Assembly (NCBI GenBank): GCA_032622095.1
Contig: CP136061.1
Coordinates: forward strand, 258,076,077 to 258,140,076
Origin: Siphonodentalium dalli
Taxonomy: Eukaryota; Mollusca; Scaphopoda; Gadilida; Siphonodentaliidae
Length of the DNA: 64,000 nucleotides
Direction: 5' to 3'
Position 1 is the stretch's first letter, and every line of letters begins with the position of its first letter. Shown piece after piece: positions 1-64,000 of this stretch. A program made the translations under genes and the position numbers. The notes beneath the pieces are model-generated. The model did no database searches. It worked only from the letters and a program-made list of their open reading frames with translations, and was not told where the DNA came from.

Positions 1-540
1 AGTAAACGTTTCACTTAACGAATAAAAATCGTAAACAACTTACGGCACAGGACCGGTATAACATCAATCACCAGACATCATCATCAACATTCTTATTATT
101 ACATGTACATTATATCTGTTAATCATCTTGTTTAAACATTTGTGTAAATATTGTCGGGAGAGGGGCCACCTTAAGTTGTTATAACTTGTCCCCCAATCCC
201 TTGTAAACTGAGTTACAATAAATATGTTTAAACCAGCATTCGGGCGAGATTACTCTATTCTTCTGTTTTGACTCCATATATCATTGGCAGATTGAAATGG
301 AAAATAATAATTGGTCTGTGTAGGACTCTGTTTGTTGACGCATTGAATCACACGCTTTGCCTTGCAATTGTTTAGCTGCTTGCATAACTAGCAAAACAAA
401 ACTAACACCATTATAATATTATAACACGGGCCCCGTTCCTATTTCAGCGCGCCACACGACTCGCTCAGCAACAACGAAAACATTAAAGGAACACATCGGG
501 ACAACCCCATACCCCGGATTAAAGCTCGTGGGCTCTTCCC

Positions 541-607
541 CATACACAATTCAATTCAAATCAATTCAATTCAACATACAACATTGAATTCAATTGAATT
601 CAATTTT
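541..607. repeat. CAATT-based palindromic tract
   Basis: Direct copies of CAATTCAATT on the left face GAATTCAATTGAATTC on the right, so the tract can fold back on itself. It looks like simple-sequence DNA; no function is inferred. Confidence 0.55.
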
Positions 608-704
608 GCCGTGTCCAGACATGACGATTTTCTATGTGGAGATATTCTCAAAACAACAAACCGTGGGGCGAAGGAGAAGTTCACTCGATCTTTTCGACCA
701 TCCC

Positions 705-719
705 GGGCGCTTCGCGCCC
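705..719. other. short perfect GC hairpin
   Basis: GGGCGC and GCGCCC flank a TTC loop, giving a 6-bp GC-only stem in an otherwise AT-rich area. There is no T-run after it and no gene nearby, so its role is unknown. Confidence 0.5.
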
Positions 720-1854
720 AACCACTATCCTATATAAAAAATAGTTTTGTGGCATTCTAAATTCGTGCGGTATATGAGAACGGATACAATTACAATGCAA
801 ATATAAAGGGCGCACGGTATGGTGGTATAATCGAAGTGCAGCGTGCATGGGGTTCTCTTCGGGTGATGGGTATAGGAATGGAATAGTTTAGTGTTATGGC
901 TGGGGGTATAGCAAATAATAGCATGCATGGATACTCTGTTCACATATAGCTTCACAGCTTAACAGCGTTTTGGTGTATAGTTTAGTGCTTGTTATGAACA
1001 TTTAAAGTGATGTTAAACACTCCAGTTGGGTGATCAAATAGATATGGAGAATAATCTTGCTCAAAGTAGTTATTTTTATGAATATTAATCCAAATTTATA
1101 ACACACACCGTCAGTCTTATATATTTATTAAATGCAATGAGTATCGATGGCGAAATCATTTGCGTTAGTTTATCGCCGATTGTTGCGTCACGAATCGAGA
1201 TGTAAACATTTACAATTAAGCGTATAGTTCAAACGGTGTTTTCTATGGAGTTGTATGGTCGATTTATTTGAGATTTTGTGCGATGTTATTAGAATGCTAT
1301 ATTCCCCCAGTTTGGCATAGCGCGTGAATACTAATTTATCGGTTTCACGCACCCGAACTAGTCCATAATATGTCTATAAATATAAATATTATTTGACCGT
1401 TTGGTAAGAACGCTGCCTGGTGCAAATACTAGAATGCATGGATACTCACGTGTAGGTTCACAGCTTAACAACGTTTCGGTGTACTTTTATGCTTGGTATG
1501 AACATTTAAATATAAGTATTATATGACAGTTTGATAAGTATGTATCTTGGTCGTATAATTTGGATTTAGATTGTAGCAGGAAGTTTGTGCGCTGCCTGCA
1601 TGGCGCGATTGCTATCCTTGTCTCTGTATATTGTGTTATATGCAGAACTGCTCACCCCCCAGTTTGGACCTTTCGCACACAATATTGCAACGGGGGGATC
1701 GATTGACGGACGACAGTTCTAGTGTGTGAAATCGCACTAGGATCACACACTCCAGATCTAATGCATACATATGCAGACATATGTGCATTTCGAAGAGGAG
1801 GTCGCTTGTTGCTTACCAATATTTACGTGAGTGTTCATATTTCGAATAATATGT

Positions 1855-1963
1855 GTCATTATTATGGTCCCATTCAGACATGGGAGCCGCATTATTGTGT
1901 CACACTCAGACATGGGAGCCGCATTATTATGGTCCCACCCATGCATTGAACCGCATTATTGTA
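1855..1963. repeat. short tandem repeat, about 40 bp, 2-3 copies
   Basis: The phrase CATGGGAGCCGCATTATT recurs, with GGTCCCA and CACTCAGA variants between copies. The small open frames across it on both strands are by-products of the repetition. Confidence 0.6.
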
Positions 1964-2214
1964 TTATAATGCACTAATCATTCCGTTTATATTAATATTG
2001 TATGCTCAGCTATTCAGTATTCAACAAATCACTTCTTATTTCAGCTTCCGTTATAAAAAGTGAAATTATATATCACCGTATCAAATGTACGCACGTTTTT
2101 TTTGCCAGAGAAAGTATATATACGTATAACGTTTAATAATGACTGCGCATTATCTCCAATGACCCCCACCCCCTGTTCATACATATTTCCTATTTGTGAA
2201 AAAACTTTACATTA

Positions 2215-2790
2215 ATGACATATTCAAATCAATCTAATGATGTGACTTTATGTTGCACAACATGGAATGCCCAAGGGCTTGTAAACAAAATCGAGGACCC
2301 CGATTCCCGTAGACTAATAGAACGTTACGATTTCATAACTATATCTGAGACCTGGCACAACGATCCGACACAAAGTAATTTACCTGGTTATACTTGTAAT
2401 GACTTATGCAGAAGTGCTCAAGAAAATGATAAAGGTGGAATCGCATTCTGCTATCGGACAAAATACGGAAGATCGGTTAAAACTGTAACTCATATTGAAG
2501 ATGTTGCACTGTTTGTCGAATTTGAAGGCGAAATTTTCGATCAAAATTGCAGCGTTGTCTTTGTTTCAATCTATATTCCGGCCCAATCCTCGACATATTG
2601 GAATAAGCGAAAAGTTATGATTTGATTCTTCGAGATGTCAAAATAGAACTGCGAAAATATAGTGATAGATCAGTAATAATCATGGGCGTAGATTTTAACT
2701 CTCGAACAGGTGGGAGACCGGAGTATGCAAGTTTAGTAGATTATATTTTCGATACTGAAAGATATATATCTGTCTGATGTAAGTTATTTT
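2215..2790 (+). pseudogene. LINE endonuclease region (APE type), decayed
   Basis: From the ATG at 2215 a 136-residue frame shows the hallmarks of an apurinic-like endonuclease of a non-LTR retrotransposon: a TTWNAQGL start motif, ISETWHND (catalytic Glu block) and a GGIAFCYR block. The frame breaks at about 2625. A shifted frame continues with a VDFNSRTG block, which corresponds to the GDFNxR motif of the family, and is then lost. The domain would nick target DNA for target-primed reverse transcription. The start is supported by the motif order. The reverse-transcriptase part follows at 3279 on the same strand. The breaks show that the copy is dead. The exact LINE clade cannot be told from this alone. 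Confidence 0.8.
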
Positions 2791-3278
2791 TACGTGAAGC
2801 AACTTAATGAATACTCTGACCATTGATAATTAACAATGAATATTAAGCTCAAATGAAACGTGAATGCATTAGGTACATGTCAATTCAAATATAAATATAG
2901 TGAACCGGACGTTGCTATTAAATTGACCTCAGATAGCAATTCAAAAGCTTCAGAAGCGACCGATAATTGCGATATTAAAAAGCAACTCTTACAATTCAGA
3001 TTGACTAATTATGAGCATATAATCGCAACGGAACAGAATGTGCAATTCGGGATTATGAAAATATTTTAACATTTATCAACACCAAAGCTGCCCAGATTAG
3101 AAATAATAATAAGTTTAAACGACAGCAAAAGAAAAGGAAATGGTTTGATGAGCGATACAACCAATTAAAACATGAAATGACAAACGCGTGTCGTGAAATG
3201 AAACAAAACCGGTGCAACAGTTAGGGGTAATGTGTTCTCATCCAAAAAAGCATATAAGACACAAAGAACAAATACAAA

Positions 3279-4845
3279 ATGTACTTCCATGTGTTACCAG
3301 AATCACTAGACAAAATGGAGGGTACAGATCCTTCCGATTATTGGCGATTGATAAAAGAATATAGAAATAAACGTGATGAAACAAATTACTTGCATCCAGA
3401 CGAAAGTGTGGACTTTTTCAAAAAGATACTCTGCCCAGATAATGTTTCTGCAAATATTAAAATATATTTGAATTATACAACAACGAAACTTGATGAAAAT
3501 GATAGCGAAGCCAGGGAAACAATTAATTTCGTTAAACTACTCAAAAACAGAAAATCACCTGGATATGGAAATTTCTTGAACGAATTGCATAAAGCTGTTG
3601 TTCCCGCAACAATAGACAACGTGGTAAAATTATTTAGCCAGGTATTAAATTCTTGTTATTATCCATACAGCTGGAATGTGTCACTCATTATAAAAAAGGA
3701 GATAGGCAGAACCCAAATAACTATCGACCACTTGCGCTCAGTAATGGTCTAGGGAAACTTTTCAACAAAGTTATAAATAACCGAATAAACGACTATTTAG
3801 AAACACATGGTCTCATCGGTTAGCGCTTATGTCTTAAAGACTTGTATAAATAAATATAACAGAAGAAGTCAATATATGCTGCTTTTATCGATTTTCAAAA
3901 AGCTTTCGATTCAGTAGATAGGTCGTTGATGTTTCAAAAGTTGCATAGCAATGGTATACAAGTTAAAATCAATCAAATAATACAGTCCATGTATCAATCC
4001 AGTTATGTCAAAGTAAAACGGGTGCAGGAATTGGACCACCGCATCTGTCCACGATTGGAGTTAAACAAGCGTTTTCATTGTTCAAAATATCCATTGATGA
4101 CATTAAATGGTCACTTGATGAATCCGGCTGCGATCCAATATTCCTTAATAATCGTCCGCTCAGTCATCTTTTATTTGCCGACGATTAGTGTCGTCATAAA
4201 CTGAACAAGGTCTACAAAATTGTCTTGAAAAGTTCGAGAAATAAACCCAATACGATGGTCTCGTGGTTAATGCAAGTAAATCAAAGTGTGTGTTTTTAGG
4301 TCACATATAACTAAACGTGAACCAAGTTTCAACATAAATGCGAAATTGCTTGAATTAGTTTCAGAGTATCCATATCTCGGGATAAAATTCTCATCGACTG
4401 GTAAAATCAAAAGAACATACAATTGGGAAAGCCACGAAAGAAATGTTCTTTTTAAACCAGTCTGTTCCTTCAAAGATGAAGCTTTTTATTCCAACTAAAT
4501 GCAAATTGTTCGACAAATTATTAAAACCAATAATGTTATATGGATGTGAGATACGGGTGGGAGAAACCAATATGCTTCACTCAGGTACAATATCAAGTGA
4601 GCAAGTCCATCTGAGGTTTTGCAAAACAACATTATGTATTAACCGAAATGCTACGTATCATGCCGTCCGCGCAGAATTGGGTAGATTCCCAGTTATACAT
4701 GATGCGATTACTCAACAATTTATATATATGAAAACAAATTCTAACCTCTCAAGTGGGTGCTTGGAACATGATGCATACATCGAGTCACTTAGAGACCCTT
4801 CTATTTCATTATGCGAGTAAAGGCCGAAAAGTTTGTGTCCATATG
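3279..4845 (+). pseudogene. LINE reverse transcriptase and C-terminal region, decayed
   Basis: Several frames on this strand carry successive reverse-transcriptase blocks. LLKNRKSPGYG and a WNVSLIIKK block lie in the 3279-3752 frame. AAFIDFQKAFDSVD follows near 3880-3920. A LLFADD catalytic block is readable near 4165-4185 in a frame other than its neighbours. KPIMLYGCE and the AELGRFPVIHDA block lie at 4443-4820. At least four frameshifts or stops separate them. This is the polymerase half of the endonuclease-bearing element starting at 2215. A C-terminal segment is duplicated downstream (5445-5660). The family is the one whose tail also appears on the - strand at 21299-21988. Confidence 0.8.
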
Positions 4846-5444
4846 CTTAATATGACACAGGTTAACGACTTGCAACTGAGGAAGATCCTATTGGTTTTAT
4901 TTATCTTTTGACTTTTCAAAACTTTACCTCTTTGGTCTTTGAAATTTTATAGTTTTACCCTTTTTCTTAAATTACAAATTTTTGGTGTCTTTGATTTTAA
5001 TTATCCTCTTTCGACCTGTACGTTCTAAATTATTTTTCAAAAATCTGTTCAGCCGATTCGGGACCTTGCTCTACGACTCAAACGTTTGCCAAGAACACTA
5101 GGAATACAGGATGTGCATGTGATTGGGACCCTGACCCTAATATACCCCCTTCTTTCCTATACTTTGCAGACACTATCCTCTTGTTCTTGAAATCCATTAC
5201 ATTTTTGGTCCGCCAATATTATGTGGGTAAAATGACGAATATGTTTAAGCCGTTTTTCTTTCTTACTAAGATCTCTGTTGACTAACAAAATGGCATTTGG
5301 TCAACCCGCCAGTGCATCACTCTGACTTGGTTTCTGTCATTCTGGTGTGCTAGGGTTGGTGTTGCTTATCCTGGAACTCGTGTTACCTGGTCAGAGACAC
5401 ACTTACCTCTATTGGTTACACATACAAACAAACAACATTAGGGG
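4846..5444. other. non-coding DNA between duplicated LINE segments
   Basis: T-rich sequence lies between two copies of the same LINE C-terminal segment (4650-4845 and 5445-5660). No gene, TIR or target duplication was recognised, so it is unclear whether this is an insertion or the spacer of a tandem duplication. Confidence 0.5.
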
Positions 5445-6345
5445 TTAACCGGAATGCTACGTAAATGCAGTCCGCGCAGAATTGGGTAGATTCCCAGTTA
5501 TACATGATGCGATTACTCAACAATTTAGATATATGCAAAATATGTCGAACCTTTCAAGTGGGTGCATGGTACATGATGCATACATCGAATCACTTAGAGA
5601 CCCTTCTATTACATTATGCAATTACTTATATGAAAAATACGGCGTCCATATTTCAGACCGCCGGAGAGTCCAAGGGATACAAGAGCACGCCTTGGTGGAT
5701 AAACAAGGGATACAAGAGCGCGCCTTGGTGGATAAACAAGGGATACAGGAGCGCGCCTTGGTGGATAAACAAGGGATATAAGAGCGCGCCTTGGTGGATA
5801 CACAAGGGATATAAGAGCGCGCCTTGGTGGATAAACTGAAATCTGATCATGTGATGCGATTCTATAATGTAAATCATGCCGAAAAGAAACCGATCAGTGG
5901 AAATATAAAATACGAACGTATATATTATTCAAGTCAAAGTATGAAATTGAACCATACATTGTCAATGCGCGATCTGTCAAAGCGAGAATTATATTCACAA
6001 GATTGAGAATCAGCAATCATCGACTGGAAATCTAAAAAGGGAGACACAAACAGCCCCAAAAACCTGTAGGAGAAAGATTGTGTTCGCGTGTAATTCAAAA
6101 CAAATTGAGTCAGAATATCAATTCTTCTTAGAATGTCAGGCCTACGAAAGTATTCGTGAAACATAATATGTAAAGGACATCATTGCAACGTGCCCTCATT
6201 TCTTAGAAATGACAAATTATTTGAAGTTCAGATTTATTATGCAGAATGAACAAATTGCAACAGTTCACGATATATGCGACATGATCCGGTCTTTCTTCAC
6301 CATTCGAGACAATATACTTATATCTAACACAGGCAAGTATACCTG
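5445..6345 (+). pseudogene. second LINE 3' segment with C-terminal Zn-knuckle region, decayed
   Basis: The first about 200 bp repeat 4650-4845 almost base for base, including the AELGRFPVIHDAITQQF stretch. Unlike the first copy this one runs on. After a 33-bp minisatellite it shows an RLRISNHRLEI block with a stop, KGRH, a Cys/His-rich remnant, and a final FFTIRDNILISN block at about 6290-6340. The same blocks in the same order occur in the cleaner frame at 21299-21988 (- strand), which identifies this as the C-terminal tail of the same LINE family. Frameshifts make it non-functional. The 3' UTR probably runs into the TTATCTTA-rich stretch near 6465-6500. Confidence 0.7.
5674..5836. repeat. 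33-bp minisatellite inside the LINE tail, about 5 copies
   Basis: The unit starts GGGATACAAGAGCGCGCC and repeats every 33 bp. Because 33 is divisible by 3, the array is open in several frames on both strands and encodes an 11-residue repeat (GYKSAPWWINK in the + frame). It lies within LINE coding sequence and does not shift the frame. Confidence 0.9.
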
Positions 6346-8264
6346 ATATTTTATGACAGTACATTCACGAGAACGTATATGCATATCGTATGTGATTACT
6401 CATGTTAAATTATTCTTGATGTTCCATTTATTATATGTGCAACTGCCCATTGGGTGTATTTTTCATTAAATCTTATCTTAGCTTATCTTGTCTTAAGAAC
6501 AACATTATAACTATTCTTTCAATTGTATTAACATTCTTACTGTTTATGGCATTTTTATCGGGTGTGCCTATTTTAACAGCATACCCACTCCGAAGGCCAT
6601 CCCCCACATTTAACGTGTTAAAAGTAGGATTTTTAAAGAGCGTCCGTGCTTCAGTCATCCGAAGTGATAAATAATAAAGAGCGTTCATTGTTCAGTCATT
6701 CGAAGTGATAGCTAATACACAGCGTATATATACATCATGTTACACTCTACGCAGCTATAAGACTTCGCATACATAATATGTACATACCTACGAGATAACT
6801 CGTAGCTGGCATCATCGATGCACACTGGTAAATGCCATCCCAGGTGCCGACTAAGAGTTATTTCTGCATCGTATAATCCTATTTCGTTTGGTTAATCTTG
6901 TATAAGACACGATACATTAATTTATATACCCACACTTGTTGCTGATTTATTCAACAAAAGCCCTCTATATTCTCATGAAAAGAAATAATTGCCCACGTCT
7001 ATCATGGGACAGAGACGTCCACCGCCTTTCTGACCCATCGGGGAGCCCCACCCCGCCTGTTTGGTCCAGCGGTGAGAAACAACGATTGTATTCATTTTTC
7101 TTCGCACAAAACGATTGAATCAAATTGTATTATTTAAAAGTAGGATTTGAACATGTTATAACGAGGTCCATGTTTCAGTCCAATGTACAAGTTAGTAGAG
7201 TTCAGTCCCATCGTTAGGATGGTCTGACAGAGTTCAGTCCCCTCGTTAGGATGGTCTGACCAAGTTTAGTCCATGTACTACGACGTAGCCGTAGGTCTAC
7301 TAGACTATACTGATACCCCCCCCCACCCCCACCACAAGGACCGTGAGTGCATGGGTGTTTATTGGTACCGGTATTCACGTAGATAACATTTTGTTTGACA
7401 ATGTGAATCACACTTTTGTATGTCCCAGCTTGCATTTCACAATATTTGTGAAAGATCCTTCTTCAAAGTGCTTGGAACACAAGCAGCTGTATTGTGACAG
7501 TCCATTCCAAACTCTGGTTGTGGACAAACGCCGTCCACTGTTGTTGAATGGCTGCATTAATTCTTGTGCCACTTGAACATTTATGGCTACAGTTTGCAGC
7601 CATGCAGCGACGAATACGTTTTATTCTTCAAAAAAATAAAAAAAAATAAAAAAAAGACGATTTTAAAATACGTGATTTTAAAAACGGCGCATAAAATTTC
7701 TCCCGTCTGTGTACCCTCGGTGACGTCATTTCCGAGTCGCGACGGAAACACCCGATTCAAAAATGACTATTGTAAACAAAGAAGCCGTTTTATTCAAATG
7801 TCTGGAAATAGTACTTTTTTGTAAAAATGTGAACAAAATGGAAAGGATACATGTTATAAACCTTATTTAGCATGAGTTAAGACATATTTAGATATGTTTG
7901 GAGCTAAATTAATTGTATTATTCAGCTGGTCTTTAAGTGTATATCCGAAGATCACAATATTACACGAACGGTCTCATATGTTCAACCAAACTATTTGCTG
8001 GTATATAAAACTAACCTAAAATAATGTTGTTTAGTCGGACAGCCACCTTAAACATGATCGATTGGGCGGCTAGTCGGACCCACTCGACATACGTTCCAAT
8101 ATCATATATGTGTAACCCGAACGCTACCGCGGGGTGTATAAAATAAATACGACACATTTTAGTATGAATAATAATTATATATATTTCCAGAATAAATAAT
8201 ATTTCACACTTAATCTTTCAGCAAGGTTTAGTTATTGAGATAATTATTTCAACTGTCTAAATGT
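6346..8264. other. no recognised gene; small direct repeats
   Basis: This stretch shows LINE 3'-UTR-like sequence at the start, a partial duplication around GAAGTGATA (6655-6715) and a repeat of about 41 bp at 7165-7275 built on TTAGGATGGTCTGAC. Open frames lack domains. Nothing else can be supported. Confidence 0.5.
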
Positions 8265-8666
8265 ATTCTCCCATTCAGTTATAACGACCGGTATTCATTG
8301 GAAAAGAAATTTATTCAATTGGGGTGGGGGTGTTCAAGATAATACAGCAGACGACAGTTATACGACAATATAATATAAGACTTGAGAAAGTCATTATCCC
8401 TAATGAGAATTGTTCAGATAATAAGTTCATGAAAGAACCTGGTCGTTTGATGAACTTATAATCTAAGCATTTTCCAAGTGAACTACTCGTGAATGAATAT
8501 TTAGTAAAAAAGTGTTAAATAATAATTAGTGTTCTTATTATATAATATGGATTGACAGAACCGCAGAATCATATGTAATTTAGAGTATCGGCGGAATCAG
8601 ACCAGGTTTAAGTTACCCGGTCGTGATTCCACAGATGTAAGGTATGGAGGCTGTGCATGGGTAATA
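8265..8666 (-). pseudogene. duplicated 3' end of a C-type lectin gene (last codons plus 3' UTR)
   Basis: Read on the - strand, 8613-8666 encodes a CTLD ending: a C-x5-PYICG-type block followed by ITTG and a TAA stop. The same ending, ICGITTG and stop, closes the fuller lectin exon at 16657-16865. The following about 340 bp match the 3' UTR of that copy, including an AATAAA signal (8310-8315 on the complement) in the same position. Homology ends abruptly upstream at about 8666, where a 65-bp repeat begins, so most of the exon is missing. It is best read as a truncated duplicate. An alternatively spliced terminal exon is less likely because no acceptor is seen. Confidence 0.7.
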
Positions 8667-8668
8667 TG

Positions 8669-8795
8669 TAGACTGTAGAGCAATAATTAGTTAGTAATGC
8701 ACAATGCGCTGTCACAGAAATCAACGAAACACGTGGATTGTAGAGCAATACTTAGTTAGCACTGCACAATGCGCTGTCACAGAAATCATTGCAAC
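8669..8795. repeat. 65-bp tandem repeat, 2 copies
   Basis: Two copies of a unit starting GTAGAGCAATAATTAGTTAG and ending near CACAGAAATCA lie next to the truncated lectin 3' end. The same family forms a longer array at 15003-15275. Confidence 0.8.
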
Positions 8796-8892
8796 ATATC
8801 AGAATCAGAATCAGAATAGTTTATTTCATGACAAATCATATATAGTATCTAGTACATAAAAAAGTAAATATAACAAAAATAGACAAGTCATG

Positions 8893-8935
8893 TGGAGGCG
8901 ACATGACCTATCGGGTCGTCTTCCTGTCGCCACCC
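8893..8935 (-). other. stem-loop in the LINE 3' UTR
   Basis: On the - strand GGTGGCGACA faces TGTCGCCTCCAC, and an inner GACCCGATAGGTC hairpin sits between them. The position just before the tandem tail suggests the structure recognised by the element's own reverse transcriptase. That role is inference from other LINEs. Confidence 0.55.
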
Positions 8936-9399
8936 TAAAATTAAAGATATTGTTATTGATTCTTTGATAATAATAAATCCGGTCATGACTTGTGAGAGCT
9001 GGTTACATCGTCGTTTATCCATTTGTTCAGGATTAAGTTAAATATTTCGTCTAGATTAGAATTTGTCGGTTTACAGCATTCAATTTATTTAATGGTGCAA
9101 GTGGACTGTTTGATATTTCGTTTATATCCTCGAACTTTTTCCATAAGTGAATTCTTTGATTAAATTTGCAAGATAATATTAAAATGTTATACTGCAAGTC
9201 CACCTGCACATATAACATTAGCATAACAAGTATATATATGGTATATTTCAATGTATTAGTAAATATATAAAATCAATATATATTTTCCATATATATATTT
9301 CCACCGTAATAGCACTGAACTAGGCACCTGCCAGAACGTGCGACGTGAATGAGACAACGGTAATTGGTTATTGAATTAAAATAAGATGAGAGTAAGAAA

Positions 9400-12300
9400 T
9401 CAAAAATCTGAAATCATATCGCAAATAAGTGAGGTACGACTTATATTGACGTATTCTTTTTTCCGTTTAGTACCAAAATACAGAGTGAGCTGTGTTAATG
9501 TTGAACAATCTGGACAAAATCTGTTTGTGCATTTAACAGTCAGTGAATAATTCCCAATAATTGTCTTAGAAATGTGGTTCACAAAGGCCGACTTAGGTCG
9601 AATATTTTGGGTAGCCTTATTAAGATTATTCCAGATTTTCAGAAAAACATGGAGAGGTAATTTTTCTGTGAATTTAATTCGTGATTTTGTTTCTCGGATT
9701 TTGCCTGTTGATCTGGTATTCATACTCGGGTGTGTGTATATGCTAAAGCTGTTATTAAATGACTTGGGGAGGTTGGTATTCATCCAGTTGTGCATATAAA
9801 GGCATACCCGTTGCATGTAAAGGTCTTGTAATTTCAAGATGTTGTTAGTTTTAAATAAAGGTTCAGTATGGCTATTGTAGCGTTTTTTGTTAATGGCTCG
9901 GATAGCTTTTTTCTGTAAAACAACAACTTGGTTGTGGTTACCGGCATTGCCCCATAGCTCAATTCCATAAAGAATATGGGAGTGTACTAATGTAAGATAC
10001 AGCATACGTAGACAGTCAAACGGAAGGAAATTTTTTACTCGATTTATAGCATATAAGGAGTTACTAATTTTTGCACAAACAGCTTTCACGTGGTGTTCGA
10101 ATGATAGGTGTTCATCAATGTGTATTCCAAGAAACTTAAATGATTTCTCCTGACAGTCTACTCCAATTCTTATAATTTGCTCTCCATTTATAGTTAGTGT
10201 GTGATTTCCAACTATATATGGGCCATTTTTAGGTTGTATCAGCATATATTTGTTTTTTTTAGTGTTTAGTGATAGCCTATTAGTTCGACACCATTTACTT
10301 AGTTTTGCAAGTTCTTTGTTAAAGTTGTCATACAAATAATCAAGGTTATGGTTTGATGAGTATACAGTGGTGTCATCTGCAAAAGATAACAATGACAAGT
10401 CAGTAGATTTGTGCATATCGTTTACATAAATCAAAAAGAGAATCGGCCCGGCCACAGATCCCTGGGGGACTCCACATGTAATGGGAAGTTTAGATGAAAC
10501 CCTACCTTCTAGATCCACGTATTGAAGTCTATTATTCAATTAATTTCTTAACCAATTATTGGCTTTGCCTCTTATTCCATAGGTTTCAAGTTTTTTTAAT
10601 AGAATTTTGTGGTTTATTGTATCAAAAGCTTTGGAGAAGTCGATAAATGCAGAGAGTGTGCAATCTTTTGTTTTCTTATCATTATTTAGACCCACGTCGT
10701 TAATTAACTTCAGTATGGGGTGAATTGTGGAGTGTTCTTTACGAAATCCATATTGATTGTGATAGAGGGCATCATGCTTGTTAATAAATTCGACAAGTCT
10801 TAAACAGACAATTTTTTCTAAGATTTTTGAAAATGTAGGAAGAATACTAATAGGGCGATAATTTTCTAACAGTTTTGGATCTCCAGATTTAAATAAAGGG
10901 ATGACCCGTGCTATCTTCATGTTGTCAGGAATAATTCCAGTTTCCATAGATAGATTAATGATATAGCTTAGAGGTTTGGAAATTTCATTGATGACACTCT
11001 TCATTAGTGAAGAAGTAAGACCATCACAGTCTGTGCTATGTTTTACTTTACAAGAAGAGACGATTCTTTGTAATTCTTCTGGTGTAGTAGGGCGGAAAAA
11101 AAGTGTTTCATTACACGGTGTAGGTAGGTATGAAGAAAAATGTTCCCCTGTACTTTGTATTTTTTCAGATTCAATGGCTCCAATGTTAGAAAAATAGTTA
11201 TTAAATGCTTCTGCAGCATCTTTACGATCTGATCTGTCAATGCCATCTATATTAAATGACAAAGGATATTCCATTTTTTTAGATCTCTTTTGGATTATCT
11301 CTGAAATTAGTTTCCATGTGTTTTTCATGTCATATTTGTATTCATTAATCATATGTTTATAATGAAAGGTTTTACTTGCTCGTTTAATTCTATTAAAGTA
11401 TTTACAAAATTCTTTATATTTATTTACATTCACTTCACATGGTTCCTTTAATTTTATATGAAAGAGCTTAGCTTTGTGTTCTGAAGATTTAATAAGTCCT
11501 TTGGTAATCCATGGTTTCTGTTTAATAGATTTTGTTCTGAGCTTTTTTAGCGGAAAAGCTATTTCAAAGGCGTTCAAGTAGATTTCCATGAATGAATTAT
11601 ATGATTCATGTGGGCAGCTTTGCCCAACAACATTATTATAATTCGCGGATATTAACAGTCTTTTAAAACAAGATATATTTTCATCACTAAATATACGATG
11701 GTATTGTATCTCGGGTCTCTTTTCATGATGTTTCACTTTTTGTTTACTCTTGAAACAGAGAAAAGAACCGAAGTGGTCCGCTAAGTCAGTCAGTACTATG
11801 CCAGTTTCATAATCAACTGAGTGGTCATTAATCAAGATTTGATCGATCAGAGTAGCAGTAAATTCTGTAACTCTAGTTGGTTTAGTTATTGTTGGTAAGA
11901 AACTAGAAGCAAAGATATAATTGATAAAATTATTCGTTTTTTCATGTCTACCATACTTTAATAAGTCAATGTTGAAATCACCCATTAAAATTGTTTTTTT
12001 ATGATCATTATCAAACTGAACCATTTTTTCATTCATAAGTTTAATAAATTTGTCCAAGTCAGCCTTTGGTGCCGTGTTTGGCCTATAAATAGTTCCAACA
12101 ATATATGTTTTGTTTTTATTAGTTACAACTTCAACAAACAATGATTCAAATACATGTGGAATGAATGTCGATAAATCATCTCGAATTTTATAGGATAGGT
12201 CGTTCCGAATGAAAATCCCTACACCACCATGACAGTCGTCTCCATCAGGGCGACATCTTTTAATCAGGGGATGGTAACCATTTAGAGGGAAATCAATAAT

Positions 12301-12636
12301 ATCAGGTGATCTGAAGATTTCAGTTACCCCAATAACACCAAGTTTTGATTTGTTATTCTGCATTTCATATATTAATGTGTTAAAGTCATCCCAGTGAGAA
12401 TTGAGGCTTTGACAATTTAAGTGGAATACTGATAAATAATCATTGTTAGTATCTATATTGTCATGAAACCTTTTTGGAGTAAAGTATTGGCAATCAGGTA
12501 TTTGTAGGATTGTTTCATCGTTATGTTCACTTATATCCAGGGCATCAGGGCCAGAAATTATGTTTTTCAAGTCAAATTATAGACCCTCTTCAAGTTTGTC
12601 GAGTGCCACAGTGCTATTGGTAAATGTTTCAGCCAT
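9400..12636 (-). pseudogene. LINE pol: APE endonuclease + reverse transcriptase, two in-frame stops
   Basis: From ATG 12634-12636 the frame runs 1,079 codons, interrupted only by TAA codons near 12580 and at 10540-10542. Domains in order: an endonuclease ([18 protein letters not shown], a weak form of the usual TETW block; [26 protein letters not shown]), then a reverse transcriptase ([73 protein letters not shown] with the catalytic DD; LSLNTKKNKYM; FKFLGIHID), then a thumb/C-terminal region with CPDCS. The second stop replaces the Tyr expected in the W-x-x-x-YLNNR block, a one-base change. With no frameshift in over 3 kb the copy is young. It would encode target-primed reverse transcription. 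CR1 and Jockey groups are hard to separate by eye. Confidence 0.9.
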
Positions 12637-12800
12637 AATCAATTATAATACCGTTATAAACCATCAATTTGAAATATTTAAAGTGTATAAATCTTGTAGA
12701 CTGAATATATATAGGAAGGTGAAGTTTAAAACTTATTTTGTTCTGGCTCTCACATGTCATGTACTTACAACGGGTGATCTGAGCACGAGAAAATGAAGAA

Positions 12801-14556
12801 AAATTCATTGAATGGTCCTCACGACATATTTAATAACCGCCATATAGATTAGGCTATACTTGAAATAATTCGTCGGTATTTAGAAGAAATTAATGCATAT
12901 ATATCGTAAATGAATTCAAAAAGCAACACGACTCAGTGTATTGATCGAATATATTATGATTCAAATAAATTCGTTTAGATAATCGACTATATAATTAGAT
13001 TTATGTGATTAGAATATTAGGTAAATTCAGGCCATATACATGGCGTTAGGATCATTAGTTGATATATCACAATCACAAGAATATTTGAAAAATAATACCT
13101 AATTAAATACCAACATCATAATTATATATAAGGTAATACACACCGATATCATGGAAATATATATACAGATCAAGATAAACAAAAGAGCAAAAAACATTTA
13201 TATCGTCTGTAGCAAGTATTGCATTTTCAAATATACATTTATGAATGAAGAAAGTAACAGTGATTGTCCCCGGGTTTTAGTTCTGATAGCTTTCCGTATT
13301 CAGTATTCCGTTTTTATAATCGCTGGCTTTGAGCCTCACTGTGGAACGCGGAAGTAAAAAACGTGTATTACAAAATTTGACAGATTTCACAAACGTTTAT
13401 CATGACAGAAGCTTACTCGACGGAGGTTTTCGGCTAAATATATGTTATAGATAAGAAGAACTTCGAACTAACTATTGTCAACAAAGAAAACAAAAATTAT
13501 GTCGCGTTTAAAACAGATCAAAGTTGACTGAAGTAATAACATTTCGGAAATTTGTGCAGAATCAACATGGACCTTGTTGATGTGATGAGGATATGACAGT
13601 GTGACTGAGTTAATGCATTCCACATAAATAGAAATGGAGAAAACAATTGTTTAATTGTATGAAGCTGGTGGTATGTGTCATTTTCCCCAGGTGATGCGAT
13701 ATTGTGACATACATTCCACTGCAGATAATAAGTTATTCCCACTTGTATTCGAGGGCATTATAAATGGCCAGACATTTACATGTGCACTTAGTAACAAGGA
13801 CTATGAGTGCTACCAGACAAAATAAAATTGGAATGAAAGAGCAAGACATGTATATTCAATATTATGAAGAATCACTGACAAGTATACGGAGTTCAGTTCG
13901 GTGAAACACAATTAATTAATGTGACATCTATGATGAGTGTCAATTTCATCAGTTTCATGCCAGAAATCAATTTCACTTTGAACGGAGATCAGTTTTGTTC
14001 GGTGTTCATTGCTTCGAGGTCAGCTGCATAATATTGATAGCTAAAATTGTGTTTAAATATGTTTTGGAAAGAAAAAAACAAAAAATACATGTATATAAAT
14101 ATAAAACATCTCAATTTACTAACTCACGGGGATATGGAAATATATTGGATGTTGATAATTTGTGCACAAAACATCTGTTCACACGGGATGGCACATGAAC
14201 CCTCAACATCAGAAAAGATGTGCGACAGCTAAGCAGCATCTGTATATCTAACCGCAACTAGTACCTCATCTGGATTTTTTGCAATGAAATCAACATTCAA
14301 TTATTGTCCAATAAAAGATATAATTAGTGTGTTGACAATGACGTCGAAATAGACAAAAGTTAATATTATTTTACATGAAGTGTGATCGACATTAAAATTG
14401 AAGACGATCCTGGTGGGTTACATGATTTATGTTCAAATAATTAAAGTTTTTTACATGGAAGAAAATTTTGTCAGGATATGTTATGTTATTATGTTATCAT
14501 AATATCAAATTATGAGAATGCAATTTTAAAATTTATTAAATTCAGATGTGTTTTAC
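12801..14556. other. no recognised gene
   Basis: AT-rich single-copy-looking sequence. Short open frames here have no recognisable domain and no paired splice signals. Confidence 0.5.
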
Positions 14557-14725
14557 ATTTTTTCTGCATGACTGTTCATGTGATAAAGACATCTGACAAC
14601 TTTCGACCAACTGCGCTCCACTTAGCCAGAGCCCCATACATTTTTTCCTGCGTATCTGTTCATGTAATAAAGGTCTAGGACAACCTTCAACCGGCCACAC
14701 TCCACTTGGCCAGAGCCCCATGGAA
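14557..14725. repeat. direct repeat of about 84 bp, 2 copies
   Basis: Both copies contain TGTTCATGT-ATAAAG, a TTC-ACC---C-CTCCACTT stretch and GGCCAGAGCCCCAT or a close variant. Divergence is moderate, and no element ends were seen. Confidence 0.65.
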
Positions 14726-15002
14726 TAGGGCCGGTGTCAGGCCGTCAAAGACCAGCCATTAAGACAATGTACAGGTTGGGTTGTAAATGAATAAAAAACG
14801 ATTAATACATTGAATTATACATGTATAGGATACATTACAATAATATAGGAGTTTATTTCAACGTATAATCTTATATTGATGGCACAATGCAATGATAATA
14901 GCATTGTGGTTACGTTAAGTTTTGTGTTCATAATTATTTGACATTTTGACATCTTAATAGCAAAATCATGAGAATGCTATATAGTAAAGTTAATAATTAA
15001 TT

Positions 15003-15275
15003 TATGGATTGTAGAGCAATAATTAGTTAGTACTGCTCAATGCACTGTCACAGAAATCAATGAAACACGTGGATTGTAGAGCAATAATTAGTTAGTACTG
15101 CACGATGCACAATTATATAGCAATAATTAGTTAGTACTGCACAATTCACTGTCACAGAGATCAATGAAGCATGTAGATTGTAGATAAATAATTAGTTAGT
15201 ACTGCACAATGCACTGACACAGAAATCAATGCAACATGTGGATGGTAGAGCAATAATTAGTTAGTACTGCACAGG
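15003..15275. repeat. 65-bp tandem repeat, 4-5 copies
   Basis: The unit is built on AGCAATAATTAGTTAGTACT followed by a CACTGTCACAGAAATCAATG stretch. One copy is shortened near 15110. It is the same family as at 8669-8795, again beside a duplicated lectin 3' UTR. Confidence 0.85.
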
Positions 15276-15639
15276 ACACTCGTGATCTTAGATGATAGTG
15301 AAACAACTTACGAAAAGCTTAGAAAGTACAACATTTCTTTGAAATCATACCTAGCTTACGAATATACCTATAGTAAATGTCAGGCATTGTGATAGCATCA
15401 TGCGCATTTCGGAATGATTGTATATAACTCGACCTAAATCTAAACATTTATCCTACTTTTGATTGATTAGCTATATATAAAGTTCAATACAGACCCAGGC
15501 AAGATAAGATACATCTATGATAAAAAACAATTAGTGGAAATAAACCATATCATCGATATCTGGAAACAGATTATCAACCCCAAACTGAAGAATCATTTTA
15601 CTGTCTTAATACAAAACAAAAACAGTTTAAAGAATAAAT
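15276..15639. other. no recognised gene
   Basis: AT-rich spacer between the 65-bp array and the lectin 3'-UTR copies. Nothing can be supported. Confidence 0.5.
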
Positions 15640-16318
15640 ATTTATTATCTCCCATTCAGTTATAACGACCGGATTACATTGGAAAATCAATTTATAAAAT
15701 TGGGGGGGGGGGGGTGTGTTCAGGATAATACAGCAGACGACAGTCAGACGGAAATATAATATAAGACTTGAAAAAGTCACATTCCCTAATTATTCCGTTC
15801 AAATAATAAGTTCAAATAATAAGTTCAAATAATAAGACATATTCAGATATATAATATAAGACTTGAAGAAGTCATATTCCCTGACGTAATTTGTTCAGAT
15901 AATAAGTTCATGACCTGGTCGTTTGATGAACTTATTATCTAAACATTTTGTCTAAATGGATTATCTAATTCAGTTATAACGACCGGTATATATATTGGAT
16001 AGGCAATTTATTCAATTGGGGTGTTCAGGACAGTCAGACGAAAATATAATATAAGACTTGAAAAGGGGGTGTTCATGATAATATAGCAGACGACATTCAG
16101 ACGAAAATATCATATAAGATTTGAAGAGGGGATGTTCATGAAAATATAGCAGACGACAATCAGACGAAAATATCATAGAAGACTTGAAGAGGGGGTGTTC
16201 ATGATAATATAGCAGACGACAATCAGACGAAAATATCATATACGACTGAAAGAAGCCATGTTCAGATAATAAGTTCATGACCTGGTCGTTTGATGAACTT
16301 ATTATCTAAACATTTTGT
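15640..16318 (-). repeat. partial copies of the lectin 3' UTR with a 64-bp tandem array
   Basis: Two incomplete copies of the sequence that follows the lectin stop codon start at about 15645 and 15960. They share TTCAGTTATAACGAC, a G-run and ATACAGCAGACGACAGTCAG with the 3' UTR at 16320-16656. Between 16030 and 16262 a unit of about 64 bp (ATATAGCAGACGACAATCAG with GAAAATATCATA) is repeated four times, which is why a - strand frame stays open there. Local duplication of the gene end explains all of this. Confidence 0.75.
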
Positions 16319-16319
16319 C

Positions 16320-16656
16320 TAAATGGATACTCTCATTCAGTTATAACGACAAGGTATATATTGGAAAGGCAATTTATTTAAATGGGGGGGGGGGGGGAGT
16401 GTTCAGGATAATACAGCAGACGACAGTCAGACGGAAATATAATATAAGACTTGAAGAAGTCATATTCCCTGATGAGAATTGTTCAAATAATAAGTTCGTG
16501 AAACGACCTGGTCGCTTGTTGAACTTATTATCTAAACATTTTCCAAGGGAAACTACTCATGAATGAATGTTTAGTAAGAAATGGTTAAGTAATAATTGGT
16601 CTTATTTTATATTCATATTTAATTTAGAGTATCGGTGGAATCAGACCAGGTTTAAG
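16320..16656 (-). other. 3' UTR of the C-type lectin exon
   Basis: Sequence downstream of the lectin TAA on the - strand. A TTTATT on the + strand at 16373-16378 gives an AATAAA poly(A) signal, at the same place as in the copy at 8265-8666. Conservation between the copies supports it as transcribed UTR. Confidence 0.6.
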
Positions 16657-16865
16657 TTACCCGGTCGTGATTCCACAGATGTAATGTTCTGAAAATGAGC
16701 ATGGGTAGTCCCGGAACTCGTAATCTCCGCCATAGATGTACACACAGTTCTGCGAGGTTCCGCCGCCCGGCCGCCCCGGATACCAACTCGTCCACAACGC
16801 GGTACCGTCACTATGTACCCAGTGACCCTCCTGGGCGCTATCACTGCCGTCTATCAAGTATACAT
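16657..16865 (-). CDS. last exon of a C-type lectin domain protein
   Basis: This 209-bp exon encodes the C-terminal half of a C-type lectin domain and the stop codon. Visible CTLD blocks in order: YLIDGSDSAQEGHW (the WIGLxD-xxEG region), SDGTALWTSWYPGRPGG (the usual dG-x-x-W-x-x-W-x-pG-P block), QNCVYIYGG (QNC motif), a YPCS Cys and HYICG with the final conserved Cys. A strong acceptor, TTTCTCTGTTGTAG, ends at 16866 and gives a phase-1 start, and TAA lies at 16657-16659. The Gly-Arg-Pro in place of an EPN or QPD triplet gives no clear sugar-specificity call. Such domains are usually secreted and bind sugars or other ligands. Upstream exons were not found; the intron begins with the 106-131-bp repeats. 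A truncated duplicate of this exon's end lies at 8613-8666. Confidence 0.85.
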
Positions 16866-16924
16866 CTACAACAGAGAAACGAATCATGAACTGAACGGAG
16901 CAGCATCCCGAGCAGCAGACGTCA

Positions 16925-18010
16925 TTCACGGTTTATGAACTATACGAGGAATACAATGACCCACCCCTGGTTATGTGGTCCTGCTAATTTGATATGATGC
17001 TGATTTGTTACCAGGGACGTGGTCATGGGTCATTTATGAATTTAACGAGGAATACAATGACCCCCCCCCTGGTTAAGTGGGCGTGGTAATATGATATGGT
17101 GTTGGTGGATCCTGTTGCAGGGACGTGATGATGGGTCATTTATGAATTTAACGAGGAATACAATGACCACCCCTGGTTAGGTGGGCGTGGTAATATGATA
17201 TGTTGTTGGTGGATCCTGTTGCAGGGATGTGGTGAAAGGGGCGACTACCCCCAACATTTGTCATTTGTGAATTTTACGAGGAATGCGATGGACCACCCCT
17301 GGTTAAGTGCGCGTGATAATATGATATGGTGCTGGTGGGTTCTGCTGCAGGGACGTAGTGATAGGAGAGGAGTGACTACCCTTGCACTGGTCATTCATGA
17401 ATTTAAATAGGAATACAATGGACCATTCCTGGTTAAGTGGATGTGGTAATATGATATGGTGTTGGTGGGTCCTGATGCAGGGATGTGGCGAAAGGAGAGG
17501 GGCGACTACCCCCAGTATTGGTCATTTATGAATTTAACGAGGAATGCAATTGACCACCCTGTTTATGTGGGTGTGGTAATATGATATTGTGTTGGTGTGT
17601 CCCGATACAGGGACGTGATGATAGGGGCGACTACCCCAACATTGGTCATTTATGAATTTAACGAGGCATGCGGTGGGTCAACGCTGGTTACGTGGGTGTT
17701 GTAATATCATATGCTGTCGGTTGGTTCTGTTGCAGGGACGTGGTGACAGTAGAGGAGCGCATACCCCTACACTAATCATTTATGAATTTAACGACACGTG
17801 TAATGGGCCACCCCTGGTTGAGTGGTCCTGATATTATGATATGGTGTTGGTGGGTCCTGCTGTAGGGATGGGGTGACTACCCCAAACATTGGTCATTTAT
17901 GAATTTAACGAGGAATGCAATAGACTACACATGGTTATGTTATGTTGTTCTGATACTTTGCTATGGTGTTTGTGGGTCATGCTGCAGAGACGTGGTGATA
18001 GATTTTGTCT
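16925..18010. repeat. 106-131-bp tandem repeat, about 9 copies, in the lectin intron
   Basis: Each unit holds TTATGAATTTAACGAGGAAT, an ACCACCCCTGGTTAAGTGG-like block, TAATATGATATGGTGTTGG and GCAGGGACGTGGTGA. Distances between GAATTTAAC starts are 106, 125, 130, 131, 124, 130 and 117. The spread comes from small indels, such as presence or absence of a GGCGACTACCCC block. Two further units occur at 27310-27520 next to a 75-bp satellite array. Confidence 0.9.
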
Positions 18011-18884
18011 ACGCACCCTACCCCATACCAAATTTGGTAAAAAATGTTCGACAGTTGTAAATTTCATGCCTGACACTACATTATTTGGAAAGTTTGCACG
18101 ATATGTAGATTGAAATTGTTCTCATTGTTTGATTTATCAACGAGTAATTAGTGGAGAATTAGCTGTTTTTAGATGAACAGTAGCATATTTTTCTACTTGC
18201 AGTGATTTTTTTCTCTCAGAAATGTCCATCATTTGGAAATATTCCAACCATCTGTCAGGAAAATCTTTGTGAAATTTGGTATAAGCGATTATTGTGACAC
18301 AATATTTAAGAACCATCGACCTATTGGATAATTTGAATATTATAACCTCATTTGCTTTACTATTATGACAAGACAAATCTTTCAAATTTCCCTGTTTTTC
18401 GGTATCGTACCAAAAACTTCTGTGAAAATGATTTTTTGTTCAAAACTGCAGTTCATATATCCATGATATCATATATCTGAAAATCATGAGAGGAGATTTG
18501 ATTTGTATAATTTAATGAATATTTTCGATTCGCAAAGCACCTGCCCATAAATAATGTTCTATCTTTGAGACAATAAGCTAGTTGGTGAATTGAGTGTTGT
18601 AGGATTTTAATAATTATTCTAGCAGTTGGTACCGAACGGGTCAAAAGAGTAGATACTATGTTTAGCCTCTCTAATGTATTAACATCCATTGTTCTATCGT
18701 CTCTTAATAATTGCTCAAATTATATATACAATGAAGATGATGATATGTGAAATTCAAGATTAATCTTTAGATATGTCAAAAGAAATTCTTTGTTGAAAAT
18801 ATCTTGCCATTTTGGCTGCATTTATACAAAAGGTGCGCCCCCCCCAATGAGAAACACGAATCACAATATACCTGGAAAATATTA
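18011..18884. other. no recognised gene
   Basis: Mostly unique AT-rich sequence. Two - strand open frames (18137-18385 and 18453-18689) have no recognisable domain. Confidence 0.5.
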
Positions 18885-19160
18885 AATACGACGCATCGTT
18901 CAGAGATAACAACAGAGGCGTCACACTAAACCCGGGTTAGATAAAATGCGACGCATCGTTCAGAGATAGCAAAAGACACGTCACAATATACCACCGCGAA
19001 AGATCAAATGCGGCACATCGTGCCGGGATAGCAATAGAGCCGCCTACGACGCATTAATTTGATATAACAATAGAGGCGTCACCATATACCCGGGTAAGAT
19101 AACATAAAACGCATCGTTTAGGGATAACAATATATTATTCACACTACACCCGGCTCAGCG
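18885..19160. repeat. tandem repeat of about 61 bp, 4-5 degenerate copies
   Basis: Units carry GCGACGCATCGTTCAGAGATA, or a close variant, then an AACA-AGGCGTCAC block and a CCCGGGTTAGATAA block. Starts near 18889, 18949 and 19011 give periods of 60 and 62. Confidence 0.8.
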
Positions 19161-19362
19161 TTATAGTAATATAATCTTGGTCCCAAAATAATTACGGAGC
19201 CAACAATGATGAATCAATGAAGTTTCTGATGCAAAAATAGGTTAATCGAGTCAACTTCTACTGAAGTGGAAACAAGCGAGCAAGTGTTTTAAAACAATAA
19301 ATATATAACAAAGCGATGACGCATATCATATCATTTCGCAACGGACTCAATTTAAATGAATT

Positions 19363-19555
19363 CGGATAACGCGTCACCCGTGGTGTGTGTAGATAGCACA
19401 ACAATGAATGACATCGTATGTGTGTGGATAACGCGTCACCCGTGGTATGTGTAGATAGCACAACAATGAATGACATCGTGTGTGTGTGTGTGGATAACGC
19501 GTCACCCGTGGTATGTGTAGATAGCACTACAACGAATGACATCGTATGTGCGTGT
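19363..19555. repeat. 63-66-bp tandem repeat, 3 copies, with GT microsatellite
   Basis: GGATAACGCGTCACCCGTGG starts units at 19363, 19426 and 19492. Length differences come from a (GT)n run at the unit end. The - strand frame across it is a repeat by-product. Confidence 0.9.
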
Positions 19556-19627
19556 GTGATCGATGCCTAACATTGAACAATATCTCATTCCAACTGATCA
19601 TGCATGTATATCCGCGAACATTTGAAT

Positions 19628-19765
19628 GATTAATCATTCCGTGCGTGTTTCATATGTGGGGTTATGTATAGTACTGCATGGTGTGGAGGAACCTCAATCA
19701 TTCCGTGCGTGTTTCATATACATGTATATGTGGGGTTATGTATAGCACTACACGGTGTGGCACTC
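19628..19765. repeat. direct duplication, about 65-75 bp, 2 copies
   Basis: TCATTCCGTGCGTGTTTCATA followed by GTGGGGTTATGTATAG-ACT occurs twice; the second copy has an ACATGTATAT insertion. Confidence 0.8.
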
Positions 19766-19899
19766 GCGCTATGTGTGTATACGTCATTGAAGCTCTTAAC
19801 ACAACCATTCAGGGCAACCGCGAATCTATTGTAGTATTGGAGGAAGCTCAATTCGTACGAGGTTTTAACATGTCTGCTCCCACCCCACCAGAATATCGA

Positions 19900-20757
19900 T
19901 AGCACGGTTAGGTTTATTATCATGATTCGTGCTATACTTACATAATATGACATGACAAAAAGGCTCGTTAACCACCCAATGTAAGATGGACACGAAGCTC
20001 GTTAACCATGGCCGCGTTATGTTTATTATCATGATTCGTACTATACTCACTCGATATAAGATGGACACGAAGCTCGTTAACCATGGCCGCGTTATGTTTA
20101 TTATCATGATTCGTGCTATACTCACTCGATATGATATGACCACGAAGCTCGTTAGCCATGGCCGTGTTATGTTCATTATAATGTTTCGTGCTATACTCAC
20201 TCGATATAAGATGACCACGAAGTTCGTTAACCATGGCCGTGTTATGTTTATTATCATAATTCGTGCTATACTCACTCGATATATGATGACCACGAAGCTC
20301 GTTAACCATGGCCGCGTTATGTTTATTATCATGATTCGTGCTATACTCACTCGATGTAAGATGACCACGAAGCTCGTTAACCATGGCCACGTTATGTTTA
20401 TTATCATGATTCGTGCTATACTCACTCGATATAAGATGACCACGAAGTTAACCATGGCCACGTTATGTTTATTATCATGATTCGTGCTATACTCACTCGA
20501 TATATAATGACCACGAAGCTCGTTAACCATGGCATCGTTATGTTTATTATCATGATTCGTGCTATACTCACTCGATATATGATGACCACGAAGTTCGTTA
20601 ACCATGGCCACGTTATGTTTATTATCATGATTCGTACTATACTCACTCGATATAAGATGACACGAAGCTCGTTAACCATGGCCACGTTATGTTTATTTTC
20701 ATGATTCGTTCTATACTCACTCGATACAAGATGACCACGAAGTTCTTTAACCATGGA
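19900..20757. repeat. 75-bp satellite, about 11 copies
   Basis: The unit contains CGTTATGTTTATTATCATGA, TTCGTGCTATACTCACTCGA and CACGAAGCTCGTTAACCATG. As 75 bp is 25 codons, the array stays open in several frames on both strands. The longest such frame, 248 residues on the - strand, encodes the unit repeatedly (for example MVNELRGH and STNHDNKHN). Codon-level conservation is no better than base-level conservation, so these are not called as genes. The same satellite occurs at 25316-25590, 26462-27309 and 31335-31622. Confidence 0.95.
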
Positions 20758-21298
20758 TACGTAACGGCGGACGCGACTTTCGTGTGACTTAATTGTCTCG
20801 GATTGGTCAAGAACAACTTTAAGATTAATCGACCTATATTTTAGTGTGCGTACTGTTTTGGGACTATATTAATCTTAATCGGTGGGTACTAAATTGATGT
20901 CAACGTGTCCACACTTAATGTCCACACTTCGAGGACAGTTGTGGCAAAATCCTGAAAATGCACGCAAATTGACTCAAACAAGATTGTTATCACGCGCAAA
21001 TCTGAACAAATCGCAACGTTGAGGTACCACCGGGATTCCGGTCATTAAAATATCAGTAACGCAACCACCGCCATGCAACCAGTTACCAGCAATTCGAATA
21101 TTTAGCATTATCAACTAGTAACGAGGACGCGTTATTATAAGTATAAGTGTAATAGGCAAAACATCCTTATAAGGACAGTATGCAAACATATTAATATATA
21201 GTTGTACATTGAACAATACAATAAATGATATAATAATAGATGGTAATATATAACCATTTAAGTAAAGCTGAATGTGCATAGGGTCGTCTCGTCTTCAT
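20758..21298. other. non-coding; partly LINE 3' UTR
   Basis: The part next to 21298 is likely the 3' UTR of the - strand LINE fragment. The rest shows no feature beyond a GTAACG--GGACGCG motif at 20761 that returns near 22000. Confidence 0.5.
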
Positions 21299-21988
21299 TT
21301 ATTCATTGCTTATGAGGCGATGCTCATCGCGTGCGGAAAATAATTTTCGGATTATATGACATATTGAAGTGCATGAATTTGAAATATCGTTGGATAGGAT
21401 TTTGACAAGCTGTTCAGTTTGTGTCATGTTTACAATGTCTGGGAACTGTGTCTTCATAAGAGTTATTAGTTTGAGCCGCGGTGTGCGGTAAGCACTACAT
21501 TCCAAAAGAAAGTGTTTTTCATCTTCAATAGCATCATCGGAACAAAATATACATAGGCTTTGTTCCAATGCCGTCGGTGGTTGGGTGTGGCGTCCCTTTT
21601 CAATAGCCAGTTTATGATTACTTATACGCAGTCTAGTAAAAACGATTCTATTTTCTATTGATGGTGTGTGAAGACGATAAGGTTCTATTTCGTACTTAAG
21701 TTTGAAAAGTCGGTATGTTCGTAATTTATTACTTCCAGTTTTTGAGCATTCATCAGTGAGACTCTGTCTGAAATATATATAATAATCTTCAATAAGATTT
21801 CTTTTGAATTGACTCAGAACTGGACCCTGATTGTTTAGGTCTGCGATATTCCACCCCAGTGATTCTGCCGTTTTGAAGATTGATTTCTTAACCGATGCCA
21901 CCTGTTGTTCCAACGCAGCATTACGGAGCAGATTACAGTCCGACCGTGAACTTATCTTAATTACATAAGATGAAAGTCTGCATGCCAC
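21299..21988 (-). pseudogene. LINE C-terminal fragment with CCHC knuckle, 5' truncated
   Basis: A single open frame of 229 residues represents only the last part of a non-LTR retrotransposon polyprotein. The middle has an FTRLRISNHKLAIEKGRH block. It is followed by C-x2-C-x9-H-x4-C (from CIFC to LLEC), the zinc-knuckle-like motif seen at the end of many LINE pol proteins, and the frame ends FSARDEHRLISNE. The same blocks appear in decayed form at about 6000-6340, so both belong to one family. Homology to an RT is absent because the copy is truncated at about 21990, the usual outcome of incomplete reverse transcription. The open frame is intact but cannot act alone. Confidence 0.8.
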
Positions 21989-21989
21989 G

Positions 21990-22517
21990 TCAATAATTAT
22001 GTAACGCTGGACGCGCGTCAGGAATCACATTGCTTAACTGGGGACGCGAATATTCCGACAAACAATTTATTTAGAAACATGAATGTTTTGAATGTATAAG
22101 GAATCACATGTTTATGTGTTTTACCATTATTTGTTGCATTGTCAACCATCTATTGCACAGCAAATTTTAAACAGACAAAACGTTGTCTGTTTCTGTTTGT
22201 ACAACTAACAGTGTATATTAATGTTTGTATCGATATACACGTGCATGGTTTGATTGAGTTACACATAAGTGGAAATCACTAACTCATGCCGACACGTTGT
22301 TGTGATACTCAAGCAGTTAATTTGTTGTTGAACATTTCAGGTTTAATATAATCCACAAATGTCAATTCCAGACCAATCATAAGTTTGAGTTTCCCAGCAA
22401 TAAAGGTAACTTTCAAACCCAGGACTGAAATAGCGTCAGTTTAAAATGTCAAAACAAATGTATAAAACATGTTAAGTTAAACATTTATTATAACCAGTGT
22501 GAGATTTGAGATGTTAG
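21990..22517. other. no recognised gene
   Basis: AT-rich sequence upstream of the LINE truncation point. Nothing can be supported. Confidence 0.5.
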
Positions 22518-22582
22518 ATGGAAAATACCAAGGGGTCGCAAATTAAATACAGTCTAACGCTTGCATTCTCTTATTATACAGG

Positions 22583-22766
22583 AATGGACGATATAACACC
22601 TACCCCATTCCAATGTTCCACCTGCAAACTGCCATTCACCACTTTTGGTGACACTGTTGACCATGTCACCACATCCCACCCGAACACGGAACTAAACTAT
22701 TTAAAGCTGAACCTCAACAGTAAAACAAGAAGTGTGTATATAACAAATGAAACCACCCAGGAATAA
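22583..22766 (+). CDS. possible exon with a single C2H2 zinc finger
   Basis: After a TTCTCTTATTATACAG acceptor ending at 22582, a frame starting with an ATG (MDDITPTPF) runs to a stop at 22764-22766. It contains C-x2-C-x12-H-x4-H (CSTCKLPF...DHVTTSH), a plausible zinc finger with a slightly long His spacing. A DNA- or RNA-binding role would be expected for such a finger, but one finger says little. No second exon with a convincing domain was found downstream. The frame could be a host gene fragment or a piece of an unrecognised transposon. I do not recognise the gene. Confidence 0.4.
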
Positions 22767-22844
22767 TTCTATCGGACAACGGCAAAGAAATTACATTATT
22801 CTGCGAGATAAAAATGCCATAAAGAAAAGGAAAATTACAATTAA

Positions 22845-23580
22845 ACCTGGTCTACGTCTACAACCTCTAGGTTTAAACCGCCGGTTGACATATATAAATT
22901 CGTGGTTTAAACCAGAAACCGTATATAGGCATAAGTGGCGCATTCATCATATCTGGTTTAAACATGTTCCAGCCAGACCAAACATTTAGCAGTAGTGCCT
23001 CTGAATCGTCGAGATAATTAAGCGTATACAAAATTACATAATGACAAACCGCTGCGTTTCAATTCACGGCTAAAATTAATAATTATACGACAAGCACATT
23101 TTGATTGGGAAATTATAAGCGGAAACACTCATATTTGTAAAAGTGCACGGGGGTCAATTAGTTTTGTTAATTGCGATATTATTTTGCGCGTTATAACCAT
23201 AAACTAATCCATTATTATCGACGGTCCAGCTAAACATTATTTAGGAAGACTTGATCTTGGATGACGAATCCGTCTTTCTGGACCGCCGTTTACATGGGTG
23301 GAGTTGCACATAACATCGACTATCGGTGTGTCTATAATGTGAGATTGACTGATTGGTATTATCATGTCCCAATTGATGTATTCTCACACCAGCGTACGTG
23401 TGCTTGTTCGCGATAACTGAGGCCGTGACAATAGTCACTCTGGCGGTCTGCTTGTTGTCCACATGGCAACTCGGTAGTTTGATTGCATGCTCGTTTGCTC
23501 GTCAATAAACGACCACAAACGCCCTTTAACCCCGGTTTAGCTAAACCATCAATACAAGTTTAAACCAGGTTTAAATATGA
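22845..23580. repeat. cluster of GGTTTAAACC palindromes
   Basis: GGTTTAAAC or its complement occurs near 22890, 22912, 22960 and 23560-23575, with related TAAACCTGG and GGTTTAGCTAAACC forms. The outer parts are loosely inverted relative to each other. No clear TIR or target duplication was found. Confidence 0.4.
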
Positions 23581-23599
23581 AGGTTTGAAGTGCATGGAT

Positions 23600-25315
23600 A
23601 TGACTAATCCGATCTGTAAGATTAGTTAAGTTATGTACATTTGTTATAACCATTGGGCAATTTTGAGAACATGCGAAGGGGGGTATCAAATGAAATGTTT
23701 TAGTGCATGGGAATGAACAATTGGTCAGGTTGCAAGATGCGCATTTTGGAAACAAGAAGCGTGACAAGTCCTCACACAGTATACACGTAAGCTCTCGCAA
23801 ATTCGATAGAGCCATAATGGAATAAACCGGGTCAATATAATTGAGACGTCGACACGATTTTATTAAACATATATGAATCAGAACATAATCAGAATACACT
23901 CCAGATTCTTTAACTGCAAAAACATACTATTATCTAAATCAGGAAATGTATGACATGGGTGGGGTGTCTCTCTTCTAACTTTGTGCTAATGTTACAATTA
24001 TTCATGCTTCGTTTATAATTAGTTGTTAATTTTGTATAAATATAGGTTGATAGTGTATCCATGCATAGTTTGATTTTCAACAGTATAATTATAAGGGAAA
24101 CTAGTTGACAGACTACAGGTTACGCATTTTCCTATTTTGACAGGGGACCCACCAAACATGGAAAGCAAGATTTTACCTGTCAGAGCTGTGCACCCACCCG
24201 TCTAACACAAGTTTTTCCAATTGAAAATTGGGGACCCAGTCCCAAAAGTTTGATGAAAATTGTAAACATAGAAGAATAAAGCAGACAAAATAATGGCGCA
24301 CAGTAAAATGGTTTGAGTAACCTTGCGGATGGAATGTCGGCCATGTCAACAGAAAGCCCCAGAGATATAAGAAAATCATCGTTAATTAAACTTGTCAAAT
24401 AATTTTCAGCATCTATAGACACATATATACGTATGCACAGCAGGCTCTGTTCTCGCGTGTGGAGAATAGTCCCAGCTATTTGTATATATGACCAATGGTA
24501 GCTCAGTCTCATATGCAGTCTGTTTCATTAACCATTGATAAGTAGGTCCATGCAGTTTAAGCCTAGCCATTTAAATTAAGTTTAAGTAGCCATAATTTGT
24601 CTTTGAACGTGGTAAAAATGCGATCGAAAGTCAGAAAAGGACCAATCCACAGGGACTACTGGGTTCTATTTGCCCCGCCCCCTCTGATTTTGATTACATT
24701 TTTGTACTAAAATGGACATCAGTCAGATATTTTCCAGATAGGAAGGGTGCTGGAAGAGAAATATCCAACACTTGGAAAATTAAGGCACCAGTTGGAACAT
24801 TCCAACCCAAGATGGCGGTGCGACTGGAATTTCGAGAACTTGGAAGGGAAGTTTTGTCTGGCTCAATGGGATAAAGTTGGAAAATCGAGGTGTGTAGCCA
24901 CCAACGGAGACTCTGTGTTATTGTCTATATATCATTATGTTGTATAAAATATATAATCTGATTATAAAATGGCCATATCGCAAAAAGTCGACATTTATTG
25001 TTCTTCAAACATGCCCAAAATAGGCCGCATATGCCTATGTCATGTCGTGTGAAGGTAAATTCGTTTGAAAAAAAGCGCGTCCATCGTTATCAATATTCGG
25101 GTCCAGTTACTTTCCCATAAAACATTTCTACGGGTCCTCGTTCGGAATTATTGAAAATGGTTGCTTGGCCGAGGTTGTACAAAAACACAACAAACAATAA
25201 AATATAGGTTGATATATTTTAAAGACATCTAGTCGCCGATTTTCTGAGCAACCAGTGACAATGCAAACAAGCGGGAGGCGCGCGCGTCCAACGTTACTCA
25301 TCCGCGTCCTCGATA
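23600..25315. other. no recognised gene
   Basis: Mixed unique sequence. The - strand frame at 23549-23899 is Cys-containing and the one at 24180-24512 is hydrophobic in part, but neither shows a recognisable domain or splice pair. Confidence 0.45.
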
Positions 25316-25590
25316 CACGGATGACCAGCGTGGTTATGTTTATTATCATAATTCGTGCTACACTCACTTGATAAAAGATGGCTACGAAGCTAATAGTGGC
25401 TGCGTTATGCTTATTATCATGGTTCGTGATATACTCACTCGATGTAAGATTACCACGAAACCTGTTAATCATCGCTGCGCTATGAATTTTGATCATGATT
25501 CGTGCTATACTCACGCGATATTAGATGGCCAATAGGCTCATTGACCAAGGCCGCGTTATGTTTATTATCATAATTCGTGCATACTCACTC
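25316..25590. repeat. 75-bp satellite, left part, about 3-4 copies
   Basis: Diverged copies of the unit seen at 19900-20757. The array stops mid-unit at ATACTCACTC (25590), where a TIR element is inserted, and resumes at 26462. Confidence 0.9.
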
Positions 25591-26461
25591 CACACTAAAT
25601 TTAGTTGGATAAGAAGTTATACAACAGTCAATCAACCGTTGTATGCCCACAGCCCCTATCTACGTTGTGTGAAAAGTTGCATGACAATTTTGTTGGATAC
25701 ACTTTTACACAACGTTGCATGTATATTTACTACCAACGGTTGTATGTTAATTATACAACGTGTTGGATGAAATTTCACACAACAATCAATCAACGTTAAT
25801 TGCCCACAGCACCTATCTACGTTTATTGAACTGTTGGGTGTTGGGTAGGGTTGGATGACATTTGTTGATTGGAAAGTTTACCCAACGTTGATTGGAAAGT
25901 AAAATGGGACAAAACGTCGTGGATAACTTTGCCGGTTTAGTATACCTTTGTTATAATTATTCTTTGTACGATACACTGATTATGTATGGTTTATGTGTTG
26001 AGTGTATGAGTGTACTACTATAGTCAAATTAGTGCAGTTGTGTAAATTTGTAAACTTCAAAATTTGGCAAATATAAATAAATATACACTCAATACATAAA
26101 GCCTACATAATCAGTGTATCGTACAAAGAATAATTATAACAAAGGTATACTATACCGGCAAAGCTATCCACGACGTCTTGCCCCACTTTCCAGTCGCTCA
26201 GGAGTTTGTTCACGTAGTCGTCCATCTTGTTTTGAAATATTTGGAGCCAAAAACTCGCATGCTCGCCCGCACCGGAAACGCGCTGCTATTGAATGACCCG
26301 GTCACGTGGCGGTTTTATCCAACGTGGTATGAAAGTAATACCACAGAAGACAGTTTACGCATTCAGTTGGGTACATCGTACTAGACTGTTGGATAATAAG
26401 TATACAACAAATTCGCACCCATCGAGTTGTATACAACGTTCATCCAACTAGATTTAGGGTG
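25591..26461. mobile_element. non-autonomous TIR element (871 bp) inserted in the 75-bp satellite
   Basis: The ends are inverted repeats: CACACTAAATTTAGTTGGAT at the left and, read inward from the right, CACCCTAAATCTAGTTGGAT. The satellite unit is broken exactly at ACTCACTC and continues with TCGATATAAGATGG, so TC appears on both sides as an apparent 2-bp target duplication. The interior holds direct repeats (GCCCACAGC-CCTATCTACG twice) and a second inverted repeat. It has no transposase frame, so it would depend on an enzyme made elsewhere. The superfamily is not clear: the CAC termini recall CACTA-like groups, but the TSD is short. Confidence 0.85.
25905..26195. repeat. internal inverted repeat, about 100-bp arms
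   Basis: The left arm holds GTCGTGGATAACTTTGCCGG and TACGATACACTGATTATGTA; the right arm, on the complement, holds GTCGTGGATAGCTTTGCCGG and the same TACGATACACTGATTATGTA. About 90 bp of AT-rich DNA separates the arms. It sits inside the TIR element and may be an older foldback element. Confidence 0.85.
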
Positions 26462-27309
26462 TCGATATAAGATGGCCACGAAGCTCGATAACCATGGCCG
26501 CGTTATTTTTATTATCATGATTCGTGCTACACTCACTCGATGCTAGATGGCCACGTAGCTCGTTAACCATGGCCGCGTTAATTTTATTATCATGATTCGT
26601 GCTATACTCACTCTATATAAGATGGCCGCGAAGCTCATTAACCATGGCCGCGTTATGAATATTATCATGACTCATACTATACTCACTCGATAGAGAATGG
26701 CCGCGTTATGTGTATAATCATGATTCGTGCTATACTCACTCGACGTAGAATGGCCACGTTATGTTTATTATCATGGTCCATGCTATACTCACTCAATGTA
26801 GAATGGCCGCGTTATGTTTATTATCATGATCCATGCTATACTCACTCAATGTAGCCGCGTTATGTTTATTATCATGACTCATGCTATACTCACTCGGTAT
26901 AGAATGGCCGCGTTATGAGTATTATCATGATTCGTGCTATACTCACTCGATGTAAGATGGCCACGAATCTCGTTAACCATGACCGCATCATGTTTATTAT
27001 CATGATTCGTGCTATACTCACCCGATGTAAGATGGCCACGAAGCTCGTTAACCATGGCCGCGTTATGTTTATTATCATGATTCGTGCTATACTCACTCGA
27101 TGTAAGATGGCCACGTAGCTCGTTAACCATGACCGCGTTATGTTTATTATCATGATTCGTGCTATACTCACCCGATGTAAGATGGCCACGTAGCTCGTTA
27201 ACCATGGCCGCGTTATGTTTATCATATTTATTCGTGCTATACTCACTCGGTGTATAATGGCCACGAAGCACATTAACCATGGCCGCGTTATGTTTATTAT
27301 CATGATTGG
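26462..27309. repeat. 75-bp satellite, right part, about 12 copies with a 53-bp variant
   Basis: Normal 75-bp units occur at both ends. Between about 26690 and 26900 the units are shortened to about 53 bp by loss of the CACGAAGCTCGTTAACC part (GTAGAATGGCCGCGTTATG type). Open frames on both strands are repeat by-products. Confidence 0.9.
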
Positions 27310-27520
27310 TGCTATCCCGAGCAGCAGACGCAGACGCCATTCACAGTTTATGAACCATACGAGGAATACAATGACCCACCCCTGGTTAAGTGGTCCTGCT
27401 TATTTTTATATGATGTTGGTGGGTTCTGTTGTCAGGGACGTTGTGATGGGTGATTTATGAATTTAACCAGGAATAAAATGACGTACCCCTGGTTAATTGG
27501 TCCTGCTAATTTGATAGAAA
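27310..27520. repeat. two units of the lectin-intron repeat
   Basis: TCCCGAGCAGCAGACG followed by TATGAACCATACGAGGAAT matches the exon-proximal end of the array at 16900-17000. A second GAATTTAACCAGGAAT unit follows. The match includes the sequence joining lectin exon and array, so this is a displaced copy of that intron start. Confidence 0.8.
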
Positions 27521-27624
27521 AGCTGAGAATATCTCATTTCTAGCAGAGAGCACACTTAATGTCCATAAACAAACTGTCAAATATATGGAAGTTTGATTCA
27601 ACTTTGGTTTATATAATAATGTGT

Positions 27625-28083
27625 GGGATCTATAGAAAGCTGAAGCGCCGGTGCTTGCTGTACAATGTTATCATTCCATTGTCTTTACTGATCATATTTA
27701 TTGAGGCACTGACTCAGTATGAGTGTTCATTGTTATAATAACTATTATAGAAGGCTGAAGCCCCGTGCTTGCTATACAATGTTATAATAACTATTATAGA
27801 AGGCTGAAGCCCCGTGCTTGCTATACAATGTTATAATAACTATTATAGAAGGCTGAAGCCCCAGTGCTTGCTATACAATGTTATAATAACTATTATAGAA
27901 GGCTGAAGCCCCGGCGCTTTCTATACAATGTTATAATAACTATTATAGAAGGCTGAAGCCCCAGTGCTTGCTATACAATGTTATAATAAATATTATAGAA
28001 GGCTGAAGCCCCGGTGCTTGCTATATAATGTTATCATTTCATTGTCTTTACTGATCATATGTATTGTGGCACTGACTCAGTAT
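27625..28083. repeat. 49-50-bp tandem repeat with flanking module
   Basis: The unit (TATTATAGAAGGCTGAAGCC, TGCTTGCTATACAATG, TTATAATAAC) is repeated about six times at 27735-28035. A module ending CACTGACTCAGTATGAGT flanks it on both sides. The same module occurs at 28730-28900 and 31125-31334. Confidence 0.9.
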
Positions 28084-28087
28084 GAGT

Positions 28088-28235
28088 ATTAACGGCCCGG
28101 CTGAAATGATTAACAGCCCAATGGCATATTAGCGGCCCGAGACGGAGTTGAGGGACGCTAATAGGCCCGAGGGCTGTTAATCATTCCAGAGTGCCGTTAA
28201 TAAACCATACTGTCCAATGAAATCATGTTATTACT
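28088..28235. repeat. GGCCCG-containing long hairpin, copy 1
   Basis: TTAACGGC-C and AATGATTAACAGCCC on the left face GGGCTGTTAATCATTCC and GCCGTTAA on the right. GCGGCCCGAGAC and GGACGCTAATAGGCC lie inside. The full 110-bp stretch can fold. A second copy lies at 28905-29100. Confidence 0.8.
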
Positions 28236-28600
28236 ATTATTACCACAGTTTTTGGACATTTGACCCATTTGAGGATTCAGTGAATAATGACGTAGATTAA
28301 CAGAGAAATATTTTCAAGAACATTTAAATTTGATATCATTTGACTTGTCAGCTGACACGGGACAGGGAAATAACCAGCATGGAAGACGAGTAACAAACAA
28401 TGAGAGGTTGACAGCTAAATTTATTAATGCATACTTACGCCTGATACAATAATTTAATCATATAGCGTGAATTCCAATCATAAAATCACTATAGTGTCGG
28501 GAAAATCGGATACATCTTCCCATTATTTTCTTGAAATAAACACGCCAGATCGGAAGTTGAAGGGACGTAAGTCGCGCGATAATAAACGAGATCTAGTTTC
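28236..28600. other. no recognised gene
   Basis: Spacer between the first long hairpin and the short GC hairpin. Nothing can be supported. Confidence 0.45.
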
Positions 28601-28652
28601 CGGGCGGCGGGCCGATAATAAACTAGTCTTCTCATTATCGGCCCGCGGCCCG
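28601..28652. repeat. GC hairpin with 19-bp stem
   Basis: CGGGCGGCGGGCCGATAAT pairs with ATTATCGGCCCGCGGCCCG with one mismatch around a short AT-rich loop. It shares the GGCCCG theme of the two long hairpins on either side. Confidence 0.75.
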
Positions 28653-28729
28653 CTGTTTTGATAACAATGCGCTATTTGGAACGCCCAGAAAAAACATTAT
28701 CAATGGCCAAGACAACGGCCTATAAAGTT

Positions 28730-28904
28730 GTAATAATAAATATTATAGAAGGCTGAAGCCCCAGTGCTTGCTATACAATGTTATAATAAATATTATAGAA
28801 GGCTGAAGCCACGGTGCTTGCTATATAATGTTATCATTACACTGTCTTTACTGATCGGATTTATTGTAGCACTGACTCGGTAAGAGTATTCATTGTTATA
28901 ATAT
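28730..28904. repeat. 49-bp repeat module, 2 copies
   Basis: Two TATTATAGAAGGCTGAAGCC units are followed by the ACTGTCTTTACTGATC and CACTGACTCGGTAAGAGT module. The order is the same as at 27625-28083, and again a GGCCCG hairpin follows. Confidence 0.85.
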
Positions 28905-29100
28905 TACGATAACATGATTTTTGAGGGCATTATGGTTTCTTAACGGCCCGATAGGAATGATTAACAGCCAGAGGGCCTATAAGCGGCCCGAGACGAAGTC
29001 GAGGGCCGCTAATAGGCACGAGGGCTGTTAATCATTCCGGGAGGGCCGTTAAGAAACCATAATGCCCGAAAAATATCATGTTATTACTATTATTTCCACA
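28905..29100. repeat. GGCCCG-containing long hairpin, copy 2 (more complete)
   Basis: The inverted arms extend further than in copy 1: AACATGATTTTTGAGGGCAT and TATGGTTTCTTAACGGCCCG on the left face CGGGAGGGCCGTTAAGAAAC and CATAATGCCCGAAAAATATC, with CATGTT outside, on the right. The arm length is about 85 bp. No coding potential; it looks like a foldback or MITE-type element. Confidence 0.85.
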
Positions 29101-29251
29101 CACTATCATTATGTAAGTGTCGTACCCCGGCAAGTTCGAATATTTCACTACATCTCTGAATTAACACAATTTAATCAAAATATAGAATAGTATTCAATAT
29201 CATCAACATTTGATCACAATAATTTAATTGTTCTATGGAGTTTCAGTCAAT

Positions 29252-30664
29252 TCACTTCTCTACTCCATAATTGTAATTTATTGTGCACTGGTGAACTGTA
29301 GCGCCAGCCATGAAATTGTGCGTTGTGTGCATTTGACGCTGGAATGAATTGTGAGTTGATGATGCAGAAGTTGGCACATCAATATTAAAAATAGTTCCAG
29401 GTGGTGTTGCTGCAGGAATGGTGATGATGCCGTAATCGGACGATGTCAAGTTCATAGGTTGCGTTAAGGGTCCTAAGGGAATTATCTCGGTCTGGTCGGT
29501 AACCCCAATTATATTAGGATCCGTAGTTGTGTTTGACGAAATACTACTGGTGTCAATACTAAGGCGCCCACCTCGAAATCATCATTGTCCGACAGTTCAT
29601 AAATATCGGGATTGACGCTCATAGATGCATCATTTTGAGGGTTGATCCTCATGGATGCATTTAGAATGTTTGAACATTCACGTTTCTGCGCCGTCGATAT
29701 ATCCGTGATATAATGTTTCAGACTGGCAGTATTCGTGTGGTTCGTCACCGAAATTATACTCTCCGGATTTACCCCAGCCTGATACAACGTCCTTATTGTT
29801 GATGCCCTGACGCTGTGGCACGTTTAGACTTGTGAAAACCGGCTTTTGTTGAAATCGTTTGCATCATATTTCATAAGGTGTTCTTCCCAAGGGGCTCGTT
29901 GCGAAACCAGTGCTCATTCGGTCCATATGTGTTCCTCGGTAGTTGAAAAAGTCTGGTATGTGTCGGTTCTTTCTACTATAATACAATTTGAAAATTGCAA
30001 CCCCATCGCCATACATTATTTGGGTATTGTAGTCGATATTACGTTGTTTGTTGCCACCTTGGTGATTTTTAGTGACGTCCGTTTGCGCCATCTCAACATA
30101 TTCCACTCCGTCAGAGTCCTGGCTTAAGGCGAATGTTTATGTCGTCATATGGGTCCACCGAAACAGTAATACAAGTAGAACCATAGCGATTCCAGAAGAA
30201 CATCTGGTGATGAATCGTATGTTTAAAAGTACCAGGACGGCGTGTCCAGTGCTGGGCTTAGGTTTCGGTTTCGGTTTTGGATTATTGCATTTGAAATACA
30301 ATTTGCATCTCGCCTCAAACATTGTGTTGCTGCTAGAGAATTATCTATCCTTAATTATGTTTATTTGTCGGCTTGTGGGCGCGGATATAATATGCCTGTG
30401 AATTGCTGCCCGTAAACATGTCAAAGTGCTCGGTGTCAGAGAACCGCCGGATTTCTTCGGTTTAACTTGTGCATAAAATTTGCTCAACAGGTCATTTAGA
30501 CTATCTGTTGATATCGACGAGAAATCACAACTTTTGCTTCTTTTTTCAAGCAAGTCTTCGAAGCGTCTCACTCCGTAAATTGTTGATCGAGATGTGCTAT
30601 CCGGTCTAGCACTATTTTCAAGAAAATTTAATTGATTTTCGTCTAATTCACTGGATTGATACAT
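29252..30664 (-). pseudogene. Crypton-like tyrosine recombinase (DUF3504 type), decayed
   Basis: Reading the - strand from ATG 30662-30664, blocks appear in the order of DUF3504/KIAA1958-like proteins derived from Crypton transposons. First comes an N-terminal core-binding region (IYGVRRFEDLLEKR, LTPSTLTCLRAAIHRHI). A FEARCKLYFK stretch with a PK run (about 30250) follows, then a SLWFYLCYCF block near 30180, EYVEMAQTDVTKNHQGG (30050-30105), and the catalytic C-HSVRAST motif (29800-29820, HxxR), followed by VTNHTNTASLKHY with the late His and the Tyr. The tail ends TVHQCTINYNYG. At least four frame changes and a TAA just before the HxxR block break the frame. Active relatives cut and rejoin DNA through the Tyr. 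It is a dead transposon gene, not a host exon. Confidence 0.75.
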
Positions 30665-31124
30665 TTTTTTAATTTACACAAACACGCATAGATCGTCTGG
30701 TTTGTGTGCAAACAATATCACGTGATCAAAACAAAAATCATGTAACCAAAATACATCGAAAGTAGGCAAAATATCACCGGCATCTGAGAACAAATAACTC
30801 GCGTAATAATGCTTAAATTGAAATAATATATACCTGTGTTTACCTTAGGATACCATTTAGTTAGGTATGTGTTCTATGTAGCACATGGCAATCGGGTATT
30901 TCTTCGTTAAAAAGCTTTATTAGAATAAAGAAATTCCGAAAAATTCATCGGCAGTTTGGCCACGTGACGTGTCGGGCCATCTCTTGCTAACGACAAGCAA
31001 ATCCCATTAGCGCCCCAGGGCCATAATGAACTTACATATTCACGTAATTTAGTTAGTGTTATGGAGTTTTATCGCAGGATAAAACGTCATTGATGTTCTA
31101 GAGAACGCCCTTATAGGTGGAAAT
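30665..31124. other. region upstream of the Crypton-like frame, no gene
   Basis: May hold the 5' part of the Crypton element. TTGGCCACGTGACGTGTCGG and a CCAGGGCCATAATGAAC stretch stand out, but element ends could not be fixed. Confidence 0.4.
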
Positions 31125-31334
31125 AATAACTATTATAGAAGGCTGAAGCCCCGGTGCTTGCTATACAATGTTATCATTTCATTGTCTTCACTGATCGGAT
31201 TTATTGTGGCACTGACTCAGTGTGAGTGGTCATTGTTATAATAAATATTATAGAAGGCTGAAACCCCGGTGCTTGCTATATAATGTTATCATTTCATTAT
31301 CTTTACTGACCATATGTATTGTGGCACTGACTCA
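31125..31334. repeat. 49-bp repeat module, 2 copies
   Basis: The same units and CACTGACTCA module as at 27625 and 28730. It fuses directly to the 75-bp satellite at about 31334, where GACTCA runs into TGTTTATTATCATGA. Confidence 0.85.
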
Positions 31335-31622
31335 TGTTTATTATCATGATATACTCACTCGGTGTAAGATGCCCACGAAGCTCGTTAACCATTATCGCGT
31401 TATGTTTATTATCATGATAAACTCACTCGATGTAAGATGGCAACGAAGCTCGTTAACCATGATCGCGTTATGTTTATTATCATGATTCGTGCTATACTCA
31501 CTCGATGTACAGATGACCATGAAGCTCATTAACTATGGCCGCGTTATGTTTATTATCATGACCCGTGCTATACTCACGCGATGTAAGATGGCCACGAAGC
31601 TCGTTGACCATGGCTGCATTTT
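31335..31622. repeat. 75-bp satellite, about 4 copies
   Basis: Units match the 19900 array (TTATGTTTATTATCATGA, CTCACTCGATGTAAGATGG, ACGAAGCTCGTTAACCAT). The first two copies lack the TTCGTGCT block. Confidence 0.9.
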
Positions 31623-31959
31623 TTATGCGGAGCAGCTGTCCACACATTGCCGTACATGCGGAAGCAGCCGATTCGTGTGTTCTTGAATCTGTGCTTATGT
31701 AGACACACATGCGCGAGTCTGACAGCCACACCCGATTACTCCCGGTACAATCTGTAACAAGATCGACGATATGATTGTAAAGCTATGATTGTAGTAGATT
31801 CGATTGCGGGTTGTTCGTTAGAGAAATTACATCTATGTGTAAGAAATCAGGCAATATTATGAATATTCGAGAACAACACATGTTTACTCTCACAATATGA
31901 GATATGTTCTCATTACGCAAAAAAAAACGACTATCTGAATGGTGTAGTATCACAAACAC
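31623..31959. other. no recognised gene
   Basis: Unique sequence between satellite arrays; no domain-bearing frame. Confidence 0.45.
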
Positions 31960-32720
31960 TGACGAAATGTCTAACGGTGATGTGTACTGTACGATTATAT
32001 GAATTGAATGGTAGCAGACAATGACGAGATGTTCAACAGCGATGGCCGCTATATGACTATCTAATTGGCATGGTAGCAAACAATGACGAAATATACATAA
32101 TTGATGCCCGCTATATGACTATATGAGTGGCAGTGTAGCAAACAATGACGAAATATACATAATTGATCCCCGATATATGACTATATGAGTGGCAGTGTAG
32201 CAAACAATGACGAAATATACATCATTGATGCCCGCTATATGACTATCTGAATGGCATGGCATGGTAACAATGACAAAACATATACATAAGTGATGGCCGC
32301 TATATGACTATATAAGTGGCAAGGTAGCAAACAATGACGAAATATATACATAAGTGATGGCCGCTATATGACTATATAAGTGGCAAGGTAGCAAACAATG
32401 ACGAAATATATACATAAATGATGCCCGCTATATGACTATATAAGTGGCATGGTATCTCATACAATGTTTGAGATGTTCAACGGCGATGGCCGCTATATGA
32501 CTTTAAATGACATTGTAGCAAACAATGACGAAATATACATAAGTGATGCCCGCTATATGACTATCTGCATGGCATGGTAGCAGATATTGGCGAGATGTTC
32601 AACAGTGATGTCCACTCTACGACTATCTGACTGGAATGGTAGCAAACAATGACGAAATATATATTACGGATGCCCGCTATATATGACCATCTAATGGCAT
32701 GGTAGCCAACATCTATAAAC
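31960..32720. repeat. 61-64-bp tandem repeat, about 12 copies
   Basis: The unit contains GTAGCAAACAATGACGAAAT, ATACATAA-TGATGCCCG and CTATATGACTAT-TGA-TGGCA. Spacings read as 61, 63, 64 and 64 between 32102 and 32355. Copies near 32000 and 32600 have a variant GAGATGTTCAACAG block. Confidence 0.9.
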
Positions 32721-32845
32721 TTATGGCTTGTTGGGGTCAACATAATTAGCTAAGATTTCGTAAGAGTTCCGATCGTGACACAGTATCTAACGACGCTCCC
32801 TTGAAATAACCCGCACTGGGGCGTGAATAGCTATGTATGTCCTTA

Positions 32846-33286
32846 CTAGCTGATGTGTCCGACTTCGTCCGGGCTATTTAGGGATTTCTTGGTGATCGCC
32901 TCCGCCTGGGCAGAATATACAGCGTCTGATCAGACTATTGTTCGATCAGTCAAGAAACATACCTATATGAGCGTATATGAGCCAGACCAAGGACACGATC
33001 ACACGTGAAATTGGACCTGCCCATATTGTCCACAGGATCAATGTAGGTATACATACCAAATTTAAGTCGGATCGGTCGAGGTCCTGAAACATGCCTATAT
33101 GAGCGTATATGAGCGAGGTCAATGTCTGGTCAATGACACGTTCGTGTGTGAAATTGGACCAGCTCATATTGTCCATGGGATCAAAGTAGACTTACATGTC
33201 AAACTTGAGTCGGATCGTTCCAGCAGTTTTTGAGTCCATAAGACATACACAGGCAGACAGAAAGAAGTTCCAAAATATATAATAGA
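32846..33286 (-). mobile_element. Helitron-like unit, first of the array
   Basis: Begins CTAGCTGATGTGTCCGACTT, a worn copy of the family A end, and finishes CAAAATATATAATAGA just before the next CTAG. Inside, a stretch with GCCTATATGAGCGTATATGA and AAATTGGACC is duplicated (about 130 bp). Confidence 0.6.
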
Positions 33287-34335
33287 CTAGCAGGTTAGCC
33301 CGCCACTGGCGTGGTTGGTCAGAAACATGACATTTTTAAAATGATTTTGTTTTTATTTAATTATGATTTTATTTTTTAACAGTTAATTTTTTGTTTTATA
33401 TATATATATATTTTTTTTAATTTAATTTAATTTAAATTTTTTTTTTTTTAATTTTATTCGGCATTTTTCGGGCGGAAAAACTGACCCGATGAAATCCCCC
33501 CTTCCCTTCCTAGGAACGACAGCATCACACAACACGCATTTTTTTGTTTTTCATGAGTTAATTCATGGTACCCGTCCCTAAAAGACTGACCCGATGAAAA
33601 TTTCCCCTGTTCCTAGGACACCACACAACATGCATTTTTTTTTCATGACTTAATTCATGGTACCCGTCCATAACAGACTGACCCGATGAACATTTCCCCT
33701 GTTCCTAGGACAGAACACAACACGCATTTTTTTTCATGAGTTAATTCATGGTACCCGTCCCTAAAAGACTGACCCGATGAAAAATTCCCCTGTTCTTAGG
33801 ACATACAGATACAAGAATGACACAACAACCCATTGTACGATATAAACAATGTAGAGTTACGCCTCTTAGATAAATTCTGCCTTTTTAATCGAGATAAATG
33901 TATTTCGCGTTTGCATCAGTAGTTTCGTACGCATGGGATAGCGTTCGTCGCTAACATCTCCGAATATGGTCAATATAAAGATCGTTGATGCCTTCTCCCC
34001 CGAAGTGGCGTTTCACCTCGATGCCACCGCAGACTACCGAGATATCGCCCAAGGTGATTTGTGGGTACCGGTTTCAAGGTCAAGGTCACATCGGGCGGAC
34101 AAACTGTCCTGAAGAAAATCTCCCCCGTCCCTTGGAACCCCTAAGCACGAAATTTCGTTTCGATATACCCAGTTTCCGAGGCGGTCGATTCAGCCGTATT
34201 TATACTCGTGTATATAAACCCTCTTTAACAACGATACCCCATATACGAACGCTCTTTATTCATCACGCGATTAACCCATCAATTCCAACGACGGTAGCAG
34301 TTGAATGGTGAAGGAGTGGACTCATGGGCTCGCGA
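33287..34335 (-). mobile_element. Helitron-like unit, family B
   Basis: Starts CTAGCAGGTTAGCCCGCCACT, which on the - strand is a 3' end of the form hairpin (CGCC-AGT-GGCG), spacer, CTAG. The body is very A/T-rich and holds a tandem repeat of 91-105 bp (CTGACCCGATGAAA at 33481, 33586, 33678 and 33769). It meets a family A unit of opposite orientation near 34335; the exact joint is unclear. Confidence 0.6.
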
Positions 34336-34660
34336 ATGGTCAGATGGCACTGCCATTGGGATTTTATACTTACACAACGTCTTGGCGATATCTCGGGCAC
34401 CGATGGTAATTTATCTTTACGTTGAAACTTGATAATTAATGAGCGTGTGTATATGAGGCGCGTTTATATACTTGAGTGGAAATCAAATCGGGTTAAAAGG
34501 TCAAATCGGGTAAAACCGGATGGATTTCGACGGGTACTTTTGTCGGGTACTTTTGTTCGGGCAGTGTTTTGGACGGGTCAAATCGTGACCCCACTTGACC
34601 TTGGCCTTCAAAATAGACAATTCAAGGTCAAACCCCGGACGAAGTCGGGTCACCTTCTAG
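34336..34660 (+). mobile_element. Helitron-like unit, family A, 5' truncated
   Basis: Ends GTCGGGTCACCTTCTAG at 34660, followed by T. The same sequence that closes the next two units (GTCTTGGCGATATCTCGGGC to CTAG) is present, but the 5' half is missing. Confidence 0.65.
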
Positions 34661-34672
34661 TATATATATATA

Positions 34673-35589
34673 TCTATTATATATTTTGAAAGATCTGTGT
34701 GTGTGTGTATCTGTGGGTTTGTGTGTAATCGATGGACTCGAAAACGACTAAGCCAATTTCGATGAAACTTGGTACGTGAGGGTATTTTCGGGCCACGATG
34801 AACATAGGCCTATTAATTTGTTCGTGCGAGGTCAACTTTTCACGTGCCGAGGTCAAATCTGTTTTACGCCGTTTTGCGCTAATATATTTCAGTTCGGTGC
34901 TCACAAATCGATTCGATATAGCGCGAATAATAAAATGCCAGTCATATAATTTGCACGGTTAGAATCTGTGGCGTTTCCTCTTTCCAACGATATATAATAT
35001 GTATGTATCCGTTTTAGTTATCTGCCTCAATTATTAAGAAGAAGTGGTACGATCTTCTATCAGGGTAAAAACGATGCGTAACTTCTATGACGTCGTTAGA
35101 GGTCATAAAGTTAGATCACGTTAACTCTCACCCGGCCGATGCATTTGACTGTTTCAGACGTCTTGGCGATATCTCGGGCACCGATGGTAATTTATCTTTA
35201 CGTTGAAACTTGATAATTAATGAGCGTGTGTGTATATGAGGCGCGTTTATATACTTCAGTGGAAATCAAATCGGGTTAAACTGGCGGATTTTTACGGACG
35301 AAATTTGATGCATAGGGTATCTCGGTATCCGCTGGGCCGATTTCCCGGTATCCGCTGGGCCGATTTCCACCATTTTTGTGGTGTTGGACCCCACCTGACC
35401 TTGACCTTCAAAATGGTAAATTCAAGGTCAAATCGGGTAAAACCGGATGGATTTCGACGGGTACTTTTGTCGGGTACTTTTGTTCGGGCACTGTGTTTTG
35501 GACGGGTCAAATCGTGACCCCACTTGACCTTGGCCTTCAAAATAGACAATTCAAGGTCAAAGCCCGGACGAAGTCGGGTCACCTTCTAG
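34673..35589 (+). mobile_element. Helitron-like unit, family A (917 bp)
   Basis: Starts TCTATTATATATTTTGAAAG after an A and ends CACCTTCTAG before a T. A 3' hairpin (CCCGGAC-GAA-GTCGGG with one bulge) sits 11 bases from the end. TC at the 5' end, CTRR at the 3' end with a nearby hairpin, and no target duplication are the marks of Helitrons. The unit carries a TG microsatellite after its 5' end and TCAAGGTCA-type motifs near its 3' end. It encodes no Rep/helicase, so it is non-autonomous. Confidence 0.7.
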
Positions 35590-36526
35590 TCTATTATATA
35601 TTTTGAAAGATCTGTGTGTGTGTGTGTGTATCTGTGGGTGTGTGTGTTTGTGTGTAATCGATGGACTCAAAAACGGCTGAGCCAATTTCGATGAAATTTG
35701 GTATGTGGGGGTATTTTCGGGCCACGATGAACATAGGCCTATTAATTTGTCCGTGCGAGGTCAACTTCTCACGTGCCGAGGTCAAATCTGTTTTTACGCT
35801 GTGTTACGGGACTTTCATTTGAGTTCGGTGCTTACAAATCGGTTCGAAACAGCGCGAATAATAACATGCCAGTCATAATAATGACACTATGAGAATCTTT
35901 CGTGTTTCCTCTTTCCAACGATATATAATATGTATGTATCCGTTTTAGTTATCTGCCTTAATTATTAAGAAGAAGTGGTACGATCTTCTATCAGTGTAAA
36001 AACAATGCGTAACTTCTATGACGTCGCTAGAGGTAATAAAGTTAGATCACGTTAACTCTTAAACGGCCGATGCATTTGACTGTTTCAGACGTCTTGGCGA
36101 TATCTCGGGCACCGATGGTAATTTATCTTTACGTTGAAACTTGATAATTAATGAGCGTGTGTGTATATGAGGCGCGTTTATATACTTCAGTGGAAATCAA
36201 ATCGGGTTAAACTGCCGGATTTTTACGGACGAAATTTGATGCATAGGGTATCTCGGTATCCGTTGGGCCGATTTCCCGGTATCCGCTGGGCCGATTTCCA
36301 CCATTTTTGGGGTGTTGGTGTTCGACCCCACCTGACCTTGACCTTCAAAATGGTCAATTCAAGGTCAAATCGGGTAAAACCGGATGGATTTCGACGGGTA
36401 CTTTTGTCGGGTACTTTTGTTCGGGCACTGTGTTTTGGACCGGTCAAATCGTGACCCCACTTGACCTTGGCCTTCAAAATAGACAATTCAAGGTCAAAGC
36501 CCGGACGAAGTCGGGTCACCTTCTAG
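35590..36526 (+). mobile_element. Helitron-like unit, family A (937 bp)
   Basis: Directly abuts the previous unit: CTAG at 35586-35589 is followed at once by TCTATTATATA. It has the same 5' and 3' ends and the same internal order. It ends CTAG at 36523-36526, followed by a (TA)n tract. Confidence 0.7.
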
Positions 36527-36528
36527 TA

Positions 36529-36574
<46 letters not shown>
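36527..36574. repeat. (TA)n tract at the centre of a long inverted repeat
   Basis: About 48 bp of nearly pure TA lies between two CTAG ends that face each other. Family A units point toward it from both sides. Confidence 0.95.
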
Positions 36575-36575
<1 letters not shown>

Positions 36576-37315
36576 TAGAAGGTGACCCGACTTCGTCCGG
36601 GGTTTGACCTTGAATTGTCTATTTTGAAGGCCAAGGTCAAGTGGGGTCACGATTTGACCCGTCCAAAACACAGTGCCCGAACAAAAGTACCCGACAAAAG
36701 TACCCGTCGAAATCCATCCGGTTTTACCCGATTTGACCTTTTAACCCGATTTGATTTCCACTCAAGTATATAAAAGCGCCACATTTACACACGTAAAGAT
36801 AAATTACCATCGGTGCCCGAGATATCGCCAAGACGTCTGAAACAGTCAAATGCATCGGCCGGTTGAGCGTTAACGTGATCTAACGTTATGAACTCTAACG
36901 ACGTCATAGAAGTTACGCATTGTTTTTACCCTGATAGAAGATCGTACCACTTCTTCTTAATAATTGAGGCAGATAACTAAAACGGATACATACATATTAT
37001 ATATCGTTGGAAAGATGAAGCCACACAGATTCTAACCGTGCAAATTATATGACTGGCAATTTATTATTCGCGCTATATCGAATCGATTTGTGAGCACCGA
37101 ACTGAAATATATTAGCGCAAAACGGCGTAAAAACAGATTTGACCTCGGCACGTGAAAAGTTGACCTCGCACGAACAAATTAATAGGCCTATGTTACTCGT
37201 GGCCCGAAAATACCCCCAAATACCAAGTTTCATCGAAATTGGCTTAGTCGTTTTTGAGTTCATCGATTACAGACAGACACCCACACACACAGATCTTCCA
37301 AAAATATATAATAGA
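36575..37315 (-). mobile_element. Helitron-like unit, family A (741 bp)
   Basis: An inverted copy of the family: CTAGAAGGTGACCCGACTTC at its 3' end and CCAAAAATATATAATAGA at its 5' end. Internal order mirrors 34673-36526, including the GTTGACCTCGCACGAACAAA and ATCGTTGGAAAGA blocks. Confidence 0.7.
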
Positions 37316-38084
37316 CTAGAAGGTGACCCGACTTCGTCCGGGGTTTGACCTTGAATTGTCTATTTTGAATGCCAAGGTCAAGTGGGGTCACGATTTGACC
37401 GTCCAAAACACTGCCCGAACAAAAGTACCCGACAAAAGTACCCGTCGAAATCCATCCGGTTTTACCCGATTTGACCTTTTAACCCGGTTTGATTTCCACT
37501 CAAGTATATAAACGCGCCACATTTACACACGCTCATTAATTATCAAGTTTCAACGTAAAGATAAATTACCATCGGTGCCCGAGATATCGCCAAGACGTCT
37601 GAAACAGTCAAATGAATCGGCCGGTTGAGCGTTAACGTGATCTAACGTTATGAACTCTAACGACGTCATAGAAGTTACGCATTGTTTTTACCCTGATAGA
37701 AGATCGTACCACTTCTTCTTAATAATTGAGGCAGATAACTAAAACGGATACATACATATTATATATCGTTGGAAAGATGAAGCCACACAGATTCTAACCG
37801 TGCAAATTATATGACTGGCAATTTATTATTCGCGCTATATCGAATCGATTTGTGAGCACCGAACTGAAATATATTTGCGCAAAACGGCGTAAAAACAGAT
37901 TTGACCTCAGCACGTGAAAAGTTGACCTCGCACGAACAAATTAATAGGCCTATGTTACTCGTGGCCCGAAAATACCCCCACATACCAAGATTCATCGAAA
38001 TTGGCTTAGCCGTTTTTGAGTCCATCGATTACACACAAACAGATACACACACACACACACAGATCTTTCAAAATATATAATAGA
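37316..38084 (-). mobile_element. Helitron-like unit, family A (769 bp)
   Basis: Abuts the preceding unit and is nearly identical to it over its whole length. Small differences include a (CA)n length change before its 5' end. Confidence 0.7.
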
Positions 38085-38682
38085 CTAGAAGGTGACCCGA
38101 CTTCGTCCGGGCTTTGACCTTGAATTGTCCATTTTGAAGGTCAAGGTCAAGTGGGGTCACGATTTGACCAGTCCAAAAACACTGCCCGGACAAAAGTACC
38201 CGACAAACGTGCCCGTCGAAATCCATCCGGTTTTACCCGATTTGACCTTGAATTGATCATTTTGAAGGTCAAGGTCTGGTCGGGGTCACGATTGGATCCG
38301 TCCAAAACAATCGGTGAACAAAACTAACCCCACGTATCAAATTTCGTCGAAATCCCATCAAAATTGGCGATTTGACCTTGAAGTTACCCGATTTCAAGGT
38401 CAATGTCACGTCGCACGGGCGAATGAATATGCTTATGAGACTCGCCATAAGAAAGTACCCCCACATACCAAGTTTCATCGAAATCCCGTGATATTCGGGC
38501 GTTTGACCTTGAAATGACCCGATTTCAAGGTCAAGGTGACGTCGCACGGACAAATTAATATGCCTATGTTCGTCCCCGGCCGAAAATATCCCCACATACC
38601 AAGTTTCATCGAAATCGGCTGGGCCATTTTCGAGTCCATCGATTACAGAGAGACACACAGATCTTCCAAAATATATAATAGA
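38085..38682 (-). mobile_element. Helitron-like unit, family A variant (598 bp)
   Basis: Shares the ends but has a different core, with TCGTCGAAATCCCATCAAAA and TTCATCGAAATCCCGTGATA. The core is also found in the unit at 40295-40920, so a distinct subfamily exists. Confidence 0.7.
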
Positions 38683-39567
38683 CTAGAAGGTGACCCGACT
38701 TCGTCCGGGCTTTGACCTTGAATTGTCTATTTTGAAGGTCAAGGTCAAGTGGGGTCACGATTTTACCCGTCCAAAACACAGTGCCTGAACAAAAGTACCC
38801 GTCGAAATCCATCCGGTTTTACCAGATTTGACCTTGAATTTACCAATTTGAAGGTCAAGGTCAGGTGGGGTCCAACACCGTAAAAATGGTGGAAATCGGC
38901 CCAGCGGATACCGGGAAATTGGCCCAGCGGATACCGAGATACCCTATGCATCAAATTTCGTCCGTAAAAATCCGCCAGTTTAACCCGATTTGATTTCCAC
39001 TGAAGTATATAAACGCGCCTCATATACACACACGCTCATTAATTATCAAGTTTCAAGGTAAAGATAAATTACCATCGGTGCCCGAGATATCGCCAAGACA
39101 TCTGAAACAGTCAAATGCATCGGCCGTTTAAGAGTTAACGTGGTCTAATTTTATGACCTCTAACGACGTCATAGAAGTTACGCATCGTTTTTACCCTGAT
39201 AGAAGATCGTACCACTTCTTCTTAATAATTGAGGCAGATAACTAAAACGGATACATACATATTATATATCGTTGGAAAGAGGAAACGCCACAGATTCTAA
39301 CCGTGCAAATTATATGACTGGCATTTTATTATTCGCGCTATATCGAATCGATTTGTGAGCACCGAACTGAAATATATTAGCGCAAAACGGCGTAAAAACA
39401 GATTTGACCTCGGCACGTGAAAAGTTGACCTCGCACGAACAAATTAATAGGCCTATGTTCATCGTGGCCCGAAAATACCCCCACGTACCAAGTTTTATCG
39501 AAATTGGCTGAGTCGTTTTTGAGTCCATCGATTACACACAAACAGATCTTTCAAAATATATAATAGA
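38683..39567 (-). mobile_element. Helitron-like unit, family A (885 bp)
   Basis: Similar to the inverse of 35590-36526, including the block around ATACCGAGATACCCTATGCA. It ends CAAAATATATAATAGA before a family B head. Confidence 0.7.
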
Positions 39568-40294
39568 CTAGCAGGTTAGCCCGCCACCGGCGGCTTGTCC
39601 GAAACATGACATTTTTTTTATATTTTTTTTTAATTTTTAGCTCCACGCGTTTCAATAAGAAAAATTTGTACCCGGTAGCTCCACCCGTTTACGAGATCTG
39701 GTCTGCGCATGCGCGAAGCTGGCGTCGCACGGGCTCGGCGACCCGATAAAATTTGTACCCGGCGCAAGATACATTCACCTAGCAAATTTCAAGTCGATAG
39801 CTCCGCCCGTTTCCGAGATCTCGTCTGCGCATGCGCTGCACGGGCGTCGCACGGGCTCGGCGACCCGATAAAATTTGTACCCGGCGCAAGATACATTCAC
39901 ATAGCAAATTTCAAGTCGATAGCTCCACCCGTTTCCGAGATCTCGTCTGCACATGCGCTGCACGGGCGTCGCACGGGCTCGCCAATACGACAACGACCAC
40001 CGCCTGGTCAAACTACACACACGTACCAAGTTTCGTCCCGATCGGTCGAGAATCGTAGATTTGTATGAAGTACAACACACACACAAACATAAATATATAA
40101 GAGAGATATGTAAATTAGATAGATTGTATCAAAATATATAGGAGAGATATGTAAATGATCTACACACCATTACTGGTGTTTGTCAAAGTTTAGTGGGGTA
40201 TATCAATACTCATTCACGATCATATCATTGAGGTCCGGAGGGTGTGGGCTATCTCTCGAATACAAGGAGTTCTCAAAATATATAGAAGAGAAGA
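39568..40294 (-). mobile_element. Helitron-like unit, family B head with GC-rich 117-bp repeat
   Basis: Starts CTAGCAGGTTAGCCCGCCAC. The middle (39660-40010) has three copies of a unit of about 117 bp with GTCTGCGCATGCGC, GGCGTCGCACGGGCTCGGCG and ATAAAATTTGTACCCGGCGC. Frames on both strands stay open through this repeat because 117 is divisible by 3. Confidence 0.65.
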
Positions 40295-40920
40295 CTAGAA
40301 GGTGACCCGACTTCGTCCGGGCTTTGACCTTGAATTGTCCATTTTGAAGGTCAAGGTCAAGTGGGGTCACGATTTGACCAGTCCAAAAACACTGCCCGGA
40401 CAAAAGTACCCGACAAACGTGCCCGTCGAAATCCATCCGGTTTTACCCGATTTGACCTTGAATTGATCATTTTGAAGGTCAATGACTGGTCGGGGTCACG
40501 ATTGGACCCGTCCAAAACAATCAGTGGACAAAACTAACCCCACGTATCAAATTTCGTCGAAATCCCATCAAAATTGGCGATTTGACCTTGAAGTTACCCG
40601 ATTTCAAGGTCAAGGTCACGTCGCACGGGCAAATGAATATGCTTATGAGACTCGCCATAAGAAAGTACCCCCACATACCAAGTTTCATCGAAATCCCGTG
40701 ATATTCGGGCGTTTGACCTTGAAATGACCCGATTTCAAGGTCAAGGTGACGTCGCACGGACAAATTAATATGCATATGTTCGTCCCCGGCCGAACATACC
40801 ACCACATACCAAGTTTCATCGAAATCGGGTGGGACGTTTTCGAGTTCATCGCGAACACACACACAGACACACACACAGACACACACACAGACACACAGAT
40901 CTTCCAAAATATATAATGGA
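40295..40920 (-). mobile_element. Helitron-like unit, family A variant (626 bp)
   Basis: Close copy of 38085-38682. Its (CA)n/(CAGA)n tract near the 5' end is expanded. It ends CAAAATATATAATGGA. Confidence 0.7.
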
Positions 40921-41445
40921 TATATATATATATTTTTTTTTATTAATTTTTTAAATTAAGTTTTAAATTTATTTTGTTTTATTTAATTTTTCAATGAGTT
41001 AATTTTGCCTTTTTAATCAAGAAAAATGATGGTACCCGTCCCTAAAAGAGGTACGTTTGTGGGTCTTCAATGTGAAGTGATCTTTCCTCGGGAGGAAAAA
41101 CTGATCCGATGAAAATCACCCTTTTCATAGGAACCCCTGATTACGAAGAGAGACATAAGAATCACACAACACACTCATGTCTGGATACAGCCACGCTCAT
41201 GCCTGGCCCCAGACATAAACATCACACTACATGCTCTTTATCAACGACATTGCGGATACGAACGCTCTTTAACTATCAACGCGATTAACCCCACAGTGCC
41301 AAGGGCATCGACCGAAAGTGGAGAAGGGGTGGTCGGAGCGTCCCGTGTGATTTTACCCTCAGATAGAAAGTTTGGTCTCAATCGGTCCAGCTGTTTTCAG
41401 CACATATATATACGCATATACGGAAGTCTCAGAACATATAGTAGA
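40921..41445 (-). mobile_element. Helitron-like unit, headless family B
   Basis: A/T-rich body of family B type (GGTACCCGTCCCTAAAAGAGG) ending AACATATAGTAGA before the next CTAG. The CTAG head is missing. Confidence 0.45.
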
Positions 41446-42036
41446 CTAGCAGGTTAGCACGCCACTGGCGAGGTTCGCTTCATGGGTTTATTCGAACAAG
41501 CAATTGCAACGGCTTCCGAGACACGTGTGCTGCACCTAGGTCTAACAGTTCGTCAAAATCCGTCAGTTTTAACCGATTTGAGCTTGATTTGATCATTACA
41601 AAAGTACAACTAGGAGCAAGTTTGAGCTCAATCGGTTTGAGTCTATAAAGGACATACATATATATCATTGCGTGTACCCGTTTCAAGGTCAAGATGAAAA
41701 TCTTCCCAGTTCCTTGGAACACCTAAGTAAGAAATTAAGTACGAAATTTCGTCTCGAGACGGTCGATTGAGCCGTGTTTATACTCGTCGTGTATATAAAC
41801 GCTCTTTACCAACAACACCGCGGATATGAACGCTCTTTAACTATCACGCAATTATCCACTCCCTGCCGACGACGGCGACAGGGGGAGGGAGAACGAATTC
41901 ACATAGCTCATCAAAATTGGTGCGATGAGATTGTCTGTGGGATTTACCCTTAGATAGGAAGTTTGGAATCAATCGGTCCAGCCGTTTTCGAGCCTATAGA
42001 GGACAGATATACGGAAGTCTCAAAATATATAGTAGA
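41446..42036 (-). mobile_element. Helitron-like unit, family B
   Basis: Starts CTAGCAGGTTAGCACGCCAC and ends CAAAATATATAGTAGA. It contains GGTCTCAATCGG-like and AACGCTCTTTA blocks common to the family. Confidence 0.6.
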
Positions 42037-42735
42037 CTACCAGGTTAGCTCGTCACTGGTGGCAATCGTCAGAAACATGACTTTAATTATTTTGTTTTTC
42101 AATGACTTAATTCTGCCTTTTTAATATTTTTTTAAAATATTTTTTTGTAATCAATTTTTTGAATTTAATTTAATTTAATTTGTTTAATTAAATTTTATTT
42201 TACAATATTATTAAATTTTATTTTTTTTAATTAATTTTTTAATTTTATAATTCTGACCTTTTAATCAACAGAAATGATGGTACCACGCCCGTGATGGTAC
42301 CCGTCCCTAAAAGAGGTCTGATTTACGGTACATCGGGCGAAAAACTGACCCGATAAAAATGTCCCTCGTTCATGAGAACCCCTAAGTAAGAACACAGGCA
42401 TACAAATCAAACAGCACGCTCATGTCTGAATACAGACACGTTCATGTCTGCACCCAGACATAAGAATCACACTACACGCTCTGTATCAACGACACTGTGA
42501 TACGAACGCTCATGAACCATCAATGCGATTAACTGCCAAGGACGGTGACCGGGTGGAGAAGGGGTAATTGGAGCTTTTCAAAAACAGCGCGACGACGCGA
42601 ACCGTGTGCTTTTACCCTTAGTCTTAGATAAGAAGTTTGGTCTCAATCGGCCCAGCCGTTTTCGATTCAATAAAGTATATATATATATATACATATATAT
42701 ATTTATATACGGAAGTTTCAAAAATATATAGCAGA
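42037..42735 (-). mobile_element. Helitron-like unit, family B with altered terminus
   Basis: Starts CTACCAGGTTAGCTCGTCAC, so the CTAG terminus reads CTAC. The 5' side ends AAAAATATATAGCAGA. Confidence 0.55.
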
Positions 42736-42914
42736 CGAGCAGGTTAGCCCGCCACTGGCCTGGTTGGTCAGAAACATGAGATTTTTTGTAATTATTATGT
42801 TTTTATCTAATTGTTTTTAAAAATTTTAATATTTAATTTTTTTTTTTTTTTTTAATATTAATTTAATTTTTTTAAAATTTAATTTATGTTTTTTTGAATT
42901 TCTTAATATTTATT

Positions 42915-43114
42915 TAATGCACCCAGGGCCGATAAGGTTCGGGGTGATTTATGTGGTTCTTTGATCCTGTCATCCGGCAGACATTCCGGATTTTCGGTAC
43001 GATCCGTTCCGTATCGGCCGAACTTAAAGTCCGCATTTTACATCCGCCCGGAATTCTGCCTCCTTCCGGTAACTGAAAAAAGCAATTCACTCTTGAATTA
43101 TACGCGTCGCGCTC
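42915..43114 (+). repeat. Ngaro-like split repeat A1
   Basis: 200 bp beginning TAATGCACCCAGGGCCGATA, nearly identical to A2 (48100-48299). The copies part after ATCGCGCTC or GTCGCGCTC. Confidence 0.95.
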
Positions 43115-43296
43115 GGTTGTGTCGTCTATTCCTATCTGTTTCCATCCGTCACCGTGTTTCTTCAACAGCCTTCATTTATTTGTCTATCATCTTGTTCCTT
43201 GTGCGTCCTGTTCCGTCGGCGTTACCTATTTTCGTGGGTCGCGCACGTGTTTCCCTGTTTGTGTTTGTCGTTCGGTGGCATTCCCGTATTTCTCCT

Positions 43297-45114
43297 ATGG
43301 TTCGTACAGGATCTCGCGGTCGGGCCCGCGACCGTTCCGTCTCGTAGCAGTCGCCAGGATGCGTCTGCCAGCCCGTCTCGTGCTGGTCCTGCTTCCACTA
43401 AGTTCCAGTGACCGTGTTAGGCCTTCTTCTCGGGTTTCGGCCAGTGTGTCATCTGTGGCTGTTTCACGGGTGCGCGGCCGTGGTCAGCATTCGCGTGGCA
43501 GGCCTGCTCGTGGCTCTGGACGGGGACGCCGCGCCTCTCGCGGCCGGATTTCCCATTCTCGTGGCCGCGATCCTGTTCGTCAGCCTCGTTGTCAGCCCAG
43601 TCGTCAGTCTCGTCGCCAGGCTAGTCGCCGACAGGATGGTTCTCCGCACCCAAGTTTCTGCGCTATGAATCCCGGTCACCATTAGCGTCTCCTTTGTCGA
43701 CCTGTCCACGCCGCAGTTCTGATGACAGCTCCACTTCTCTCCGCCGCCGCGAGGATTCCCGTGTGGCTTCAGTGATACACCGACCGAACGCTCCGGCAAG
43801 AGACAGAACTGAGCCGGGTAATGCCTTATTTAGTTTTCCATCCTCGCTGGTCTCCCCTTGGGACGCCCCCATGCCAATTCCTACGGCGGTAGATCTGATG
43901 GCTTTGGCTCTCACGTTTCCCGATATTCGCGACAAAATTTTCTGGGGGCGTCGTGCTTCCGGGCGAATCTGCGTTGCGCCCAAGGCTTAAAATAAGTGGT
44001 GTGACATGGACAATTGTCAGACACCAAATTCAAATTTTTATAGGTTGTCAGGCTCTGCTTTGAAACTGTCTGACATAATGTCAGGTTGAGAAATTGATGT
44101 ATTTTTATGAAAATATCACTGGTAATGTGATATTTTGCAAACATTTATAGAGCATGCTGTTAAATGAAATTGGATTGAGTAATTTATGGATCACGTAACA
44201 CCACTGGGATCAGAGCAATTGAAGAATTCTATAACCTTAGAATTGAAATCGGCAAGTATGTTTAATGTTGTTGAGGTGGGGCAGATTGCATTAAAAAAAG
44301 CGAAAATTGAGAAGAGGAACATAATTGGGGGATTATACATCATTATTAGTTTAAATTGGTATTTATTATGGGTGATAAAAAAGACATGTCGGGCCTCATT
44401 TCGAAATGTCAGACCATGTCTGTTTGGTGCCTGACAAAATGTCAGATAGTCAAATAAAAATTATTTTAAGGCTTGGTTGCGCCAAGCGGGCATGCTGCTC
44501 CAATAACGTCTGTTGACTCGTGGACCGATGCTTTTCTCACTTTCGTTTCGGTGTACCTCGACGTTCACCATGAATCGTCGGCCCAGCCCCTTTTGTGTTA
44601 CCTGCGCACCATTCGTTGGGCGGCGGCTAAATGTGGGGGATCTTCCTGGCGGGTGTACGATACCCAATTTCGGTTGAAGTGGGATGAAAATACAGCTACT
44701 CCTTGGGAGACCATCGACCCTAACATTTGGCTGCTGGTCATGACGCCCCAGGTTCGGCAACCTCCGCAGCCGACTCCGCCTCCGGTTCGTGCCTCCGGGC
44801 GTGCATACTTTTTTCCCACGCGTCCGGGCCATCCCAGTCCCGTCTGTTTTGAATTCAACGCCGGCCGCTGCTCCTGGCCAAACTGTCGTTTTCGACACAT
44901 CTGCAACATCTGCTCAGAGCCTCATGCCGCAACCGCTGCCCATGGTCAAGACTTTCGTCGCTCAGCCCGCGACGGTCGCCAGCAACGTCTACCAGCTCGT
45001 CTCTTCCGCCATTATTCTTGTCTATTTGTGTTGGTGCCAAGTCGCGCGGGAACTCCGGTTCGGTTTTACTCGTGGTTTTCCACTCTATTATACTGGCCCG
45101 CGTATGCCAACTGA
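43297..45114 (+). pseudogene. Gag-like ORF of the Ngaro-like element, broken
   Basis: The likely start is ATG 43297 (MVRTGSRGRARDRS), followed after a frameshift by an Arg-rich, nucleic-acid-binding-looking stretch (VRGRGQHSRGR, RGRRASRGRISHSRGR). A third frame (43694-43990) holds DLMALALTFPDIRDKIFWGR. The MITE interrupts it, and the frame resumes at about 44475 with SVDSWTDAFLTF and a WRVYDTQFRLKW block. It then shows a CCCH finger, C-x7-C-x4-C-x3-H (CFEFNAGRC..NCRFRH), followed by CNIC, before ending at 45114. The final part overlaps the RT frame. A finger at the end of a basic protein fits the RNA-binding first ORF of DIRS/Ngaro elements. At least two frameshifts besides the insertion are needed to follow it. 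Confidence 0.7.
43989..44467. mobile_element. MITE (479 bp) inside the Ngaro-like gag
   Basis: AAGGCTT stands on both sides (43982-43988 and 44468-44474) as a 7-bp target duplication. The insert starts AAAATAA and ends TTATTTT and has subterminal inverted repeats, TGTCAGACACCAAA and TTTGGTGCCTGACA. CTGACA/TGTCAG motifs recur within. It is AT-rich against the G+C-rich gag and encodes nothing. Superfamily unknown. Confidence 0.85.
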
Positions 45115-45964
45115 CGCTCCGAACCTCAAGTCTGCTCGTGACCGTCCTGATGTCGTCCGGGAAAAGATCCTTAAGGCAGGTCGCCTTGGTCGCATTGCTG
45201 GTCCTTTCTGCGCTCGTCCAATTCCAACGTTCCGCGTGTCGCCGTTTGGACTGGTGCCTAAACATGAACCCGACTCACTCCGTCGCATCCATCACCTCTC
45301 CTATCCGGCAGGCCAGTCGCTCAATGATCATATTCCGCGCGAATTCACTGTCACATCTACCTGTTTTGACGCTGCTGTTGCCACCATCCAGTCCCTTGGG
45401 ACCGGGACATTGCTCGCGCGCGGGGATTTAGAGGTTGCATATCGTAATCTTCGCATCTACCCGGGCGATTTCGATCAACTTGGTTTTAAACTGGACGACA
45501 TGTTTTATTTCGACAACTGCTTTCCTTTCGGCTGCAGCGTGTCGTGCGCAACTTTTGAAAAATTCTCAACATTTTTGGAATGGGTTGTTCAGCAGCGGTT
45601 CGGCAACCCACACATATTGTACTACTGCGATGACTTCCTGTTCTGTGGTCCGCCAGCCACGTCCCTGGCCTCGGACAGTCTTGACATGTTTCATCGCGTT
45701 TGCGCTGGTCTTGGCGTACCTATTGCTCATGACAAAAAAACGGTCTCGCCCACCTCGAAGCTCTGCTACCTTGGTCTCGAACTCGATACGTTGGCTAACG
45801 CGGTGCGTCTCCCTGCTGAGAAGCTCACAGCTATTCAGTCCAAAATCTCTCTGGCTTTGCGCTGCCGTAAAATCTCGGTCGTGAACTACAGTCGCTCATT
45901 GGCTCATTACCATTTGCGTGCAAGGCGGTTCGTCGGGCCGCCCATTTTGTCGTCGCTTGATTGA
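44789..45964 (+). CDS. reverse transcriptase of the Ngaro/DIRS-like element
   Basis: The 391-residue frame has the DIRS-type RT blocks in order: GRIAGPFCARPIP (about 134-146), SPFGLVPK (151-158), RRIHHLSYPAGQSLND (165-180), LLARGDLEVAYRNL (208-221), FPFGCSVSCATFEKFS (245-260), ILYYCDDFLFCG (276-287) and an LGLELDT block with RLPAEKL. The catalytic box reads YCDD where YLDD is usual in these elements; both Asp residues are kept. The real start is uncertain: the frame is open through the overlap with gag, and RT homology starts near residue 85. A frameshift near 45918 separates it from the RNase H part. The enzyme would copy element RNA into DNA in a particle formed by the Gag-like protein. Confidence 0.85.
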   Translation: MPPGVHTFFPRVRAIPVPSVLNSTPAAAPGQTVVFDTSATSAQSLMPQPLPMVKTFVAQPATVASNVYQLVSSAIILVYLCWCQVARELRFGFTRGFPLYYTGPRMPTDAPNLKSARDRPDVVREKILKAGRLGRIAGPFCARPIPTFRVSPFGLVPKHEPDSLRRIHHLSYPAGQSLNDHIPREFTVTSTCFDAAVATIQSLGTGTLLARGDLEVAYRNLRIYPGDFDQLGFKLDDMFYFDNCFPFGCSVSCATFEKFSTFLEWVVQQRFGNPHILYYCDDFLFCGPPATSLASDSLDMFHRVCAGLGVPIAHDKKTVSPTSKLCYLGLELDTLANAVRLPAEKLTAIQSKISLALRCRKISVVNYSRSLAHYHLRARRFVGPPILSSLD

Positions 45965-46569
45965 TGCCCTGCAGGGATTTTCTAAGCCGCATCAAACATC
46001 CGAATTAATTCTGGCATGCGTGCCGATCTGGCCACGTGGTTACAGTTCTTCACGTCATTCAATGGGATCTACCTTTTCCCTTCTGCGACCTGGCTCCATG
46101 ATACCGACATCAATTTCCACACGGACGCTTGTGGTCAGTCCGGCGGCTTTGGCGCTTATTTCAACGGCCTTTGGGCTTTTGGCACGTGGTCCCTTCCTTG
46201 GCATGCTTTGGGCCTGACCCGCAATATGGGTCTCCTCGAGATGTTCCCCGTCTTAGTGGCATCAGCGTCTGGGGGCGTCGCCTCCGGAATCATCGCCTCC
46301 ATTTACACTGTGATAACATTACCGTGGTCCGCGCCATCAACGACCAAACTTCCAAATGCAAGCCGCTCATGGCCCTGTTGCGCCAGCTGGTCCTGCTGCT
46401 CCTGTCTCACAACATCTCCTTGCGTGCTTCATGGATCGCGTCTCGTGATAATGCTCTCGCTGACAGCCTCTCTCGTTTCCGGATGAAACGTTTCCGTCGA
46501 CTGGCGCCGTCCACCGCCCGAACGCCAACACCATTTCCCAGGTGCCTGTGGACCTGCGTCGACATGTAA
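45950..46569 (+). pseudogene. RNase H region of the Ngaro/DIRS-like element, frameshifted
   Basis: Two frames together give an RNase H fold. First is INFHTDACGQSGGFGAYFNG (catalytic Asp in HTDA) with WHALGLTRNMGLLEMFPVL (Glu) at 46016-46270. A second frame then gives LHLHCDNITVVRAIND (second Asp) and ASRDNALADSLSRF (last Asp), ending at 46569. The break lies near 46255. A third frame upstream (IDALQGFSKPHQTSELILAC) links it to the RT. The domain would remove RNA from the hybrid during replication. Confidence 0.8.
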
Positions 46570-46874
46570 CGCTGCTTTTGACGTCCTCCCGGGCGCCATA
46601 TACTCACCGCACGTATCGCACCGCCATACAGGCTTATCTCGTTTTCGCACACCAGCATCGCTTGGCTGTTTCCTGGCCGCTCCGGAACACGCTATCGTCG
46701 GGTTTATCGCGGGGCTTCATCGCTCCCAGCATTCTGCTTCAACCATTTCCACCATTTCGTTCGGGTAGTGCTACCTATCTGGCGGATCTGGGCACCCCTT
46801 ACCATGCCATCCTACACCGGGGTCGTTGGCGGTCTGATGTTTGTCGTCGGTTCGTCCACTCGACATCTGCTTAG
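46542..46874 (+). pseudogene. tyrosine recombinase of the Ngaro/DIRS-like element, internally deleted
   Basis: The 110-residue frame starts with a SAM-like N-terminal part (SRAPYTHRTYRTAIQAYLVF) and ends with the C-terminal hallmark SATYLADLGTPYHAILHRGRW followed by SDVCRRFVH. Full recombinases of this group are some 200 residues or more. The stretch carrying the first catalytic Arg is missing between the two parts, and the HxxR block has become PPFR. It cannot be active. It identifies the element as tyrosine-recombinase type instead of integrase type. Confidence 0.8.
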
Positions 46875-47002
46875 TCTCGTTTCAGTAGCCAGTATCTGGG
46901 TCTACTGGGCTCACCGGCGTGCTATGCGGCGTCCTGTTGGCCAACATCTCCAGCTGTCCAGCCGCGGCGCTTCTGTTCTAGGATCTGCACTCGTGGGATG
47001 CT

Positions 47003-47464
47003 GTGGGGCGATTTCCACGCCCGTTCGCCCGGGAGCTCGCCGCTTGTCCGCAGTCTCGGCATCCTACCCACATCATCCAGCTTGGCTCGAACGACCTCAC
47101 AGCCGGTGGGTACCGTGAATTGCGTGCAAATGTTAAGCGGGAACTTTCATATGTGCATGAATCGTTGCCTGACTGCACCCTTATTTGGTCACAAGTATTC
47201 CCGCGCCGCTATTGGCACAACGCCCATCGCCCGAGTATTGGTGCTCGCCAGCACCGGGACTTTAACCAACGCATGTTGGGCTTCGTCTTACATCGCGGGG
47301 GTCGTGGCATCAAGCACCCAGCCATTTGCGCTTCTGATAAGGGCATGTTTCGTTCAGATGGGATCCATCTCTCCCCCGTCGGCAACAATATCTATCTGAA
47401 TCGTCTCCAGGGCGCCCTGGAGACCTTCCTGGCATCTGACACTATGGTTTTCCCGGTGGTTTAA
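47003..47464 (+). pseudogene. SGNH/GDSL-type hydrolase domain of the Ngaro-like element
   Basis: The 153-residue frame shows two SGNH blocks: HIIQLGSNDL (block III, Gly and Asn of the oxyanion hole) at about residues 22-31 and SDGIHLSPVGNNIYLNRL (block V, catalytic Asp and His) at about 117-134. The N-terminal block with the Ser nucleophile should lie upstream; in another frame (46860-46980) IWVYWAHRRAM and GQHLQLSSRGASVL look like its surroundings, but the usual G-x-S is not visible. The domain is therefore partial. Third ORFs of this kind are known in Ngaro elements; their substrate is unknown to me. Confidence 0.75.
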
Positions 47465-47698
47465 CTGTTTCATTGCTGTAATTGGGCATGGAGCTCCTGG
47501 TTTGGGGGAGTGCTGCGCACTCTATGGCGGTCCTGCAGATGGTGGTAGTGGTAGTGTCGCCATAGCGTTATAACCTGTCTGGTAACTTTGATGGGTGGCT
47601 TATCAATAGTAGCTTAGTATGTTTATGACTGCGCAGTCATCTTATGCTTATTCGAGAGTGCTCTCGAACTGTAGCCTGAGTGTAATATTCCAGGCCGT
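47465..47698 (+). other. 3' non-coding part of the Ngaro-like element
   Basis: Lies between the hydrolase stop and repeat B1. It includes GTGGTAGTGGTAGTG, a perfect hairpin GACTGCGCAGTC (47627-47638) and a second one, TTCGAGAGTGCTCTCGAA. Confidence 0.7.
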
Positions 47699-48103
47699 TG
47701 CTTAGCCACATGGAGTTGGGCTGTCCAGTGGTCTCTACTGCCATTCATGCGTCGCACTCGTTGGGCTTCTACCTGTTGGCCGTGTGTGCTTATTGCTTAG
47801 GGCGCCTCATAGCAATTCTTGGGCGCCGGCTCCGAATCGTACCTTAGCTCGTCGGGCCATGCTCATGCCTGCGCTGTACAGCAGTATTTCTTCAGCGTTC
47901 TCTGCGTCGGCTTCTCGTCAGAGCGAAGGCTCTGCTTAATTGGTTTTCCATGCGTATGGGCTATCTGCAGGACAAGCTTATAATGTTACATTATAGCTGA
48001 GATCATACCCCACTCATGTGTTGTCGTTTAAATATTCCGTGCAGTAGTGGCAGGGCTGTCACTGGTGGGGGTAGTGTCTCTTGGATCGGAGTGATAACAT
48101 AAT
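47699..48103 (+). repeat. Ngaro-like split repeat B1
   Basis: About 405 bp from TGCTTAGCCACATGGAGTTG to GGAGTGATAACATAAT, matching B2 (48528-48932) with few changes. Confidence 0.95.
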
Positions 48104-48299
48104 GCACCCAGGGCCGATAAGGTTCGGGGTGATTTATGTGGTTCTTTGATCCTGTCATCCGGCAGACATTCCGGATTTTCGGTACGATCCGTTCCGTATC
48201 GGCCGAACTTAAAGTCCGCATTTTACATCCGTCCGGAATTCTGCCTCCTTCCGGTAACTGAAAAAAGCAATTCACTCTTGAATTATACGCATCGCGCTC
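48100..48299 (+). repeat. Ngaro-like split repeat A2
   Basis: Begins in the TAAT shared with B1. It differs from A1 at only a few positions, for example CGTCCGGAATTC against CGCCCGGAATTC. Confidence 0.95.
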
Positions 48300-48527
48300 C
48301 CTCCCTCCCCCCTTGGAGCTCCATGCCCCGCTTTGTTCGGCGTCCCGAGTGGCACGCCATATTCATTGTTCTGTGATGCCTGTTTTGTTTTGGGCCTAGG
48401 GCCCTGTGTGTTTGGATCTCGTTGCTGCTGTTTGTTTTCCCTTTCAGGTGCTGTGTCATCAGTGCCATTGATCCAGCTTTGGTGCGTCCTGCAGGGGTAA
48501 CTTTGGTGTTACCCGCCCATACCACGG
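48300..48527 (+). other. spacer between A2 and B2 of the Ngaro-like element
   Basis: A C-rich start (CTCCCTCCCTCCCCCC) and a TTGTTTTCCCTTTCAG stretch are notable. It has no counterpart between A1 and the gag start. Confidence 0.6.
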
Positions 48528-48932
48528 TGCTTAGCCATAGGGAGTTGGGCTGTCCAGTGGTCTCTACTGCCAATCCTGCGTCGCACTAGTTGGGCTTCTC
48601 CCTGTTGGCCGTGTGTGCTTATTGCTTAGGGCGCCTCATAGCAATTCATGGGCGCCGGCTCCGAATCGTACCTTAGCTCGTCGGGCCATGCTCATGCCTG
48701 CGCTGTACAGCAGTATTTCTTCAGCGTTCTCTGCTTCGGCTTCTCGTCCGAGCGAAGGCTTTGCTTAATTGGTTTTCCATGCGTATGGGCTATATGCAGG
48801 ACAAGCTTATAATGTTACATTAAAGCTGAGAACATACCCCACTCATGTGTTGTCGTTTAAATATTCCGTGCAGTAGTGGCAGGGCTGTCACTGGTGGGGG
48901 TAGTGTCTCTTGGATCGGAGTGATCACATAAT
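48528..48932 (+). repeat. Ngaro-like split repeat B2
   Basis: Ends GGAGTGATCACATAAT; the final TAAT equals the left-edge TAAT at 42915. Confidence 0.95.
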
Positions 48933-49699
48933 TTGTTTTTAATTCAATTTAATTCTTTTTATATTTTTTTATTTTTTTAATTTTAAATTGTTTTAATTAA
49001 TTTTTTGAATGAATTTTTTGTTTCTGGCCCAATATTGACCCGATGAAATCCCCCCTTCCTAGAAACGACAGACAACGCATTCTTTGTTTTTCAATGAGTT
49101 AACTCATGGTACCCGTCCTAAACTTCACCCTTTCTAGATACCCATCCCTAAAAGAGGTATGATTTTTTTTAACCTGCCCGTGGCCATTGAACAGCCCCTG
49201 ACAGAGGTTGTCTACCCTTACGAGATGGTCAATAGTCCCTGCAAAGAGCGGACAGTCAATTAATCCCGTAATCAATTAATCCCGTCGTGAAATCTCCCTG
49301 CGTAATATTTTGTAAACATGAAAGTGTCCCCGTTCCTAGGAACGACAGGCAATACTCAGACTCACAGATAAGTATAGTTATGCCTCTTGGATCTGAATCG
49401 ATAGCGAAAACCACACTCTTTATGTAAACACTGTGGAAAGGAAACGCTCTTTATCTATCAACGCTATTAACCCGAAGTGCCGATTGTGGTGATTTTGATG
49501 ATTGGGAGTGGATAATGGGTGCTCAGAGCTTCTCCGAAACGCGACAATGACGGTGTCCGTGGGTTTTACCCTTATATAGGAAGTTTGAGTCCAATCTGTC
49601 CACGCGTTTTCGATTCTATTAAGTACCCACACACACACACACACATATATATACATATACATATATATATATATACGGAGTTCTCAAAATATATATAGA

Positions 49700-50757
49700 C
49701 TAGCAGGTTAGCCCGCCACTGGCGTGGTTGGTCAGAAACGTGACATTTTAAAAATTATTTTGTTTTTTTTTGTTTTTTTATTTTAATTTAATGTTTTTTA
49801 AATTTAATTTATGTTTTTTTGAATTTTTGAATTTAATTCTTTGTTTTTCAATGAGTTAATTGTGCTTTTTTCTGGCGGAAAAATTGACCCGATGAAATCC
49901 CTCCCCCCCCTTCCTAGGAACGACAGACAACGCATTCTTTGTTTTTCAATGAGTTAATTCATGGTACCCGTCGTAAACTTCCACGTTCCTAGGAACAACA
50001 GACTTTTTAATCAAGATAAATTATGATACCCCCGCAAAGAGCGGACAGTCAATTAACCAGAATGTAGAGTTACGCCTCTTAGATAAATTCTGCCTTTTTA
50101 ATCGAGATAAATGAATTTCGTCCCGCATCCGTATTTTACGCATGGGGGAAGTCGTTTAGCTATGTCGATTCAATGAATTAATTCATGGTACCCATCCTAA
50201 ACTTCCCGATTCCCGTGGGTGTTTACACTTATATACGAAATTTGAGCTGAGTTAATTCATGGTACCCGTCCTAAACTTCCCCGTACCTAGGAACAACATA
50301 CTTTTTAATCAAGAGAAATTATGATACCCCCGCAAAGAGCGGACAGTCAATTAATCCCGTCGTGAACCATAATGTAGAGTTACGTCACTTAGATCAATTC
50401 TGCCTTTTTAATCGAGATAAATGCATTTCGTCCCGCATCCGTATTTTACGCATGGGGTAGTCGTTTATCTATGTCGATTGCAATAAAGAGCGTTCGTCGT
50501 TAACAACTCCGTATATTGTCAATATAAAGATCGTTGATGCCTTAAACCCCGAAGTGGCGTTTGCGGTGATTTTGATGATTGGGAGTGGAGAATTAGTGCC
50601 CAGAGCTTGTCCAAAATGCTACGTGGACGATCCCCGTGGGTTTATACACTTATATACGAAATTTGAGCTCGATCCGCGTAGCCGTTTTGGATTATATGAA
50701 GTACCCACACACATACACACACATATGTATATAAGGAAGTCTCAAAATATATATATA
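49700..50757 (-). mobile_element. Helitron-like unit, family B
   Basis: Starts CTAGCAGGTTAGCCCGCCAC and ends TCTCAAAATATATATATA before the next CTAG. An internal duplication of about 300 bp repeats ATAAATTCTGCCTTTTTAAT with GGTACCCGTCC and CGCAAAGAGCGGACAGTCAA. Confidence 0.6.
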
Positions 50758-51715
50758 CTAGCAGGTTAGCCCGCCACTGGCGGAAATAGTCAGAAAAATA
50801 AAAAAAATTAAGTTTTAATTAATTTTTTTAATTAATTTTTTAAATTAAATATTTAATTTATTTTTTTGTTTTTCAATGAGTTAATTTTTTTGTTTTTCAA
50901 TGAGTTAATTGTGCCTTTTTAATTTTTTAATTTAATTTTTTGTTTTTAAATTTTACCCGAGGTTGGTCAGAAACATGACATTTTTTAATTTTTTGTTTCT
51001 GGTGGAAAAATTTACCTGATGAAATCCCCCATTCCTAGGAACGACATACAACGCATTCTGTGTTTTTCTTTCTTTTTTAACCTGCCCGTACCCGTCCTAA
51101 TGTCATGAAATCTCTCTGCATAATATTTCGAGCGATAACATTGCATTGCATTGAAAACAAACGTCTCTCTACGATAACATTGCATTGAAAACAAACGCTT
51201 CCCGTCGTGTCTCTCTGCATAATATTTCGAGTCTGCCGCACCCGTCCTAATGTCGTGAAGTATCTCTGCATACTATTTCGAGCGATAACATTGCATTGAA
51301 TTGTCAGTCTCTCTGCATAATATTTCGAGTCTGCCGTACCCGTCCTAATGTCGTGAAATCTCTCTGCATAATATTTCGAGCGATAACATTGCATTGAATT
51401 GTCAGACTTCCGTCATACAGATAAATAGATAGCGAAAACGACGCTCTTTATATAGACACTGCGGAAAACGAACGCTCTTTCTATATCAACGCTATTAACC
51501 ACGAAGTGCCGATTGCGGTAATTTTGATGATTGGGAATGGAGAAACGGTGCTCTGAGCTTCTCCAAAACGCGACCACGGTGGTTTCGGTATGATTTTACA
51601 CTTACATACGAAATTTTAGCTCAATCTGTACACGCGTTTTGGATTCTATGAAGTACCCACACACACACATATATATACATACGTAGTTCTCAAAATACAT
51701 ATATAGATATATAAT
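50758..51715 (-). mobile_element. Helitron-like unit, family B, last of the array
   Basis: Starts CTAGCAGGTTAGCCCGCCAC, runs through an A/T-rich body and a short tandem array and ends near TCTCAAAATACATATATAGA. Confidence 0.55.
51100..51412. repeat. nested tandem repeat, 4-5 copies
   Basis: TCTCTGCATAATATTTCGAG alternates with GCGATAACATTGCATTGAA and CCCGTCCTAATGTCGTGAA. Copy lengths vary because the last two blocks are sometimes dropped. Confidence 0.85.
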
Positions 51716-51897
51716 GAGCCCAGCCGGAAATCATTTCACATATCCGAAACAAAACCATTCAACTAGCTACGCCCGTGTGAAACCCCGAGTTTAAATTAAA
51801 TATCAGTCAGAATATCCATTGATAGGTCCATAGAAATATAACACGACGCCGACTGTATGATTGTGTTACTGTCTACAATGGATCCAATGGTACTGAC

Positions 51898-52071
51898 CTT
51901 GCTCCTTCGATACAAATAGTCCGCATGACGAGTGTTGGGTGTCGTCCCCTTGACACCAGCTGCCCCCAAATTGTGGCCGGGGATCGCTGCAGCTCCTGCT
52001 TCTCACCTTCACTCCTTGACACCCATCAACTCGCATGCAAGATTCAATCCACTGCGTCCATTCTCCATCGA
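51898..52071 (-). CDS. thrombospondin type 1 repeat exon
   Basis: A 174-bp internal exon on the - strand is framed by an acceptor (TTGTTTATCATTCAG) and a strong donor (AAG then GTCAGT at 51892-51897). Both boundaries are phase 1, the usual symmetrical arrangement for TSP1 modules. The translation shows DGEWTQW (the WxxW region, with the next Trp lost), an ESC first Cys, VDGCQGVKVRSRSCSDP (CG-G-x-x-x-R-x-R-x-C), PQFGGSWCQGDD (GG-x-x-C-x-G) and SSC, so six Cys are present. Such modules sit in secreted or membrane proteins of matrix adhesion or guidance. Neighbouring exons were not found within the window, so the gene continues in repeats or is a fragment. The frame between the splice sites is intact. 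Confidence 0.85.
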
Positions 52072-53696
52072 CTGAATGATAAACAATTATATTATCCATC
52101 CATTTACTAACGCTATTTCTGATTGTGCGAATCAATCGTGTCCAATATGACTTTTTATCGGGACTTCATGACTGTCACGAAGTAACCCTATGGCCAAAAG
52201 GATCGGTAAAATTGTGATAAGCGCGCAATACACTGGTGGATATAGCAGACGCTTCACTTTTGCATTGAGATTTGTTTTTCACTCCCGTGTTTACTGTTCC
52301 AAATCATGCTTTATGTTGAGCAAATACATGGTTTTATAGAGAATCAAGTGCCGACAAATACCAAAAATAACCACAAAAGTTTTATCCCCAAAATTTTGAT
52401 AAACATACAGATTGATAACAAAAATGTCATTATGGAATGTTGTGTACAGTATGTGTCTTTCTTGTACTCGACAAGGTTGTGGTGAAAAGTCATATTGGAG
52501 GAGACACCTCGTGTCTCATCCAATATGACTTTTCACCACAACCTGGACGAGTACAATATGACTTTTCACCACAACCTGGACGAGTACAAGAAAAACACAA
52601 ACTGTTTTTAACATTTAATACTAAAAGGATACTACCCTTATTCCATTCAATAAACCCATTCTATGAATTGTGATATTCAACGTTCGTTCCATAATAGGAA
52701 ATAGTGCCGGGTGCCCTTTGGCTTCCAATATTTTTTCCAACAAACTTTAATGAATTAAGAGTTTGAACAGTTATTTCATTAAATATACGCCATTAAATAC
52801 ATCAAAGAGTCTCCTATTGTTTGGGACTATTTATTGAATGATAATGTTAATCAAAACAGTTGATTTAAACATTAAACTAATTCAGATACATGTATATAAC
52901 ATTGTCGTACAAAACGACGTATTTTATCGCACCGGGTTATAGATGCGTAACCTTAAACCAAAAATTTGGTACAAACATAATCATGTTTGACGACGAGATA
53001 TTTCACTCGTATCTATCACTACACCATACCGCATGACAGTTCAGATAAGTAAGCTGTACACTGATATTGCGGAGTACTTAGACGAAAATAAAACATAATT
53101 ATAAAGTACAAGTATTTTTGGCAGTATTGCTATTTAGTTAGCGAACGGGGATAATTTGAAGAGCAGAATAATGGGAACTATATCTTCGGCCGGGGGATGC
53201 GCGCAGTTATACTGCGTTAAACATTCTTTCCAATAATGTATTTGCTGAGGACAGTCGCTTGTGTTGACAACCCTCCCTCCCTCTTTTTGTTTTGTTTTGG
53301 GACATACGCGTTTGATGGGCGTCTCCCCCTTCTGGCTTACATCTGTATAGGCGGTCATTGTGCCTCAAAAATTGCCACCCACTTGTTTGTATTGGTTACT
53401 ACTACATTTATTGTATCGGCTTCCTGTAAATAATTATGATTTTCTGAACAGGTAGCTATAAACGCATTCCAGTTGTTGTCTTTCACTGTAACCCTGTGGG
53501 ATAAATAATGATACATAACATTAAGAGCATAACATTCCTTCGTCGAATTTAGTCCGAGAATTGTTTTCCTTTGATGACACTAAATGCGTGTGACCAAGAC
53601 TCACAATATCTGGTCTCGGAATATAGTCCCCAAATTTCTCACTCCCGACACCAGAAACCGGAATATCCATTTTTGTGAGTACCAAATTCACATATT
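52072..53696. other. no recognised gene; one palindrome
   Basis: Probable intron or intergenic DNA upstream of the TSP1 exon on the - strand. The palindrome at 52453-52600 is listed separately. Confidence 0.5.
52453..52600. repeat. palindrome with a duplicated right arm
   Basis: The left arm (GTACTCGACAAGG, TTGTGGTGAAAAGTCATATT) is the complement of the right arm around a GAGACACCTCGTGTCTC centre. In the right arm a 33-bp stretch (52522-52554) is repeated at once (52555-52587). Confidence 0.9.
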
Positions 53697-54053
53697 TTAG
53701 TGTAGAGGATCCATGCACTTGCAGTTACTGGGGACACACACACGTATATCCCTCATGCTATCATACAGTAACGTCCAGGTGCACATAATAATACCGACAC
53801 AATCCATGCACTTTTTTGTATATCTGCATTGATTGAATAAATACTGTTTCTGATATAAAGGTAGAATTTTAGCTTCCAGTGTATCCAGTATGTGCAATAT
53901 CCACATATGAAGCTTTTGACAATCTGTGTATTGCGTCACATTTAATCCAACCATGCATTGCATGCAGCTGTATTTTTCTGTAACATGTGAATCCCCGATC
54001 ACTTCCGAAGCATTCATTTGAGCGCCGTCAAGGCGCGTTTGAATTTGCACCGT
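53697..54053 (-). CDS. Cys-rich open frame, possible NRF-like exon
   Basis: About 117 residues are open on the - strand, with more than ten Cys. The end, DIRVCVPSNCKC, resembles the C-VPS-x-C close of the extracellular NRF domain found at the N terminus of invertebrate acyltransferase-3 proteins, and a spaced C..C / Trp / Cys pattern precedes it. There is an NVT glycosylation site. No clear acceptor is visible upstream; a weak donor (GTAACT) lies just before the SNC codons. It lies on the same strand as the TSP1 exon, but no link can be shown. The family call is tentative, and the frame could be chance. Confidence 0.3.
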   Translation of the reverse strand, partial: TVQIQTRLDGAQMNASEVIGDSHVTEKYSCMQCMVGLNVTQYTDCQKLHMWILHILDTLEAKILPLYQKQYLFNQCRYTKKCMDCVGIIMCTWTLLYDSMRDIRVCVPSNCKCMDPLH

Positions 54054-54091
54054 TCAGAAAATTCCTGTCGATAGTTTTTCATATTCTTTCT

Positions 54092-54983
54092 CACCCCATG
54101 CATCCGGACATGCTCGTAGCGGAAGACATGCTCGTAGCGGAATAACCACATGGCCCGCGATGTGCATATCGTCCTTAGTTGTCGTAAGTTATTTCATAAA
54201 AACACGGTTTACTTTAGCTTGATTTTTTTTAAAACGTTAACAGCGATAATCGGTCTACAGAAATGAGCGGTTGTGGTTTCCGCAATTTGCATATTACTGT
54301 TCAATAATCGGGTTTTATACGAAAATTATGACCTGAAATACTTACTCGATATAAGGTTTTATCAAATTTTAATGAATCTTTGCATTGACACATTATATAA
54401 CATACAGTCTCTCAAAGTATGATATCTTAGCTTCAAAATGAACTGGACATGTTTGCGATGTCAATCATATTAGTGCCCGAAAAATTAGTTTCCATGGAGG
54501 CACTCACTTGATTTTGGGGCATGTCTATAGCAAACGTAAAACCACTGCTATAGACATACCATATTTTCTTGCTATGACCTGCATATAAGGTAATTTTTTA
54601 CTATGAAAAATGTAGAAACATGACTGAAAATGTTGTCTATTATATTAAGGGAATATCCGCGGAAATAGCAATGTATGCAAAGACTATGTTGTCTGGGCTG
54701 TTACCACAGAAATCGTAATTTTATGTAAGAAATGCAATTTGTGCCACAATGTTTGGCCTAACTTCGCTATAAAATAGGATTAAACTGCGTCCATGTTTAA
54801 AGAAGTTTTATGTACAGTTGGGTAAATTATAGCCACAAATAGTACCACCACCGTCAACCACTGGTATATGTTGGTTTCGGTGCAACATGTGTCTAACCGT
54901 GAATGGTGTGCAAATTTAGGGCCATTTGGTTATTCCGCTACGGGCATGTCTTCCGCTACGGGCATATCCGGATGCATGGGGTG
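54092..54983. mobile_element. TIR element (892 bp) with 5-bp target duplication
   Basis: Inverted ends of about 65 bp: CACCCCATGCATCCGGACAT at the left and, inward from the right, CACCCCATGCATCCGGATAT. Each continues into a duplicated GTAGCGGAAGACATGC and GTAGCGGAATAACC. TTTCT flanks both sides (54087-54091 and 54984-54988). The interior is AT-rich and non-coding, so the element is non-autonomous. The superfamily is not assigned. Confidence 0.85.
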
Positions 54984-55343
54984 TTTCTGGTTAGATCGAA
55001 GATATATCTGAAATATAAATTAAGTAATTGTTAATACAATTGAAATACGGTGTATACATATGCGCACATTCGCGCATGGTGATAAGGAATTACCGTACAC
55101 ATATGCAGCCAGTTATAGTATGTGTGGACAATAAAACGTGTATTCTCAAATAAAGGCATCGATGACCGTCTATATATATATAAATTGAAAGCATGGCTTA
55201 GAAAAGCATTATTGTATTGTAACTAGGCCTGTCACAGCTACTGGTGATCTTCAGGTTACACAATGTATAATATCATAATGTATAATGAATATTAACGTCA
55301 CTTCCGAATTTTGGTTTCATTGTGACGTCACTTCCCTGGATAT

Positions 55344-55720
55344 TTATTCCAGTGATGGTTTTAAGTTTTTTTCTCTGAATTTAGTTTCGGACGAAGTTTT
55401 TTTTATCAACATTGTTTCCGTCCGAATTCTTTTCAATGGGTCCATTGATAGCATTTTGTATAATGGAAACACTGTGAATGAGCAACCGCCACAAATTTCC
55501 AGATGTTCGCTGAGATCAATTTGTCTCAGCTCTGGTTGTTTGATTTGTTGGCGGTGTATTCTCATGCGCTCACACACACAGTGTTGCCCGTCTGTCCCAC
55601 ATAAAACTCATGGCATTCAGAACATATAATAATATAGATTAAGTTCCGTGATTTGCAGTCCATATCCGCATTGGGTTGAACTACTGTACCATTTTTAAAC
55701 TTGAGTTGAGTACCAGTAAC
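55344..55720 (-). pseudogene. GIY-YIG endonuclease domain of the Penelope-like element, frameshifted
   Basis: On the - strand, 55580-55720 reads TGTQLKFKNG, CKSRNLIYII and CSECHEFYVGQTGNTV, the Cys-rich lead and the YVG-type core of a Penelope GIY-YIG nuclease. A shift of frame in a (GT)n run near 55570 is followed by CERMRIHRQQI, LSEHLEICGG, SFTVFPLYKM, an R..TE pair and LIKK, which match the rest of the domain. The nuclease would nick the target for insertion. The frameshift disables it. Confidence 0.85.
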
Positions 55721-55723
55721 TAT

Positions 55724-57095
55724 TAGTCCGGGATCTAATAGGGGTACCCTTGCACCCCCCCCCCCCTGGGACTTAACTTCACCTCATTTATTTTGTTCTT
55801 TATTATGGCCTTCAACTTTTAAGCAATGTTAACAAGAAAAAAAAGTGGCCGTGTAGACTCCAGACAAGATGGCGTCCATCATGGCCGCCGTTTTTCAGAC
55901 CAGACCCTAGGTCAGTTTTATGCAAATTATAGCGGGAAAATCTTGTAAAATGTATACAAATGTATATATTTTCGTGAAGCTAAGACATAATGACACTTTT
56001 TTGGGCCAAAATTGAAACTCATCATCCAAGATGGCCGCCAAAATGGTCGCCGGAAGTTGAAAATATGAATTTGTTTCACAAATATCTTCTAGATCAATTC
56101 ATGCTGTTTGGAACTGGTTGAGTAATATGACTTTATTTAGTGTTGTGTATATTAACTGATCATTGGAGCAATTAAATGTGCAACTAATGGGGTCCTAGCC
56201 CCTTCTGATCCCTCAAAAATTCGATTTTACAGAACGCGGTACAAAATTTTACAAAAAATCACAATTGGGATTCTAGTCATATTTCAAAAAGAAATGAAAA
56301 GAACATTGTAATGTAAGTGAGGCATATCATTACCTATGAATATTCCAACTCTCTGGAACCAAACATCTTACCTTGGCTAGAAATGGCTGCGAAAATGGCC
56401 GCCAAAATATGGAAAATGGTAAATATTGCCCCAGGGTGTCCTGCAATCGCTTACAAGTTGTGGTTGATGTATAAAATTGGCTAATCTGTATTCCATACAT
56501 TGCATACTAACATCTCTGTTGCACCATGGATCATTTTTACTATTGTCACCACTGACATCACCAGAAATATGGGATTTTCTCTCACAAACTTGACATAAAT
56601 ATTGGCAAAAATTCACTTTTCAGGGTTCGACCATTTGTTCAAGTAAAATGCAACTATCTTTGGTATCAAAGGTGTTTATTGTTTGGTCTATCTTAAGTGT
56701 CTCACACGGTGGTGTTTAAAGACTAAAATGCTCAAGATGGCTTCCAAAATGGCAACCAAATTTGTAAAAAGTTAAAAGTTAACATATCCAGAACATTATT
56801 CTCTGCGTTATCCGAAAAAGATAGCAAATTGTGACTCACTTGGTTGTTTTACGTATTAGTTAATTAACTAACAAATACGTTCTATTATATTTGTCCCAGT
56901 TCCGTATGGGGCATGACAAATTCATTGTAAAGTTGCAGTATGGACTTTTGCGGAGAACCTCTTTTGTGATTCTGGCAATATTATTGAAAGGAAATGGGCA
57001 GAACTTTGAGACGGAACTGAGATGAACCATCATGATATGTGGGTATTCAGGCCCACTATGATACAAATTTATCAACTGGATACAGGGCGGAAGCC
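55724..57095. repeat. left long inverted repeat of the 4.56-kb element
   Basis: Mirrors 58925-60279 with moderate divergence: for example AGACTCCAGACAAGATGG on the left faces CATCTTGTCTGGAGTCT on the right. It contains several AAGATGGCNNCC motifs. Confidence 0.9.
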
Positions 57096-57169
57096 AAGAT
57101 GGCAGCCACGGAGTTACTCTATGGTCATAGATGAGGATAATAGGTATACAGGGAGTTATTGTATGATGA

Positions 57170-58910
57170 ATGATGTGTGGGTATATAAGGAGTCCCCTGT
57201 TGGTGACGGTGGGACATATATTTATATATGTCGTGGATGTGTTATCATTGGTGGGGTATGGGGAGTAGATGTATGATCATGGATGGCGTGTATATAACTT
57301 ATGGGTGGCAAGTATGGAACTTATGAGTGGTCGTATGTACGGGTATTGGTATATCTGGCCATGCGTCACAATGCAGGCACGCCGGGTATACTCCTAAACA
57401 TGACCCATAACCATATAGTCACTCCTTGTATACCCATTCATCCCACCATTGGCCATAAGGTCACCCCTGTATACCTTTTATCCAAACGCATGGTCAAATA
57501 GACAATCAATATCTACATCAAAACCATAAAGTCATTCCGGTATACATATTGACCTCACCAGTGGCCATATAGCCACTCGCTTCATACACATACCCTCACC
57601 CATGTCACCTGGTATACTCCTTCACCTGACATATGGCCATATAGTCACCCCGTGTGTACCTATTCAAAACATTCATACATGATCATGGCCAATCCTTGTA
57701 TACATATTCACCTCAACATTGGTCATGTCACTCCCTGTATCCCAATTTGTCACACCATAGCCGAATAGCCACTCAAGATATACTAATACACCCCATCCAT
57801 GTCAGTATAGTCACTCCATGTATGCATATGCACCTCATCCATGGCCATATAGCCACTCACTATATACTCATATCCCTCGCCCATGACAATAAAGCAACGT
57901 GTGTATGCTGGTATAACCTACACATGACCATACCGCCACGAGTCACCAAACAGGAACACCAGGTATACGCCTGACACATGACCATTTAGTCACCCCCTGT
58001 ATAGATGTTCATTACATTTGTGACCATACAGTCACTACTTGTATACCTACATGTACTCATCTCACCATTAACAATACAGTCACTACTTGTATACATATTC
58101 GACACACATAGTCATATAACCACTCGATATACATAATCAGCCCACCCTAGACTATAGATTCACTCCAGGTATACATGTAAACCTCACTAATGGCCATTCA
58201 TCCCTTCCAGATATACAAAAAACCGCACACACGACCACTCAAACACTCCATACTTGCATAATTATACACCTCACACATGACAATTCAGCAATTCACTGCA
58301 TAATCATACACGCCATCCATGATAATACAGCTTAGCCTTATACACCCACAAATGATAATACATCCACGATATACATCCCACCATTACCACACGGACACTC
58401 CCTATATACCCACACCCTCGATAATGTCCACCCAGCTTACTCCAGGTATTAATATTCAATCATGACCGTACAGTCATTCCATGTATACCTGTACACATTA
58501 CCCGTAACCATAAAAGCACTCCCTATTTATCCACACACCCCATCCATGATCATACAGACAACACATGCACATACCACCCATGACCTTACAGTCACTCCAT
58601 ATATACATTATCAACACATAGATGACCATGTAGCTATATCCATACACCACACCAATAACCATACAGGTACACCGGTTGCACCCGTACTGAATATACACAA
58701 TCATACACCATAGAGTCACTCCATGCATACCGATTGACCTCACACCTGACCATGACCTCTCCGTGTATACATAGATGCATCTTACCATGGACAACCCACT
58801 CATAACCATATAGTCACTCATTGTATACCTACTCAAATCAGTCATGACATACAATAACTCCCTGTATACCTATTCACCTCACATATGATCATAGAGTAAC
58901 TCCCTGGCTA
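57170..58910. repeat. degenerate tandem repeat in the core of the 4.56-kb element
   Basis: CATATAGTCACTCC, TGTATACCTATTCACC and CATCCATGACC-like blocks recur every 45-65 bp, some 25-30 times, with heavy divergence. The first about 180 bp appear to hold the same motif in the opposite sense (GGGTATATAAGGAG). Confidence 0.75.
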
Positions 58911-58924
58911 TGATCTTTGCATCC

Positions 58925-60279
58925 ACACTGTATCCTGTTGACATTTTATAATAATGGACCAGAATAGCCAAAGATTATGGTCCATCTCAGTTCTGTATCA
59001 AAGTTCTGCCCATTTCCTTTCAATAAATGTGGCCAAAATCACAAAAGAGGTTCTCGGCAAAATTGCATACTTTAAAATGAATTTGTCATGCCCCATACGG
59101 AACTGAGACAACCAGAATAGAACATGTAGTTGTCAGTTAATTAACTAACATGTATAATAACCAAGTGAGTCACAATATGCTACCTTTTCGGATAACGCAG
59201 AGAATGTTCGGGATATATGTAAAAAATTTACATTCTACAAATTTGGTTGCCATTTTGGAAGCCATCTTGAGCAATTTAGTCTATAAACACCGTAGTGAGA
59301 CACATTTAAGATTGACCAAAACAATAAACACCTTTCAATCCAAAGATAGTTATATTTTACCTGAAAAAATGGTCCAAACCTGAAAAGTTAATTTTTGCCA
59401 ATATTTATGTCAAGTTTTTGAGAGAAAAGTCCAATATGTTTGACGATGTCAGTGGTGACAATAGTAAGAATTAACCATAGTGCATCAGACATGTTAGTAT
59501 TCAATGTATAGAATGCAGAATAGCCAATTTTATACACCAACCACAACTTGTAAGCGATTGCAGGACACGCTGGTGTAATATTTACCATTTTCCATATTTT
59601 GGCGGCCATATTGGCAGCCATTTTGAGCCAAAGTAAGAATTTTGGTTCCAGTGATTTGGAATATTAATAGTTAATGATATGCCTCACTTATATTACAAAG
59701 TTCTGTTCATTTCTTGTTGAAATATGACTAGAATCCCAATTGTGATTTTTTGTGAAATTTTATACCGCATTCTGTAAAATCGAATTTTTGAGGGATCGGA
59801 AGGGGTTAGGACTCCAATAATTGTATATTTCGTTGCTCCAATGATCAGTTAATATACAAAACACAAAATAAAGTTGCATTACTCAACCAGTTCCAAACAG
59901 CATGAATTGATCTAGAAGATATTTGTGAAAAAATGTTATATTTTCAACTTCCGGTGGCCATTTTGCCGGCCATCTTGGATGGTGAGTTTCAATTTTGGCC
60001 CAAAAAAGTGTCATTATGTCTCAGCTTCACGATCATATATACATTTGTATACATTTTACAAGATCTTCCCGCTATAATTTGCATAAAACTGACTTAGGGT
60101 CTTGTCTGAAAAACGGCGGCCATGATGGACGACATCTTGTCTGGAGTCTACACGGCCACTTTTTTTCTTATTAACATCGCTTAAAAGTTGAAGGACATAA
60201 TAAGGAACAAAATGAGTGCGGTGAAGTTAAGTCCCAGGGGGGGGGGGGTGCAAGGGTACCCCTATTGGCTCCCGGACTA
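58925..60279. repeat. right long inverted repeat of the 4.56-kb element
   Basis: Complement of the left arm. The open frames in it are non-coding. It ends GGCTCCCGGACTA. Confidence 0.9.
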
Positions 60280-61445
60280 TATGTTTTTGCATGTACCGCA
60301 TCTGGAATCTCTACACGTCCGAATTATGTATGTTGTTTCGTTGCTGGTATCGAAACGGGCTCTCGTCAGTATTTTCTTCAAATTTGGTGGTTGTCGCTTA
60401 CTTTGAAGTATATTATCCTCACTGACGAGATATTTCATTTTAGGACTCTTGTGTAGTATTGGTAGCAGTGTTTTTGCGGATTGAGTTACATTAGGGTGGC
60501 GTGGGTTGTGAGTTGTTACGAGTGGAATGACATCGGACTCGGCTTGTCTCTCTTTATCTTTTCTCAATTCTGATTTAGGTGTTGTTAAAGCTTCGTCGAT
60601 TCCACTTTTTATTAGCTTGTCTGGGTAATGTTTGTCTTGTAAGAAAGAGTGCAGTTCTTGTAGCCGAACATCTCTAATAGCAACATCATCTACAATTGTA
60701 CAGATACGTCTGCTAGACAATACGGTATACTTCTCTTCGTATGGGAAGGATGGCAGGAATTAAAATCCAAGTATTGATGAGTATCTGTACTTTTATAAAA
60801 TATATCGGTGGTGATGTGTTGTCCAGATTTATTAATTAGAACATCCAAAAATGATAGCTGGTTTCTGTTTTGTTCCATGGTGAATTTAATTGTCGGATCT
60901 AAAGAATTGAGTATTTCGTGAAATGCTGTGAGGTCGGCTAATGGTGACTGCCAAATGATAAAACAGTCATCGATGTACCGTTTCCATGCACCTCTGATGT
61001 AAGTGCTTTCATTGTTCGGGATTCTGTCCGACAGGATTTCATGAAGTTTTTCTTCTAGATATCCCATGGTTAAATTAGCATATGTAGGGGCAACTTTTGT
61101 GCCCATTGCAGTTCCTATGGTTTGTATATAATAGTGTCCATCGAAGAAAAAAACATTGCACTCTAGAACAATTTGCAGTCCTTCCATGATGAAGCATTTC
61201 GGGAATCGTTTATCGAGGATTTCGCTGCACTTAGTCGTCCAATACTCTACAGATTTCAGTCCTAGCTCATGATGTATACTACTGTATAAACTCGTGACAT
61301 CGAAGCTGGCTAGTACTGATTCTGGGTCCACAGTTCTTGAAATATTTCGAACAAATTAAATATCGTCCCTCAAGTAACTTGGGATATTAGGTAGGATCGG
61401 TTTCAGAATAAGATCTAGAAAGTTACTCAATCGATGGGGATATAT
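60277..61445 (-). pseudogene. reverse transcriptase of the Penelope-like element
   Basis: The main frame (60690-61331, 213 residues) has Penelope RT blocks: LASFDVTSLYSSIHHELG (residues 7-24), TIGTAMGTKVAPTYANL (71-87), KRYIDDCFIIW (catalytic YIDD 119-122), IKFTMEQNRNQLSFLDVLI and TDTHQYLDFNSCHPSHTKRS. Upstream in the same frame, after one TAA, are LSNFLDLILKPILPNIPSYL and RNISRTVDPES, up to about 61440. A frameshift near 60715 leads to the second frame (60277-60720) with SSRRICTIV, LLPILHKSPKMKYLV, KRQPPNLKKIL and CGTCKN, the linker region before the nuclease. It would copy the element RNA at a nicked target or chromosome end. The 5' part is lost. Confidence 0.9.
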
Positions 61446-61603
61446 ATATATATATATGTCTTTATATAATTAATTAATTTACTATAATATATACAGAACA
61501 TGTATATTTCGATTCGCAGTTAACTAAACGTATAAATGAGTGCAGCAATTGTAAAATTATAAAATGTTGGAATGAAATTGATATACTTTGATAACAACAA
61601 AAC
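61446..61603. other. AT-rich spacer, no gene
   Basis: (TA)n and AT-rich DNA beyond the Penelope truncation point. Confidence 0.6.
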
Positions 61604-61608
61604 TTACC

Positions 61609-61866
61609 TCATATGTGTTCAGGCAGGTCTTCAGTGATCAATTTCATTTTAACAAAGCCCATCTGTCTAAGAAACTGTGTGGCCGCGGACCTGCTGTAGC
61701 GATAACACTCCACATCTGGTAATAATATGTAGAGCCCCATGGTTATCTCTCTGGTACCATGTTCGCTGTTGGTACCATTGGCAACATCTATTATGATACG
61801 ATTACAAAGGTCGACATTGGAGGTCAAATTTAATTGATATAGATCTTCATCCAGTGAAACATAACG
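61609..61866 (-). CDS. possible exon of an unrecognised gene
   Basis: An open - strand frame of about 85 codons reads like real protein (YVSLDEDLYQLNLTSN, ITMGLYILLPDVECYR, SAATQFLRQMGFVKMKLI). It ends EDLPEHI and TGA at 61609-61611. The TGA is followed by G and then GTAAGT (61602-61607 on the complement), a textbook donor, so either the stop precedes a 3'-UTR intron or the exon is read in another transcript context. A candidate acceptor CGCAG lies at about 61867. I do not recognise the family. Confidence 0.4.
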   Translation of the reverse strand, partial: RYVSLDEDLYQLNLTSNVDLCNRIIIDVANGTNSEHGTREITMGLYILLPDVECYRYSRSAATQFLRQMGFVKMKLITEDLPEHI

Positions 61867-61869
61867 TCT

Positions 61870-62424
61870 GCGTTATATGATTTGAACACGTAAATTAACG
61901 CCAGTGTTAAAAAAGTATCGTCCTTGTTTCCAAAACACGAAAAGGCGTATTAAATGCGTTAAATATACACATATATGTATATCAAATAACTAAACAATTG
62001 AAAATTGACATGTCTTATGTGGTGGGGTGTATTTTAATGACATATTATGGTTGCCAATGTTATATGCTGGTAACATTGTTTAAAACGACATGGCGTTAAT
62101 TAGAGAAAGCACACAATTTAGTTAACGCTGGTGTTAAGATTGGTCAAGTATTTGGTTGCGATTAAGGTTGATTTATACAGTGTGTAACTTCTGACAGCGA
62201 TTTCTTTTGGTGTCAGTGACACACGAATGACCATGGAGTTATAGCAATATGGAATACCATACCCATGTAAATATAACAAGGTTTAACAAATAGTCTGGTC
62301 GACAAAAGGTTTCACCTACAATAAATTTGGACTAACTTGGTTTGTATACCATTTTTGAAGAGAAATATATCCTTTATTATACATCCAATATCCGCTAAAA
62401 TCCGCTTTGATCATTTTGCGTAAT
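61870..62424. other. no recognised gene
   Basis: AT-rich sequence with no domain-bearing frame; repeated TTAACGCCAGTG and TTAACGCTGGTG phrases near 61895 and 62125. Confidence 0.45.
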
Positions 62425-62555
62425 TAAAGATGGCATCCATGATGGCTGCCATTTTTTGTTAAGTCAGATGATGCAATAATAGCGAAACATCGTGTCATAT
62501 TTTACACATGTATTCATTTTATAAAGCTAAGACATAACGTCAGGACCCGGACTAT
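62425..62555. mobile_element. diverged fragment of the 4.56-kb element's inverted repeat
   Basis: AAGATGGCATCCATGATGGC, a GCAA-AATAGCG-AA block, TTTTACACATGTATTCA and AAGCTAAGACATAA follow the same order as 55865-55995 in the left arm. The ends are missing. It abuts the 62-bp satellite. Confidence 0.65.
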
Positions 62556-64000
62556 AATATAGTCCTTACTAAATAACGATAGGAAGTTAATTACCAGTGA
62601 AACGCGACCCGGGCCATAATATAGTCATCATTAAATAACGATGATAAGTTAATTACCAGTGAAACGCGACCCGTGCCATAATATAGTCATCATTAAATAA
62701 CGATAGTAAGTTAATTACCAGTGAAACGCGACCCGAGCCATAATATAGTCATCATTAAATAACGATGATAAGTTAATTACCAGTGAAACACGACCCGAGT
62801 CGTAATATAGTCATCATTAAATAACGATGATAAGTTCATTACCAGTGAAACGCGACCCGGACCATAATATAGTCATCATTAAATAACGATGGTAAGTTAA
62901 TTACCAGTAAAACGCGACTCGGGCCATAATATAGTCATCACTAAATAACAATGGAAAGTTAATTACCAGTGAAACGTGACCCGGTCATAATATAGTCATC
63001 ATTAAATATCGATGATAAGTTAATTATCAGTGAAACGCGACCCGAGCTATAATATAGTCATCATTAAATAACGATGATATGTGAATTACCAGTGAAAGGC
63101 GACCCGGGTCATAATATAGTCATCACTAAATAACAATGGAAAGTTAATTACCAGTGAAACGCGACCCGGACCATAATATAGTCATCATTAAATAACGATG
63201 GTAAGTTAATTACCAGTGAAACGCGACCCGGACCATAATATAGTCATCATTAAATAACAATGGAAAGTTAATTACCAGGGAAACGCGACCCGGACCATAA
63301 TATAGTCATCACTAAATAACAATGGAAAGTTAATTACCAGTGAAACGCGACCCGGACCATAATATAGTCATCATTAAATAACGATGGTAAGTTAATTACC
63401 AGTGAAACGCGACCCGGGCCATAATATAGTCATCATTAAATAACGATGATAAGTTAATTACCAGTGAAACGCGACCCGTGCCATAATATAGTCATCATTA
63501 AATAAAGATAGTAAGTTAAATACCAGTGAAACGCGACCCGAGCCATAATATAGTCATCATTAAATAACGATGATAAGTTCATTACCAGTGAAACGCGACC
63601 CGGACCATAATATAGTCATCACTAAATAACAATGGAAAGTTAATTACCAGTGAAGCGCGACCCGGTCATAATATAGTCATCATTACATATCGATGATAAG
63701 TTAATTATCAGTGAAACGCGACCCGAGCTATAATATAGTCATCATTAAATAACGATGATAAGTGAATTACCAGTGAAAGGCGACCCGGGTCATAATATAG
63801 TCATCACTAAATAACAATGGAAAGTTAATTACCAGTGAAACGCGACCCGGACCATAATATAGTCATCATTAAATAACGATGGTAAGTTAATTACCAGTGA
63901 AACGCGACCCGGACCATAATATAGTCATCATTAAATAACAATGGAAAGTTAATTACCAGGGAAACGCGACTCGGACCATAATATAGTCATCATTAAATAA
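62556..64000. repeat. 62-bp satellite with higher-order structure, at least 23 copies
   Basis: The unit is built from GCGACCCGGGCCATAATATA, GTCATCATTAAATAACGATG and AAGTTAATTACCAGTGAAAC. Variant units return in the same order: the series starting with the GGGCC, GTGCC and GAGCC types begins at 62606 and again at 63411, and the 61-bp GGTCAT type occurs at 62978 and 63659. The array runs off the window end. Confidence 0.95.

Follow-up and report, generated by a model that had tools for sequence, protein, structure and literature searches.

Helitron stacks in Siphonodentalium dalli: a satellite-like block probably built by successive insertions at resident 5' ends

The block that occupies positions 32,846 to 51,707 of the window (the whole stretch of 64,000 nucleotides of Siphonodentalium dalli DNA that was analysed) is made of canonical Helitrons, with TC and CTAG ends, a 3' hairpin and insertion between A and T without target duplication. 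We favour repeated insertion at the 5' ends of resident copies as its main builder, and consider it probable that such self-stacking, followed by secondary amplification of some stacks, produced the block. Rolling-circle multimers or duplication would explain a subset of identical units.

Parsing both ends gave approximately 17 units of two main families, A and B, in agreement with an earlier note on this DNA, which had counted at least 15. Matches to TC(T/C)ATTATATATTTTG numbered 12 in the window at up to two mismatches, against 0.51 expected by shuffling. Fourteen units lie on the minus strand and three on the plus strand, the latter at 34.6-36.5 kb, and 11 exact abutments of a 3' end with a 5' end were found, all but one of them on the minus strand. 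The block is thus a head-to-tail array, as had been described, except for the three inverted units, which the earlier note overlooked together with the target motif within the element's own 5' end. The frequent direct abutment of CTAG and TC that it reported was borne out; at two of the ten minus-strand direct junctions the 3' end has mutated, to CTCG or GTAG. The two 3' hairpin families are also real: family A carries CCCGGACGAAGTCGGG, followed by 11 bases to the end, and family B carries CGCCAGTGGCG, both read from the letters and not folded. The families share the block and interleave only in part, with a run of six B and a run of four A units, rather than alternating throughout. Three of the 17 units have a single recognisable end.

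Minus-strand units follow the order B B B B B B A B A A A A, then the inverted A block, a B unit and the last unit. The 5'-most unit, B1 (50758..51707), has the 5' end TCTATATATGTATTTTG after A and a 3' CTAG; because of the rule that A precedes TC, the right-hand terminus of the block was placed at 51,707 and not 51,715. At 50,758 the junction reads CTAG followed directly by TATATATATATTTTG, the 5' side of B2 (49700..50757), from which TC is missing; it is counted besides the 11 direct ones. B3 (42736..49699) is interrupted by an RT-bearing insertion at approximately 42.9-48.9 kb and its 3' end is mutated to CTCG; its two pieces probably represent one unit. B4 (42037..42735) ends in GTAG, both ends of B5 (41446..42036) were parsed, and B6 (40921..41445) has its 5' end at 41445 and no 3' end that can be recognised ahead of the next unit. 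This is A1 (40295..40920), inserted at A-TC within a TA-rich stretch, followed by B7 (39568..40294), which is flanked by A units through two direct junctions. Both ends were parsed for A2 (38683..39567), A3 (38085..38682) and A4 (37316..38084), while A5 (36575..37315) forms the 3' end of the stack. A TA microsatellite (36527..36574) then separates the tail-to-tail stacks. On the plus strand, one family A unit (35590..36526) has both ends, another (34673..35589) has a direct CTAG-TC junction with the next unit, and the third was recognised by its 3' terminus (34634..34660), its 5' end not being found. The same applies to a minus-strand family B 3' terminus (33287..33309), which abuts the last unit (32846..33286, minus strand). 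This unit has a family-A-like 5' end and closes the block at 32,846 with a 3' end of neither A nor B type, CCCGGACGAAGTCGGACACATCAGCTAG.

The identification as Helitrons, proposed in the earlier note, held in each of the checks it had suggested. The 5' TC and 3' CTRR termini of canonical Helitrons are present, and reading of the sequence places a short hairpin approximately 10-15 bases before the 3' end in both families. Among 100 listed family-A 5' ends, in a listing that admitted only A, C or G as first printed base, 58 follow CTAG, one follows CTTG and all of the remaining 41 have A at −1. T occupies +1 after the 3' end in 99 of 100 rows for family A and 97 of 100 for family B. Two empty sites were split between A and T with no target duplication. 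One concerns a stack within a 56-bp minisatellite, whose joined flanks reproduce the neighbouring units (six matches, up to two mismatches); the other concerns an A copy inside B, for which 11 uninterrupted copies occur among the loci examined (up to three mismatches). An autonomous partner was found: a unit of 9,150 bp that shares these ends and itself lies in an array with CTAG-TC junctions. Its 1,693-aa open reading frame encodes a RepHel protein with Helitron_like_N and PIF1 domains and HAH and YVCKY motifs, PF14214, PF05970 and PF21530 being matched in the first 1,618 aa. In their insertion site the units differ from Helentrons or HINEs, which insert at TT, whereas insertion here is between A and T.

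Genome-wide counts were made on the assembly of 2.23 Gb in 9 contigs. CTAG stands immediately before 1,362 of the 3,037 exact family-A 5' ends, although the 14,117 family-A 5' ends make up only approximately 0.3% of ATN4TATA sites, taking the estimate of 5.2 million such sites extrapolated from 43.5 kb. Distinct flanks of isolated copies carry TATA at +6 in 40 of 68 cases, compared with 101 of 9,766 background A-T sites, and the family-A 5' terminus (first 16 bases TCTATTATATATTTTG, preceded by A) has TATA in the same register as the preferred target. Use by family A of sites within the elements themselves accords with this motif. Family A has inserted 293 times at the B-internal site TCTA^TACTATATA, which has TATA at +6, and once genome-wide at the A-internal site TCTA^TTATATATTTTG, which does not. 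TATA at +6 is not obligatory, however, given that 10 of the 68 targets have no TATA anywhere from +4 to +8 and that the B edge, without TATA at +6, has received 238 insertions by A, as against 293 at the B-internal site. Either the terminus needs a second attraction, therefore, or some junctions form otherwise. From the target motif by itself, much less self-insertion would be expected than is observed. For an unrelated Helitron family, taken up as a negative control, ends were not found in the three 10-kb pieces compared (L043-L045), which are alike over nearly their full length.

Repeated end-to-end insertion, as the earlier note had suggested, receives its direct support where it can be tested, at the 293 junctions genome-wide at which a family-A copy has cut the family-B 5' terminus four bases in. 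Of 100 listed junctions between an A 3' end and TACT, 24 are accompanied, no more than 1.5 kb upstream, by an A 5' end prefixed with TCTA, whereas 0.016 were expected from shifted positions and one was seen on the wrong side. Inspection of ten unmatched junctions revealed the remnant behind CTAG in seven, stacks leaving the examined piece in two and a chimeric unit in one. In one locus (X25), one remnant had been predicted in writing and four were met, giving six in all against three TACT junctions. Remnants and TACT junctions also failed to correspond exactly in L027 (three versus two), X26 (two versus three), L053 (two versus one) and the examined part of X30 (two versus one). This inexact bookkeeping counts against the stacking model. 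Split termini furnish proof for some hundreds of junctions and do not extend to the A-A edge junctions, which number in the thousands; we infer that the latter, far more numerous, form by the same route.

We propose that the transposase places new copies between A and T, preferring sites whose 3' side carries TATA at +6 to +9. A resident A 5' end would offer TATA in register, with the A of the old target kept upstream, and so could serve as a fresh, oriented target. New copies would then land just 5' of old ones, giving head-to-tail stacks with CTAG-TC junctions. The same targeting would interleave families whose 5' ends are related. In family B the well-placed target would lie four bases inside the terminus, at TCTA^TACTATATA, leaving the severed TCTA upstream. 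Some stacks might be expanded to satellite-like arrays by a secondary process, be it unequal crossing-over or the transposition of segments comprising several units. To the transposase, target motif and 5' end would be one and the same substrate. It is conceivable, but somewhat short of an even chance in our judgement, that the left terminus of the Helitron copies, by design, the 3' half of the preferred target (A-T with TATA at a fixed distance), self-stacking being built into the element group. Among single-stranded HUH transposons, IS608 of the IS200/IS605 family has a target that resembles its own left-end cleavage site. It belongs to another family with a different recognition logic, is bacterial and has no RepHel protein.

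Rolling-circle read-through, in which the 3' stop is bypassed or the circle recopied and a ready-made multimer of a single element is inserted, would also give end-to-end units. Circles with CTAG-TC junctions are described in the available text of PMC4778049, and bat and silkworm arrays are attributed to bypassed termination in that of PMC4067079. In our data this explanation fits one array (L012), where units of two types, 746 and 740 bp long, alternate in register with no substitutions within a type, except for one unit at 0.1%. The same dimer is met again in a TA repeat, with a more divergent unit 12 bp upstream of it. Among adjacent B-B pairs, three of 16 at edge junctions have no substitutions, versus none of nine at internal junctions; several of these pairs were misparsed, with other units lying between, and one of the three differs in length by 507 bases. 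The proposal that B edge junctions are mostly concatemers was dropped, as these numbers are too few to conclude. A simple multimer of a single element cannot, on the other hand, yield junctions between families, nor B termini that A has split and from which a TCTA remnant is left. Furthermore, neighbouring A-A pairs numbered 35, of which 33 abut directly, one has a B unit between and one a 12-bp TA spacer. Five of them differ by 0.5% substitutions or less, all of them directly abutting, leaving 28 of the 33 abutting pairs more than 0.5% apart. Nor are the units truncated, with many 5' ends for one 3' end, as in plant-type concatemers: most parsed units have both ends. We therefore regard read-through as an unlikely origin of the block as a whole; the rolling-circle building envisaged in the earlier note survives as multimer-type amplification in some identical-unit arrays, and not as the main builder.

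Growth of the arrays by unequal crossing-over or segmental duplication from a few chance neighbours would account for a higher-order array (L046) with 13 complete family-A units in the examined 10 kb, in which unit types and a G-less junction (CTA-TC) recur, and for a duplicated pair of a short and a long unit (L009-L011) at approximately 99.3-99.5% identity. It leaves unexplained the exact CTAG-TC first junctions, the interleaving of families and the split B termini with their remnants, and as the principal process it seems very improbable. Clustering by chance in AT-rich DNA, to which resident 5' ends would contribute no attraction of their own, is consistent with the AT-rich targets and with the many isolated copies in TA repeats, but is scarcely credible when so many exact 5' ends follow CTAG and such ends form so small a fraction of the estimated motif sites. 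Insertion at resident 5' ends remains the favoured explanation. Nearest-neighbour divergence gave no clean trend of age along the stacks.

Helitron arrays are already known. As far as the accessible text of the sources goes, plant, bat and silkworm genomes contain end-to-end units up to satellite-like blocks, and in bat and maize Helitrons that are distantly related to one another directly adjoin (PMC12628747, PMC4067079). For plants, the arrays are said to consist of truncated units, many of which have several 5' ends and one 3' end, arising from rolling-circle replication (PMC12628747). Here, by contrast, units mostly have both ends, families are mixed and hundreds of junctions represent separate insertions. 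For fungal FoHeli and relatives, tandem Helitrons are reported, and in one case both 5'-end reinsertion and rolling-circle copying are named; the part of that paper available leaves the choice open on few cases (PMC5148889), whereas in the present genome split termini and motif decide for hundreds of junctions. The bat Helibat/Helraiser element shares TC and CTAG ends, a 3' hairpin, a RepHel protein and insertion between A and T without duplication. Its de novo insertions prefer AT-rich DNA, the preference being strongest on the 3' side, and its authors remarked on an AT-rich region near the left-end cleavage site; the accessible text does not tie these two features to self-targeting or arrays (PMC4778049). 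In the present genome this preference comes down to TATA at +6, and CTAG adjoins 1,362 of the 3,037 exact 5' ends of family A. A self-target explanation for Helitron arrays was not found in the literature searched, of which coverage was thin for subscription journals.

In the sources available, tandem arrays have so far been put down to missed termination, or the choice between insertion and rolling-circle copying has been left open. With exact junctions numbering well over a thousand in one genome, and split termini in the hundreds, the order of insertion becomes readable and the question of array origin therefore testable. If self-stacking is indeed built into the element group, it would provide a general route from rolling-circle transposons to satellite-like DNA that is free of read-through, with interrupted termini giving the order of events. 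Overall, the findings suggest a direct link between the cleavage signal of an element, its choice of target and the birth of satellite-like blocks.

Between 32,846 and 51,707 of the window (C1:258076077-258140076) we parsed about 17 Helitron units, three of them known from a single end each, which bears out the earlier note's count of at least 15. Its description of a head-to-tail array holds for the 14 units on the minus strand; three units lie on the plus strand, and an inverted block is set apart by a tail-to-tail TA repeat. Units had also been said to run from TC to CTAG and to abut directly, and 11 such junctions were found, two with a mutated CTAG; at one further junction CTAG is followed by a 5' end lacking TC. 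The two families with different 3' ends were recovered as proposed: family A starts with TC(T/C)ATTATATATTTTGRAAGATCTG and ends in CCCGGACGAAGTCGGGTCACCTTCTAG, and family B starts with TCTACTATATATTTTGAGA, TCTATATATATTTTGAGA or similar and ends in CGCCAGTGGCGGGCTAACCTGCTAG. The 16-base 5' motif has 12 matches in the window at up to two mismatches, compared with 0.51 expected.

Other features of the window were recorded. By eye, family A units between 36600 and 41000 contain many AAGGTCA/GGTCAAGGTCA repeats, which we take to resemble nuclear-receptor half sites and which could matter for regulation if other family A copies have them too. One family B unit appears to be interrupted by an RT-bearing insertion (42920-48930) with a weak RVT_1 match (E 1.7e-07) and blocks repeated near 42.9 and 48.1 kb and near 47.7 and 48.5 kb, a layout that recalls DIRS-like elements. 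Tandem repeats of 75 bp (about 10 copies) and 62 bp (about 23 copies) occupy 19982-20756 and 62544-64000, the latter running to the window end.

The stacked elements are canonical Helitrons. Empty sites split between A and T, expected from the earlier note, were found twice, with neither duplication nor loss of the target. In one, a stack lies within a 56-bp minisatellite and the joined flanks match neighbouring units (six matches, up to two mismatches); in the other, an A copy lies inside a B unit, and the fetched loci supply 11 matches to the uninterrupted form of that unit (up to three mismatches). The anticipated autonomous Rep/helicase partner with matching ends sits inside an array at C1:114,621,815-114,642,242, whose units of 756, 856, 8,809, 857 and 9,150 bp are all joined as CTAG followed by TC. 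In the 9,150-bp unit, a 1,693-amino-acid open frame carries HAH and YVCKY motifs, and its first 1,618 residues contain Helitron_like_N, PIF1 helicase and Pif1 2B domains; in the 8,809-bp unit the frame is split into 982 and at least 515 amino acids, the second frame reaching the end of the analysed piece. These long units are 96% identical to the adjacent 856/857-bp units over the first 157 bp and 97-100% identical over the last 29 bp. A second RepHel family (loci L043-L045) has five copies with an equal Rep score; two of these, 27 kb apart on contig C3, share 99.1% identity across almost all of the 10-kb piece and are a local duplication.

Across the searched genome (2.23 Gb, nine contigs), the A 5' end was found 14,117 times at up to two mismatches and the A 3' end 16,740 times, with no match to the reversed-pattern control in either case. 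Such genome-wide figures are search totals, and tallies of individual matches rest on the 100 listed per search. CTAG directly precedes 1,362 of 3,037 exact A 5' ends, a better estimate than the 58 of 100 A 5' ends listed at up to two mismatches, since that listing left out T at the first printed base and is biased toward CTAG. The 58 comprise 46 TTCTAG, the family A ending, 10 GGCTAG, and two TGCTAG, the family B ending; one other end is preceded by CTTG, and the remaining 41 all have A at −1, immediately 5' of the insertion point. The decamer ATAATAGATA lies upstream of three of the 100, two of them at locus L019, where two family A copies stand head-to-head with TA between them (position 2420-2423). 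Shorter 3' patterns with flank gave 9,335 matches for A (control 89) and 8,604 for B (control 4); among the 100 listed for each, T directly follows CTAG in 99 and 97, and the flank is another Helitron 5' end in 36 and 71 by a strict pattern, the first pattern having given 35 and 72. A third family, C, found in other arrays, starts with TCTCATATATATTTTGAAGACC and ends in CATCGGCTAG.

From 200 rows (100 A and 100 B 3' ends listed), we obtained 68 distinct target flanks after dropping other elements, duplicates and flanks opening with a TA microsatellite. T occupies +1, the first base 3' of the insertion point, in 94% of them. In 40 of the 68, TATA begins precisely at +6, compared with 101 of 9,766 A|T sites in array-free sequence of the window. 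TATA is at +5 or +7 but not +6 in 15 flanks, at +8 but not +6 in three, and nowhere from +4 to +8 in 10. TATA lies at +6 in the 5' termini of A, C and the shorter B (TCTATTATATA, TCTCATATATA, TCTACTATATA). In the longer B terminus TCTATACTATATA it is absent from that position at the edge and present for an internal A|T site four bases in; these are the termini scored among further B variants. We propose that new Helitrons insert at the 5' ends of resident copies. Since the target's own A would remain upstream, the inserted 5' end would again present A|T with a well-placed TATA, and this re-created target would lead to growth on the 5' side, in a single orientation and with mixed families.

Split family B termini support this proposal directly. 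At 293 places genome-wide an A 3' end is followed by TACTATATATTTTGAG, the B terminus without TCTA, compared with one match for the A-internal site, which has no TATA at +6. If an A copy cuts TCTA^TACT, TCTA is expected 5' of the inserted stack, and 294 A 5' ends carry an extra TCTA preceded by A. When the first 100 of each set were paired, a correctly ordered TCTA-prefixed end lay within 1.5 kb of 24 of the junctions listed (0.016 at shifted positions, one on the wrong side) and within 5 kb of 33 (0.055 and three). As remnants behind a CTAG escaped this search, we fetched 10 of the 67 junctions unmatched within 5 kb, picked by position before their upstream sequence was seen. Seven (L048, L049, L050, L052, L053, L054, L055) had a remnant behind CTAG, longer in L049 and in two copies in L053; in L047 and L051 the stack extends beyond the fetched piece; and L056 contains a unit that joins a B-like 5' end (TACTATATATTTTGAGAC) to a family A 3' end, possibly a chimera arisen from a passed-over 3' end. 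The TCTA count balances one-for-one across the whole stack in L033 and X84, and fits in the part examined in L032 and the A unit of X29.

The earlier note had offered rolling-circle copying or repeated end-to-end insertion. The 293 split termini, many with a TCTA remnant, argue for insertion, and multimer-like identical units do occur in some arrays, where rolling-circle multimers and crossing-over are indistinguishable as means of multiplying units. In L012, units of 746 and 740 bp are repeated without substitutions within each type, one unit excepted (0.1%); since the types differ by 2.6%, the mixed pair came first and was multiplied later. That the pair moved as one piece is favoured by a copy of it within a TA repeat, 12 bp past a unit that diverges more. 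L046 (C1:161328000-161337999), a higher-order array of closely similar family A units with a period of about 730 bp, has 13 complete units and a recurring G-less junction (CTA followed by TC), and its listed junctions continue to at least C1:161,347,941. Of 35 neighbouring A-A pairs (33 directly abutting), 20 differ by at least 2%, five by at most 0.5% and two by at most 0.15%. Among 25 adjacent B-B pairs, some misparsed, substitutions are absent in three of 16 with edge junctions, one of these with a 507-base length difference, and in none of nine with internal junctions.

Insertion at resident 5' ends leaves some observations unaccounted for. The B edge has TATA only at +3, +8 and +10, yet A is found there 238 times, nearly as often as at the internal site (293), so either the B terminus is also recognised as such, for example through transposase nicking there at copy launch, or some edge junctions were made otherwise. 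The estimated 5.2 million motif sites genome-wide, extrapolated from 43.5 kb, predict about 0.3% self-insertion, far under that observed, which calls for recognition beyond TATA. Among individual arrays, X25 had four further TCTA where one was predicted beforehand, L027 has one remnant in excess, X26 is one short unless its dimers moved together, and the fetched part of X30 shows two remnants for a single TACT junction; in X28 and X34 the next 5' end was looked for and not found.

Tandem Helitrons are already described in the available text of several papers (PMC5876387, PMC5148889, PMC12628747, PMC4067079), including distantly related elements directly adjoining in bat and maize (PMC12628747, PMC4067079). 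One poses 5'-end insertion and rolling-circle copying as undecided alternatives (PMC5148889), and a review attributes dimers of fly elements to insertion-site preference (PMC12628747). In Helraiser, an independent experimental system, insertions favour DNA that is AT-rich, chiefly on the 3' side, and the authors point out an AT-rich left end (PMC4778049); both agree with stacking by insertion at 5' ends. A self-target explanation for Helitron arrays was not found in the available text of the literature searched, including PMC5148889, PMC12628747 and PMC4778049. The elements themselves are known; the proposed mode of array building is new and testable.
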